Source of the DNA: Paludibacteraceae bacterium
GTDB taxonomy: Bacteria > Bacteroidota > Bacteroidia > Bacteroidales > Paludibacteraceae
Assembly (NCBI GenBank): GCA_017557345.1
Contig: JAFYZR010000080.1
Location: forward strand, 1 to 45,408
Length of the DNA: 45,408 nt
Reading direction: 5' to 3'
Shown here in pieces: positions 1-45,408 of the stretch. The position numbers were made by a program, and so were the translations under genes. Under the pieces are notes generated by a model. That model had not been told where the DNA came from and searched no databases. It saw nothing but the letters and a program-made list of their open reading frames with translations. Position 1 is the first letter of the stretch. Each line of letters opens with the position of its first letter.

Positions 1-174
1 ATTCCCATTGCCGAGAACCGGATGACGCACGCCGACTACTTCCGCCGCGTGGCCTTCTACATCAAACAAACCTACGGAGTCGAGGTGGACAAGTCCGGCA
101 AAGACCTTTCCCGCGCCTGCTTCCTGCCTTACGACCCAGAAGCTTACATCAACCCTAATTACGCCCTCAGATAA
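1..174 (+). CDS. VirE N-terminal/BT4734-like protein, C-terminal end (partial)
   Basis: The window opens inside this gene; 57 codons remain, read in frame 1 to a TAA at 172-174. The visible tail (FRRVAFYIKQTYGVEVDKSGKD, then LSRACFLPYDPEAYINPNYA) matches the end of the VirE-N/BT4734-BF3469 domain, a primase-like fold that in Bacteroidales usually precedes or is fused to a PriCT/DUF3987 protein. Its stop codon overlaps the ATG of the next gene (TAATG), so the two are translationally coupled and probably act together in nucleic-acid metabolism of a mobile or phage-derived element. The family assignment rests on a short fragment plus the neighbour. Confidence 0.7.
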   Translation: MPIAENRMTHADYFRRVAFYIKQTYGVEVDKSGKDLSRACFLPYDPEAYINPNYALR

Positions 175-2000
175 TGAAAAAGCCCTTCAATCCAGAAGAA
201 TGGGAAGAGCCCGCAAAGCAGCAGACTCCCCAGAATACACAGCCAGTCCAGACTCCGGCCACTGATGCCTCTGATGACATTGAAGTCGTCACCCAGCGCA
301 TCGAAGCCGCCCGGGTGGACATTACCGGCGATTACGCCACCTGGCGCGACATCGGCTTCGCCCTCTCTGATCAGCTGGGCGAGAACGGCCGCGACTACTA
401 CCACCGCATTTCCCGCTTCTATCCGGGCTACACCGAGCAGGAATGCGACCAGCAGTACGACCGCTGCATGCGTGCCCACGGCACCGGCGTCACCATCAAG
501 ACCTTCTTTCAGGCCGCAAAAGACGCTGGCATAAGCGTTTCCGTTCCCTCACATACATCATTTCCCTCAACTCCCTCACACGAGCAAAGGAAAAACGTCA
601 CTTCCGGTGCCCCCTCGAATTCTTCAATTGAGGGAAGTGAGGGAAACGGCGGAAGTGAGGGAGACGAAGACGAGCCCCTGCCCACCTTCGCACTCCAGGT
701 TCGTGACGCCCTCCCGGGCTTCTTTCAGGAAGTAGTGGACCATGCCGACAACGAATTCGATGCCGACATCCTCCTGATCGGCTCCATCGTTTGCATCTCC
801 GCCTGCCTCCCCAACCTGTCCGGCGTCTACGACAACCGTTCCTACTGGCCCAACCTCTACCTCTTTGTCACTGCCCAGGCATCCTCCGGCAAAGGCCGCC
901 TGACGCTCTGCAAGCACATCATCCAGCCCATCCACGACCGTATGCGCGAGATTAACGAAGCCGAGGTCATGGACTACAAGCAGAAGATGCGGGAGTACGA
1001 GATCAACAAGAAGAAACTCAACATGGACAAGCCCGAGGAACCGCCGCTCCGAATGCTCTTCCTGCCGGCAAACGCCAGCTCCACCGCCTTCATCCAGGTG
1101 CTCAACGAGAATGACGGCCGCGGCATCATGTTCGAGACCGAAGGCGACACCCTGGCCAACACCTTCAGCTCCGACTACGGCAACTACTCAGACCACTTCC
1201 GCAAATTCACCCACCACGAGACGGTCTCTTACGTCCGCCGCAAAGACCGCGAATTCGTCTGCGTCGACCAGCCCTGCGTCAGTTGTGTCCTCTCCGGCAC
1301 GCCCAAACAGGTCAGCAGCCTCATCCCGGATGCCGAGAACGGTCTGTTCAGCCGCTTCCTTTTCTACCACCTTGTCGGAGATGACACCTGGAAGAATGTC
1401 TTCGCCCGCAAAGGTCCGGACACGGCCGATGCCTATTTCAAGAATCTGGGTAAACGCTTCTTCGACTTTCACAAGGTCTTCATCGAACTTGGCGACGTGG
1501 AATACGACCTTACGGAGCCCCAGCACGACGCTTTCAACGCCTGGTTCAGTTACGTCTTCAACCGGTTCCCGCAGATGCTGGGCAAGGATTTCAGGGCAAC
1601 GGTGGCCCGCCTGGGACTGATGACCTTCAGGATGATGATGATCTTGTCCGCCGTCCGCGTGATGGACGATGGAGATTACAGCAAACACATTGTCTGTGAC
1701 CAGCGGGATTTCGATACAGCAATGACAATTTCCCGGGCACTCCTGCAGCATTCAGCATACATTTATGACGGTCTGCCGAAGGCCTCCGTAGTCAAGTCAA
1801 AAACCGTCACGCAGAAGACTGTTCGCCGCCAGCTTTTCTGGGACTCTCTGGGCGAAGAATTCGACCGCCAGACCTTCATTGACGTTGCCAAAGGACTCCA
1901 GATGCCACTGAGCACCGCAGAACGCAATATTAAGAAATGGGTGGAAGAAAAACTACTTGAGCGGCTGGATCTCGGAAAATATCGTAAGGCCCGTAAGTGA
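174..2000 (+). CDS. PriCT-2 / DUF3987 helicase-primase-like protein
   Basis: A 608-residue protein starting on the ATG that overlaps the previous stop. Residues about 38-122 look like a primase C-terminal (PriCT-2) domain, with a WRDIGFAL segment and a FFQAAKDAG end. A low-complexity Ser/Glu/Gly linker follows (about 125-170). The rest is a DUF3987 P-loop domain: the segment ending VTAQASSGKGR carries the Walker A-like glycine-lysine turn, and FETEGDTL lies near the expected acidic motif. Such proteins form the replication/primase half of a common Bacteroidales locus with VirE-N proteins and amidases. The linker is encoded by 9-bp repeats with GAGGG cores that reappear in noncoding DNA at 35.23 kb. 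The molecular function is family-level only. Confidence 0.85.
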   Translation: MKKPFNPEEWEEPAKQQTPQNTQPVQTPATDASDDIEVVTQRIEAARVDITGDYATWRDIGFALSDQLGENGRDYYHRISRFYPGYTEQECDQQYDRCMRAHGTGVTIKTFFQAAKDAGISVSVPSHTSFPSTPSHEQRKNVTSGAPSNSSIEGSEGNGGSEGDEDEPLPTFALQVRDALPGFFQEVVDHADNEFDADILLIGSIVCISACLPNLSGVYDNRSYWPNLYLFVTAQASSGKGRLTLCKHIIQPIHDRMREINEAEVMDYKQKMREYEINKKKLNMDKPEEPPLRMLFLPANASSTAFIQVLNENDGRGIMFETEGDTLANTFSSDYGNYSDHFRKFTHHETVSYVRRKDREFVCVDQPCVSCVLSGTPKQVSSLIPDAENGLFSRFLFYHLVGDDTWKNVFARKGPDTADAYFKNLGKRFFDFHKVFIELGDVEYDLTEPQHDAFNAWFSYVFNRFPQMLGKDFRATVARLGLMTFRMMMILSAVRVMDDGDYSKHIVCDQRDFDTAMTISRALLQHSAYIYDGLPKASVVKSKTVTQKTVRRQLFWDSLGEEFDRQTFIDVAKGLQMPLSTAERNIKKWVEEKLLERLDLGKYRKARK

Positions 2001-2062
2001 TTGATATTCATACCTGTTGATAAATAGTTATAAATACTTATACGAATGTCAGAAAAGAATTG

Positions 2063-2070
2063 TAACTTTG
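2063..2070 (+). promoter_or_regulatory. Bacteroidales -7 box TAACTTTG
   Basis: TAACTTTG matches the Bacteroidales TAnnTTTG -7 consensus. No clear TTTG -33 element lies 19-21 bp upstream. A start about 6-8 bp downstream would fall on the 5' arm of the hairpin at 2075-2130, so the transcript would be very short or attenuated. Confidence 0.4.
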
Positions 2071-2074
2071 TAAT

Positions 2075-2130
2075 CGAGAGGAAATACAAGCAAGGAATCC
2101 CAATATTTTTTGGGATTTTTTCGCCTCTCG
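2075..2130 (+). terminator. Nested hairpin with intrinsic terminator; possible short ncRNA or attenuator
   Basis: The inner stem AATCCCAA (2096-2103) / TTGGGATT (2110-2117), 8 perfect pairs with a 6-nt loop, is followed by TTTT (2118-2121). An outer stem CGAGAGG (2075-2081) / CCTCTCG (2124-2130) is also perfect. With the -7 box at 2063-2070 this could be a 45-55 nt RNA ending at the terminator, or an attenuator controlling the genes downstream. It also closes the PriCT transcription unit. Confidence 0.6.
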
Positions 2131-2196
2131 GGCGCAAATTACTAATACCTTCACCACATAGAACGCTACACGGCCATGCTCCGTTTTCAGCAATAT

Positions 2197-2228
2197 CCCC
2201 GCTCTGTCGGGGTGGGTAAAACCACCCC
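2197..2228 (+). promoter_or_regulatory. Two mutually exclusive hairpins
   Basis: CCCCG (2197-2201) can pair with CGGGG (2208-2212). The overlapping GGGGTGG (2209-2215) can instead pair with CCACCCC (2222-2228). Both stems are perfect and share GGGG, so only one can form at a time. They lie 16 bp before the ATG at 2244. This is a switch-like arrangement with no known ligand. The remainder of 2001-2243 holds the terminator described above and nothing else that I recognise. Confidence 0.35.
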
Positions 2229-2243
2229 CAAAATCTTACCGAT

Positions 2244-2939
2244 ATGTATGATCTGATGACCCCCACTATGAGGCGTAATCAGTATCAAACGAGCAAGGAC
2301 ACTTACACTGAATTCGGACATTCTGCACCCCTATTCAAACCGCTTGAAAATCCACCGAACACCAAGATTCAATCCCTTTGGGCAGACCTTCTGGTAATCG
2401 AGCAGAGCCCGCAGCCTGAGATTCTGATAAACGCCTGGCAATCGACGCCTTCTTCCAAATACGACTTCTCCCTCGGCAGGGACAAGATCGTAGTGAAATG
2501 CACCCCGACGGAAGACCGTATTCACGGTTTCTCGCTGGACCAGCTCCGGCCGTCCGTAAAATCCAACATATTGGTCGCGTCTACTGTAATCCGGGAGTCC
2601 GACCCCTGCACAGGCGGTCTTTCCCTGAAGGACCTCTATGCCCGCATCCGCAGCCACGTCTCCGCGGCTGACTCCATGCTGCGGCTCTACCAGATAATCT
2701 CCCAGGTTGTCGGAACCGACGTGGCGCAGTACGAGGGCCTTTTCTTTGACTACCCGTCAGCAGTGGACTATCTGGAATTCTATGATGGGGATGATGTGCC
2801 GGCAATAGACCGGAATTGCATCCCCGCACAAATCTCCGACCTCAGTTTCTCCTGCAATCTCAGCGGACTTGTCGATGTCCGTAAAGGCGATGCATCTCGC
2901 AATCTGAAAGCGAGTTCCTTGTTCCGTTGCCTGGTGTAG
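2244..2939 (+). CDS. PD-(D/E)XK (DUF4420) nuclease-like protein, N-terminally truncated
   Basis: 231 residues. From residue about 42 onward it follows the C-terminal two-thirds of DUF4420 proteins: LWADLLVIEQ, then a KYDF segment and IVVKCTPT, a SLDQLRP segment, and a LSFSCNLSGLVDV end. DUF4420 proteins are usually about 300 residues, and the roughly 80-100 residue N-terminal part is absent: an in-frame TAA at 2217-2219 lies 24 bp before the ATG. The usual ExK of the nuclease core appears as V-V-K, so the catalytic glutamate seems lost. Members are known from restriction-like defence islands, and a restriction-modification gene follows here. I read this as a decaying or regulatory remnant. 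It may still be translated. Confidence 0.6.
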   Translation: MYDLMTPTMRRNQYQTSKDTYTEFGHSAPLFKPLENPPNTKIQSLWADLLVIEQSPQPEILINAWQSTPSSKYDFSLGRDKIVVKCTPTEDRIHGFSLDQLRPSVKSNILVASTVIRESDPCTGGLSLKDLYARIRSHVSAADSMLRLYQIISQVVGTDVAQYEGLFFDYPSAVDYLEFYDGDDVPAIDRNCIPAQISDLSFSCNLSGLVDVRKGDASRNLKASSLFRCLV

Positions 2940-2962
2940 GATCTGCGGCTTTCTTCCCGTTC

Positions 2963-2996
2963 TTTGCGGCAATCCCGCAACTTTTTCGTAAATTTG
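2963..2996 (+). promoter_or_regulatory. Promoter for the restriction-modification gene
   Basis: TTTG at 2963-2966 and TAAATTTG at 2989-2996, with 22 bp between (consensus 19-21), preceded by TTTTTCG. The ATG of the MmeI-like gene is 25 bp downstream of the -7 box. The same TTTTTCG-TAnn(T)TTG block recurs upstream of genes at 37.2, 38.1 and 45.3 kb. Confidence 0.6.
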
Positions 2997-3020
2997 GAGT
3001 CTTGACTAACAACGACCCCT

Positions 3021-5795
3021 ATGGCCTCCATAAATACCCAAAAACAGGCAGCAAAGCAATTCGTTCAGGACTGGTCCGGTAAGGGCTACGAAAAAGGCGA
3101 GACACAGCGTTTCTGGCTCTCCCTGCTGCACAATGTCTTCGGTATCGACGACCCGATGAAAATGATGGAATTCGAGTTTCCGGTTAAGACGATTACCAAG
3201 GAAAAGGGCTCCAACTTCATTGATGCTTATATCCCGGCTACAAAGGTTCTCATCGAGCAGAAAGCTTCTCATATTAAACTGAACGTTAAAGAACGCCAGT
3301 CCGACGGTCAGGAGCTTACACCCTACCAGCAGGCCAGGAGATACGCTGCCGGCCTGCCTCTTTCAATGGCGCCCCGCTGGATTGTTGCCTGCAACTTCTC
3401 CACCTTCGAGGTCCACGATATGGAGCGCCCCAACGACGAACCGGAAATAATCGAACTCCAGGATCTGGAGAAGGAGTACACCCGTCTCAGCTTCCTCGTC
3501 GATAATACCAACGTCCACCTGAAAAAAGAGTTGGAGGTCTCCATCCAGGCCGGTGAAATCGTCGGCGTACTGTATGACAAGATTCTGTCTCAGTATAAAG
3601 ACCCGAATAATCCCGACTCTCAGAAGTCTCTCAATAAACTCTGCGTCCGCCTGGTATTCTGCCTCTATGCTGAGGATGCCGGCATTTTCGGCACCAAGAA
3701 CATGTTCCACGACTATATGGAGCAGTTCCCGGCAGCGATGTTCCGAGAGCAGCTTATCAAGTTGTTCCGCATCCTGGACCAGAAACCGGAAGACCGTGAC
3801 CCTTACGAGGACGAGAAGTTGCTTGCCTTCCCGTATGTGAACGGCGGTATGTTTGCTGGCGACATTGAGATACCCAGAATAAACGACGAGATCCGCACAC
3901 TCATTTTGCAGCGGGCGTCAGATGATTTCGACTGGAGCTTGATTTCACCGACCATCTTCGGTGCCGTGTTTGAATCCACGCTGAACCCGGAAACTCGACG
4001 TGCTGGCGGTATGCACTACACCAGCATCGAGAATATCCATAAGGTCATAGACCCGCTCTTCCTGGACGATTTGAAGGCCGAATTAGCCGATATCAAGGCT
4101 ACTTCCGTGGCCAAGACCAAGAAGGACCGCGCAATTGCCTTCCAGGATAAGCTTGCTGGGCTCAAATTCTTCGATCCTGCTTGCGGCTCGGGTAATTTCC
4201 TTACGGAGTCCTATACGAGCCTAAGAAGGCTTGAAAATGAGGCCCTACGGATTATCTACGGTGGAAATCGTGTCATTGGTGAGATTGCAGAACCCATCAA
4301 GGTCTCCATCAACCAGTTCTACGGCATCGAAATCAACGATTTCGCCTGCTCCGTCGCCCAGACTGCGCTCTGGATTGCAGAGAGCCAGATGATGCAAGAG
4401 ACCGATGAAATCGTGGGCTTTAACCTTGATCCTTTGCCGCTGAAGACCTACACCAACATCCACGAGGGCAACGCCCTCATGATGGATTGGGATGATGTGG
4501 TTCCGTCCAACGAGTTGAACTATATCATGGGCAATCCTCCTTTCGTGGGAGCACGATGGTTGAATACCGAGCAGCGAGAGGATATTAAGAATGTATTTGG
4601 GCCAAAATGGAAGAATTCCGGCATTCTTGATTATGTATGTTGCTGGTACAAGAAAGCATTTGATTATATGAGTGGTACCACTTGCCATGCTGCTCTTGTC
4701 TCAACCAACTCTATCACTCAAGGAGAACATGTCGCTGCCATCTGGAAGCCCTTGTTCGAAATGGGCTTCCACTTCGACTTTGCCCACCGGACTTTTATCT
4801 GGGACAGTGAAGCGTCTGAAAAGGCACACGTTCATTGCGTAATCCTAGGTTTCAGCACCTGTCATTCTGAGCGTCAGCGAAAAATCTATGAGGCTGGTAA
4901 TATGTCTGTAGCCAAGAACATTAACGGCTATCTTCTGGACGCGCCTAATGTTTTTATCGAAAGCAGGGTGAAACCTCTCTGTGATGTCCCGGAAATCCGT
5001 AAAGGAAACCAGCCAACAGATGGTGGCAACCTAATCATAGAAAAAGAGGACTACGATGATTTCATCAAGAAAGAACCTGCGTCGCTGCCTTATATCAAGC
5101 GCTTCTTCGGTGCGAAGGAGTACTTGAACAGCATCCCAAGGTACTGTCTATGGCTGGTAAATGTGCCTCCTTCCCAAATCAAGGCTATGCCGGCTGTTAT
5201 GGATCGCGTGTCCAAGGTTAGGGAAATGAGACTTGCTAGTTCTGACCCCGGCACTCACCGTTTGGCCGAGACACCAACCGTTTTCCGCGAGACAAACAAT
5301 CCTGAACACGCCATTGTAATTCCAGAAGTTTCTTCAGAGCGTCGCAGATATGTTCCAATGAGCTTTATCGGCAAGGACGTGATCTGCAGTAATAAACTCC
5401 AGATTATTCCGGAGGCCAATCTATATGAATTCGGTATCTTGGAGTCATCCGTCCATATGGCTTGGATGAGGGTTGTTTGTGGGCGTCTGGAAATGCGCTA
5501 TGATTACTCGAAGAAAATTGTATACAACAATTTTCCTTGGCCAGATCCTTCGTTGTCTAATTCCACAAAGCAAAAGATTGAACTGACTGCTCAATCCATA
5601 TTAGATGCCAGGGCGCTCTATCCAACCGAAAGCCTTGCTGATCTTTACGATGAGACATTGATGCCTCCCGAGCTCCGTAAAGCCCACCGTGCCAACGACG
5701 CCGCCGTCCTGGAGGCCTACGGCTTCCCCAAAGACGCCACCGAGTCCGACATTGTCGCCCGCCTCTTCAAGATGTACCAGGAGCTCACAAAATAG
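3021..5795 (+). CDS. MmeI-like (Type IIL/IIG) restriction-modification protein
   Basis: A 924-residue single-chain enzyme predicted to cut DNA and methylate adenine at one recognised site. The N-terminal nuclease core is visible as D68 followed by E79-x-K81, the MmeI-type PD-ExK pattern. A helical connector follows. The N6-adenine methyltransferase domain has motif I FFDPACGSGN (about residue 382) and the catalytic NPPF at 505-508. The C-terminal third (about 640-890) is the variable target-recognition region, which fixes the DNA site and cannot be read from sequence alone. Length (MmeI is about 919) and all catalytic motifs are intact, so it is probably active. It sits between the PriCT gene and the amidase as a defence insertion and has its own promoter. 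Confidence 0.9.
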   Translation: MASINTQKQAAKQFVQDWSGKGYEKGETQRFWLSLLHNVFGIDDPMKMMEFEFPVKTITKEKGSNFIDAYIPATKVLIEQKASHIKLNVKERQSDGQELTPYQQARRYAAGLPLSMAPRWIVACNFSTFEVHDMERPNDEPEIIELQDLEKEYTRLSFLVDNTNVHLKKELEVSIQAGEIVGVLYDKILSQYKDPNNPDSQKSLNKLCVRLVFCLYAEDAGIFGTKNMFHDYMEQFPAAMFREQLIKLFRILDQKPEDRDPYEDEKLLAFPYVNGGMFAGDIEIPRINDEIRTLILQRASDDFDWSLISPTIFGAVFESTLNPETRRAGGMHYTSIENIHKVIDPLFLDDLKAELADIKATSVAKTKKDRAIAFQDKLAGLKFFDPACGSGNFLTESYTSLRRLENEALRIIYGGNRVIGEIAEPIKVSINQFYGIEINDFACSVAQTALWIAESQMMQETDEIVGFNLDPLPLKTYTNIHEGNALMMDWDDVVPSNELNYIMGNPPFVGARWLNTEQREDIKNVFGPKWKNSGILDYVCCWYKKAFDYMSGTTCHAALVSTNSITQGEHVAAIWKPLFEMGFHFDFAHRTFIWDSEASEKAHVHCVILGFSTCHSERQRKIYEAGNMSVAKNINGYLLDAPNVFIESRVKPLCDVPEIRKGNQPTDGGNLIIEKEDYDDFIKKEPASLPYIKRFFGAKEYLNSIPRYCLWLVNVPPSQIKAMPAVMDRVSKVREMRLASSDPGTHRLAETPTVFRETNNPEHAIVIPEVSSERRRYVPMSFIGKDVICSNKLQIIPEANLYEFGILESSVHMAWMRVVCGRLEMRYDYSKKIVYNNFPWPDPSLSNSTKQKIELTAQSILDARALYPTESLADLYDETLMPPELRKAHRANDAAVLEAYGFPKDATESDIVARLFKMYQELTK

Positions 5796-5807
5796 CGCTC
5801 ATAATTC

Positions 5808-5838
5808 TTGCTTTTCTCGCTGATTTTGTGTAACTTAA
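5808..5838 (+). promoter_or_regulatory. Promoter for the amidase gene
   Basis: TTGC at 5808-5811 and TAACTTAA at 5831-5838 with exactly 19 bp between, close to the Bacteroidales TTTG-N19-TAnnTTTG pattern. The leader contains AGGT-GTAA-ACCT and an AACCTAAAC segment resembling the leader motif seen before the genes at 37-45 kb. Confidence 0.45.
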
Positions 5839-5866
5839 AGGTGTAAACCTAAACACAAGACCAGCT

Positions 5867-6457
5867 ATGAAAATCCTCATCGATAACGGCCACGGCCGTG
5901 AAACTCCCGGCAAGCGCAGCCCCGACGGCCGCCTTCTCGAATACGCCTATACTCGCAGCATTGCCCGCCGCATCGTTTCAACCTTGACCGCCCAGGGCTA
6001 TGATGCCGAACTCCTCGTTCCCGAGCAGGAAGACATCTCCCTGCCCGAGCGCTGCCGCCGCGTCAACGACTGGTGCCGCCGCCTCGGCAAAGACAACGTC
6101 ATCCTCATCTCCATCCACATCAATGCCGCCGGCCACGGCGACCGCTGGATGAACGCACGCGGCTGGTGCGCCTACACCACCCGTGGCAACACCCGCGCCG
6201 ACCGACTGGCCACCTGCCTCTACGATTCCGCTGCCTGCCATCTCCCCGGCATGCGCCTCCGCACCGACTACACCGACGGTGATCCCGACCTGGAAAAGAA
6301 CTTCTACATTCTCCTACATACAGCTGCGCCGGCAGTATTGTCCGAATCATTATTCATGGACAATCAGGCCGACTGTGACTTCCTTATGACGCCAGAAGGC
6401 CAACAATCGCTTGTTGACCTTCATGTAGACGGAATATGCTCTTTTATGAGTCAATAA
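5867..6457 (+). CDS. N-acetylmuramoyl-L-alanine amidase (Amidase_3)
   Basis: A 196-residue zinc amidase that cleaves the lactyl-amide bond between MurNAc and the stem peptide. Zinc ligands are visible as H9 (IDNGHG), E25 and H84 (SIHINA), and the catalytic glutamate as E160 (VLSES). There is no signal peptide, so export would need a holin-like route or lysis. In Bacteroidales such short amidases accompany VirE-N/PriCT genes, and here two holin-like/spanin-like pairs lie at 39.9-42.5 kb. It could be the endolysin of a phage-derived module. Codon use is GC-rich like the PriCT gene and unlike the AT-rich island that follows. Confidence 0.9.
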   Translation: MKILIDNGHGRETPGKRSPDGRLLEYAYTRSIARRIVSTLTAQGYDAELLVPEQEDISLPERCRRVNDWCRRLGKDNVILISIHINAAGHGDRWMNARGWCAYTTRGNTRADRLATCLYDSAACHLPGMRLRTDYTDGDPDLEKNFYILLHTAAPAVLSESLFMDNQADCDFLMTPEGQQSLVDLHVDGICSFMSQ

Positions 6458-6504
6458 TTGTTTATAGCTCATTTTTGAACGGTTGTTTTTCTGTGAGCGA
6501 CGAG

Positions 6505-7218
6505 TTACTTATGCTTAACAGGCCGAATCATTGCGGGATGGACTCTGTATTTTTCGTCCTTTTCCAGTTGTGTCCCTTTCCAGGTATTTGTTACTGCAAG
6601 AGTATAAGCAAATTCATCACTTAGCTTGGGGGCAAGGGAATTTGACCAATAGTGCGCATATCCGTTATCGTTGATATTAAAATACAACGGATCATAATCT
6701 CCTGGACGTGGCAGAAAAATAGAGTTTCCATTGGGGCCAAGAAGGGCAATTCCTTTGATACCATCTCTTTCGACTTCCTTCCAGGTGCAGCATGAAAGCA
6801 ACTCATCAATATCCTCTAACGTGGGTACCGTCCATCCGTCTCCTAGCATCGCGGTTGCTGCATCATCGGTTGTTTCAAGTATAAGACGATTATCCACAAC
6901 TCCGTATTCATTACTGGTGATATACTTCAAGTATTTTACCTCTCTTCCGCCAGTATAATATGAGTCCTCAATATACCTATATCTACTACCCGCAGAGCAT
7001 GGAGTCACATCTCCCCAGAAGAAGAAATCTCCGTTTTCTTCAGGTGCTGATGCTCCCAAATTCATGTCCGCCCAAAGATTACCGGACGGGAGGCCTAAAT
7101 CTATTGCCGTACATTTTACTTTCGATGTTGTGTTTCCGCAACTAAAGAGACAAAATAATAAAAGGGAAAGACAACTTAACGAATAATACTTCCTCATATG
7201 CTTTAATTTTTTGAACAC
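6505..7218 (-). CDS. Lipoprotein with Fib_succ_major/DUF1566-like domain
   Basis: 237 residues with a lipoprotein signal peptide (hydrophobic LLLFCLFSC, lipidated Cys27 from the first ATG). An internal start at Met8 gives a more usual signal length. The mature part begins AIDLGLPSGNLWADMNLGAS and contains GDFFFWGD and GWTVPTLEDIDELL, the pattern of the Fibrobacter succinogenes major paralogous/DUF1566 domain common in Bacteroidales surface lipoproteins. It is the last gene of the long minus-strand run, 2 bp after the preceding stop, and faces the amidase. Its role is unknown; probably exposed on the outer membrane. Confidence 0.75.
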   Translation of the reverse strand: MFKKLKHMRKYYSLSCLSLLLFCLFSCGNTTSKVKCTAIDLGLPSGNLWADMNLGASAPEENGDFFFWGDVTPCSAGSRYRYIEDSYYTGGREVKYLKYITSNEYGVVDNRLILETTDDAATAMLGDGWTVPTLEDIDELLSCCTWKEVERDGIKGIALLGPNGNSIFLPRPGDYDPLYFNINDNGYAHYWSNSLAPKLSDEFAYTLAVTNTWKGTQLEKDEKYRVHPAMIRPVKHK

Positions 7219-7220
7219 TC

Positions 7221-8984
7221 TTATAGCCTATTCTTAATACCATCTAATGCGTTTTCTGGCAAGAAAGATTCTATTTTGGGGAGCAAATCTTTCGCCTTTG
7301 TTGAATATAAAGTGGACTTATGGTTTTCTCCAATAGTCGATAGAATATCTCTCAAAGTAACATAAATCTCCAACAACTCCGTACCACAAAGAGCATAAAG
7401 ATCAGGGCGGTTATCTGGCACTAAATCAGTAGCGGATTCCATCATGGAGATGCTCTCATTGATGTCTCCTCTATGGGCCAGAACCAGACCTTTGATATAC
7501 TTGGCATTCAAAAGAGATGGAAGGATCCTATCCGGCTCTTTCGTATAGAGTTTCTCAAAGCCATCGAGAGCCTCAGAAACATTCTTGTCAGCTTCATCGA
7601 TTTGCCCGGCTGAGAGATTCAAGATGGCGAGGTTTAAATGGGCCGATGTTTGAACCTCGCAGGCCTCTTCATTGTCACAACTTGTACTCAATAGGGTCTC
7701 ATACAAAGTTACTGCACCTTCAGTATCACCCGTTCTCTGCAACAGGTCGGCTTTTGAAGCCATAATGGCAAGACCTTCTCCACTTTCTTCAAGCTTGAGG
7801 GCTGAGACAATTCCGCATGCCTCGTTGATTAAACTGATTGCAGCATCTGTATCACAATTCAGACAAGCCAAGATCGATTCAAGGTGGCAAATCTGTCCAC
7901 GTACCAGCGTCTGCTTTCCAGCGAGGCCTTTTGCCTGATCAAGTGCTTCTTTTGCTTTATCCTTGTCTACAGAATCTAGGCGCACACGGGCAATACTTAG
8001 AAGAATAGCTGCTATCGACTCATCGTCTTTAGCCATCTGTTCCTTTAGCTGTAAAACATCTATGTTCGCTTCCTCGCCTGTAATAAGCCCTTGCTCTATA
8101 TCCTCGACAAGATGCCGTTGTTCGCGCCTTAGCCTCTGATAAATGGACAAGGCTTCGTCAAATCGATTGCCCAAAAGATGATACTGATTCTCGGTTGCGA
8201 GGAAGAAGGCAAAGTCATGAATCTGGTTGGCAATCTCTCGGACATTGTAACTGGACAGTGGATTCTTAACCAGCTCAAGAATGTTCCGATAGTAGTTGAC
8301 TGTTTTCTGAACCCAGCGACGTTTTTTCTGATCGCTCTCTGCAGAAATGCTCTGCAGGAGTGAATCGACTATCTTTTTGCTGCCTTGGGCAAAGTCCCGG
8401 AGTTCCTCTTGAAGCCGAATGGAACGTTTTATCTGCTCAGAAACAACAGGCTCAGGAACGAATCCTTGGTCAAATTGGGCCTGGTTTACCTCAGAATCAG
8501 TCACAGACTTGTTGAGAGTATTCTCAAGCGATTTTTTAGTCTTTTTCTTGGTCTTAAAAGCGATGTATTTATCGTAATCTCCTGAGGAGAAAACGGAATA
8601 CTTGCGGTTCTTGTATCGATAGAACGTTACCTTGGGGTTTGCAAAGTACTGTTCTTTTTCCTTAAGAAGCTCCGGGACTCGCTCTGCAGAAAACTGCTTT
8701 TGAGACTTGCTCTCGAAAATCTCTTTTATAAGCTCGGCTCTCAAAGGGCTTTTGTCACTTGTGCTCTTTCCCTGAGGTATTAATTCACCATGATGAGCGC
8801 AATACCAAATGTCCTGAATAAGCCTAAAATCTTGAACAATTGAAGACCTGATAGCCTTGAAATCCCCGTCATAAAGGTACTTTTGTCCTGGCTTGCAATA
8901 GATTTCTTTGGCGAAATCGTAAAAAGATTGCCAGCCTTTTTGTAATAGACGATCAATTACCTCAAGTCTTTGGGGTGGGTACAT
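7221..8984 (-). CDS. TPR-like helical protein, unknown function
   Basis: 587 residues, no signal peptide or membrane segment, so probably cytoplasmic. Residues 1-150 form an unfamiliar basic domain (WQSFYDFAKEIY, YRYKNRKYSVFSSGDYDKY). The C-terminal half is alpha-helical with TPR-like spacing (for example LLQRTGDTEGAVTLYETLLS and LAILNLSAGQIDEADKNVSEAL). TPR scaffolds suit a role in binding partners of the kinase/protease island. It precedes the lipoprotein gene by 2 bp. The 127-bp upstream region has no clean consensus promoter. Confidence 0.6.
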   Translation of the reverse strand: MYPPQRLEVIDRLLQKGWQSFYDFAKEIYCKPGQKYLYDGDFKAIRSSIVQDFRLIQDIWYCAHHGELIPQGKSTSDKSPLRAELIKEIFESKSQKQFSAERVPELLKEKEQYFANPKVTFYRYKNRKYSVFSSGDYDKYIAFKTKKKTKKSLENTLNKSVTDSEVNQAQFDQGFVPEPVVSEQIKRSIRLQEELRDFAQGSKKIVDSLLQSISAESDQKKRRWVQKTVNYYRNILELVKNPLSSYNVREIANQIHDFAFFLATENQYHLLGNRFDEALSIYQRLRREQRHLVEDIEQGLITGEEANIDVLQLKEQMAKDDESIAAILLSIARVRLDSVDKDKAKEALDQAKGLAGKQTLVRGQICHLESILACLNCDTDAAISLINEACGIVSALKLEESGEGLAIMASKADLLQRTGDTEGAVTLYETLLSTSCDNEEACEVQTSAHLNLAILNLSAGQIDEADKNVSEALDGFEKLYTKEPDRILPSLLNAKYIKGLVLAHRGDINESISMMESATDLVPDNRPDLYALCGTELLEIYVTLRDILSTIGENHKSTLYSTKAKDLLPKIESFLPENALDGIKNRL

Positions 8985-9111
8985 TTAATCAATCAATAAA
9001 TGTTTAAACACAAGGCGTCGATAAACTATCCAACAAAAGAATTGACTCAAAGAAGTAGGGAGTTCTTGTGCCAAAACCGACATAATAAAAGTTATATCAT
9101 CTCTTCCTTGA

Positions 9112-10119
9112 TTAAAAGACAATCACTGATATGTTTTCTAGTTCATCATATCCGTCGTAATAGACTTTATACCGGGGGGAAACAACAACCGTAAAACTTC
9201 CATCTTCGTTTTTTCTAGAATAAGACTGAAATACTTCTGATGATGCTGAAACCCTATTATTGACACGCCCAGTATAAAAGTCTAATGCCCTAAAAGTATA
9301 TTCCCCGTTTGAGTTTTTCGGTCCCTTATCACAAGACCAATACTCACCATATAAGCCTAAAATAGTTTTATTATTTTGTAATAGTTGGAGTTGGCGAATT
9401 GTAGGTACTGTAGCACCTAGATTTGCGTCAACTCTGTGGGGCCATTTTGATTTACTATGTACCCTAAATGCGATTCCGTGTTTCTTAGTTCCATCAATAA
9501 AGCCAATGCGATAATCTCCGGCTCCTACCGGCTTATTATTATTGTCGTAGTAAATGTCACCTATAGAGTATTCTCGTTCAATTAGTTGCGCAGAGGATAA
9601 TAATCCAATTGCGGATGCTAATTCTTGTGCAACACTTAACTGCGTTTGGGGGGATAAATCTGTTATTGCATGTTGCCCAGTAGCATTGTTTGGGAAAAAT
9701 ACATGCTTCTCAATTTGTGTCGTTTCTATATTGACTAACTTACAGTCAAAAAAATACTGATTATAATCCGAATAGTAAGTGATATTAATTGCACATATCA
9801 TATCAACACCCATTTGCTCCCCAACTGCAGATAACTGATCGTCACGGACCAGCCCCGTACCTTGATACTGATACTCTTTTCTTAGAGTTTCAATTATTTC
9901 TTCTGAACGATCTACAACAATATATGAACTATTATTTCCATCTATTAACGAGGATGAGAGACGCGAACTTAATGCACTGACAGGGGTACTAACAGACTTG
10001 TCGCAATAAACAAAAATTGCAATCTGACGGTCTTTAGTTTGGCCAGTAACGTTAATGCTTAGCCCCAGACTGAATAGCAAAGCCAAAACAATACGAAGCA
10101 TATTATTCTTAATGTCCAT
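9112..10119 (-). CDS. Secreted LpoB/CsgG-like protein (paralogue 1)
   Basis: 335 residues with an N-terminal signal peptide (Met1 or Met7 start; LRIVLALLFSLGLSINVTG). Residues about 32-180 resemble the CsgG/LpoB fold: VVDRSEEIIETL, the EYQYQGTGLVRDDQL turn, then a GEQMGVDMICAINI strand and KLVNIETTQI. LpoB is an outer-membrane activator of peptidoglycan synthases, which would fit the SEDS-PBP fusion in this island. The C-terminal 130 residues contain a Fib_succ-like segment (YGEYWSCDKGPKNSNGEYTF). The first two-thirds is clearly paralogous to the protein at 11002-11988. No lipobox is visible. Confidence 0.6.
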   Translation of the reverse strand: MDIKNNMLRIVLALLFSLGLSINVTGQTKDRQIAIFVYCDKSVSTPVSALSSRLSSSLIDGNNSSYIVVDRSEEIIETLRKEYQYQGTGLVRDDQLSAVGEQMGVDMICAINITYYSDYNQYFFDCKLVNIETTQIEKHVFFPNNATGQHAITDLSPQTQLSVAQELASAIGLLSSAQLIEREYSIGDIYYDNNNKPVGAGDYRIGFIDGTKKHGIAFRVHSKSKWPHRVDANLGATVPTIRQLQLLQNNKTILGLYGEYWSCDKGPKNSNGEYTFRALDFYTGRVNNRVSASSEVFQSYSRKNEDGSFTVVVSPRYKVYYDGYDELENISVIVF

Positions 10120-10160
10120 AAACGTATTATTGATAAGAATTATAATCAGAAAACTAAAAA

Positions 10161-10172
10161 ATGCATATGCAT
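10161..10172. repeat. Perfect 12-bp palindrome
   Basis: ATGCATATGCAT in the 70-bp gap upstream of the gene that starts at 10119. It could be an operator, but only one copy was found. Confidence 0.25.
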
Positions 10173-10189
10173 CACGCTATTTGCTGAAA

Positions 10190-10867
10190 TTATGATAAAT
10201 GGTCGTTAATATCATTTGATACTGCTTTTACAAGATCTTTGTATGCCAATTCAACAGCCATGGCCAGATTGGCAAAGCCACGTTTTTGAAAATACTCTTG
10301 TTCAAATACTATTTCACCTGTGAGCAAATCAATTATCTGGCAAACAGCATCGACGTAGACAATGAAAACTCCGGCCGGGTTGGTGTCCGGGGTACTATAC
10401 TCTCTTGCATTTGCTGTGACATAAACGCCCCACTTAGCATCTTCCTCTGATTTTGCAAAATGGTACTGTTGCAGATTCCCTTTAATCGCGCTTTGCATGG
10501 ATGAGTAATTAGCAGAAAGCGTTCGTGCATTGGTTGAGATGAAGACAAGATTCCTTTCTTCTCTTTCCCTTTGCCTTTCCTCATATGCTGCTTGCCGCTC
10601 TGCCGCAAGTTTTTTTGCCACAGCAAATGCTTTATTCTTTTTTGCCTCGATTGCTTGGTCACATTTTGCAATCCAGGCATCCATGTCAGCGCTATTAACA
10701 TCGTCATAAACTTTACAAAGAGTAAAACCTTGTTTGGCTTCTTCGTAACGTCCATTACTGTACAGACTTTTGCAGTGGTTAAAATAATGCAACCCATCAG
10801 CAAATAAGGGTGTAGCCAATATTAAGCATACGGCAAATGTGGTTAACCTTTTTATGATGCTGTTCAT
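10190..10867 (-). CDS. Secreted protein, TPR-like start and LpoB-like end
   Basis: 225 residues with a signal peptide (LTTFAVCLILATPLFADG). Residues 25-75 look like one TPR (SLYSNGRYEEAKQGFTLCK). A charged coiled coil follows (AAERQAAYEERQREREER), then an alpha/beta domain with FISTNARTLS, VDAVCQIIDLLTGEIVFEQ and AMAVELAYKDLVKAV. That domain recalls the C-terminal part of LpoB/CsgG-type proteins. It lies between the two LpoB-like paralogues, suggesting a periplasmic set of three. The function is not known. Confidence 0.55.
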   Translation of the reverse strand: MNSIIKRLTTFAVCLILATPLFADGLHYFNHCKSLYSNGRYEEAKQGFTLCKVYDDVNSADMDAWIAKCDQAIEAKKNKAFAVAKKLAAERQAAYEERQREREERNLVFISTNARTLSANYSSMQSAIKGNLQQYHFAKSEEDAKWGVYVTANAREYSTPDTNPAGVFIVYVDAVCQIIDLLTGEIVFEQEYFQKRGFANLAMAVELAYKDLVKAVSNDINDHLS

Positions 10868-11001
10868 TTCTTTCGTTCTTATTAAATATTATTGCACAAT
10901 TTCAAATAATTCTATATTTATTGTTATTTGTTGGTGGCACTCATAAAATCTAAGAAACCAATCGGATTACCTTGAAAAAGCAGTAAAAAGATTAAAACGA
11001 G

Positions 11002-11988
11002 TCAAAAAGTGAAGGTCAAGGCAACACCGGAACCAGAAATACCATATTCAATAGAACCATAATGAGGGTAACTACTATTTCTTTTATTATATAGATCCAC
11101 CGACTTACGTATTTTTGCTTTTCCTACAGGATATCGTGTTATACCAAAAGCAAGCATCCCTAAACCACATACCCCGGTAATTGCAGTCCCCACCATCCAC
11201 GCGTTATTCTTCTCGCCGACTCCCAGAATGAAAAAAAGTGGTATAGAAACAGAAGCCAGACCACCACCGAAAAGAATAAGTGCATTATCATAACCACAAT
11301 TAATGAGTCCCATACCTTTGTCATATAAATCATAAGAAGGCGTCCCAGCAAACATCATCCTGATTTCTGCATCTGGGAGCTTCTCTTCGTTATGATAAAC
11401 GTTATCTCCTTTCACATAGAGGTTTGTCGTGGGCTGAAGTGTTTTTAATTGATCAGAAGAATATAAATCAAGTTGTTTTGCCAATTCTTTTGCAACTTGG
11501 ACTTGCATTTGAGGGCTCAAATTATGAATCTTAGTCTTATCTCCGCTGGGATAGAAAGTGTTCTTTATGATTTGCCGAGTTGAAATATCTATAATTCTCC
11601 CATCAAAGAAATATTGATTGTCTTGAGGATAGTAAGTTACTGCAACCACGCATATATAATATGCAGCAAGTTGATTACCAATAGATATAAGTTGATCATC
11701 TCTAACCATTCCAGTTCCTTGATACTGATACTCTTCTATTAGTGCCTTCATTATCTCGTCGGTCCTATCTACCACGCTATAATTACTATTTCTTCCTTCA
11801 AGAAAGGATAAGGTTAACTGAGAGCGAAGTGCAGCAATTGAAGATGTCTCATTATCTGAATAAACAAAGATTGCTAATTGTTTCGTCTCCTGAGCAGATA
11901 CACATAACGTTTGGAAACGGAACGTAAAGAGAGCTAGTAATAATAAAAGAGTGTTTCTGACTTTGTGATTATTCATATTGAAAAACAA
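11002..11988 (-). CDS. Secreted LpoB/CsgG-like protein with membrane tail (paralogue 2)
   Basis: 328 residues. A signal peptide (NTLLLLLALFTFRFQTLCVSA; start Met1 or Met5) is followed by the same domain as paralogue 1: QLAIFVYSDNETSS, VVDRTDEIMKALIEEYQYQ, then GTGMVRDDQLISIG and LSPQMQVQVAKELA. Unlike paralogue 1 the C-terminus has two hydrophobic stretches (ALILFGGGLASVSIPLFFIL and AWMVGTAITGVCGLGMLAFG) and ends in a short beta-like tail. It could be anchored in the inner membrane near the SEDS-PBP protein. Duplication followed by divergence of the C-terminal part is the simplest history. Confidence 0.6.
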   Translation of the reverse strand: MFFNMNNHKVRNTLLLLLALFTFRFQTLCVSAQETKQLAIFVYSDNETSSIAALRSQLTLSFLEGRNSNYSVVDRTDEIMKALIEEYQYQGTGMVRDDQLISIGNQLAAYYICVVAVTYYPQDNQYFFDGRIIDISTRQIIKNTFYPSGDKTKIHNLSPQMQVQVAKELAKQLDLYSSDQLKTLQPTTNLYVKGDNVYHNEEKLPDAEIRMMFAGTPSYDLYDKGMGLINCGYDNALILFGGGLASVSIPLFFILGVGEKNNAWMVGTAITGVCGLGMLAFGITRYPVGKAKIRKSVDLYNKRNSSYPHYGSIEYGISGSGVALTFTF

Positions 11989-12072
11989 TTGCTTTTAAGA
12001 GTCTAATAAATAAACGCTATAAAAAAAACATGGTTAATGGGAGCAAAATGAAAACTGCCAATTGTTGCATAT

Positions 12073-13986
12073 TTATTTAGCGACTATGTTTTTATACTCT
12101 TTTACTTTTCTGAAGTTATCTTCCTCCTCAGCCAAAAGTCGTGCCCCTTCTGTATCAGAAGAACTAATACGCTCAGATTCTGCGATAAAAATCTGTAAAT
12201 CACGCATAATAGCATCAGCTTTGGCATTAAAATCTATCCGCAGTTTTGTCGATTCATTCCTCCCGAAAAGGGCTTCTGTATTCTCCATTGTCCGAATCTC
12301 GACGAAAATCTCGCTGGCTACACCAAGAGCATCAACATTGGAGTTGTTCGCTGTCTCCAGTGCTTGTTTAAAGTCTATTATGCGGCTTTCATATTTAGCC
12401 ACAGCTTGTTGCTGTAATTCAATCCGGCTTTGTTCTGCTTTTATGAGATCTTTCTTGTGCCTTATATTAATAATGCCAAGAATGCAAACAAAGGAAAGAA
12501 TTACTATCAATAGCCATGGGAGTATCTTTTTGAATAACTTTCTCCTTTTATATAACTCTTCTTCATGAACTTTGTCGGCATGAAGTTTTTCAATATACTT
12601 TAGTGCTTCATCAAAAGTGCTGTCCTCGCGGCGCCACTGTTGAACTGTGCCGGAATCCAAATCCAATTCTGCGCAAGTTTTCAATGCGTCACAGTTATTA
12701 GTCTCATACAGTTTCTTAAATTGCTCTTTTTTAGCAGATATTTCCCTGGCAATCTGGGCCTGTCGGAGAACTTCCTGTTTTTCAATGTCCTTTTTGCGAG
12801 TGATGTCATCTATAGTATCCTGGACTGACTGATCAAAATCAGGAATGATGTCGCGCCACTCAGCCAACAGTGTCTTTGAGATACCCGAAGCCGAACACGC
12901 GGCACCCACATCACCATCGTTAGAGGCCAGTGCCTGAAGAAAAACGTCTCTCTTGTGTTTTTCAGCTTCGCGCTTTTGCCTTTCCGCAGCTTCTTCTTCA
13001 AGTTTTTTAGCGGTATTAATCTTGGCGTTTTCCTTTAGTGTTTCGTATGATTGTTTAAACAAACTCTCCGCATAGAATTTGAGTCTCGCCGGAACATCTG
13101 CTGTCTCTCCATACCATTCTCTTCCAATTAGATTGTCGATGGTGTCATATATCGGTTGAAGGTCAAGCAAATACCCCTGTGTTAAATTTTTAAAAGAGAC
13201 CTTCGCTTCATCAATGCGATTCTGCATTAGGAGCCCCAAAGTAAATAGAAGAGTCTGATTCTGCACGGGATAATAGTTATCCCAGCTATGCAAAGAAGCA
13301 ATAACTTCATCAGCTTGGGGTGAGTCCTGGCGCCGAAATACAACATACGACCAGAAAATGCTCCAATACTCCTCATCTTTTACCTCATACTTTCCAGGTT
13401 CCAAGATAGATTTGAGTTGGTAATACAACTGATCCAATTCATCAATATCAATTCTTGATTTGTATTTTTCCAGCGCTTCCAAATCTTTCTTAACTGAGAC
13501 AACATTATTAGCCTCTATAGCCAAACGGGTCTGGCTGATTTGAAGTCTAGCCGGCTCAGGCAAGGAAGTAACTCGACGAACAGATTGTGCTTTAGCCTTT
13601 CTCAGGATCTCGTCCGCAAAATGCTTCTCGAGCCCTAAGTCATCGCAATACTTGTCAAGAAATAGTCTATCTTCCTGGCTTATAAAACCGTCTTTGCAGC
13701 GCTTTTCGCATTCCGCTCTGAAAGCGGCTTTGTTCTTTGCAATGCGCTCTGCTTCGCTTAATTCTTTAATTTCATGCTTAGATTTGTCTGTGTATATGAC
13801 ACCACCGCCAACGACAGAGCCCATGCCCATCTTGAATCCGCCTGTGTTGCCAGCATTCGTCTCTTCTTTAGCCTCTTTTTGATGTATTATCTTCAGTTCA
13901 ACACGATCTCCTTTTTTTGCGCATTCTGGGCAGAAATTCATTTCTGAATTTTCAACTTTACACTTACATTTCGGGCAATATTTCAT
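12073..13986 (-). CDS. Zinc-ribbon, tandem HTH-like, membrane-anchored protein
   Basis: 637 residues. The N-terminal zinc ribbon has C4, C7, C19 and C22 (CPKC...CPEC). Residues 55-310 are helical, without a recognised family. Two repeats at about 349-390 and 423-463 share a pattern (AACSASGIS...LAEWRDIIPDFD and TCAELDLDSGTVQQWRREDSTFD) that looks like the helix-turn-helix of phage terminase-type or transposase-type proteins. One transmembrane helix (about 488-508) is followed by a roughly 130-residue coiled-coil tail outside the membrane. It lies 1 bp after the protease gene, so co-translation is likely. It may be a membrane-bound DNA-binding or sensor component. The function is inferred only from architecture. 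Confidence 0.6.
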   Translation of the reverse strand: MKYCPKCKCKVENSEMNFCPECAKKGDRVELKIIHQKEAKEETNAGNTGGFKMGMGSVVGGGVIYTDKSKHEIKELSEAERIAKNKAAFRAECEKRCKDGFISQEDRLFLDKYCDDLGLEKHFADEILRKAKAQSVRRVTSLPEPARLQISQTRLAIEANNVVSVKKDLEALEKYKSRIDIDELDQLYYQLKSILEPGKYEVKDEEYWSIFWSYVVFRRQDSPQADEVIASLHSWDNYYPVQNQTLLFTLGLLMQNRIDEAKVSFKNLTQGYLLDLQPIYDTIDNLIGREWYGETADVPARLKFYAESLFKQSYETLKENAKINTAKKLEEEAAERQKREAEKHKRDVFLQALASNDGDVGAACSASGISKTLLAEWRDIIPDFDQSVQDTIDDITRKKDIEKQEVLRQAQIAREISAKKEQFKKLYETNNCDALKTCAELDLDSGTVQQWRREDSTFDEALKYIEKLHADKVHEEELYKRRKLFKKILPWLLIVILSFVCILGIINIRHKKDLIKAEQSRIELQQQAVAKYESRIIDFKQALETANNSNVDALGVASEIFVEIRTMENTEALFGRNESTKLRIDFNAKADAIMRDLQIFIAESERISSSDTEGARLLAEEEDNFRKVKEYKNIVAK

Positions 13987-13987
13987 A

Positions 13988-15733
13988 CTACTTCGAATAA
14001 ATTACTGATTCAACACGACCGTCTAAATTTGTCTCAACAATAGCTACGCCTCTAAAAGAGTAGGAAAACGAGTAAGCGAAAGAATAATAAAAACGATAAC
14101 CAAGTGTCTTACTATTACTTATCATCGATTCCACCTTGTTAAACTTGACATCATTATACCCCAAGTCATTGTGCAAGTAATGACTAAGTCTGCTGGAAAT
14201 CTCTGAAAGATTATTGTCGACTTCGGCCCGAACTTCTTCAAGCAAAGAGTCCAAGACAGATAGTGCCGTAATACCGTATGCATTATGGATTGCGCCTTTG
14301 GGATTATACTTACTGGGCGCAGTGTATTTATTACGCGGTATTTTTGTGGCTTTAGAATAACTATTGCATATAATTGTAGGATCTCCAAAAAGATTAAATT
14401 CACGGAAAGTTAAATCAGTGGGACCTTTCCCATCCGTGCCAAGGAAATCAGCGAAATAATATAGCTTTGCAACTAGGAAAGCTTTTCCAGCCGGGATCCC
14501 TTCCATCAAGCATTCGGTATAAATGCGGAGGAACGCTTCTGAGCAGCCGTATTTAGGTGTATTTTCAGCGGAATCGCATCCTTGGCATCCTAAAGAAATG
14601 TTACTGGAGCCAGCAAACAACAATGTGTCTCGGTAAATTGAAGAGAGAAGCATTGTTCTCCCTTGATGCGTATACTTGGCGCCAAAACAAGCCATACTGT
14701 TGATGACAGTATGCCGGCCTGTATCCAACAAGGCTATATCAAATGCCCTGGGTTGCTCGTGATGATAAGGATCTCCGTTATCACCAAAATACGCAGAGAC
14801 ATTATAATCAGGAGCACCATGAAGGTTAAATAACAAAAGATTCGCTTCCCCCAGAGAGGTGGTGTAATTAATAAGAGTCTCCGGTCTATCTAAATTAATT
14901 ATCGGCGATTGATAAACACCGCCTTGAATCTCTCCTGCTTTATCCGGAGCTGCAACTAACGGCAAACCACGCGAGAGTTGATGCGAAGCTTTAGTCCACT
15001 GTCGCGCGGTTGTCATCAAAACATTGTTTAATTGTATTTTCCCATCACATTCTTTCACCCGAGCGAAATAACCGTCAACTGTATTGCCAAACGATTGAGA
15101 GATTGTTCCGGCATCAAGAGGAAGCCTTGATACATTGAAAGTCGCAAGTGAAAGTAGGTGATCTACAAGTTCAAAAGGTTCAATGCCATCATTATTGACA
15201 AGAATCCTAGAGGTTTGTTCAAAAAGGTCAAAACCTAGAGGAAATCCGTAATAATAATCTTCGTCAGTCATATACTCCTCATATCCGAAGGAATCCACAT
15301 GCTGGGGAATGGCAATGACATCATTTCCTCCGATAATAAAGAGGCTATTGTCTGACGTTGTTTTCCAGTTGTACTGAGCTGTAAAGGCATCAAGTGCCTT
15401 GTGGTACGCATGAGGAGATTTATCCGTCATCAAAAAATTCCTCCACCTATCTTCAGACATGTCAAGAAGCCTCCACTCAAAACCACGAGACGAAGCCTCT
15501 GCTATAAACCTGGCGATAGACTGACTGACTGAGGAGCGAGGTATAGAGAACTTAACTGCAAGCGCATCGATGTCTGTAAATACTACGCCATCGCCCGCAC
15601 TCGCATTGAGAACGAGGCCGGATTCTTCGAATACGGTTGCCAAGGGCGCTTCCTCTTTGGGCGTCTGAACATTACTTCCAACCAGATCGAAGGTAGAGAG
15701 TAAATCCTTGTAGCGTGATTTAAAATCGGACAT
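13988..15733 (-). CDS. Caspase-like (clan CD, C25/gingipain-type) cysteine protease
   Basis: 581 residues, no signal peptide, so cytoplasmic, unlike secreted gingipains. A roughly 100-residue N-terminal region precedes a domain with the C25 landmarks: FIIGGNDVIAIP (132-143), VSRLPLD (201-207), the catalytic His in LLLFNLHGA (H305), the catalytic Cys in VINSMACFGA (C349) and the late NLFGDPT (447-453). The His-Cys dyad is intact. The C-terminal 120 residues have an aromatic repeat (YYSFAYSFSYSF). Cytoplasmic caspase-like proteases are common effectors in bacterial conflict systems, and the partners here (SPFH zinc ribbon, kinase, BrxL) fit that pattern. The substrate is unknown. Active-site assignment is by eye but consistent. 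Confidence 0.75.
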   Translation of the reverse strand: MSDFKSRYKDLLSTFDLVGSNVQTPKEEAPLATVFEESGLVLNASAGDGVVFTDIDALAVKFSIPRSSVSQSIARFIAEASSRGFEWRLLDMSEDRWRNFLMTDKSPHAYHKALDAFTAQYNWKTTSDNSLFIIGGNDVIAIPQHVDSFGYEEYMTDEDYYYGFPLGFDLFEQTSRILVNNDGIEPFELVDHLLSLATFNVSRLPLDAGTISQSFGNTVDGYFARVKECDGKIQLNNVLMTTARQWTKASHQLSRGLPLVAAPDKAGEIQGGVYQSPIINLDRPETLINYTTSLGEANLLLFNLHGAPDYNVSAYFGDNGDPYHHEQPRAFDIALLDTGRHTVINSMACFGAKYTHQGRTMLLSSIYRDTLLFAGSSNISLGCQGCDSAENTPKYGCSEAFLRIYTECLMEGIPAGKAFLVAKLYYFADFLGTDGKGPTDLTFREFNLFGDPTIICNSYSKATKIPRNKYTAPSKYNPKGAIHNAYGITALSVLDSLLEEVRAEVDNNLSEISSRLSHYLHNDLGYNDVKFNKVESMISNSKTLGYRFYYSFAYSFSYSFRGVAIVETNLDGRVESVIYSK

Positions 15734-15744
15734 GGACTAGTTGG

Positions 15745-18267
15745 TTATAAAAGCGTACCGCACTCGGGACAAGTGTGCCCCCTGTATCCGTAAGCCCCAC
15801 AATTATGGCATTCAACCTTATATTTTTGATCAATGCTGGGAGCCAACTCGGGGCGTTCAGAAGCCTTAAAGATAGCGCCATTAACAGAAAGTTCTGTGTC
15901 TGGAGTAATAGTTCCGGCGTTAATGAGGCCTAAGATGTCAGCAAGCGAGACGGTTATTCCCATTGAAACTATAAGATATGAGATAGGACCTGATGCCTCC
16001 TTAAATGCTTCGCCGGCAATTTCTGCCTGGGTAACCCTCGTAGTGTAGTCAAGTGCCGTATCCTGAGCATGATCCATCCTTGACTGGGCATATCTTTCTC
16101 CCTCTTTAGCTTCTTTCTTGTCAGACTCTACTTCTTCAATTCTGTGAGTTGCAACATCTTTGACAGTGGAAAGAATCTGCTCTGCTTGAGCTTTCTGGCC
16201 TGCGACTGCCGAAGATACCAGACTAGCATTGGTCTTCATGGCTTCAGCAGCAAACGACATCATCTTATCCAAAGTGCGCTCCTGCTGCTCTCGACTCTCT
16301 TTTTCCATTGCTGAAGATCTTTCAGCTAACTCTTTATAAATCTTTACCCTTTCTTCTGCGGATATCTTAAGCCAGTCTATCTCCCTTTGCGAAGAGAGTG
16401 CATCGGCAAAGGCCTTTTGAGCTTCTGCAGATAGTTTATCTAAATTAATTGCTGCAATCTGCTCTGCTGACATGCCACGGAATCTCTCTGCGACAATTCT
16501 TTCTTTCTCAATGCCCAGTTTAGTAATCTCGATTTCATGCGCATTGTCCTGTGCCTTATCCTTGCGGTCCTCTTCACGTATCGCGGATAGACCAGCAAGC
16601 CCTATGTCCTGAGCTATCTTGGCACGTTCAAGAGCCTTTCTCTCTTCCTCATCTTCAAGATTGATGTCATCTCTTTTGAAATCAACACCACGCTGGTGCT
16701 CTCGACGTTCTTTTTCATCATCAAATTTATCGTAAACTCTCTCAGATTCTACATCAAGACCTGCCATCCTGATATCATGCTCGGCCTCAGATTCTTGAAT
16801 ATCGTGCTTGTGTTCCTGTTCTTGTTTAGCCGTTTCGTATTCTGCTTGCTCTCCCTCCTTTTCGGCTTTAGCGAGCATCACTCGAATATCACTCATTACT
16901 GAAATTCTCTCTCTCTCTGTCCTTCGAAGGGACTGATACTCAAGAATATCAAATTCCTCTTGTCTCGCCAGGCCATGCTTTTTTATCTCTTGCTTCAAAT
17001 CTTCGAAATCATCATCACGAATTAGCTTTGACTTCTCAATTTCCTGGAGAGCCGCGTTAAGTTCCTCTTCACTCTTTGCCTCGCGCAGTATTTTCTGGCT
17101 TGCGAGAAGTTGAGAGAAAGCCTCCATCTCATCATCATGAAGGAGTTTATCCTTATTAAGTTGTTGGAGGGCATAACGCAACTCTTCCTCCGAGCGAGCT
17201 TCGCGGACAACCTGACTGTTCTGTTCGGCTGTGAGCCTGTTCTTGAAATCATTGGTCCGGATGAGATAATCTAGCTCTTTTTTTGAGATAGATATCTTCC
17301 TCTCCAGGGAGCGAAATCGCTCAAAGTCTTCGTTTTGCATAGTGATATCAATCACTTGCTTAACAGATATTCCAAAGAGGACGCTGTTCGATTTATTTAT
17401 AATAGCTGTCTTCAATCGGGCTGTAAGCGAAGGAGAGAGAACCGTTGACTCAACGTTCTCATATGCCAATTCCGTTTTAAGCACGTTTTCAATTGCATCC
17501 TTAAGCTTTATCTGGATATCAACAATTCGGCAAGAATGATTATCGGTATCGGTATTAATCTTTGTCAAATTGTTTCTAGAAAAGACAACTATATCGTCTA
17601 TCTGTAGCTGTAGAGAAACGCCGATTACAAGATCTGTATTAGCTGCAGGAATTGTATAAGGCTTAAATGCGAAATGCCCATCCACTGGCATCCCGCCGAA
17701 AACAACAGGTATAATAGCTTCTTGTACTAGAATGACATCAATAAGAGACCCTTTTCCAAGATTCTGAAGTTCTGAACCAAGTCTTCCCGAATCGGTCGCT
17801 GAGGTGCTACCGCTCCCTTCTCGTTTTCTACCAGTGAAAAAGCGCCACACGTGGCGAAGGGCATCTCCGAATGTCTCAATCTTTGATTCAAAATAATAAA
17901 CTCCACTGGAAAGCTTGGTCTTGATAATTCCATTAACCATCAAGACTGCTATAACGCCATCCTGTACATACACACCCTTTGCGTTGGAGAGACTTTCAAA
18001 CTCTTTGACATCAATACGACGGGCTATTTCACCCGGATGTAAACTCCAAATAATAACGTTTTTTACAACATCGAGATCCGGAGCCATTCCCTTTGAACTG
18101 AAGATTGACATATTTGTTTTAATTTTAGTATTATCAATTCCACCTGATTCTTGAGACGTAGTATCATTATTCATAGTTGAAACGGAAAGAGAATGCCCAC
18201 AGTACGGGCAAATTTTATAGGTCGGAAGCAGTCCGGTCTTTCCGCAGTAACAACAAATAATCGACAT
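15745..18267 (-). CDS. SPFH/band-7-like protein with two zinc ribbons, long coiled coil and GYF_2-like domain
   Basis: 840 residues. The N-terminal zinc ribbon (C5/C8 and C20/C23) and C-terminal one (CHNC...CPEC) bracket the protein. Residues about 70-320 match the SPFH/virion-core-like family (WSLHPGEIARRIDV, VQDGVIAVLMVNG, GMPVDGHFAFKPYT). A very charged coiled coil runs about 320-750 (repeats such as REARSEEELRYALQQL and REAKSEEELNAALQEI). A GYF_2-like segment (LADILGLINAGTITPDTELS) comes just before the last ribbon. SPFH proteins oligomerise on membranes into rings or cages, so this may be the scaffold for the adjacent protease, whose gene starts 11 bp after its stop. No transmembrane helix is obvious. 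Confidence 0.8.
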   Translation of the reverse strand: MSIICCYCGKTGLLPTYKICPYCGHSLSVSTMNNDTTSQESGGIDNTKIKTNMSIFSSKGMAPDLDVVKNVIIWSLHPGEIARRIDVKEFESLSNAKGVYVQDGVIAVLMVNGIIKTKLSSGVYYFESKIETFGDALRHVWRFFTGRKREGSGSTSATDSGRLGSELQNLGKGSLIDVILVQEAIIPVVFGGMPVDGHFAFKPYTIPAANTDLVIGVSLQLQIDDIVVFSRNNLTKINTDTDNHSCRIVDIQIKLKDAIENVLKTELAYENVESTVLSPSLTARLKTAIINKSNSVLFGISVKQVIDITMQNEDFERFRSLERKISISKKELDYLIRTNDFKNRLTAEQNSQVVREARSEEELRYALQQLNKDKLLHDDEMEAFSQLLASQKILREAKSEEELNAALQEIEKSKLIRDDDFEDLKQEIKKHGLARQEEFDILEYQSLRRTERERISVMSDIRVMLAKAEKEGEQAEYETAKQEQEHKHDIQESEAEHDIRMAGLDVESERVYDKFDDEKERREHQRGVDFKRDDINLEDEEERKALERAKIAQDIGLAGLSAIREEDRKDKAQDNAHEIEITKLGIEKERIVAERFRGMSAEQIAAINLDKLSAEAQKAFADALSSQREIDWLKISAEERVKIYKELAERSSAMEKESREQQERTLDKMMSFAAEAMKTNASLVSSAVAGQKAQAEQILSTVKDVATHRIEEVESDKKEAKEGERYAQSRMDHAQDTALDYTTRVTQAEIAGEAFKEASGPISYLIVSMGITVSLADILGLINAGTITPDTELSVNGAIFKASERPELAPSIDQKYKVECHNCGAYGYRGHTCPECGTLL

Positions 18268-18287
18268 ACTTAATCGCCATAATCAAG

Positions 18288-18295
18288 CAAATTTA
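18288..18295 (-). promoter_or_regulatory. -7 box for the SPFH gene
   Basis: On the minus strand TAAATTTG matches TAnnTTTG, 20 bp before the ATG at 18267. No good -33 box is seen. It suggests the SPFH-protease-HTH trio can be transcribed separately from BrxL. Confidence 0.4.
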
Positions 18296-18355
18296 ATAAA
18301 TATTTAGCAGAAAAGACATAAAATGGCCCAAAACGATACTATTATCAAGCATTTT

Positions 18356-18370
18356 ACGCTTAAAAAGCGT
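18356..18370. repeat. 6-bp stem with AAA loop in the 105-bp gap between BrxL-like and SPFH genes
   Basis: ACGCTT-AAA-AAGCGT, just after the BrxL-like stop codon on the minus strand. No U-run follows, so it is not a standard terminator. It could slow polymerase or mark an mRNA end. Confidence 0.3.
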
Positions 18371-18372
18371 AA

Positions 18373-19821
18373 CTAAATAAAGAAATCTGGCATCTCGCTC
18401 TTGTATTCTTTATCCAAAAGATGGCACTGATCACGAATGATTTGTCTCTTTTTGATGGCGGGAACAAGACAATACTTCGTATAGTCGGCTTTGTATTGCT
18501 CCAACGCATCCTGTTCAAGAGTGTTAACATTCAGGATATGAGGGAAAAGGAGTTTTGCATATGCTGTTGCAATCTTCTTGACGGCCTTGAGGTCCCTCAA
18601 ATCAGACGAGAGATCGTAAGATACGATATCCTCAAATATGCCTGCATACTCGGGACGGAATCGCATAGTATGGAAGATTTCCGAAATATACTCAGTGTTC
18701 AGTGCCCAACCGTCCACAATGCTGCCGATTCCAAGTCGGGGCATTTGCCAGCCCTGGATGAACCCGTGGAATCGATCAAGAGTTGCGGAATCACGGAACA
18801 CACCGGGAAGATAGCGGTAATAGTCGTTCCCCAAAGGCTTCATGTCATCATTCAGGCCGATGTTTCCAATGAGCCCAAGCCCGCACTCGGACTGGAACTG
18901 GACATTGTCAATGGCCGCTTTGCCAGACTCCAGATAGCCCTTGAGCATAGATCTCACTTCGTCATCCTTGATGTCAAATGTGGTTACCTCGTCAATCAGG
19001 ACAGCATCGTGCGTCTTCATAAAGCCAAACTGCTTGGTGGCCCTGTTGTAGAACATGCGGGCACGGGTTGTGCCACCATTACCAACGAGCCAAAGATACT
19101 TGCTCAGATTGTTATAGACATAGGACTTGCCCGTGCCCTTAGGACCGAGTTCTATGGTGTTAAGACGGGGCTCAACGGCAATCAGGAGGCGGGATAGGAA
19201 TTCATGCTTGCGCATGATGGTATCTTCCTCCGTTTCTCCAATGAAACTGTCCGGATTGTACTCCATCGTGGCAATGAGAACATCCATCCATTCCTCCACC
19301 GTAAAGTGTTCGCGGGCCTTCAGGAAGTAGTCGTAGTCAACAGAATAGGGACGGAACGGTCGGAAGGATGTCATATTGACATATCCTTTCTTCCGGCCCT
19401 GAGGCTCAAAGTATTCCAGAGAAATGTTACCCCAGTTTTCACCGTCAATGAGATCATCGACGTGGCTTTCGATAACGGAAGGAAGGATGTACGCATCGCT
19501 TTGGAGGTCTACGTCTGCAATATTGAAGGCTGTCTTGCCGGCCTTCAAGTCACTTTGTACTATGAATCGGCAGGTAAGATTCACTTTCTCTCCGCGCAAG
19601 AGGCGTTGCCTTATCTGGCCTCCGTCATTTGTCATCTTTGTGTCCAAGTAGTCCCTGACAGCTTCGCGGTCAACCACGCCGGCTGTATCTGAGAACCGTT
19701 TCACAATATAGTCTTTCACGAACGAAGGGAGATTCCTGCCTCCGAAAAGACTATCCATATTTCCGGACTTATAAACCGCCAAATCCGGAAACGTTTGCTT
19801 GATTTTGTCGCTGATATCCAT
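18373..19821 (-). CDS. BrxL-like AAA+ protein lacking the Lon protease domain
   Basis: 482 residues. It follows BrxL from BREX systems: the N-terminal domain, HFTVEEWMDVLI (172-183), Walker A GPKGTGKS (226-233), Walker B VLIDE (274-278), GLIGNIGLN, and a DRFHGFIQGW segment after the arginine-rich loop. BrxL is normally about 680 residues with a C-terminal Lon-like domain; this protein stops after the AAA+ lid, so it is an ATPase only. No other BREX core gene (pglZ, brxC, pglX) is in the window, so this is not a BREX locus. BrxL-like ATPases assemble rings on DNA; here it may be a stand-alone motor controlled by phosphorylation. It is the last gene of the set beginning at 21618. Confidence 0.85.
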   Translation of the reverse strand: MDISDKIKQTFPDLAVYKSGNMDSLFGGRNLPSFVKDYIVKRFSDTAGVVDREAVRDYLDTKMTNDGGQIRQRLLRGEKVNLTCRFIVQSDLKAGKTAFNIADVDLQSDAYILPSVIESHVDDLIDGENWGNISLEYFEPQGRKKGYVNMTSFRPFRPYSVDYDYFLKAREHFTVEEWMDVLIATMEYNPDSFIGETEEDTIMRKHEFLSRLLIAVEPRLNTIELGPKGTGKSYVYNNLSKYLWLVGNGGTTRARMFYNRATKQFGFMKTHDAVLIDEVTTFDIKDDEVRSMLKGYLESGKAAIDNVQFQSECGLGLIGNIGLNDDMKPLGNDYYRYLPGVFRDSATLDRFHGFIQGWQMPRLGIGSIVDGWALNTEYISEIFHTMRFRPEYAGIFEDIVSYDLSSDLRDLKAVKKIATAYAKLLFPHILNVNTLEQDALEQYKADYTKYCLVPAIKKRQIIRDQCHLLDKEYKSEMPDFFI

Positions 19822-19832
19822 ATGTAATGACT

Positions 19833-20366
19833 TTAGAATGAATTATCTACTTCTGCACCCTCAATATGTATGACGATACGTGCCTGGGGGATGCTTTCTT
19901 TTTGTGTAGTCTCGTTGATAATAACCTTTCGTCGGCCTTCTACCTCATTCTTTTGGGGGGTAGGAGAACGTTTTGCTCCTGTGGATTCTTTTTTCACTTC
20001 GCGAAGCATCAAGTGGCTTGTAAATTCGAATTCACGGAAGAAAGGTTTGCGTCTCATGTTGGTGTAGGGGCTCATGTACAAGTCCTTCCTGGGATGCATC
20101 GCAGGCCTGATTTCTACTTCCATTCCATGTCGTTTGACCTCTGCCTCAAACTCCGCGTCTCGATAATCATAGATGATGGTGGTTTGTCCGTTTTCCGTCC
20201 TGATGACTTCACTAAAGGCGTATCGCTCATAATGCTTCTTTAACACTGCGAGAATCCGGAACGCAAGGACTGCCCGGATATGCTCAATACCCGACAGTTT
20301 CTTTAGCACCGCCTTGCTTTTGATGGCACCTATGTCCAAAATGGAGTATAGTTTTCGCAGTTTCAT
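19833..20366 (-). CDS. Uncharacterised protein between FHA and BrxL-like genes
   Basis: 177 residues from the ATG at 20366, which lies 11 bp after the FHA stop. A GTG at 20390 would overlap the FHA gene. The N-terminal part is helical and basic (LRKLYSILDIGAIKSKAVLK). The middle contains FRILAVLKKHYERYAFSEVIR and a YDYRDAEFEAEVKRHG strand-helix. The C-terminal 50 residues are Lys/Ser/Pro-rich and probably disordered (STGAKRSPTPQKNEVEGRRK). Several Ser/Thr there could be kinase targets read by the neighbouring FHA protein, which is an inference. There is no family I recognise. Confidence 0.55.
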   Translation of the reverse strand: MKLRKLYSILDIGAIKSKAVLKKLSGIEHIRAVLAFRILAVLKKHYERYAFSEVIRTENGQTTIIYDYRDAEFEAEVKRHGMEVEIRPAMHPRKDLYMSPYTNMRRKPFFREFEFTSHLMLREVKKESTGAKRSPTPQKNEVEGRRKVIINETTQKESIPQARIVIHIEGAEVDNSF

Positions 20367-20377
20367 GATTAGGAAGT

Positions 20378-21175
20378 CTATTCTTTGCACTCAAATAAGA
20401 GCATAACAGCGCCGCCCAGTTCAATCTTGTCTCCGTCCCGGAGGCGGAATCTGGACTCTGAATCCCGGAGTTCAAACTCTTCGCTGCCGTTTGTTCCCTC
20501 GCGGATAACGGCAGTTTTGCTGCCGTCCGGGCGGCATCCGTAAGGCGTGGCCTTCAAGTAAAATGCGTCATTGTCATAAATCAAATCAGCATGGGTGCCA
20601 CTGACGTGGTAATTGAGTTCTCGGATGGTTTTGTCTTTCTCTTGATCGTTGATTGCAATCTGGTTCTCACGGAATGGGCGTTCCTTGTTGGCTTCGAATT
20701 CCCCACGTCCAATGTGGAAGACCATCCTTTCTGTAACAAAAAGGTCATATGATTTCTTCATCATGCTACCGCGTCCTCCTGCAACCGATACTCGAGCTTT
20801 GCCGTTCATCTTCTTCCTTACATCTTCCTCAATCAGGAAAGAAAACCAAATGGCGTCTTCCAGGATACAGGAAGATTGGATTTTGGATGATGGCTTACCC
20901 ATCCTGACAATGATTTCGGCTTTCGTAAGAGCTGTAATAAGGTGATTTTCGATTTCGGTGTGAAGCCCCGTTACAAACTCATCATTTTTGATAAGCCGGA
21001 TATACACAGGATCGGCGACCCAGATTGTTACCTGTCTGATGTTGCCAGTCCCTTCATTGAAGCGGAGTTGCTTGAATCTGGACAGTAGCGCATTGATGAT
21101 GCTCTTCTTTGCATCTACAGCATTGTCTATCTGAGAAGCGTCTGGTTTCCGGCCGAATAAATTACCGATTTTCAT
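20378..21175 (-). CDS. FHA-domain phosphothreonine reader
   Basis: 265 residues. The N-terminal region (about 20-140) is an alpha/beta domain that faintly resembles the non-FHA domain of actinobacterial FhaA (QVTIWVADPVYIRLI...EIENHLITALTKA). The C-terminal FHA domain (about 145-264) has the expected sites: GRG (156-158), N171, and SGTHADL (192-198) where most FHA domains have SxxH. It should bind phosphothreonine peptides made by the kinase encoded upstream. Its gene starts 2 bp after the small helical gene, so they form one unit. Confidence 0.85.
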   Translation of the reverse strand: MKIGNLFGRKPDASQIDNAVDAKKSIINALLSRFKQLRFNEGTGNIRQVTIWVADPVYIRLIKNDEFVTGLHTEIENHLITALTKAEIIVRMGKPSSKIQSSCILEDAIWFSFLIEEDVRKKMNGKARVSVAGGRGSMMKKSYDLFVTERMVFHIGRGEFEANKERPFRENQIAINDQEKDKTIRELNYHVSGTHADLIYDNDAFYLKATPYGCRPDGSKTAVIREGTNGSEEFELRDSESRFRLRDGDKIELGGAVMLLFECKE

Positions 21176-21177
21176 GA

Positions 21178-21618
21178 CTATGCCTTGTTTAATTGATTGT
21201 TAATAAAGTTTATATCTACATCAGTGAATGTAATACTGTCCATGTTCCCGACCAATATCGACATTGCCGACTTTAGCGCTTCACATGACTTTTTGTATTT
21301 CTTTTGTTTGAATAAAACATCAGCGTATTTGATGTAAGTGGTAATAGCAATGTTAAACTGTTCTGGATGCTCTTCTCCATAGCTCGTCAACAGCTTTATC
21401 ACCTTCTCGTATTGTGTCTGTTCCTGGGGGTAATTGTCCATAAGATCCAAAGCATCACAGTAACTGTTTATCACCTTTGCGTAATCAGTCAGCAAGTCTG
21501 TATCAATCCCCGTTTCAGAATTGAGTGATTCCGAAATGAGCGCCTCGTACTTAACCACCATTCGATGTGCGGTTGCGGCATAGCTGAAAGCTGATTCGTA
21601 TTTATTTTCTTCGGTCAT
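21178..21618 (-). CDS. Small TPR-like helical protein
   Basis: 146 residues from the ATG at 21616-21618. A longer frame reaching 21798 is open but would read through the promoter at 21636-21685 and into the kinase gene, so the short start is chosen. It is all-helical, with a TPR-like repeat (AITTYIKYADVLFKQKKYKKSCEAL) and no signal peptide. It is the first gene of a second transcription unit (helical protein, FHA, unknown, BrxL-like). It may be an adaptor. The function is unknown. Confidence 0.65.
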   Translation of the reverse strand: MTEENKYESAFSYAATAHRMVVKYEALISESLNSETGIDTDLLTDYAKVINSYCDALDLMDNYPQEQTQYEKVIKLLTSYGEEHPEQFNIAITTYIKYADVLFKQKKYKKSCEALKSAMSILVGNMDSITFTDVDINFINNQLNKA

Positions 21619-21635
21619 TGTATTCAAATCCAAAG

Positions 21636-21685
21636 CAAAGATAGTTGGCAGACAAGGCTTGGCCATGTTAGAAATAGTATTTAAC
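21636..21685 (-). promoter_or_regulatory. Island promoter P1 (GTTAAA-N9-TAACATGG-N19-TATCTTTG)
   Basis: Read on the minus strand: GTTAAA (21680-21685), TAACATGG (21663-21670), TATCTTTG (21636-21643), with 9 and 19 bp between. The ATG is 17 bp after the -7 box. The same layout occurs at 28965-29014, 29121-29170 and 35086-35135. GTTA and TAAC form an inverted half-site pair just upstream of the -33 position, suggesting an activator or special sigma factor. Confidence 0.75.
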
Positions 21686-21719
21686 GAGCAGTTGAGATAT
21701 CTTCTTGAAAATAAATACC

Positions 21720-22988
21720 TTACAATTGTGAAAGAATTACCTCCGGAAAGAAAAACAACACTCCCGCTACGACAGCCAATATGACAACCATAACCCACAA
21801 CGGGTTAATGGTAGAGAAAAACTTCCTGGTCTTTTTAAGGCAACGGAGTTTTGCGAATCTGCGTTCCCAGCCTTTGATGGCTAGCTCTTGCTGCTTTATC
21901 AGTTGGCTTTTTTGCTCTACTGCCACTGTGAGTTCTTTCACCATTATGACATTTGCCTCAACACTCGTGGAGCCCGGTTGGGCATAACTCGAGACTTCCT
22001 TGAGGAAGAAACTGTTAATCTCTTTTGCGTTGGCGAAGCGATCTTCAGGATTCTTTGCCAGGCATTTGTCAATCATCCTTTCCAGCCAGTCGGGGTAATC
22101 TTTTTGGTATTCTTTATCCGTTCCATAAACACTCTCAAAAGCCGCCTTTCTTAGTTCTAAAATAGACGGGACCGGGCTGGACGAGTGAAAGTCGTACATG
22201 TACTTAGAGGAGTAGTCATTTTCATTAGCATCTTTGGAAGGGAACGGGACTCTTCCAGCCAATACTTCAAACAGAACGATGCCGATTGAGTACACATCGG
22301 AGCGAAACGAGACTTTCTTGTCTAGTATTTTTTCGGGAGCAGAATATGCCAGTGCGCCTTCACCCAGTCCACTCTCGCGCACAGCAGTCCCGCCCTGCAT
22401 GGATATGCCAAAGTCCAGAAGGATATATCGGCCGTCGTACCGGTTGCGAATAATATTACTTGAATGGATATCATTATGAACTATTCCATACTCATTGATG
22501 AGCCGTTCCCTGGTATGCTCATCAATAATAACCTTAGAACCGTCGTTGGGATCTGTGGGGATGTTATCCTTCTCTCTGTCATAAAGGTAATCGGTAACAC
22601 CGACATGGCAGTATTCCATTGCACTAAGAAGGTCACGGCAGCAGTTCAACACCTCGTTGAGAGGAAGAAACTTTGTCGATGCAACATAATCCGCCAGAGG
22701 CGTACCGTCAATATAATCCATTTCGTAGAAAGCCTGGTTCTCCAGCAAATCAGCCTTGTGCACGCTTACGATGTTGGGATGTGAACAATTACCCAAAAGG
22801 GTTAAGCGGCGATACTCTTTGAGGAAGGATTGGTACTTCTTGGTATCCTTGCTTTCTACATATCCATTGAGGATCTTGACTGCACGGATATATCCCTGTT
22901 CATGGTGCTTCACCTTGTATACTGTACCATTTGAACCGGCGCCTAGATTTGCCAGCAACTCATACTGGCCGAGAATCAGTCTGCTCAT
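21720..22988 (-). CDS. Membrane-anchored Ser/Thr protein kinase
   Basis: 422 residues. A Hanks-type kinase domain (about 8-335): glycine loop GAGSNG (16-21), AVK lysine K38, catalytic HND (171-173, asparagine replacing the usual HRD arginine, Asp173 intact), DFG (192-194) and APE (217-219). A roughly 40-residue insertion lies before the catalytic loop. A coiled-coil segment and one transmembrane helix (about 398-415, WVMVVILAVVAGVLFFF) end the protein, leaving almost nothing outside the membrane, so it has no PASTA-type sensor. HND instead of HRD suggests activation without the usual activation-loop arginine contact. It starts 12 bp after the SEDS-PBP stop and should phosphorylate partners bound by the FHA proteins. 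Confidence 0.9.
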   Translation of the reverse strand: MSRLILGQYELLANLGAGSNGTVYKVKHHEQGYIRAVKILNGYVESKDTKKYQSFLKEYRRLTLLGNCSHPNIVSVHKADLLENQAFYEMDYIDGTPLADYVASTKFLPLNEVLNCCRDLLSAMEYCHVGVTDYLYDREKDNIPTDPNDGSKVIIDEHTRERLINEYGIVHNDIHSSNIIRNRYDGRYILLDFGISMQGGTAVRESGLGEGALAYSAPEKILDKKVSFRSDVYSIGIVLFEVLAGRVPFPSKDANENDYSSKYMYDFHSSSPVPSILELRKAAFESVYGTDKEYQKDYPDWLERMIDKCLAKNPEDRFANAKEINSFFLKEVSSYAQPGSTSVEANVIMVKELTVAVEQKSQLIKQQELAIKGWERRFAKLRCLKKTRKFFSTINPLWVMVVILAVVAGVLFFFPEVILSQL

Positions 22989-23000
22989 TTTATTATAGTC

Positions 23001-26000
23001 TTAATAGATTTCATAACCACATTCCTGCAATACCGGCAGTACGGTTTCCGCCGTCAACTTTACAGCAGCACTGGACCCGAGTGCTCCGAGTCGCTCCATT
23101 CTAACGGCAATGGCCAGCGGTGATTTCTCGTTCTTCGAATAAATGGAGCATATATACCATCCATCATTAGGTTTGCTCTCTACCACGGTCCCGTCTTCAG
23201 TAACATATATCCAGGTCCTTTCTGGAGTTCCAGTTTTTGAAAACATCCTTTCCGGCTCATCCTTACCGGGGAGGTTGATGCCATTCCGCCGATGCTTATC
23301 AGCCTCCGCTTGCATATCTGACTTAAGGTTGGCGGTGCCGGATTTGACAATCCATTCGTTCCTGGCATCTTCATTAAGATCATACCTCGTCGGGAAAAAG
23401 CGGCCGTCATTAGCAACGATGGAAGCAACGCGTGCCATATTCAAGGGCGACGCATAAAGATGCCCCTGTCCGTATGCAATTCCCCAATAATCAGCCGAGC
23501 CTTTGAATCGGCTCAGTTTTCTTCTGTCTCCTTTGGGCCTATAGTTAGTTTCGTAATCAGAATACAACCCGAGACCTTCAGCAGCCAGATAGTTGACTTC
23601 ATCAAAGAACTGAGCTCTGCTGGTAAACTCCGAATCGTAAAAGAAATAAGGAGTTATATTGCTCCTGCCTTCATGCCCATCGAGTCTGGCCCCTACGACA
23701 CCGTAGATATAGCCAAGCGACTCATAAAGCTTCTTGTCGTTCAAGAGATTGACGAAGTAACAGTTCGATGATTTAACAATTGCGTCCGTCATCGTTACAT
23801 TATTGCTCACCCTTCGGCCATTGATGGAAGAGAATGGCTCTTTTACTCTTCCGTTTTCAATTATTTCTGAATAATCGACGTCGTATGTGGCTTTAGATGC
23901 GGCATTCCCCATATTATGATATGCAGAAAGCGAAGTCATGATCTTTGCCGTGCTCCCAGGGTGTGTCTGATAAGTCAGGCCCAGATCTCGGTCTGTGTAT
24001 GCCTTTTGATACGGATTCCTTTCATTGTACACATAAACATTGTTTCTCTCCAGGGAATCCAGGATTTCTTTCTGCGGTAGAGGGTAATTAGAAGAACAGA
24101 GCAAATCTCCGTTATTTGCCTTGAGGACCACAACAGATATCCTGAGTTTCAGATTACGGTTAAGAACATCAGACTGAGATACATACTCTGATAGTTTATT
24201 CTGTAGTTTTGCCTGGAGAATGGCGTCAACAGTAAGATTGACTGGGGACGCCTCTTCACGAGTGAGATCCTTTATCTCCCGGTGACCAGCAATACCTCCC
24301 TTAAGCATTCCCCGAAGCTCACTGTAATCATATTCGGCCACCCTGTAATCGTCATTTCGCTTGAATGCCGGCAAGAAACGGCTCGGCTTATAGGCAAGAA
24401 TCGGAATCTCTTGAATGATAGCCCGTCCCTTTGCATCCCTTTTCAGATTATCGAATCCTCGTAGCCGTGCGAGATAACGGTTCTCTGCATTGAGGCCATA
24501 AGGATTGGAAACAGAAGAATTCCACTGCAGTTTATCGTTATAATCTCCGGTCATAAAGAACGTATGCATCCCAAAAGGATAATAACGTTTCGCTCTCGTG
24601 TCCGTTGTGTTCTCTCCAATCATTTTTCCTCCAAGCACGATAGATAAAGAGTCTTCTGCATAACGAGCTTTATCAATATCGCTGGTGGCCAGGATGTAAC
24701 CATTCCTATCGTAGATGGTCTCCATTTGTAGTTTGTCGATAAGCACTTGAATTCTTGGGTTATATACATATGTTCGTATACCGGCGTTGTTGGTGAACAG
24801 CCCGGGGCGCACAAGTGTCGCGTCCCTGTTGAACATCATATACCCGGAAAGGACTATTGCCAATATACCACCCACGGTTGCATATGAAAGGCAACTGGAC
24901 GCTAACGACGTTTTGTATTTCTTTACATCTTCCTCCTGGTATTGCCCGGCTTTTTCGCGAGATATGGCAACGATGATTCCAAATGCCACCATATTAAGAA
25001 CGACACTTGTTTTCGCGTAGCTCAAGAATGGGACAGCAATGCCGGTAAGTGGAATAAGGCCCGTGGAGCCCAAGCCGACAATAAGGAACTGAACCACCGT
25101 CACAATTCCGATTCCGAAAGCCAGATAGAAAGAGAAAGGATGACCAGACTTCTTTCCGGCACGAATGGCTCTGAAAAGCAATAGTCCCATCAAGACAATC
25201 ACAAGAAAGAGCATGCGCCAGCCCATCTGCTCTCCAATGGTGGCCATTATCAGATCTGTGTGATAGGCAGGAATTAAGTTCTCATTTCCTAAACCTACGC
25301 CTTGTCCGCTGTATCCTCCAGTGCTATAAGCCCAAATCGCTTCTGCTACCTGGTCTCCGCCAAGAACGTTGGTATTATCCCAAACTCCGGAGCCAGTCAT
25401 GGCCAGCCGTGATTCTAAACGTTCAGCCTGGTGAGTAAAGCCCATCGCCCCAAGTATGGGACCACCGGCCACAAACAGGACAAACAACAGATTCATGAAA
25501 ATGGCGCTTTCATACACCCGCTTTTTTGCCAGTAAATAAATACCCAGCCAGAGAATGAGCCACAGGACCGCAGCAAGTATCACCGACAGGTTTGTACCCC
25601 AGATAGTATTGGCAAGCAATGTCAGAGCTACGAAGGTGAATACACCTATCAGTAAATGGCCGAAATCGCCACGAGCAAGAGAATACATGAATACAAAGGA
25701 GACAAGAAGTACCAGGGCCGGGCCCATATCGGAGAGTGCGCCCATATATAGCAGAGACACAACGATGATTCCAGTCGCTATAATAGCCACTTTTCGTATC
25801 TGGATAGGCACCGACACTTTATCCGCTTTGTCCGAGAATTTTCTGAGCGCCGTGGCGTTCTCTGCAAAATAGGAAGCCATAAAGATGACGATCAAAAATT
25901 TGCAAAGCTCTGACGGTTGAAGGAAGAATAAGTTAATCTTGGCGGTAGAACCGACCGGGGCTGTTCCAAATAAAGCCAGTAGCAGTATCAGGAGCAAAGC

Positions 26001-27212
26001 AACAATAAGGTACGTAACACCTTTGTACTTGGGCGCAAAGGGTTCAAAGGGAATATTGCGCCCCATAGCCGAATATCCTGAAGCATAGATTTTTGCGATA
26101 TGGATATTGGAAAACACACACATCAGTGAAAGACCAAGGAGCGATGCCTGCACCATTTCAAATCCAAGTGGACGGTCAAGCACAGGATTAGAGGCACCGA
26201 TCAGGGCAAGTACACCAATACTGTTCAGTACCATAATCAGGGGGAAGAGCAACATATCGCCGCATACATTTCTCCTTCTACCAATGATGCCTGTTAGAAA
26301 GAAGACTACCCACCAGGCAGAGAGCAACAAGATAGCGTAGAGTCTTAAATTGTTGAGATAACTCCCTGGCGTACGAACGGTAATCACTGGCCCCTTTTTG
26401 ATTTCCTTGTAATCAGCCGGTGCAAAAATGGGAATACGATGCTCTTTTTGGAAGAAACCATAAACGTGTTTCCCGCCCTGCAGCATATCAGAAACAGAAC
26501 CTTTTGAGGCGCCATATTCGAACCCTTCGCAGATAGGAACAATGCTATAGTATCCATCTTGAACAACGAACTCCACTCGTCCTTCAGAATCGGTCATTAG
26601 ATATGCGACAGTGGAATCAGCGGCCATCTGGTCCTCTTCTACATTAATGTAGAAATGCCTTTTAAGTCTTACCGGGACGCCTTGCAGTCCATTATGGGTC
26701 TGCTCGTCCCTCACAGTTGCAATGATATGGCAAGATGAGGAATCAGTCTCATGAAAGAAGGAACTCACATCATTCATTTCCAGCCAGTCCAGATATTCGT
26801 CATTTATACCCAAGAGAGCTTTGGAGGCTTTTACCCGGGCTTTTAGATTCATTCCTCCAGCGGTGTCGGCATAAGCGGCTGGTATGGAATTCACAGCTAT
26901 ATTGAGGGAGCCAAGGTTCTTGAATGCTTTTCTTCGAGAGTTGGCCAAGAGGGATACGATATGAGATGCTGTCGCATTGGCATCCCTCTGGTCTGTAAGG
27001 ATGTTTTGCCTCATGAGCAAAGTGGCAAGTTCCTGGACCTTGCATTCTACGTCAAGGTTCATAGACTGCCCATTATCCTGTAGTCTCTCGACTTCATCCA
27101 GATAGGGCTTTTGGTTATTGTAAAGTCGTACAAAACCACAAATGATGAGAAAGGTGGCCACAAGCATCCACACGGCTGCTTTCCCGAAATTAGGTTTGCT
27201 ATTCATGTCCAT
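23001..27212 (-). CDS. RodA/FtsW (SEDS) glycosyltransferase fused to a class B PBP transpeptidase
   Basis: 1403 residues, joining in one chain the two enzymes that normally pair to build peptidoglycan. After one N-terminal membrane helix comes a roughly 260-residue periplasmic region with a carboxypeptidase-regulatory-like strand set (IIATVRDEQTHNGLQGVPV). The multi-helix SEDS domain (about 290-770) carries HTD (651-653) in the region of the essential SEDS aspartate. The PBP part (about 790-1403) has all three active-site motifs: S1087-T-A-K1090, S1148-S-N1150 and K1326-T-G1328. Both activities look intact. It lies 2 bp from the PP2C gene and 12 bp from the kinase gene. Housekeeping Bacteroidales RodA and PBP2 are separate proteins, so this is an accessory synthase under kinase/phosphatase control. 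Confidence 0.9.
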   Translation of the reverse strand: MDMNSKPNFGKAAVWMLVATFLIICGFVRLYNNQKPYLDEVERLQDNGQSMNLDVECKVQELATLLMRQNILTDQRDANATASHIVSLLANSRRKAFKNLGSLNIAVNSIPAAYADTAGGMNLKARVKASKALLGINDEYLDWLEMNDVSSFFHETDSSSCHIIATVRDEQTHNGLQGVPVRLKRHFYINVEEDQMAADSTVAYLMTDSEGRVEFVVQDGYYSIVPICEGFEYGASKGSVSDMLQGGKHVYGFFQKEHRIPIFAPADYKEIKKGPVITVRTPGSYLNNLRLYAILLLSAWWVVFFLTGIIGRRRNVCGDMLLFPLIMVLNSIGVLALIGASNPVLDRPLGFEMVQASLLGLSLMCVFSNIHIAKIYASGYSAMGRNIPFEPFAPKYKGVTYLIVALLLILLLALFGTAPVGSTAKINLFFLQPSELCKFLIVIFMASYFAENATALRKFSDKADKVSVPIQIRKVAIIATGIIVVSLLYMGALSDMGPALVLLVSFVFMYSLARGDFGHLLIGVFTFVALTLLANTIWGTNLSVILAAVLWLILWLGIYLLAKKRVYESAIFMNLLFVLFVAGGPILGAMGFTHQAERLESRLAMTGSGVWDNTNVLGGDQVAEAIWAYSTGGYSGQGVGLGNENLIPAYHTDLIMATIGEQMGWRMLFLVIVLMGLLLFRAIRAGKKSGHPFSFYLAFGIGIVTVVQFLIVGLGSTGLIPLTGIAVPFLSYAKTSVVLNMVAFGIIVAISREKAGQYQEEDVKKYKTSLASSCLSYATVGGILAIVLSGYMMFNRDATLVRPGLFTNNAGIRTYVYNPRIQVLIDKLQMETIYDRNGYILATSDIDKARYAEDSLSIVLGGKMIGENTTDTRAKRYYPFGMHTFFMTGDYNDKLQWNSSVSNPYGLNAENRYLARLRGFDNLKRDAKGRAIIQEIPILAYKPSRFLPAFKRNDDYRVAEYDYSELRGMLKGGIAGHREIKDLTREEASPVNLTVDAILQAKLQNKLSEYVSQSDVLNRNLKLRISVVVLKANNGDLLCSSNYPLPQKEILDSLERNNVYVYNERNPYQKAYTDRDLGLTYQTHPGSTAKIMTSLSAYHNMGNAASKATYDVDYSEIIENGRVKEPFSSINGRRVSNNVTMTDAIVKSSNCYFVNLLNDKKLYESLGYIYGVVGARLDGHEGRSNITPYFFYDSEFTSRAQFFDEVNYLAAEGLGLYSDYETNYRPKGDRRKLSRFKGSADYWGIAYGQGHLYASPLNMARVASIVANDGRFFPTRYDLNEDARNEWIVKSGTANLKSDMQAEADKHRRNGINLPGKDEPERMFSKTGTPERTWIYVTEDGTVVESKPNDGWYICSIYSKNEKSPLAIAVRMERLGALGSSAAVKLTAETVLPVLQECGYEIY

Positions 27213-27214
27213 TG

Positions 27215-27979
27215 TTATTCAGTTGAAATAGTTTCTGCAATAACTATTGTAATATTGTCTTTGCCGCCTTTTTTGTTGGCATATTCAATAAGGCATTTAG
27301 TCTTCTCTTCAGTGGAGTAAACCGTATTGAGAATTGCTTTGATCTCAGAAGAAGAAACCATGTCCGTCAAGCCGTCAGAGCAAAGAAGGAGTGAGTAATC
27401 GTCAGGAAGAGGGATAATTGTCGAATCGACAAATCCGTCATCAAGCCGATGGTATTCTTCACCGACCATCCTGTCAATAATCGATCTGCGTGGGTGGTTC
27501 ATGGCTTCCTTCTCCGTCATGGCGCCAGTGTCTTCCAACTCGCCGACAAGGCTGTGATCACGAGTTAATTTTCGTAGAGTGCCGCCAGAATATAGGTAGC
27601 ATCTGGTGTCGCCCACATGAGATAACAACAAAAGACCATTAGCCTTGTCAATCACTGCGGCAGTCAGAACGCATCCCATAGAGGATAACTTCTTGCGCTC
27701 GGCTCTCCGTCTCACAATCTTGTTATTAGCCACACATACCGCCTCCTCTAAAAGGGAAAGCCTGGAAGCATCTTTATTGAATCCCGTCAGGTATTCAACG
27801 ATTGCGTCACGTGCAATTGCGCTGGCTACCTCTCCTCCTTCATATCCTCCGCAGCCGTCCACGACAACCAGAAGAAGATAATTGCCATCCCAAACCTGGG
27901 AGATAGAAAAGGTGTCCTCATTGTTTTTGCGGACAAGACCGATATCTGTGGCACCGAAATATGATAGATTACCTTTCAC
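27215..27979 (-). CDS. PP2C-type Ser/Thr phosphatase
   Basis: 254 residues, a complete soluble PP2C domain. Metal-binding and catalytic motifs are present in order: RKNNED (17-22), VVDGCGG (39-45), HVGDTRCY (121-128), CSDGLTD (200-206) and GGKDNIT (238-244). It should reverse the kinase encoded downstream. Its ATG overlaps the previous stop by 4 bp and the SEDS-PBP gene follows after 2 bp, so the genes are tightly coupled. This is the PstP position in actinobacterial fhaA-pstP-rodA-pbpA-pkn operons. No membrane segment is visible. Confidence 0.9.
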   Translation of the reverse strand: MKGNLSYFGATDIGLVRKNNEDTFSISQVWDGNYLLLVVVDGCGGYEGGEVASAIARDAIVEYLTGFNKDASRLSLLEEAVCVANNKIVRRRAERKKLSSMGCVLTAAVIDKANGLLLLSHVGDTRCYLYSGGTLRKLTRDHSLVGELEDTGAMTEKEAMNHPRRSIIDRMVGEEYHRLDDGFVDSTIIPLPDDYSLLLCSDGLTDMVSSSEIKAILNTVYSTEEKTKCLIEYANKKGGKDNITIVIAETISTE

Positions 27980-28935
27980 TTGATGATGGAAAAATTGATT
28001 TGAAAACCGTTGAAGAGCATCAGGCTACTGTTGTCCTGAATGGGCTTGGGCTTGTCTGGAGAAAGGTGGATGGATTCGTTCAAGAGCGTTTCAGCATCGC
28101 CGGTAATGAAGAATTTCCCACCCTTCTCGACTGTGATGTGAAGGGTGAAGTCTTCGGGAAGGTCATCATCAATGACGGCAACCTCATGCGAAGAATCCAG
28201 CGTGGACTGGTTGAACTTTGGACCAGTTACGTAAAGGGATTCTTTTGTCATGTAGAAGAACTGGGATTCGTCAGTAAAACTGCCAGACTTCAACTTCAGG
28301 ATAGCATGAGCGACAAACTGGTCCATCGTCTTTTCGAGATCACTTACGGGGGTCTCTACCACCTTCTCAAAACGGTCGAACTTTACTTCGAAGCAATCCT
28401 TATCGAGGACAGTTACTCCTTCTACCGAAATGTTCTCTGTCCGTTCCCGCTCGATCTTCTTGCGGTCGCCTTTTGTGGGGAGGATGGTCATCACGCAAGA
28501 GGTCTTTTCCTGTTTGCCGGCACCGCCGCCTTTCTTTCTGTCCACATACAAGTAGGAGAAGATGACGATTTTGTCGTCCTTGAGCGCTTTGTTCTTTTCT
28601 CCCAGGTCAATGTCGTCAACAGCTTTTATGAAACAGAAGCGCCAGCACCGAGAATGGGGCTTGTAATTAGGGTAACTGTGTACTGCCTTACGGAGGACAT
28701 TGTGGCAACGATTGACCACTTCTCTGGTAGTGTGAGCGAAACTATCCTCCTGTTCCTTATATATATCCGCAGGGAGATAGATGACATACTTTGTGTCGAA
28801 AAGAAGTCCCTCGTGAGTGGTGTTCTTCTTCAAGCTGTCATAGAATATCTTGAAGATGTGGTCCGACAAATCCTGTCTGGTAAACATGTCGTTCCCAAAC
28901 AGATTCCTCTTGAAATAATTGATCAATGTTCCCAT
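27976..28935 (-). CDS. FhaA-like protein with divergent FHA domain
   Basis: 319 residues from the ATG at 28935. Upstream ATGs (to 29016) would place the P2 promoter inside the coding region, so the later start is preferred. The N-terminal half (TKYVIYLPADIYKEQEDSFA followed by a helix) recalls the DUF3662/FhaA N-terminal domain. The middle is a Lys-rich linker (DRKKGGGAGKQEK). The end (DFTLHITVEKGGKFFITGD...MLFNGFQINFSI) has FHA-like strand spacing but not the full phosphothreonine motif. As first gene before PP2C it holds the fhaA position. A 350-codon frame on the opposite strand is a shadow. Family call is tentative. Confidence 0.6.
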   Translation of the reverse strand: MGTLINYFKRNLFGNDMFTRQDLSDHIFKIFYDSLKKNTTHEGLLFDTKYVIYLPADIYKEQEDSFAHTTREVVNRCHNVLRKAVHSYPNYKPHSRCWRFCFIKAVDDIDLGEKNKALKDDKIVIFSYLYVDRKKGGGAGKQEKTSCVMTILPTKGDRKKIERERTENISVEGVTVLDKDCFEVKFDRFEKVVETPVSDLEKTMDQFVAHAILKLKSGSFTDESQFFYMTKESLYVTGPKFNQSTLDSSHEVAVIDDDLPEDFTLHITVEKGGKFFITGDAETLLNESIHLSPDKPKPIQDNSSLMLFNGFQINFSIIK

Positions 28936-28964
28936 GGTATTGCGTTTTGTTTTGGTTTCTGGTG

Positions 28965-29014
28965 CAAAAATAGGTACAGCGTTCCGCCTGGCCATGTTAA
29001 GAGTTTTTTTTAAC
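28965..29014 (-). promoter_or_regulatory. Island promoter P2 (GTTAAA-N9-TAACATGG-N19-TATTTTTG)
   Basis: On the minus strand: GTTAAA (29009-29014), TAACATGG (28992-28999), TATTTTTG (28965-28972), spacings 9 and 19. It drives the FhaA-like/PP2C/SEDS-PBP/kinase operon; the ATG is 29 bp beyond the -7 box. Together with P3 it forms an inverted repeat, CCGTGTTAAAA through TAACATGG (28992-29018 against 29117-29143, both 27 bp). Confidence 0.75.
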
Positions 29015-29120
29015 ACGGAGGGTCTATAAGTGGCTGAATAACAACAGAAAAGGGAGCGACAGACTACGCTTCGTCAAACATGCGTGAAGCGGTGATAAAT
29101 CGCATCAGGAAAGCGCCCGT

Positions 29121-29170
29121 GTTAAAAGCAATCCTTAACATGGCGAAGCAGAATCAACCCTATATCTTTG
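29121..29170 (+). promoter_or_regulatory. Island promoter P3 (GTTAAA-N9-TAACATGG-N19-TATCTTTG)
   Basis: GTTAAA (29121-29126), TAACATGG (29136-29143), TATCTTTG (29163-29170), the same spacings as P1, P2 and P4. It drives the divergent plus-strand cluster; the chosen ATG is at 29194. It is diverged enough from P2 in the N19 stretch that spacing and boxes, not recent duplication of the whole region, appear to be what is kept. Confidence 0.75.
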
Positions 29171-29193
29171 CTCCCAGACAAAAGCTCGCGAAT

Positions 29194-30021
29194 ATGAATC
29201 TGAAAGACATCAAAGAAAAGATTGAAGAATCAATGCCAGGGATAGGCGTCATACAAATCAGTGACGAAAAGCTGATAATACCCAACACGTATGGTTTAGA
29301 TGGAATACATTCGACACTCAGTTTGTATGGCGAATCAAACTGCTTGTTAAAGCATCCCGCAATTCTGTATGAGAAGGCAGATCAGGCAAGCATTTTTCTC
29401 AGTATATGTAATAGTAAGGCACCTCAATACCCGGGCATTGAATTCCTTGATGATCCAATCTCAAAGTGCATCATGGCAGTTAAGCCACTGAACATAATGA
29501 GCGAATCCGGCTTTTTAAAAAGCATCCCCGATGAACTTGCCGATTTCATCTTCTCAGTTAAAGCAATTCGGGATTCTATGGCCACGGTAGTTTTGGACAC
29601 GATATCGCCAGTGAGCATTGAAGAACCAGCACGTTCTCTATTCTACTTATCTCTCATGCAATCGTATGATTGCCCCTGGGGTTGGAATACAATGTGGAAC
29701 GGACATATAGATTGGAATGATATCCGTACAGTTTGGAGACAGAGTAAATCAACACGCCTGATACCTCTGATAAAAGACGGAGGTATTTATGACACTATCT
29801 CTAAAGAGGTTGAACTTTTCCTGAATGGAGTCCCTGGCTATGTGGTTGCATACTTTGGACTGCCGTATTACGCCTACGACACATGCGATATGATGGCAAT
29901 AGACAATATTGCCCGGCGGCTCTATTCTCAGTACAGTTGTCATGTTCTGAAGGGCGTAAAAGTGGTGGATAGTATGGCTGCGCCACATATGATTGCATTA
30001 ATCGCAATTCTGAAGTTCTAA
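29194..30021 (+). CDS. Uncharacterised island protein
   Basis: 275 residues from the ATG at 29194. A longer open frame from 29080 would translate the P3 promoter. No signal peptide; one hydrophobic stretch near the end (MAAPHMIALIAILKF). Mixed alpha/beta with aromatic-rich segments (YDCPWGWNTMWNGHIDWND, YVVAYFGLPYYAYD). I do not recognise a family. It is the first gene under P3 and ends 4 bp before the next ATG, so it belongs to the divergent operon. Confidence 0.55.
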   Translation: MNLKDIKEKIEESMPGIGVIQISDEKLIIPNTYGLDGIHSTLSLYGESNCLLKHPAILYEKADQASIFLSICNSKAPQYPGIEFLDDPISKCIMAVKPLNIMSESGFLKSIPDELADFIFSVKAIRDSMATVVLDTISPVSIEEPARSLFYLSLMQSYDCPWGWNTMWNGHIDWNDIRTVWRQSKSTRLIPLIKDGGIYDTISKEVELFLNGVPGYVVAYFGLPYYAYDTCDMMAIDNIARRLYSQYSCHVLKGVKVVDSMAAPHMIALIAILKF

Positions 30022-30025
30022 TTCA

Positions 30026-30724
30026 ATGAAAAGCACGATTCAAATACTATTTACTGTCATAATAATGACAGGTTGTCGCTCAGTTGGAGGACACATAGTT
30101 ACCTCTCCAGATGGAATGTTCAGAATCACTTGCATAAAGGACGAATCCATATGGGCCCACACGGGGATTACGGAGTGGACTAACGAGTATCAGTTTGTGT
30201 CAGAAGGCAGTCGGATAAACGACACCTCAAGGTCACTGGCATTTGATTATTATTGTGAAGATGACTCACTTAACCAATACTATAAGACTCTGCATCAAGA
30301 GGAGAGGAGCGAATTAGAGACGGGAATACAACCCATCAGAATTGATCAGATTGCACTATCTGATGGCACACCAATCTATTTCGTATATGCATTAACCTAT
30401 GCAGACTCGAGTTATCATGACTATTACTATTCTTACACTGCTCTCTGCATCAAAGAGGGTGCAATCCGTAAATATCCCATTTTTCAGGGAATGATGGAAT
30501 TGGCCAGGCCGTATAGCGATATTCTTATCATAAACCCTGCAAGTATAGACTTTGATTTCACGTGTCATCCGGCTTATTATGAGTATTGGATTGATCACGT
30601 AATCATGGATGTACAGGTGGAAAACAGAATCCGATTGAATCCCGAGACAGGCAATCTGGACGTAGCCGCAGGCGAACTTATCCTTTCTTTTGTAAACGAC
30701 TCATTTTCAAATATTATCTATTAA
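30026..30724 (+). CDS. Predicted lipoprotein, unknown
   Basis: 232 residues with a lipoprotein signal peptide ending at Cys17 (VIIMTGC). The mature part is beta-rich and acidic, with many Tyr (SSYHDYYYSYTALCIKEG). Probably attached to the inner leaflet of the outer membrane. It lies between the first island gene and the thioredoxin gene, with 4- and 11-bp gaps, so it is co-transcribed with them. No family is recognised. Confidence 0.6.
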   Translation: MKSTIQILFTVIIMTGCRSVGGHIVTSPDGMFRITCIKDESIWAHTGITEWTNEYQFVSEGSRINDTSRSLAFDYYCEDDSLNQYYKTLHQEERSELETGIQPIRIDQIALSDGTPIYFVYALTYADSSYHDYYYSYTALCIKEGAIRKYPIFQGMMELARPYSDILIINPASIDFDFTCHPAYYEYWIDHVIMDVQVENRIRLNPETGNLDVAAGELILSFVNDSFSNIIY

Positions 30725-30735
30725 AAACAACCACT

Positions 30736-31299
30736 ATGCGTATCATTACATCTCTTTTCTTATCTGTCCTGCTTGCCTTATTCAGCGGCAATGCGAAAGC
30801 CAAAGTTTCTCCAGATTTTGCCATGGCAGAGACGCAACTTGACTCCCAGATTCAAGATGAACCTGAATCCCTGATCGGGAAGCATTTCCTGGACGTAAAA
30901 GAAGCCGATCCCAGCGGAAAAGCCCATCGGCTTAGCAAGTATGCAGGCAAGGGGAAATGGGTTCTTGTCGATTTTTGGGCCTCTTGGTGTGGTCCCTGCC
31001 GGGCAGAGATGCCGAATGTTGTCGCTGCCTACAAGAAATACCATGACAAAGGCTTTGAAATCGTAGGCTTCTCTTTTGATGTTGACAAAGATGACTGGGA
31101 AAACGCCATCAAATCCTGGGATATGCCTTGGATTCATCTCTCAGACCTCAAAGGGTGGCAGAGCGAAGCCGGACGTATCTATGGCATTCATGGGATTCCT
31201 GACAACATTCTCATCAATCCAGACGGAATTATCGTCGCCCGTGACCTTCGCGGATCTGAGTTGGAAGAAAAATTATCGGACATATTCGGTAAATACTAA
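30736..31299 (+). CDS. TlpA-like thioredoxin, periplasmic
   Basis: 187 residues with a cleavable signal peptide (LFLSVLLALFSGNAKA). The TlpA/ResA thioredoxin fold has active site W84-C-G-P-C88 and a cis-proline loop (IHGIPDN). It should reduce or isomerise disulphides in the periplasm. It is found in the same plus-strand cluster as a second thioredoxin-fold protein without cysteines (32274-33284). Intact and probably active. Confidence 0.85.
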   Translation: MRIITSLFLSVLLALFSGNAKAKVSPDFAMAETQLDSQIQDEPESLIGKHFLDVKEADPSGKAHRLSKYAGKGKWVLVDFWASWCGPCRAEMPNVVAAYKKYHDKGFEIVGFSFDVDKDDWENAIKSWDMPWIHLSDLKGWQSEAGRIYGIHGIPDNILINPDGIIVARDLRGSELEEKLSDIFGKY

Positions 31300-31307
31300 A
31301 GCGTGAA

Positions 31308-32156
31308 ATGGATAGTAGTGACATCAAGGACTTGTTCCCCGAATACAAACTTGACTGGGACGATCCTTATACTGAGGGGTTCGTAATGCTGGTTTCAACG
31401 GCAATAGTCAAACTATACGGTGCTTTTAAGGAAGAACAAGCACCATTTGTGGCGTTTAACGAATTCGTTGAAGCTAGAGAATTCTTCTACTTTATGCCAG
31501 AAACCACTCAGAAAAGAACTCAGCCGCTGATGGATGATCTTGATAAAATGTGGGAAGACGTCTCATCATCAAAGGCCGATCAGTTCTGCTGCATCTGTGC
31601 CAAAGTGGCTCAAGGCAATAATGAGCAGAGTCCAGAATTGTGCGAGATATGTATAGAGATCCTGGAGGCCATTTTTGCCCTGGATGGAAAGCTGCCTGAA
31701 GCGCAACGTATTTTTGATGCAGCCCACCATGCCGCCATGAGTAAATCTATTAATGATGATGCCTGCATCGCGCTCCTGTTCATTGTGTGTGGGCGTTTAT
31801 GGTACAAATGCCTCGGATATTCATGCACAGAAGAAGAGATTCTGCTATCCGAGGGCATAAGATACCATTTGAAAGCCAGGGAGAAGGGAGGTTATAACCC
31901 ATCAAATTTGTATTGTTTGCACGTTTCTTCGGCAATCTACGATAGTACATTTGTCAGGTTATCAAAAGGAATTCATAATGACGAGATGCTTGAGTTTATC
32001 AAATCCGCTTATGAGCTACATAATCATCTTGAACCGGAAATCGCGCATAAGCAGAACGAGCAACTATATAAACTGACTGGAATCCCGTCGGGAATCAACT
32101 CAAAAGATAATCTACATCTTATGTCTCAATTCCCGGCATCAGACCTTCCCAATTAA
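31308..32156 (+). CDS. Uncharacterised helical protein
   Basis: 282 residues, no signal peptide. Mostly helical, with a TPR-like stretch and a cysteine-rich segment (QFCCICAKVAQ and ELCEICIEILEAIF). It starts 8 bp after the thioredoxin stop and ends the first plus-strand block; 117 bp separate it from the next gene. I recognise no family. The cysteines could bind metal or be partners of the thioredoxin, but the protein itself looks cytoplasmic. Confidence 0.55.
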   Translation: MDSSDIKDLFPEYKLDWDDPYTEGFVMLVSTAIVKLYGAFKEEQAPFVAFNEFVEAREFFYFMPETTQKRTQPLMDDLDKMWEDVSSSKADQFCCICAKVAQGNNEQSPELCEICIEILEAIFALDGKLPEAQRIFDAAHHAAMSKSINDDACIALLFIVCGRLWYKCLGYSCTEEEILLSEGIRYHLKAREKGGYNPSNLYCLHVSSAIYDSTFVRLSKGIHNDEMLEFIKSAYELHNHLEPEIAHKQNEQLYKLTGIPSGINSKDNLHLMSQFPASDLPN

Positions 32157-32165
32157 ATAATCGGT

Positions 32166-32217
32166 GTATAATCCTATTCATATCAGTGGCTTGGTTCTAG
32201 AATTAATTGTATCTTTG
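32166..32217 (+). promoter_or_regulatory. Promoter, degenerate fifth member of the island set
   Basis: TATCTTTG (32210-32217) is preceded by TATCAGTGG (32181-32189) and GTATAA (32166-32171), the last two 9 bp apart. This recalls the island consensus but with changes and one extra base before the -7 box. It would transcribe the genes from 32274. Confidence 0.4.
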
Positions 32218-32273
32218 TTGCATACATTAGCCAAGACAATAACCGTAAAACAAAATTACAAAGTCATAAATCT

Positions 32274-33284
32274 ATGTCGTCCTATCTAACAGTTAAAGTC
32301 ATAGCTATTGTTGTAATGCTAGTGATTTCTATCGCCGTATTTGCCAACAACAAATCCAGCAAAAAGCGGGAAGCAGAAGCATCAGTCAGCGTTACAACTC
32401 AACAACCACAACAGAGTGAGTACCAACTGAGGAAAGAGGGATTACTTCGTTTTGAGTATTCTCTTTTACCAACATATGTGGATCTCTTGAAGAAAGATCC
32501 AGACCAAGAAGTCAGATTAATTAGCGCATCAATTTGGAAGAAGGATATTGAATCCGTAGCGAATCCGGTGTATATCGAATGGGACGAGATATCATGTGAA
32601 GTCTTGGGTGATTGGAAAACCGAGTATGTCTTCTTTTATGATTTCCCGACGCCTTTCGAAAGTCCCCTAGCCAAATATGGTGCTATATACGTAAATAAGG
32701 ATAAACAGATTTACAGCTACTTTACCCTGGAAAAATCGGCCAGAGGCTATATGCTGTGTTCGTTTAGCAACGAGGATCACCTCAATTATGGTGAGAAAGG
32801 CGATATGTCCAAGAAAGAATTCTTTAGAGAAATCTGTGGTATTTTGAAGATTGATCCAAACTCATTTAATGGATGGCGTCTAGCTAAGAGTAAATCATCG
32901 GTCGTTAATTATACCGATTTTGGCGGTGGCAGAAAAGAATTCTCTGTATCGGATCTTGAAATAATGACAGATCTTAAAGACGATAACTATGAGAGTTTTA
33001 TCGCAAATCACAACTATGCAGTAGTGTGTTTTTATGACACGTATCGGGGACCAAGCAAATTGATGCTAAACCTTCTGTCCGAATATGCAGAGGATTATAA
33101 AGATAGAGTTGTGGTAGGCAAGTATGATGTGTATGGGGATGGTAATGAGACCGTTAGAGAAAGTTTGAATGTGACAGCCATGCCTACGTTTTTGTTCTAT
33201 AAGAATGGACAAATCATACAAAAACACATCGGTATTTGTGAGAGGGATGTTATGAAATCTTGGTTTGAAGCACTGCTCTATTAG
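32274..33284 (+). CDS. Membrane-anchored protein with cysteine-less thioredoxin domain
   Basis: 336 residues: an N-terminal membrane anchor (about 5-24, VKVIAIVVMLVISIAVFAN), an unfamiliar alpha/beta middle, and a C-terminal thioredoxin fold (about 235-336). At the WCGPC position (about 257-261) it has YRGPS, so both redox cysteines are lost. The cis-proline region (TAMPTFLFYKNGQ) and the overall strand order are kept. It may bind peptides or the radical SAM/zinc-ribbon pair that follows, rather than do redox chemistry. Confidence 0.7.
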   Translation: MSSYLTVKVIAIVVMLVISIAVFANNKSSKKREAEASVSVTTQQPQQSEYQLRKEGLLRFEYSLLPTYVDLLKKDPDQEVRLISASIWKKDIESVANPVYIEWDEISCEVLGDWKTEYVFFYDFPTPFESPLAKYGAIYVNKDKQIYSYFTLEKSARGYMLCSFSNEDHLNYGEKGDMSKKEFFREICGILKIDPNSFNGWRLAKSKSSVVNYTDFGGGRKEFSVSDLEIMTDLKDDNYESFIANHNYAVVCFYDTYRGPSKLMLNLLSEYAEDYKDRVVVGKYDVYGDGNETVRESLNVTAMPTFLFYKNGQIIQKHIGICERDVMKSWFEALLY

Positions 33285-33326
33285 AGTCTTATCAAGTGTA
33301 TCTCGGATAATCGCTATTTTTTTATT

Positions 33327-33941
33327 GTGAGTACAACCGCTGACATATTTGGAATTTCGCGACTGCGCATTGAAACAGATGGTGACGGAGTACGGTCTCT
33401 TGTGTGTTTTAGTAACTGCCCTTTGAAGTGTAAATACTGCATTAATAAGGAGCAAATGCGCAGACTACCTATTTCTTATACTCCAGCGTCCCTTCTTGAT
33501 GTCCTTTTGATTGATGACATCTTTTTTAGGGTATCGCCAGCCGGCGGAATAACTTTTGGCGGTGGAGAGCCTGCCCTTCAAAGCGTTTTTATTGAGGAAT
33601 TTAGAAAGATATGTCCTAACGAGTGGACTCTTTATATAGAAACATCATTAAATGTGCCAATTGAACATGTTGAGCGGCTCTCTGGGTTAATAGATTACTG
33701 GTATATTGATATTAAGGATATGAACGAAGAGATATATCAGAAATATACCGGAGTTTCTAATCTACAAGTCAAAAAAAACCTGGAGTACCTTGTACAGGCA
33801 GGTGTAAAAGATAAAATAATGGTTCGTATCCCTTTAATTCCCGGGTACAATACATTAGGTGATGTGGATAAATCACAAAAACGAATACATTTATTGGGTT
33901 TGTCGTCAGAACAAAATTTTAAATACAAAATAACACAATAG
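33327..33941 (+). CDS. Radical SAM activase-type enzyme
   Basis: 204 residues, starting at a GTG (33327). The cluster motif C31-xxx-C35-xx-C38 (CPLKCKYC) binds a [4Fe-4S] cluster, and GGITFGGGEPALQ holds S-adenosylmethionine. Size and layout match the glycyl-radical activase/PflA-type group, and lack an extra cluster domain. No glycyl-radical enzyme is in the window. The next gene encodes a protein with a CxGTCPxC segment, a likely partner or substrate. Confidence 0.85.
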   Translation: MSTTADIFGISRLRIETDGDGVRSLVCFSNCPLKCKYCINKEQMRRLPISYTPASLLDVLLIDDIFFRVSPAGGITFGGGEPALQSVFIEEFRKICPNEWTLYIETSLNVPIEHVERLSGLIDYWYIDIKDMNEEIYQKYTGVSNLQVKKNLEYLVQAGVKDKIMVRIPLIPGYNTLGDVDKSQKRIHLLGLSSEQNFKYKITQ

Positions 33942-33955
33942 ATCATTATTAAGTT

Positions 33956-34660
33956 ATGGATGGTATCAAAAGATGTGAAATGTTTAGGGCCATAAGGAAA
34001 CGTCTCTGCGAGAATAATGGTATCCCTTTTATAGAAGAAGAATGCCCGAATCCGGACAAAAAATGCATTGGCACCTGCCCGGCGTGTGATTATTGGCTGA
34101 ATAGAATTAATGACTATCTGGCCCTCAAGCGAAAATCTGGCGAAGAGATAAATTATAGCGGCATCAAAGAGATCTATGAATCATATATAATCTCAAGTAG
34201 AATCAATAGTAATTCAGACTCTGTTGCCGGAGTGAAAACTGAAGAGAGGAGGTCTATTGAGCATGTTGATGGATATTTCAGCCCCCCGGAAAGGGACTTA
34301 TCCCATAGAATACTTCTTGAGGAGATTGAACGAGAAGACCCTGGTCGCGTGAAAGGGAAATTTACGGAAGACCACTGGGAAAGTCGAGAGGAACTTTATC
34401 GCCCACTCCAACTGGAGGAGGAAAGATTGAAGCATGAGATGGAAAGATTGGCAGAAGAAAGAGAACTTAGAGGAAAAGTGGTGCCAGACGAAAGGGAAAT
34501 GGGGGAAATAATGCCCGATGTTGAGAGGAAGAAGGAACTTTTAGAAGCAATGAAGGATCTTTCCCAGACGCAAAATAATGGGAAGAAGCGTTGTCCTATT
34601 TGTGGCCAAGAGTTACCTGATGATTTTAGGATATGCCCTGTCTGCGGTCAAGCACTATAG
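33956..34660 (+). CDS. Cysteine-cluster/zinc-ribbon partner of the radical SAM enzyme
   Basis: 234 residues. The N-terminal part has C30, C37, C41 and C44 in CPNPDKKCIGTCPACD. A charged helical linker follows (EEERLKHEMERLAEERELRG), and the C-terminal zinc ribbon is CPICGQELPDDFRICPVCG. The CxGTCPxC pattern recurs in small Bacteroidales proteins next to radical SAM genes, as I recall, but I cannot confirm a family name. It ends the plus-strand cluster before a bidirectional terminator. Confidence 0.6.
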   Translation: MDGIKRCEMFRAIRKRLCENNGIPFIEEECPNPDKKCIGTCPACDYWLNRINDYLALKRKSGEEINYSGIKEIYESYIISSRINSNSDSVAGVKTEERRSIEHVDGYFSPPERDLSHRILLEEIEREDPGRVKGKFTEDHWESREELYRPLQLEEERLKHEMERLAEERELRGKVVPDEREMGEIMPDVERKKELLEAMKDLSQTQNNGKKRCPICGQELPDDFRICPVCGQAL

Positions 34661-34792
34661 TTCATCATTTCGACAATAACGTACTTGTTGCCCCAAAGGC
34701 TAATTTAATTAAGATAACCCCTCATGGTGGTACATCTATGAAAGATGCAGATAGTGTGATATCTAATCTCAATGCCCATTGAAAAGATATCT

Positions 34793-34831
34793 AAGAAGAG
34801 GCCCATAGAATCACGCTATGGACCTCTTCTT
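34793..34831. terminator. Bidirectional hairpin terminator
   Basis: AAGAAGAGG (34793-34801) pairs with CCTCTTCTT (34823-34831), and inside it CCATAG (34803-34808) pairs with CTATGG (34816-34821). It separates the convergent radical SAM cluster and the 60-residue gene. U-rich tracts are short. Confidence 0.6.
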
Positions 34832-34844
34832 GGATTACGGCCGA

Positions 34845-35027
34845 CTAATCATCTGAATCTTTGTCGAACGCCGAGTCGATGGCGCTCTGCAGGCGGTTCT
34901 CACGGTCACAGTCGAGGAAATAACTCTCGACGGCGGTGTGCCCCTGTTCTGTTGTTACGATGATGTCGGTGTAGCCATCCTCACGGGAGATCTCCTGGAT
35001 GTCACGAATTGCGCTTGATTGTGCCAT
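34845..35027 (-). CDS. 60-residue acidic protein under the island promoter
   Basis: MAQSSAIRDIQEISREDGYT begins a 60-residue protein; the rest is acidic (FDKDSDD end). No signal peptide, no family recognised. A promoter identical in architecture to P1-P3 lies upstream (35086-35135) and a strong hairpin follows, so it is a real, independently transcribed gene. Small size and shared control suggest a regulator, antitoxin-like or adaptor role, but this is a guess. Confidence 0.65.
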   Translation of the reverse strand: MAQSSAIRDIQEISREDGYTDIIVTTEQGHTAVESYFLDCDRENRLQSAIDSAFDKDSDD

Positions 35028-35085
35028 GGTATTTTTATTTATACCCTACTCTTACAGCTTTGTAGGTCTTGCTATCATCTGAAGG

Positions 35086-35135
35086 CAAAGATAGTACGAG
35101 TACAACAGGAGCCCATGTTATAAAAGACATTTAAC
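35086..35135 (-). promoter_or_regulatory. Island promoter P4 (GTTAAA-N9-TAACATGG-N19-TATCTTTG)
   Basis: On the minus strand: GTTAAA (35130-35135), TAACATGG (35113-35120), TATCTTTG (35086-35093), again 9 and 19 bp apart. The leader to the ATG at 35027 is about 58 bp. It lies more than 5.9 kb from P3, so the match is not due to local duplication. Confidence 0.75.
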
Positions 35136-35153
35136 TCAGACATCAATTAAAAA

Positions 35154-35174
35154 GCTGATAATCATCACTATGGC
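35154..35174 (+). repeat. Direct repeat copy A
   Basis: GCTGATAATCATCACTATGGC, 18 of 21 bases identical to copy B at 41706-41726. The preceding 15-20 bp are also similar. The pair flanks the GC-rich region and the plus-strand DUF6266-like cluster. Confidence 0.45.
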
Positions 35175-35229
35175 AGAACGGGAATTAGTTGTCTAAACAT
35201 ACTAATCAAGCATTATCGGTTTTTTATCA

Positions 35230-35264
35230 CCCTCACATCCCTCATTTCCCTCGCTTCCCTCATT
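35230..35264 (+). repeat. Four 9-bp direct repeats (CCCTCnnnn)
   Basis: CCCTC at 35230, 35239, 35248 and 35257, exactly 9 bp apart. The same unit occurs in the PriCT gene at 546, 564 and 573 (plus strand) and as GAGGG at 630, 639 and 657, all on a 9-bp register. Possible iterons. Confidence 0.5.
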
Positions 35265-35655
35265 CGATAGTATTGGGAGAACAGTGTCGATGTTCTTCGG
35301 GCCGATGTCCCCGGCCGCTCCGCGCCCGTTCAAGAAAAAAGCGGTCACAGTCAGTTCGCTACGCTAAAGCTGCGCTCACTCACTGTGGTTCCGTCCTCCG
35401 GGGCACGATGCGCCCCTCCGAACTACACTTATGGCAGCTTCACTGCGAGACTGTTCCTTCCGGGCTCCGCCACTCCAGTCACAGACTCGCGGTCGTTCCG
35501 CGCCCCGGCTCCGCCGGTTCCGTATGCGAGCGTCCGTACTTCAATTGAAGTGAGTACCAGTTCCAAGGCCGGTGCCAGAAAGCGGTCAGCCTGCGGCTGG
35601 TTTATCCCCACCCGGCGCAGCTTGCGCCTTCCCGCCCAATAAAGGAAAAGCGGTT

Positions 35656-35736
35656 GCGAGACTCTTGCCGGCCCCGCGCAGCGGCTGCTTGCCGCTGCTC
35701 TTTCCATCGCACACCCGAAGCCGGCAAGAGACTCGC
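35656..35736. repeat. Long helix with A·A mismatch, copy 1
   Basis: GCGAGACTCTTGCCGG (35656-35671) pairs with CCGGCAAGAGACTCGC (35721-35736) except for one internal A·A, and encloses an 8-bp hairpin. See the second copy at 36865-36923. Confidence 0.6.
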
Positions 35737-35824
35737 CCTGGAATCCCCCCTGGCCCCCGAGGGGGAAGACAAACGCCCGGGAGACGGAGTGCCGGTGCGA
35801 CCGTAAGTGCCTGAAATCCGCAAA

Positions 35825-35964
35825 GTTAACATAATCCCATCGGTATTGTGTCACTCCTCGCGCCAAGGTCTGTACTCCGCAACAACAACCTTAATTTTCG
35901 AGGGACAGAAGCCCGCAAGAACGTCCTGCCCGCTGCGGGTGAACACAATACGGATTATGTTAAC
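35825..35964. repeat. Inverted repeat GTTAACATAATCC
   Basis: GTTAACATAATCC (35825-35837) and GTATTGTGT (35843-35851) are mirrored by ACACAATAC (35943-35951) and GGATTATGTTAAC (35952-35964): 22 perfect pairs with a 5-nt bulge on the left arm and a 91-nt loop. AT-rich arms inside a GC-rich block look like recombinase or replication-protein sites. Confidence 0.6.
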
Positions 35965-36864
35965 TGTGCTCTGTTGGAGCAGTGCGAGGGTTTTCCCTTC
36001 GAACTCCCGGGCGACGCCCCGCCAGGCAATGAGCCCCCCTCAAGGACCTCCGGCCTCCAGGCCCGTCGGGGGGCTCAGCACTTTGCGCAACCTTCGTGGA
36101 AACGGCATCAAGATTCGTGGAGCGCTTCACCCGCGGTCGGCAATGCCGCCCGCGACTTCCGCTTTGTGGCTCGTAGGGGAATAAACTGCAAGTTCGAGGG
36201 CGCAAAGTGCAGGCACGAACACCGTCATCAAGTCTCGACCGACATCACTCGCTTTCAGCCTCAGTGCTATGCGAGCAGCCTGGCGGGTCGTGCAGCGAAG
36301 CTGCGGGTCGGCCCGTCATCAAAAGCCAGCAGTCCGTCAGGCCGGCCAGCTCGCTTTTGAAGCCGTTCCTCCAAGGTAAGCCTGCGGCTTGGTTGTCTCT
36401 GGCTGCTATTCCTTCAGGCCTTGCGTCATTTTTGCTCTGCGGGCGGTCCTCGCGTGCGTTCCGCATCGCTGCGGTCCGTCCTCGGCAAAAACGCCGCAAA
36501 GCCTTCCGGGCAGCCAGAGTGCGGTCCTTCGGCCCGCTGGCGCAGACAAAGTCCGGATAAACCGGCCTTAGACTGCGCCGGTCTACGCTCCGCATCAGCG
36601 TCGTGGCGTCGTACCCCAATTCGAAGATCAGTGCCTGTTCGCGAAGACCGTCATCTCCCGCATCAACGTCTGTGCGTCGCTCACTCCTTTGGGCCGTCCC
36701 GGCCCAGGCCGCGTAGGCCGTCTTTCCACCCACGTTGTCGGTCTTTGTCGGGGTCTGGGAGCCTGAGGTCTCCCAGCCCTTGCGCCGCCAAAGCCCGCCA
36801 ACCCCCACACACAAGACCGCCTCCGCGGCCACGCTCCACTTCGTTCCGCGCCCTATGGCACTGC

Positions 36865-36923
36865 CAGACTCTTAGCCGCCACACGCACAACCCTCGCACA
36901 ACGGCCAGGCGTCTAAGAGACTG
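36865..36923. repeat. Long helix with A·A mismatch, copy 2
   Basis: CAGACTCTTAG (36865-36875) pairs with CTAAGAGACTG (36913-36923) with one A·A mismatch at the same place as in copy 1. The core A-CTCTT/AAGAG-A is kept while flanking bases change on both sides. Confidence 0.55.
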
Positions 36924-37124
36924 GACAGCACCATAGGCCACCCAGGAGACACACGCCCGAACGTCTGTGCGACATCGACCGGCATCACCCGCTCTAAGGC
37001 CGGGAAAAGGGTATAAATATATACTCAAGGAGGCAGCGGCTGACGCCGCTGTGGGTACTGATAATATGGCTTATTTGCGCTTTAACTCGCTGAGAATTAT
37101 ATTGTTATTCTCAAGGATTTTTCG

Positions 37125-37132
37125 TAACTTGT
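37125..37132 (+). promoter_or_regulatory. -7 box TAACTTGT after TTTTTCG
   Basis: It belongs to the TTTTTCG-TAnn set (also before 3021, 38105 and 45313). An ATTG lies 20 bp upstream. It would start the transcript carrying the structured leader before the gene at 37254. Confidence 0.4.
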
Positions 37133-37136
37133 AGTC

Positions 37137-37230
37137 GGAATCGGGATGGACGGTACTGCAAGACGCTTACCTCAGAATCCCTTAGGAAGCTAAGGCCCTG
37201 CTTAAGACTTGTAACCCGCCCTCCGATCCC
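37137..37230 (+). promoter_or_regulatory. Structured leader of the plus-strand DUF6266-like cluster
   Basis: GGAATCGGG (37137-37145) pairs with TCCGATCCC (37222-37230), 8 of 9 positions including one G·U. Inside, CCTTAG-GAAG-CTAAGG (37180-37195) is a perfect 6-bp hairpin with a tetraloop. It ends 23 bp before the ATG. No known riboswitch class recognised. Confidence 0.4.
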
Positions 37231-37253
37231 AGCCCTTAACCTATATTTGAACT

Positions 37254-37976
37254 ATGCCACGTTTCTATCCGGATATACTGTTTTCAGACTGCTGGGGTTC
37301 CATCGGTGACAAGACCTTCTACCACCGCAAGGGACGATGCTATTATAGAACCAAATCCTCTCCGGCATTCCCGAGGACTGATGGGCAGCTGGATCAGGCT
37401 TCACTCCATCATCGTGCCATGGAGGCCTGGCGGCAGCAGGAGCCCGAGGTGCAGCGCCTCTGGAACAAGTACGCGCTGGAGGTTCCCAGCCAGCGGCCTC
37501 CGTATGACCCCAAGACAAGCATATCCGGGTACAATCTCTTCGTGTCAGCTTACCACGGCTTTGCGCAACTGGGGAACGAGCATGTTCCATCTCCCAGGCG
37601 CAAGGGACATTTCCCGGTATTCGCCTTGGACTTCCTGTCGGCTTCCGTCTTGGATGATGCGCATCTTCTTCTGCGCTTCCGCTCTACTTTCAGCCTGGAT
37701 GGTGATGGCAGGCGCTACCGGTATCTTCTGAAGCTCCAGTTGGAACGTCCGGGGCGTGGGAAGAATTCCGGCCTGCTGCGGAACTTTCTGGCTCTTCCAG
37801 GCTCCTCCGCCAATGGAGAAATCATCGAGTTTTTCGTCCGGGATTACCGCCAGATCTGGGGCTTCGACCTGCCGACTTTTCAGGCTCATTGCCGGTACCT
37901 TCTTCTTGACTCGGAGACCGGTTTTCGCTGCCGGTTTAAGGAAAAATCTTTCCAATTTTCTTACGGTTATTTATAG
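37254..37976 (+). CDS. DUF6266-like protein (module A, gene 1)
   Basis: 240 residues beginning MPRFYPDILFSDCWGSIGDK. The start motif (WGSIGDKTFYHRKGRCYYRTK), a LWNKYA segment and SGYNLFVSAYHGF follow the DUF6266-like pattern of a small tail- or surface-type protein from phage-derived Bacteroidales loci. No signal peptide. A C-terminal beta-rich part ends FQFSYGYL. It is homologous along its length to the protein at 44600-45313. Preceded by the leader motif CTTAACCTATA. The function is unknown; a structural role is likely. Confidence 0.75.
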   Translation: MPRFYPDILFSDCWGSIGDKTFYHRKGRCYYRTKSSPAFPRTDGQLDQASLHHRAMEAWRQQEPEVQRLWNKYALEVPSQRPPYDPKTSISGYNLFVSAYHGFAQLGNEHVPSPRRKGHFPVFALDFLSASVLDDAHLLLRFRSTFSLDGDGRRYRYLLKLQLERPGRGKNSGLLRNFLALPGSSANGEIIEFFVRDYRQIWGFDLPTFQAHCRYLLLDSETGFRCRFKEKSFQFSYGYL

Positions 37977-38019
37977 TTGTTTACAGTTATTTACACTTTA
38001 GATAAAAGCGCGTAAATAG

Positions 38020-38052
38020 TTGTAAATCATTGAAAAAGTTTTCGTATATTTG
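38020..38052 (+). promoter_or_regulatory. Promoter for module A, gene 2
   Basis: TTGT (38020-38023), 21 bp, TATATTTG (38045-38052), with TTTTCG directly before the -7 box. The leader carries CAGG...CCTG and AACTTAACCTATACTTAA before the ATG at 38105. Confidence 0.55.
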
Positions 38053-38104
38053 TTACAGGAAGAATGAAAATTCGACCTGAAACTTAACCTATACTTAAAC
38101 TTTT

Positions 38105-39157
38105 ATGCAAGCTCTTCCTTCCATCGCTTTCGGGGGCTTCTCTGGGTCGGCAAAGGGTGTTACGGCTCGCCAAGTAGGCGGCCGTACCATCCTTTCCGTA
38201 AAGAGTTTCCCCACCGGCCAAACCACCGTTGCCCAGGTGGTCAGGAGAGCGTCGCTGACAAAGATCTCCAAATCCTACAAACTTCTTTCTGATTCCCAGA
38301 TGCGCGAATGGGAGCGCCTCGCAGAACACTGCTCAGGTGCCTCCGTATTCGGCCAGAAAGCGCAACTCACAGGTGCCAATCTGTACGTCCGCCTTAACGC
38401 AAACCGTGTTATGGCGGGAGAGGCTATTATCAGTGACGCCCCCGCATCCCAGGTGGCAGTGCCCAATGTTTCCTATTCCCAAGTGGCCATCACGCCTCAG
38501 CTGATTGTATTCGGCGGCATTGTTCACGAGTCCTCTCCTTATAAATTAGTGGTAAAGATGTCGGGCTCCCAGAGTGCCGGTGTTTCCAACGGCTGGAGCA
38601 AGACCGTCATTATTTCTTCTGATGTAGAAGATGACTGGGGTGAGGCTGACGTCACCCGGCTTTACCTGAAGACCATCGGCGTGGAGCCTACGCCCGGCCA
38701 GAAGGTCTTCATCGAAATCTACTGGCTTGATACCAGTACCGGTTTCGCCGGCCAGGTCTTCAAGGATTCCGTCATCGTCACCGGTGAGTCTTCGTTCACT
38801 CCTCGCAAGCGAGTGACCATGGATCGCCTGGCTCCGGACCACGAGCAGCATGTAAGCGCTATCGACGTGGACTTCAGTACCGGTTCACCGGTTATCCAGT
38901 TTGATGCGATGTGCCTTGGCCATAGTAACGTGGCCAGCTCCGAGGTCTATCTGGAAGATGACCTCCCGACTGAACTGAGGGGCACTTCTTGGGCGCTTGG
39001 TCGCGGGAACGGTGAAGACGGCAAGTTGGTGGCCCAGTCTTATGTGATGTGGCTGTATGGCGCTTCTTATGGCGATCCGGCCCGCATCGTCTTTGCCCAC
39101 CGTGGCGGTTATTATGTCAAACCTACCGAGGTCTTCGGGCCTGGAATACTCTACTAA
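38105..39157 (+). CDS. DUF6266-like protein (module A, gene 2)
   Basis: 350 residues. The start is MQALPSIAFGGFSGSAKGVT, followed by RTILSVKSF, a WERLAEH helix and GANLYVRLNANR, the DUF6266-like signature. The C-terminal two-thirds is beta-rich (KTVIISSDVEDDWG, IDVDFSTGSPVIQFDAMCLG). Homologous along its length to the minus-strand protein at 43318-44376, including the last residues (RGGYYVKPTEVFGPGILY). The family may be involved in phage-like particles; no function is proven. The stop is followed after 1 bp by the next ATG. Confidence 0.75.
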   Translation: MQALPSIAFGGFSGSAKGVTARQVGGRTILSVKSFPTGQTTVAQVVRRASLTKISKSYKLLSDSQMREWERLAEHCSGASVFGQKAQLTGANLYVRLNANRVMAGEAIISDAPASQVAVPNVSYSQVAITPQLIVFGGIVHESSPYKLVVKMSGSQSAGVSNGWSKTVIISSDVEDDWGEADVTRLYLKTIGVEPTPGQKVFIEIYWLDTSTGFAGQVFKDSVIVTGESSFTPRKRVTMDRLAPDHEQHVSAIDVDFSTGSPVIQFDAMCLGHSNVASSEVYLEDDLPTELRGTSWALGRGNGEDGKLVAQSYVMWLYGASYGDPARIVFAHRGGYYVKPTEVFGPGILY

Positions 39158-39158
39158 T

Positions 39159-39908
39159 ATGGCTACGCTTTTCAACTCTACAGGTAATAATTTCGGAGCT
39201 GGGCAGATTGCCTTCAAGTCCCATCAGGAGGAGAACTTCGTGGTCCTCAATGCGAAGTTCACCTATAATCCGGAGAATGCGGATTACCAGGCCGCAGACG
39301 TGCTGGAGATCTATGTGCCGGATCTTTCGATAGACCGCAGCGCCATCGCCGGTGTCATTATGCGATTCCGCGACGTGTATGATAGCTACGGCTACACCTG
39401 GGACAACAGTGGCGGTACCGTGCTCAAGAGCTGGGTCAAGGATAAGAACACGCTCTGTATAGAGAAACTGACCAACTTCGACGAGAAGGGTGAGATTACA
39501 GTTTACATCTATGCACTGTACACGATGCTTGCCCGAGGAGGCAACCCCATCAAGGGCACCAAGGTCAGGCTGACGACAAGCCAGGAGACAACCTACCTGC
39601 GTTGGGGCTCTGATACGTTCTTCGTCGAATTTGAGAATTGGATCTTCCTGCACATGCAATTCTCCAGCTGCACCTACGCCTACAGGGATTCTCCCTGGGA
39701 GTGCAACCTCACTAATTTGCCCTCCGGCATTACTGCAGATCTTCCTTTCTGCGGAGGTGGTAACCAGTACAATCCTTCCGTTGACGGTATGAGCGAGGCT
39801 CACATCGAGAACGGTGTGTTCACTTGTGAGACAAGGACTGCCGGCTTCGAGGACACTGCTCACGATCCGTTCATCTTCGCCTTCCTGGTGCGTGACAACG
39901 AAGAATAA
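39159..39908 (+). CDS. Beta-rich surface/tail-like protein (module A, gene 3)
   Basis: 249 residues starting MATLFNSTGNNFGAGQIAFK, immediately after the previous stop. An earlier in-frame ATG at 39057 lies inside gene 2 and is not used. The body is beta-rich with conserved blocks (VLNAKFTYNPENADY, LEIYVPDLSIDRS, KNTLCIEKLTNFDEKG, FLHMQFSSCTYAYRDSPWE). Clearly homologous to the minus-strand protein at 42519-43310. No signal peptide or known domain. Probably a structural component with genes 1 and 2. Confidence 0.7.
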   Translation: MATLFNSTGNNFGAGQIAFKSHQEENFVVLNAKFTYNPENADYQAADVLEIYVPDLSIDRSAIAGVIMRFRDVYDSYGYTWDNSGGTVLKSWVKDKNTLCIEKLTNFDEKGEITVYIYALYTMLARGGNPIKGTKVRLTTSQETTYLRWGSDTFFVEFENWIFLHMQFSSCTYAYRDSPWECNLTNLPSGITADLPFCGGGNQYNPSVDGMSEAHIENGVFTCETRTAGFEDTAHDPFIFAFLVRDNEE

Positions 39909-39919
39909 ATGACTGAATC

Positions 39920-40189
39920 ATGTCCGAGAAAACCCGCGTAGAACTGACCCGCCTGCAGGGAGGAATCGCCATCGCAAGTTTTGTGATGGGAGCCCTCATA
40001 TCCTGCGTGTGCCTTTTCTTTATCAGGCCCCTGGGCGAGATTACCAGCAGCGCCATCATTATCGTTGGCAACTTTCTGGTTCTCTGCGGCGGTATTCTCG
40101 GAGTCAAGGCCAGCACAGACGTCCGATTCAAGAACCTGGAAATGAAAGTTGACCATCAAGGAGAACACACTGAAAAACCTACTGCCTAA
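39920..40189 (+). CDS. Two-transmembrane holin-like protein (module A, gene 4)
   Basis: 89 residues with two membrane helices (about 14-35, GGIAIASFVMGALISCVCLF; 41-62, ITSSAIIIVGNFLVLCGGIL) and a charged tail. Size, topology and position before a spanin-like lipoprotein fit a class II holin-like role, making holes for an amidase such as the one at 5867-6457. No holin family recognised by name. Homologous to the protein at 42237-42506. Confidence 0.6.
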   Translation: MSEKTRVELTRLQGGIAIASFVMGALISCVCLFFIRPLGEITSSAIIIVGNFLVLCGGILGVKASTDVRFKNLEMKVDHQGEHTEKPTA

Positions 40190-40198
40190 ACCTAACCT

Positions 40199-40669
40199 AT
40201 GAAATCCTCCATCTTCATCATTCTGGCTTTTGGGGTCGTAGCCTGCGGTACTGTCCGGCCCGTGACGGGTGTGGACAGTACCAGGGTGGAGGTCCGTACC
40301 GAAACCAGATACGTCCACGACACCTCCTGGGTGGAGATTCCCGTCATCGTGGAGAAGGTGGCCACTCTGGATACGGCTTCTGTTCTGGAGAACAAATACG
40401 CCAAATCAGAGGCGTCCGTATCCGGAGGTATTCTCACTCACTCCCTACAGACAAAGCCCGTCAGGGAGCCCGTGAGGGTCGAAAGAAAAGAGACCGTACG
40501 GGATTCCATCGTGTACCGGGACCGCATCCAGACTCAGACCGTCGAGGTCGAGCGCAAATTGAACTGGTGGCAGTCCTTCAAGATGAAACTCGGCGGTATC
40601 GCTATCATATTGATAACTATTGCAATAGTATATTTTTTGTTCAACCTACTTAACCATCTAAAACCGTGA
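40199..40669 (+). CDS. Lipoprotein with C-terminal membrane helix, u-spanin-like (module A, gene 5)
   Basis: 156 residues. The lipobox is FGVVAC (Cys16). A repetitive middle (TETRYVHDTSWVEIPVIVEK, ETVRDSIVYRDRIQTQTVEV) leads to a juxtamembrane LNWWQSFKMKLG and one membrane helix (about 131-150). One chain anchored at both outer and inner membranes is the layout of unimolecular spanins, which fuse the two membranes in phage lysis. Bacteroides phages have comparable proteins, from memory. Homologous to the minus-strand copy at 41749-42231. Translation of the next gene overlaps its stop (GTGA). Confidence 0.6.
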   Translation: MKSSIFIILAFGVVACGTVRPVTGVDSTRVEVRTETRYVHDTSWVEIPVIVEKVATLDTASVLENKYAKSEASVSGGILTHSLQTKPVREPVRVERKETVRDSIVYRDRIQTQTVEVERKLNWWQSFKMKLGGIAIILITIAIVYFLFNLLNHLKP

Positions 40670-41364
40670 AATACATTCCTAGTATCGCGTTTGAAGAGAT
40701 GTCCGGCAGCGCCAAGGGCGTTACCGCGGCCAAGATGAAAGGCCGTAAGTACATCAAGAATCGTGGTTACGGCAGCGGCATCCGCACCAGTGACCAGGCC
40801 AAAGTCAAGGGCGTCTTCAAGATGCTCACCACCAAGTGGAAGAGTCTGACCAGCGAGCAGATCCTCGCCTGGAACAAACTCGCCCTCTCTCAGGAAGGCC
40901 GTTCCGTCCTCGGAACCAAGGCCAAGATCTCCGGGTCGAACCTGTTCACCCGCCTCAATTACTGGGTCGTCACCTGCGGCGGCCAGGTAATGGTGACCCC
41001 TCCGTCCCTCGTGGGCGTAGAATCTCCCTCCACGGCAACTGTCGTGTGCACCAACCAGGCTTTCACCTTCAAGCTGGACCAGGCACCCGCTGACAACGGC
41101 GGCATCTTCCTCGTCATCGAGGCTTCCGAAGGCCAGTCCAACGGTGTGTCCCGCGCTCACGCAAAGGCCGCACAGATCCACATGGAGGAGGAACCCACCA
41201 ACGCCGCCATCAACATCAAGGCGGAGTACGAGGCCAAGAACGGTGCGCTCAGCGCAGCCGCCCCGAAGGTGTTCTTCCGTTACTTCCTGGTCAACAGCTC
41301 GACCGGAGAGCGCTCCGTCTCGATGCTGGCCGAGGCCAAGTACACCGTCGTCGAAGGCGACTAA
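40666..41364 (+). CDS. DUF6266-like protein (module A, extra gene 6)
   Basis: 232 residues, GTG start overlapping the previous stop by 4 bp. MKYIPSIAFEEMSGSAKGVT, a WNKLAL helix and SGSNLFTRLNYWV repeat the DUF6266-like layout, most like gene 2's N-terminal part. The C-terminal half (TPPSLVGVESPSTATVVCTN) is a short beta domain. There is no counterpart in the minus-strand copy. Downstream a hairpin at 41402-41428 marks the end. Confidence 0.7.
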   Translation: MKYIPSIAFEEMSGSAKGVTAAKMKGRKYIKNRGYGSGIRTSDQAKVKGVFKMLTTKWKSLTSEQILAWNKLALSQEGRSVLGTKAKISGSNLFTRLNYWVVTCGGQVMVTPPSLVGVESPSTATVVCTNQAFTFKLDQAPADNGGIFLVIEASEGQSNGVSRAHAKAAQIHMEEEPTNAAINIKAEYEAKNGALSAAAPKVFFRYFLVNSSTGERSVSMLAEAKYTVVEGD

Positions 41365-41401
41365 TCCTCCGGGCCGGGGAACCGGTCTCTCTCAAGCAGC
41401 T

Positions 41402-41428
41402 GGCCCTGGCATCTCAGATGTCGGGGCC
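41402..41428. terminator. Strong hairpin between convergent clusters
   Basis: GGCCCTGGCATCT / AGATGTCGGGGCC, nearly complete pairing with two G·U pairs. No U-run, so a structural or factor-dependent terminator is more likely than a classical one. Confidence 0.5.
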
Positions 41429-41705
41429 TCTGACTTGTAGAAACACCAAATTATGCGTATATTCGCATTGAAATAGGGGCCACTTTGGAAGAATCCGCCA
41501 GAAAAGTGAGATTGTTTGCAGAAAAAATCTGTAAGCCGGCCAAAGTGAAAATGCAAGTTACGAACCTAAATTAAACCAAATATCCGTCATTTTCCGCCCC
41601 CAGCTTCAAGATTGAAAGCACTACTTGCAGACGGTTATTTCACTCTTTCCTGTTACCAGTTTGTTACCCGCACCCCGAAAAGGGCTGAAAATCAGCAACT
41701 AAATC

Positions 41706-41726
41706 GCTGATAATCACCATTATAGC
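41706..41726 (+). repeat. Direct repeat copy B
   Basis: GCTGATAATCACCATTATAGC; see copy A at 35154-35174. It lies exactly between module A and module B. Confidence 0.45.
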
Positions 41727-41748
41727 CGTAGATTAGAAGAAATGTACT

Positions 41749-42231
41749 TCATAAGCGTTTAAGTTTTAGAAGGTTAAGTAAAAAGTAGGTAATAAGAATT
41801 ATCAAAGAGAGCAGGCAAATGCCCATTGTCACTTCGCCGGTCTTCATCTTGGTCCTCTGCCAGGCAGTGAGTTTCTTCTCCACTTCGACGGTCTGCGTCT
41901 CGATTCTATCGCGGAAGATGATGGAATCCCGTACGACTTCCTTTGTCTCAATCTTGACAGGAACGGATACCGGCTTGGTCTCCAGGCTGTGGTGGAGGAC
42001 GCCGGCTGCCACGATGGCCTCGCTCTTGGCATAGGTGTTTTCCAGTGTTGAGGTTGTATCGAGGGTGGCAACTCGCTCAACGATGACTGGCAATTCTACG
42101 TAGGCTGTGTCGTGTTTAATGACCGTTTCCGTCCTCACCTCAACCCGGGAGGACTCGGAGTTTTGCAGGCTCCGAGTCGCTCCACAGGCCGTGGCAAGAA
42201 GTGCGAGAGCAATGAGAAGGAAGCGGTTCAT
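41749..42231 (-). CDS. u-spanin-like lipoprotein (module B, gene 5)
   Basis: 160 residues, homologous to module A gene 5: lipobox LLATAC (Cys16), TETVIKHDTAYVELPVIVER, TKEVVRDSIIFRDRIETQTV, a juxtamembrane LTAWQRTKMKTG and a C-terminal membrane helix (LLSLIILITYFLLNLL). The shared VEVRTET and SRVEVRTET blocks and identical spacing show descent from one gene. Last gene of module B. Confidence 0.6.
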   Translation of the reverse strand: MNRFLLIALALLATACGATRSLQNSESSRVEVRTETVIKHDTAYVELPVIVERVATLDTTSTLENTYAKSEAIVAAGVLHHSLETKPVSVPVKIETKEVVRDSIIFRDRIETQTVEVEKKLTAWQRTKMKTGEVTMGICLLSLIILITYFLLNLLKLKRL

Positions 42232-42236
42232 AAGGT

Positions 42237-42506
42237 TTAGGCAGTATGCTGGTTTTCGTTATCAATTACTTGTCTGAGTTCGGCTTCGAACTTTCGAAAT
42301 TTGACATCGTAGGAGGCCTTCACTCCGAGAATGGCTCCGCACAGGACCAGCAGCTCACTCACAATGGAGATGGCAGAACTGGCAATCTCACCCAGCGGCG
42401 GAATCCAGAACAGACAGACGGCGGCGATGATGACCCCGCTGCTGAAACTGGCAATGGCAATCACGCCCTGCAGCTTGGTGAGTTCTATGCGCTTTTTCTC
42501 GGTCAT
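42237..42506 (-). CDS. Two-transmembrane holin-like protein (module B, gene 4)
   Basis: 89 residues, the same length as module A gene 4. Two membrane helices (about 14-35, 41-62) with IAIASFSSGVIIAAVCLFWI and ISIVSELLVLCGAILGVKAS. It lies 5 bp from the spanin-like gene and 12 bp after gene 3. Holin-like role by topology and context only. Confidence 0.6.
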   Translation of the reverse strand: MTEKKRIELTKLQGVIAIASFSSGVIIAAVCLFWIPPLGEIASSAISIVSELLVLCGAILGVKASYDVKFRKFEAELRQVIDNENQHTA

Positions 42507-42518
42507 AGGTCACAGCGT

Positions 42519-43310
42519 TTAATGTAAATCACCTTCTGGTTCATCGTCATCAACATTCCCTCCGGACTGCGCTTGTTCTCCATCTCTGACAAGGAAGGCG
42601 AAGATGAACGGGTCGTAGCCGGTACTCTCAAAGCCGCTCATTCTTTCTTGGCAGGTGAACACCCCGTTCTCAATGTGAGCCAGCGAGTATCCGTTCACGG
42701 ATGGATTGTACTGGTTGGAGCCTCCGAGGAAAGGAACGTCTGCATTCACGTCAGTCGGGAAGTTGCCCATATTTGCCTCCCAGGGCTGGTTTCGGTAGGA
42801 ATACGAGCAGCTGGAGAACTGCATGTGCAGGAACACCCAATGCTCGAAAATGACACAGAAGGTTTCGGAACTCCAGTATAGGTATCTTGTCTCCTGCGTC
42901 ATATCGATGCGTGTCCTGGTTCCCTTGGTGGTGCTCCCGCCCTGGTTGAGAGTCGGGTAAAACGCCTGGATGAAGATTGTGTGCTCCACCTTTTCATCGA
43001 AGTTGGTCAGCTTCTCGATGCAGATGGTGTTCTTGTCTTTGATCCACGACTTAACGGCAGTCCCGCCGTCATTGTTCCAGGTATAGGAAGAATACACATA
43101 GCGGTCTTGGAACGTCAATATGACGCCAGTAACCGCGCTGCGGTTGATGCTGAGGTCAGGAACGTAAATCTCCAGAACATTGGCCGCTCTATAGTCAGCA
43201 TTGCTCGGATCGTAGGTGAATTTGGCGTTCAGGACTACGTAGTTTTCCGCCTGATAGTCCTTGAATTGAATGGTGCCTGCACCAAAGTTATTTCCGGTAG
43301 AGTTGAACAT
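42519..43310 (-). CDS. Beta-rich surface/tail-like protein (module B, gene 3)
   Basis: 263 residues from the ATG at 43310 (MFNSTGNNFGAG), 7 bp after the previous stop. A start at 43340 would overlap gene 2 and lacks the homology. Conserved with module A gene 3 through LEIYVPDLSINRS, KNTICIEKLTNFDEK and NQYNPSVNGYSLAHIENG. It carries an extra acidic tail (NVDDDEPEGDLH) missing from module A. Confidence 0.7.
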   Translation of the reverse strand: MFNSTGNNFGAGTIQFKDYQAENYVVLNAKFTYDPSNADYRAANVLEIYVPDLSINRSAVTGVILTFQDRYVYSSYTWNNDGGTAVKSWIKDKNTICIEKLTNFDEKVEHTIFIQAFYPTLNQGGSTTKGTRTRIDMTQETRYLYWSSETFCVIFEHWVFLHMQFSSCSYSYRNQPWEANMGNFPTDVNADVPFLGGSNQYNPSVNGYSLAHIENGVFTCQERMSGFESTGYDPFIFAFLVRDGEQAQSGGNVDDDEPEGDLH

Positions 43311-43317
43311 AGCCGTA

Positions 43318-44376
43318 TTAGTAGAGAATGCCCGGGCCAAAGACCTCGGTAGGTTTCACATAGTATCCGCCACGGTGGGCGAAGCAGATATTGGGACCGT
43401 CCCATCTGGAGTTCGTCAGCCAAATGATGTAGGACTGTGCGGCGAGCGCAGAATGTCCATCGCCCATACCTCGGCCAAGGGCCATGCTGGTTCCTATGCA
43501 CTCAGCAGGCATTTCATCTTCCAGATACGCGTAAGAAGAGGCCACATTGCTATGGCCAAGACAGACGGTATCGAAGGAAATGACCGGAGCACCGGTGGAG
43601 AAATCTACGTCGCATTCGGAGACGTGGCTGTCTTCCTTGACGTCAGCCATAGTCACTTTGTTTCGTTTCACATAGCCTTCCTGTTCTGCATCTTCTTCGC
43701 TCTCGCATACCTTGCTGTCGTAAGTGGTCTGGCCAGTGAAACCGGAGACCGGATCGAGCCAGTACATCTCAACGAAAATCTTCTCGCCAACAACCGGCTT
43801 CACACCGATGGTCTTAAAGTAGAGGTAGGTCATATCCGCATCGCCCCAGTCATCCTCCATTCCAGGAGTGATGATGACCGTCTTGTCCCATCCGCTGGAG
43901 ACGCCGGCAGACTGGCCTGCGGACATCTTCACAACCAGCTTGAGACCGGCTTCGTGGGTGATGCCCTTAATGACGGCCGTCTTGGGAGTAATCCAGAGTT
44001 TGTCATACACCACGTTGGGGAGGGCAATGATCTGTTCCGGAGCATCTTCAAGGATGCTTTCGCCAGCCATTGTCCTGTTGACGTTGAGGCGGACATACAG
44101 ATTGATGCCAGTGAGCTGGGCAGCCTGGCCAAAGACAGATTGTCCGGAAGTGTGTTCCGCCAGGCGTTCCCACGCCCTCATCTGGTCGTCGGTAAGATTC
44201 TTATAGGATTTGGTGATTTTGCGCATAGAAGTCCTGCGAACCACCTGCGCCGAGGTGGTCGGACCTGTCGGCCAAGACCGGACGGAAAGGATGGTACGGC
44301 CATCAACTTGACGAGCCGTAACACCCTTTGCCGAACCGGAGAAGCCCCCGAAAGCGATGGAAGGAAGAGCTTGCAT
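43318..44376 (-). CDS. DUF6266-like protein (module B, gene 2)
   Basis: 352 residues beginning MQALPSIAFGGFSGSAKGVT, identical for this stretch to module A gene 2, then diverging (for example EEDAEQEGYVKRNK). It ends in the same RGGYYVKPTEVFGPGILY. The family signature (WERLAEH, GINLYVRLNVNR) is intact. The match is close enough to recombine with module A. Confidence 0.75.
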   Translation of the reverse strand: MQALPSIAFGGFSGSAKGVTARQVDGRTILSVRSWPTGPTTSAQVVRRTSMRKITKSYKNLTDDQMRAWERLAEHTSGQSVFGQAAQLTGINLYVRLNVNRTMAGESILEDAPEQIIALPNVVYDKLWITPKTAVIKGITHEAGLKLVVKMSAGQSAGVSSGWDKTVIITPGMEDDWGDADMTYLYFKTIGVKPVVGEKIFVEMYWLDPVSGFTGQTTYDSKVCESEEDAEQEGYVKRNKVTMADVKEDSHVSECDVDFSTGAPVISFDTVCLGHSNVASSYAYLEDEMPAECIGTSMALGRGMGDGHSALAAQSYIIWLTNSRWDGPNICFAHRGGYYVKPTEVFGPGILY

Positions 44377-44387
44377 TTGCGAAAGTT

Positions 44388-44455
44388 TAGGTTAAGTTTG
44401 GCAGCACAACCCCTCGTGCTGTGACAAATATAAGAATTTATTATTTATCTGCAAA
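44388..44455 (-). promoter_or_regulatory. Consensus promoter and hairpin leader of module B gene 2
   Basis: On the minus strand TTTG (44452-44455), 19 bp, TATATTTG (44425-44432): a perfect Bacteroidales promoter. The leader has CAGCAC/GTGCTG arms (44416-44421/44402-44407) and CTTAACCTA (44388-44396) before the ATG at 44376. Confidence 0.7.
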
Positions 44456-44477
44456 ACAATAAATTACACTATTTTAA

Positions 44478-44494
44478 TTCAAGTTACGCTTGAA
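44478..44494. terminator. Possible terminator of module B gene 1
   Basis: TTCAAG-TTACG-CTTGAA, a perfect 6-bp stem about 110 bp after the minus-strand stop at 44600, followed by TTAAAAT. Weak. The rest of the 223-bp gap holds the promoter at 44388-44455. Confidence 0.35.
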
Positions 44495-44599
44495 ATAGAA
44501 TAGAGTTTACGAGGGTATTTTAGAGTGTGTGCCGGGGACAAAGAAAAATCGAGCCAGCGCATACGTTTGCCGCCAGCTCGCACGATCAAGTGTCAAATC

Positions 44600-45313
44600 T
44601 CAGATTGAGATGGGGAATGACAGAGGTGTATAAATGTTCCTGTAGCCATTCTGCCGGTCCAAAAGAATGTAGTGACAGTGTACCTGGTATTCATCCAAAT
44701 CAAGGCCCCAGATGTCCCGATAATCCCGAATAAGAATCTCGACGGTCGAATCCCCGGCGCTGCAGGGAGCGGTCGCGAGAAAGTTCCGCATCTTGCCCTG
44801 GTTCTTGCCTCCGCCCGGGCGGGTCAGCTGGATCTTCAGCAAAAGATGATACCGTTCTGGAGTAGGGCAGTTCTCAAAAGTCAGAGAGAAACGCAGCCGC
44901 AGGTCGCCGGCTCCTTCGCGGGCGGATGAAAGGAATTCAAGCGCATCAACAGGAAACTTATCGTATGGCTGCGGAGAAGGCACGTGTTCATCGCCCAGAG
45001 TAGCGAAGCCGTGATAAGCCGATACAAAGAGATTATAGCCGCTGATATGCGTCGTATTGTCGAATGGGGGCCGGTGACTGATTGCGCCCTTTCCGTACTC
45101 ATTCCAGACCTTCTGCGTCTCCCAGGGAACTTCCCGCCAAGCTGCCAGCGCTCGCGTATGGACATCGACCTGCGCCATCTGCGAATCAGTCCCGCGGAAT
45201 GCACATTGATTTTTCTTCTTGTAGTAGCACCGGCCATTCTGATGATAGAAAGTCAGGTCTCCAACGGAGCCCCAACAATCAGAAATCAATATGGACGGTA
45301 CGAAGCGCGGCAT
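44600..45313 (-). CDS. DUF6266-like protein (module B, gene 1)
   Basis: 237 residues, MPRFVPSILISDCWGSVGDL, with the same plan as the plus-strand protein at 37254-37976: WGSVGDLTFYHQNGRCYYKK, ISGYNLFVSAYHGFATLGDE, RLRFSLTFENCP, IRDYRDIWGLDLDEYQVHC. No signal peptide. It is the first gene of module B; upstream is the promoter at 45341. The role is presumably the same as that of module A gene 1. Confidence 0.75.
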   Translation of the reverse strand: MPRFVPSILISDCWGSVGDLTFYHQNGRCYYKKKNQCAFRGTDSQMAQVDVHTRALAAWREVPWETQKVWNEYGKGAISHRPPFDNTTHISGYNLFVSAYHGFATLGDEHVPSPQPYDKFPVDALEFLSSAREGAGDLRLRFSLTFENCPTPERYHLLLKIQLTRPGGGKNQGKMRNFLATAPCSAGDSTVEILIRDYRDIWGLDLDEYQVHCHYILLDRQNGYRNIYTPLSFPISI

Positions 45314-45323
45314 AGTCGAGCAA

Positions 45324-45348
45324 AGGTTAAGTTTCTCCTACAAAGGTA
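45324..45348 (-). promoter_or_regulatory. Promoter and leader motif of module B gene 1
   Basis: TACCTTTG (45341-45348 on the minus strand) directly after TTTTTCG, followed by CTTAACCT (45324-45331), 10 bp before the ATG at 45313. No good -33 element within 19-21 bp. Confidence 0.5.
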
Positions 45349-45408
45349 CGAAAAATGGAGGAGACAACCGAGAGCGAGCAGCGGAGCAATCGGCCTCCCA
45401 GATACCTG

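Follow-up and report, generated by a model that had tools for sequence, protein, structure and literature searches.

The locus described here raises the question of whether four promoters spread over an island of a gut-type Bacteroidota genome answer to one regulator and, if so, how that regulator acts. The window, i.e. the whole stretch of DNA analysed, comprises 45,408 nt (Paludibacteraceae bacterium, GenBank assembly GCA_017557345.1, contig JAFYZR010000080.1, positions 1-45,408 of the forward strand) and belongs to an assembly of 2.84 Mb (G000). An earlier note on this DNA had described four sites reading GTTAAA-N9-TAACATGG-N19-TATYTTTG, and all four were confirmed in the window, exact and identically spaced, at the following positions.

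21636..21685, minus strand: P1; GTTAAA 21685-21680, TAACATGG 21670-21663, -7 box TATCTTTG 21643-21636; before the TPR/FHA/BrxL unit
28965..29014, minus strand: P2; GTTAAA 29014-29009, TAACATGG 28999-28992, -7 box TATTTTTG 28972-28965; before the FHA-PP2C-SEDS/PBP-kinase unit
29121..29170, plus strand: P3; GTTAAA 29121-29126, TAACATGG 29136-29143, -7 box TATCTTTG 29163-29170; divergent from P2
35086..35135, minus strand: P4; GTTAAA 35135-35130, TAACATGG 35120-35113, -7 box TATCTTTG 35093-35086; before a 60-aa gene

Each copy precedes a start codon on the same strand (18, 30, 24 and 59 nt from box end to start codon at P1, P2, P3 and P4, respectively), which supports a shared promoter/operator architecture serving four units. 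The features of these units are as follows.

21178..21618, minus strand: first gene of the P1 unit, TPR-like, 146 aa (weak TPR match, below the Pfam cut-off)
20378..21175, minus strand: FHA-like protein (one homolog annotated FHA; Pfam FHA 0.015, below cut-off)
18373..19821, minus strand: BrxL-type AAA+ ATPase (Pfam 9.2e-99; PADLOC BrxL 1.6e-160)
27976..28935, minus strand: first gene of the P2 unit, 319 aa, homologous to FHA-position proteins of similar islands, with no Pfam FHA match of its own
27215..27979, minus strand: PP2C phosphatase (Pfam PF13672, 2.1e-16)
23001..27212, minus strand: SEDS (FtsW/RodA) and penicillin-binding transpeptidase domains in one 1403-aa protein (PF01098, 1.3e-35; PF00905, 2.1e-14), to which relatives align over most of its length
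21720..22988, minus strand: Ser/Thr protein kinase (Pfam PF00069, 1.1e-37)
29194..30021, plus strand: first gene of the P3 unit, 275 aa, matching no family
34845..35027, minus strand: 60-aa gene of the P4 unit (homolog in the L040 island, 36%, E 2.5e-7, among the ORFs of 25 relative loci)
34793..34831, minus strand: terminator-like hairpin after the 60-aa gene (16 pairs, the best of 23 found; shuffles mean 15.4)

The promoters had also been taken to fix three gene starts. The start at 28935 gained independent support, since the N-termini of FHA homologs lie close to the corresponding residue (L037, MLIDKIKNLFFGK...; G722, MANFIKKALELFKG...); those at 21618 and 29194 gained no such support, both genes being without homologs in 25 relative loci.

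The motif is rare as well as exact. When as many as 3 of the 22 specified positions were allowed to differ, only P1-P4 were found in the assembly, and a control scan with the reversed pattern at the same tolerance gave one match. No copy was found at housekeeping genes of this assembly, as a general promoter would have had, and the 17-base form GTTA-N11-TAACANGG-N19-TANNTTTG occurred in one of 358 family genomes, the window's own. With 6.84% contamination listed for the assembly, the contig may have been misbinned or may belong to a mobile element, and 'unique in the genome' here means unique in this bin. The GC content is 0.429 in the island, 0.526 and 0.541 in the window flanks, and 0.437-0.476 in six sampled stretches of the assembly. 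Searches for closely matching DNA gave no match to 21000-29300 among plasmids or to 35300-45400 among phages. A comparison anchored on the 41 TAnnTTTG boxes of the window, with 150 dinucleotide shuffles as control, ranked P1-P4 first among four-way sets; 14 of their upstream columns are invariant (shuffles: mean 5.8, maximum 8). The last invariant base is a C after TTTG, which is common, being present in 67 of 124 sampled boxes. Taken by itself, the upstream half GTTAAA-N9-TAACATGG is an uninformative control when 3 mismatches are tolerated: it occurred 6 times in the window against 3.9 expected, a count reached by 19 of 100 shuffles, so only the exact copies stand out. Pairwise identity between the four sites was near background in the spacers (4-12/28), which are as dissimilar as previously described, and in the flanks (27-34/108), and recent duplication is thereby excluded. 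Using a list of 38 genes, 12 TAnnTTTG boxes were found to be intergenic and no more than 250 nt from a start on the same strand; the dyad is present at four of them and absent from the other eight, in agreement with the statement that other promoters of the window lack it. A common operator at a fixed position in several promoters, and rare elsewhere, is one mark of an island regulon under a single transcription factor, and this was found here.

All four promoters have TAnnTTTG, the Bacteroidota sigma-A -7 element, as their downstream box; its position is given as -12 to -5 in the available text of PMC9723704, and the -33 consensus as TTTG in that of PMC7366714. As a yardstick for the -33 position, six 20-kb stretches of the assembly (120 kb, 124 TAnnTTTG boxes) were examined. 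A sharp peak was seen for TTG 20 nt before the box (27/124), the 27 other distances tried giving 0-5 boxes each, except for 10 at 32 nt. Among 29 promoter-like sites sampled, 19 had TTG at exactly 20 nt and none had ATG. P1-P4 share the -7 box and the following C with these sigma-ABfr promoters, but a half-site sits in the -33 register, and ATG, inside the 27-bp dyad region, replaces TTG in 4/4 (TTG 0/4 vs 19/29; Fisher one-sided about 0.02, calculated by hand). TTG at exactly 20 nt is likewise missing from the eight other intergenic boxes of the contig, three of which have it at 19 or 22; should the contig be mobile or misbinned, the sampled chromosome may therefore be a misleading yardstick. 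If valid beyond the 120 kb, the TTG-N20-TAnnTTTGC rule would be a usable hint as to which Bacteroidota promoters probably depend on an activator.

The half-site is part of a larger inverted repeat, which is clearest in the divergent pair.

28992..29018, no strand: 27-bp palindrome at P2, arms CCATGTTAA/TTAACACGG around 9 bp, exact CCRTGTTAA-N9-TTAACAYGG
29117..29143, no strand: 27-bp palindrome at P3, exact CCRTGTTAA-N9-TTAACAYGG
35113..35139, no strand: palindrome at P4, CCRTGTTAA-N9-TTAACAYGG with 3 mismatches

P1 did not match this sequence within 3 mismatches, and besides P2 and P3 the assembly held no site within 2 mismatches. The GTTA/TAAC pair had been placed next to the -33 position; the pair is indeed inverted, but its right half-site overlaps that position.

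On balance we consider it probable that P1-P4 are sigma-A promoters in which an operator takes the place of the -33 element, and that a dimeric factor dedicated to the island, more likely an activator, co-regulates the four units. With TATYTTTG at -12 to -5, GTTAAA would span about -54 to -49 and TAACATGG would span -39 to -32, counted from the predicted transcription starts; the inverted repeat would be centred near -45, its right arm spanning the -33 slot. A dimer bound there would recruit RNA polymerase (class II activation) more readily than block it, a preference based on the off-consensus -33 element in all four promoters. The units under joint control would be FHA-PP2C-SEDS/PBP-kinase from P2, TPR-FHA-BrxL from P1, the divergent plus-strand cluster from P3 and the 60-aa gene from P4, these being predicted operons; one regulator thus probably switches the island genes, including the kinase, phosphatase and cell-wall set, together. 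Besides the contig's eight other boxes without TTG at 20 nt, the weak left arm in P1 and P4 counts against this reading, as does the fact that the motif was kept in none of the relatives tested, which leaves it without evolutionary confirmation.

The same dyad could instead be a repressor operator, at which a dimer over the -33 slot silences the island in the absence of a signal, in the manner of BrxR at a BREX island; this is possible, although we think it unlikely. The dyad overlaps the polymerase footprint, the island encodes BrxL, repression of a defence island via inverted repeats is described in the available text of PMC9122601, and a weak -33 element could merely set a low output. A repressed promoter, however, would be expected to retain the TTG that all four lack, and the 24 island proteins gave no WYL match in Pfam. 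The BrxR site, as far as that text of PMC9122601 describes it, has 11-bp arms, a 5-bp spacer and a position downstream of the promoter, and thus differs from the island dyad in arm and spacer lengths and in location. What BrxR/CapW (WYL) and the putative regulator here would have in common is inverted repeats, a single regulator and an island with a BREX-type gene. PADLOC likewise showed no WYL regulator for 20 of the 24 island proteins, the kinase being covered among the matches listed (best 25 of 32). BrxL was the only BREX protein (Pfam 24/24, PADLOC 20/24 island proteins), with no pglZ, brxC or methyltransferase found beside it; for a restriction/methyltransferase-like protein that lies outside the island, at 3021-5795, the scan covered PHROGs only.

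An alternative sigma factor reading TAACATGG as its -35 element would explain the 19-nt spacing fixed in 4/4, but is very unlikely: TAnnTTTGC, the box downstream of it, is the consensus for primary sigma-A and neither an ECF nor a sigma-54 element, and Pfam found no sigma factor among the 24 island proteins. The palindromic form of the P2 and P3 sites also speaks against it, such symmetry being, to our knowledge, not expected of sigma elements. It is highly improbable that the element is coding, with the ATG in TAACATGG as the true start and an N-terminal tag MA[K/R]-x5-IFA shared by the P1-P3 proteins. The frames from this ATG do open into the gene at P1, P2 and P3 (MAKPCLPTIFAL, MARRNAVPIFAP, MAKQNQPYIFAP), but at P4 a stop follows after 13 codons, homologs of the P2 gene begin at about the later methionine, TATYTTTGC is a usual promoter box of this assembly, and GTTAAA-N9-TAAC before the ATG is just as conserved and, at P2 and P3, forms a palindrome. 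A functionless origin, by chance or as old duplicated repeats, can hardly be credited; P2 and P3 form an inverted repeat (37 nt, 81%), but the flanks are unrelated, only the motif columns are conserved, all four copies are correctly positioned before genes, and shuffles never came close.

Co-regulation of the whole 6.5-35 kb island, as had been suggested, is not supported, because two sigma-A-type boxes inside the island, at 18295(-) and 32210(+), are without the dyad and could serve the genes that run from 15745 down to 6505 and those between 32274 and 34660. Read-through from P1 and P3 may occur. A fifth, degenerate copy reported at 32166-32217 proved to be a box without the dyad, beyond 3 mismatches.

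SEDS-PBP relatives were found at 36 loci, 14 of which (L061-L074) are partial matches, in most cases to a generic stretch of FtsW, and were excluded from the comparisons of motif, homologs and shared promoters. In ten relatives (41-60 usable shuffles each), shared promoters near the window's 14 vs 8 were not found. Three exceeded every shuffle: L054 (pair 25 vs 22, three-way 12 vs 11), L058 (pair 28 vs 26, owing to one inverted repeat) and L053 (four-way 5 vs 4); none was counted as a regulon. One viral match, L081, inside a phage-contig ORF with no island seen in 7.1 kb, was attributed to chance. No relatives of the 60-aa protein were found in plasmids or phages, and searches with the FHA-position and BrxL proteins gave no viral relatives. 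An Rfam scan of the window and L040 gave a single sub-threshold match, in L040, which is not credible.

The P2 unit contains FHA, PP2C, SEDS, PBP and kinase in the same order as the Actinobacterial cluster fhaA-fhaB-pstP-rodA-pbpA-pknA-pknB. The island differs in that SEDS and PBP form one polypeptide, in its Bacteroidota host, in its low GC with BrxL, and in its regulation, which is unrelated as far as known. The content of the Actinobacterial cluster is given in the available text of PMC6554272. Compared by description, the KKP kinase-kinase-phosphatase module of Pf prophages, which is linked to phage defence (PMC11341870), likewise has Ser/Thr kinases and a phosphatase on mobile DNA; SEDS-PBP and BrxL are not mentioned for KKP in the available text of that source. 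In mostly freely available papers, this dyad appeared in none of the matches listed, and a SEDS-PBP/kinase/FHA set in Bacteroidetes was not found. The four-site operator would serve a rarely seen island combining a cell-wall synthase, Ser/Thr kinase signalling and a BREX-type ATPase, and its exact sequence is usable as bait for the regulator and for the island's trigger.

One island protein is a candidate for such a regulator.

12073..13986, minus strand: candidate DNA-binding protein with two terminase-small-subunit-like HTH stretches (PHROG 4044, 1.4e-10, segment 7.9e-11; Pfam HTH only 0.088)

It was the only island protein with DNA-binding-like stretches in the scans made. That the island encodes its own regulator in this form, a membrane-tethered protein whose two phage-terminase-like HTHs would bind GTTAA-N9-TTAAC and activate the mycobacterial-type kinase/phosphatase/FHA/SEDS-PBP set and BrxL upon envelope stress or attack, is a doubtful, speculative proposal. 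No relatives were detected in 11 genomes (a search without a positive control) or in viral contigs, and no solved structure matched. By eye, the protein has an apparent TM helix and a zinc-ribbon-like N-terminus.

Four promoter sites in the window share the element GTTAAA-N9-TAACATGG-N19-TATYTTTG and, directly after it, a C that never varies. All four proved exact, with the fixed spacing and at the coordinates claimed for them. They are best read as a specific regulon of four promoters in which an operator lies over the -33 element. The sites, what lies downstream, and the 5' leaders measured from predicted starts were as follows.

P1, 21636-21685, minus strand: TPR-like protein, FHA-like protein, small protein and BrxL; leader of 13 nt
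P2, 28965-29014, minus strand: FHA-position protein, PP2C, 1403-aa SEDS and transpeptidase protein, and Ser/Thr kinase; leader of 25 nt
P3, 29121-29170, plus strand: faces the plus-strand cluster; leader of 19 nt
P4, 35086-35135, minus strand: 60-aa gene, then a terminator-like hairpin of 16 pairs; leader of 54 nt

Judged by spacing and strand, the downstream genes are putative operons. The gene start at 28935 claimed in the earlier note is backed by homologs.

A genome-wide scan, as the earlier note had suggested, found no copy beyond P1-P4 in the 2.84 Mb assembly (up to 3 mismatches over 22 specified positions), and the reversed-pattern control gave 1 match; of 358 family genomes, only that of the window contained a looser form. 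At P2 and P3 the palindrome CCRTGTTAA-N9-TTAACAYGG was present in exact copies. When 3 mismatches were allowed, P4 and two places on other contigs also matched, but not P1; since the reversed control gave 8 matches per strand, only the exact copies are meaningful. The upstream half alone, at the same limit, matched 216 times in the assembly against 346 for the control, and 6 times in the window against 3.9 expected; these partial matches are noise.

Chance agreement was assessed by anchoring on all 41 TAnnTTTG boxes in the window and seeking the four-site set with most invariant columns over 46 upstream bases. The best set was P1-P4, with 14 such columns, against a mean of 5.8 and a maximum of 8 in 150 dinucleotide shuffles, and a second run of 60 shuffles gave the same picture; shuffled windows averaged 27.5 boxes against the real 41, which somewhat favours the real window, the gap between 14 and 8 still being large. 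Outside the motif, the six site pairs were identical at 4-12 of 28 spacer and 27-34 of 108 flank positions, which is near random, and conservation is therefore restricted to the motif columns. Such a pattern reads as that of a functional site, unlike that of a recent duplication.

PMC7366714 and PMC9723704 describe TAnnTTTG as the -7 element recognised by the primary sigma factor in Bacteroidota. Six 20-kb stretches from five contigs of the same assembly (L092-L097) were used as a yardstick. In these, TTG peaked sharply 20 nt upstream of the box (27 of 124 boxes); the remaining 27 distances tried gave 0-5 each, except for a second, smaller peak at 32 nt (10 of 124). Where an intergenic box lay close before a long frame (n=29), TTG stood at 20 nt in 19 cases and ATG in none. 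At P1-P4 that exact register is occupied by ATG, inside TAACATGG, the right arm of the upstream inverted repeat (GTTAA-N9-TTAAC type), and this dyad therefore occupies the -33 slot. A good -7 box with an off-consensus -33 element under a dyad has its analogy in class II activators, and activator dependence of P1-P4 would, by that analogy, be likelier than repression. Counting against this, none of the 8 other intergenic boxes on the window contig had TTG at exactly 20 nt (three had it at 19 or 22), so this contig may obey rules other than those of the sampled chromosome.

Using a list of 38 genes, boxes were counted if intergenic and no more than 250 nt from a start on the same strand; 12 qualified, six of them in the low-GC island (P1-P4, 18295 on the minus strand and 32210 on the plus strand). 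Because the last two lack the dyad, the proposed control of the whole island by the motif is not supported, and neither is the fifth copy proposed at 32166-32217, which contains box 32210.

The protein at 23001-27212 fuses a SEDS glycosyltransferase and a PBP transpeptidase and adjoins PP2C, kinase and FHA genes, a neighbourhood that resembles the actinobacterial pstP-rodA-pbpA-pknAB cluster. Relatives of the protein occur in Spirosoma, Larkinella, Pedobacter, Paracnuella and Bacteroidales. A one-genome-per-species search returned 36 loci, 22 of which (L039-L060) carry such a relative at 30-39% identity over the best segment, with most of the length covered except in L053, at a contig end. The motif and three relaxed forms were found in none of 25 relative loci, comprising these 22, a Spirosoma plasmid (L038) and two loci from the window's own family (L036, L037). 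Across 11 whole genomes of relatives, two motif matches at the 3-mismatch limit fell in one genome and one control match in another. An FHA profile search of 393 order genomes identified one further island (G722), which lacks the motif; its best promoter pair has 22 of 46 bases in common. The gene set is thus scattered across Bacteroidota, with the operator seen in the window's island only. Regulons of this kind are known; within the reach of the searches made, the present example and the genes it contains are new. In one relative (L054), promoters at 8977 and 9733 (plus strand) both carry TCCGTRTTC ten nt before TACTTTTG; they match at 25 of 46 upstream positions against a shuffle maximum of 22, possibly reflecting a different operator.

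Among the island proteins, the scans made found no DNA-binding family above the curated cut-off. Two stretches of the protein encoded at 12073-13986, a candidate regulator, match a PHROG of terminase small subunits (1.4e-10); residues 315-480 alone match that PHROG (7.9e-11) and a transcriptional-regulator PHROG (6e-4), whereas the HTH match in Pfam stayed below threshold (0.088). Judged by eye, the protein starts with a zinc-ribbon-like stretch and has a membrane helix beyond its second HTH. Its gene lies downstream of P1 and also of the dyad-less box 18295. A search of 11 genomes that carry similar islands returned no relative, which agrees weakly with the absence of the motif there.

A homolog of the 60-aa gene in the related island L040 (36% identity; E 2.5e-7 in a search against ORFs of the relatives) supports its being a real island gene. 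Between P4 and this gene lies a 35-nt leader element (35038-35072, minus strand) that holds AAGACCTRCRAAGCYGTAAGAGYAGGGTATAAA. It recurs at L040:23597-23631 beside the homologous gene (31 of 35 positions, blastn E 0.002), with two of the four changes preserving the pairing of a 5-bp stem; the window leader's minimum-energy fold lacks this stem, and z-scores were unremarkable. Of 393 order genomes searched, only that of the window had the element; it was also present in the L040 genome, and neither copy matched Rfam. L040 also carries a 41-nt repeat in three copies (23042-23082, 23313-23353 and 23634-23674; two identical, one 83%), which surround small-gene starts and adjoin the 60-aa homolog; the core of this repeat occurs only three times in the L040 genome.

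GC content is 0.429 in the island (6451-35200) and 0.526 and 0.541 in the flanks (1-6450 and 35201-45408). The tetranucleotide pattern of the flanks, which are short, is unlike that of the sampled chromosome, and the contig as a whole could be a mobile element or have been misbinned. In the right flank, translations revealed two gene sets that resemble each other and run in opposite directions (37254-41364 and 41749-45313), with protein starts MPRF.P.I and MQALPSIAFGGFSGSAKGVTARQV.
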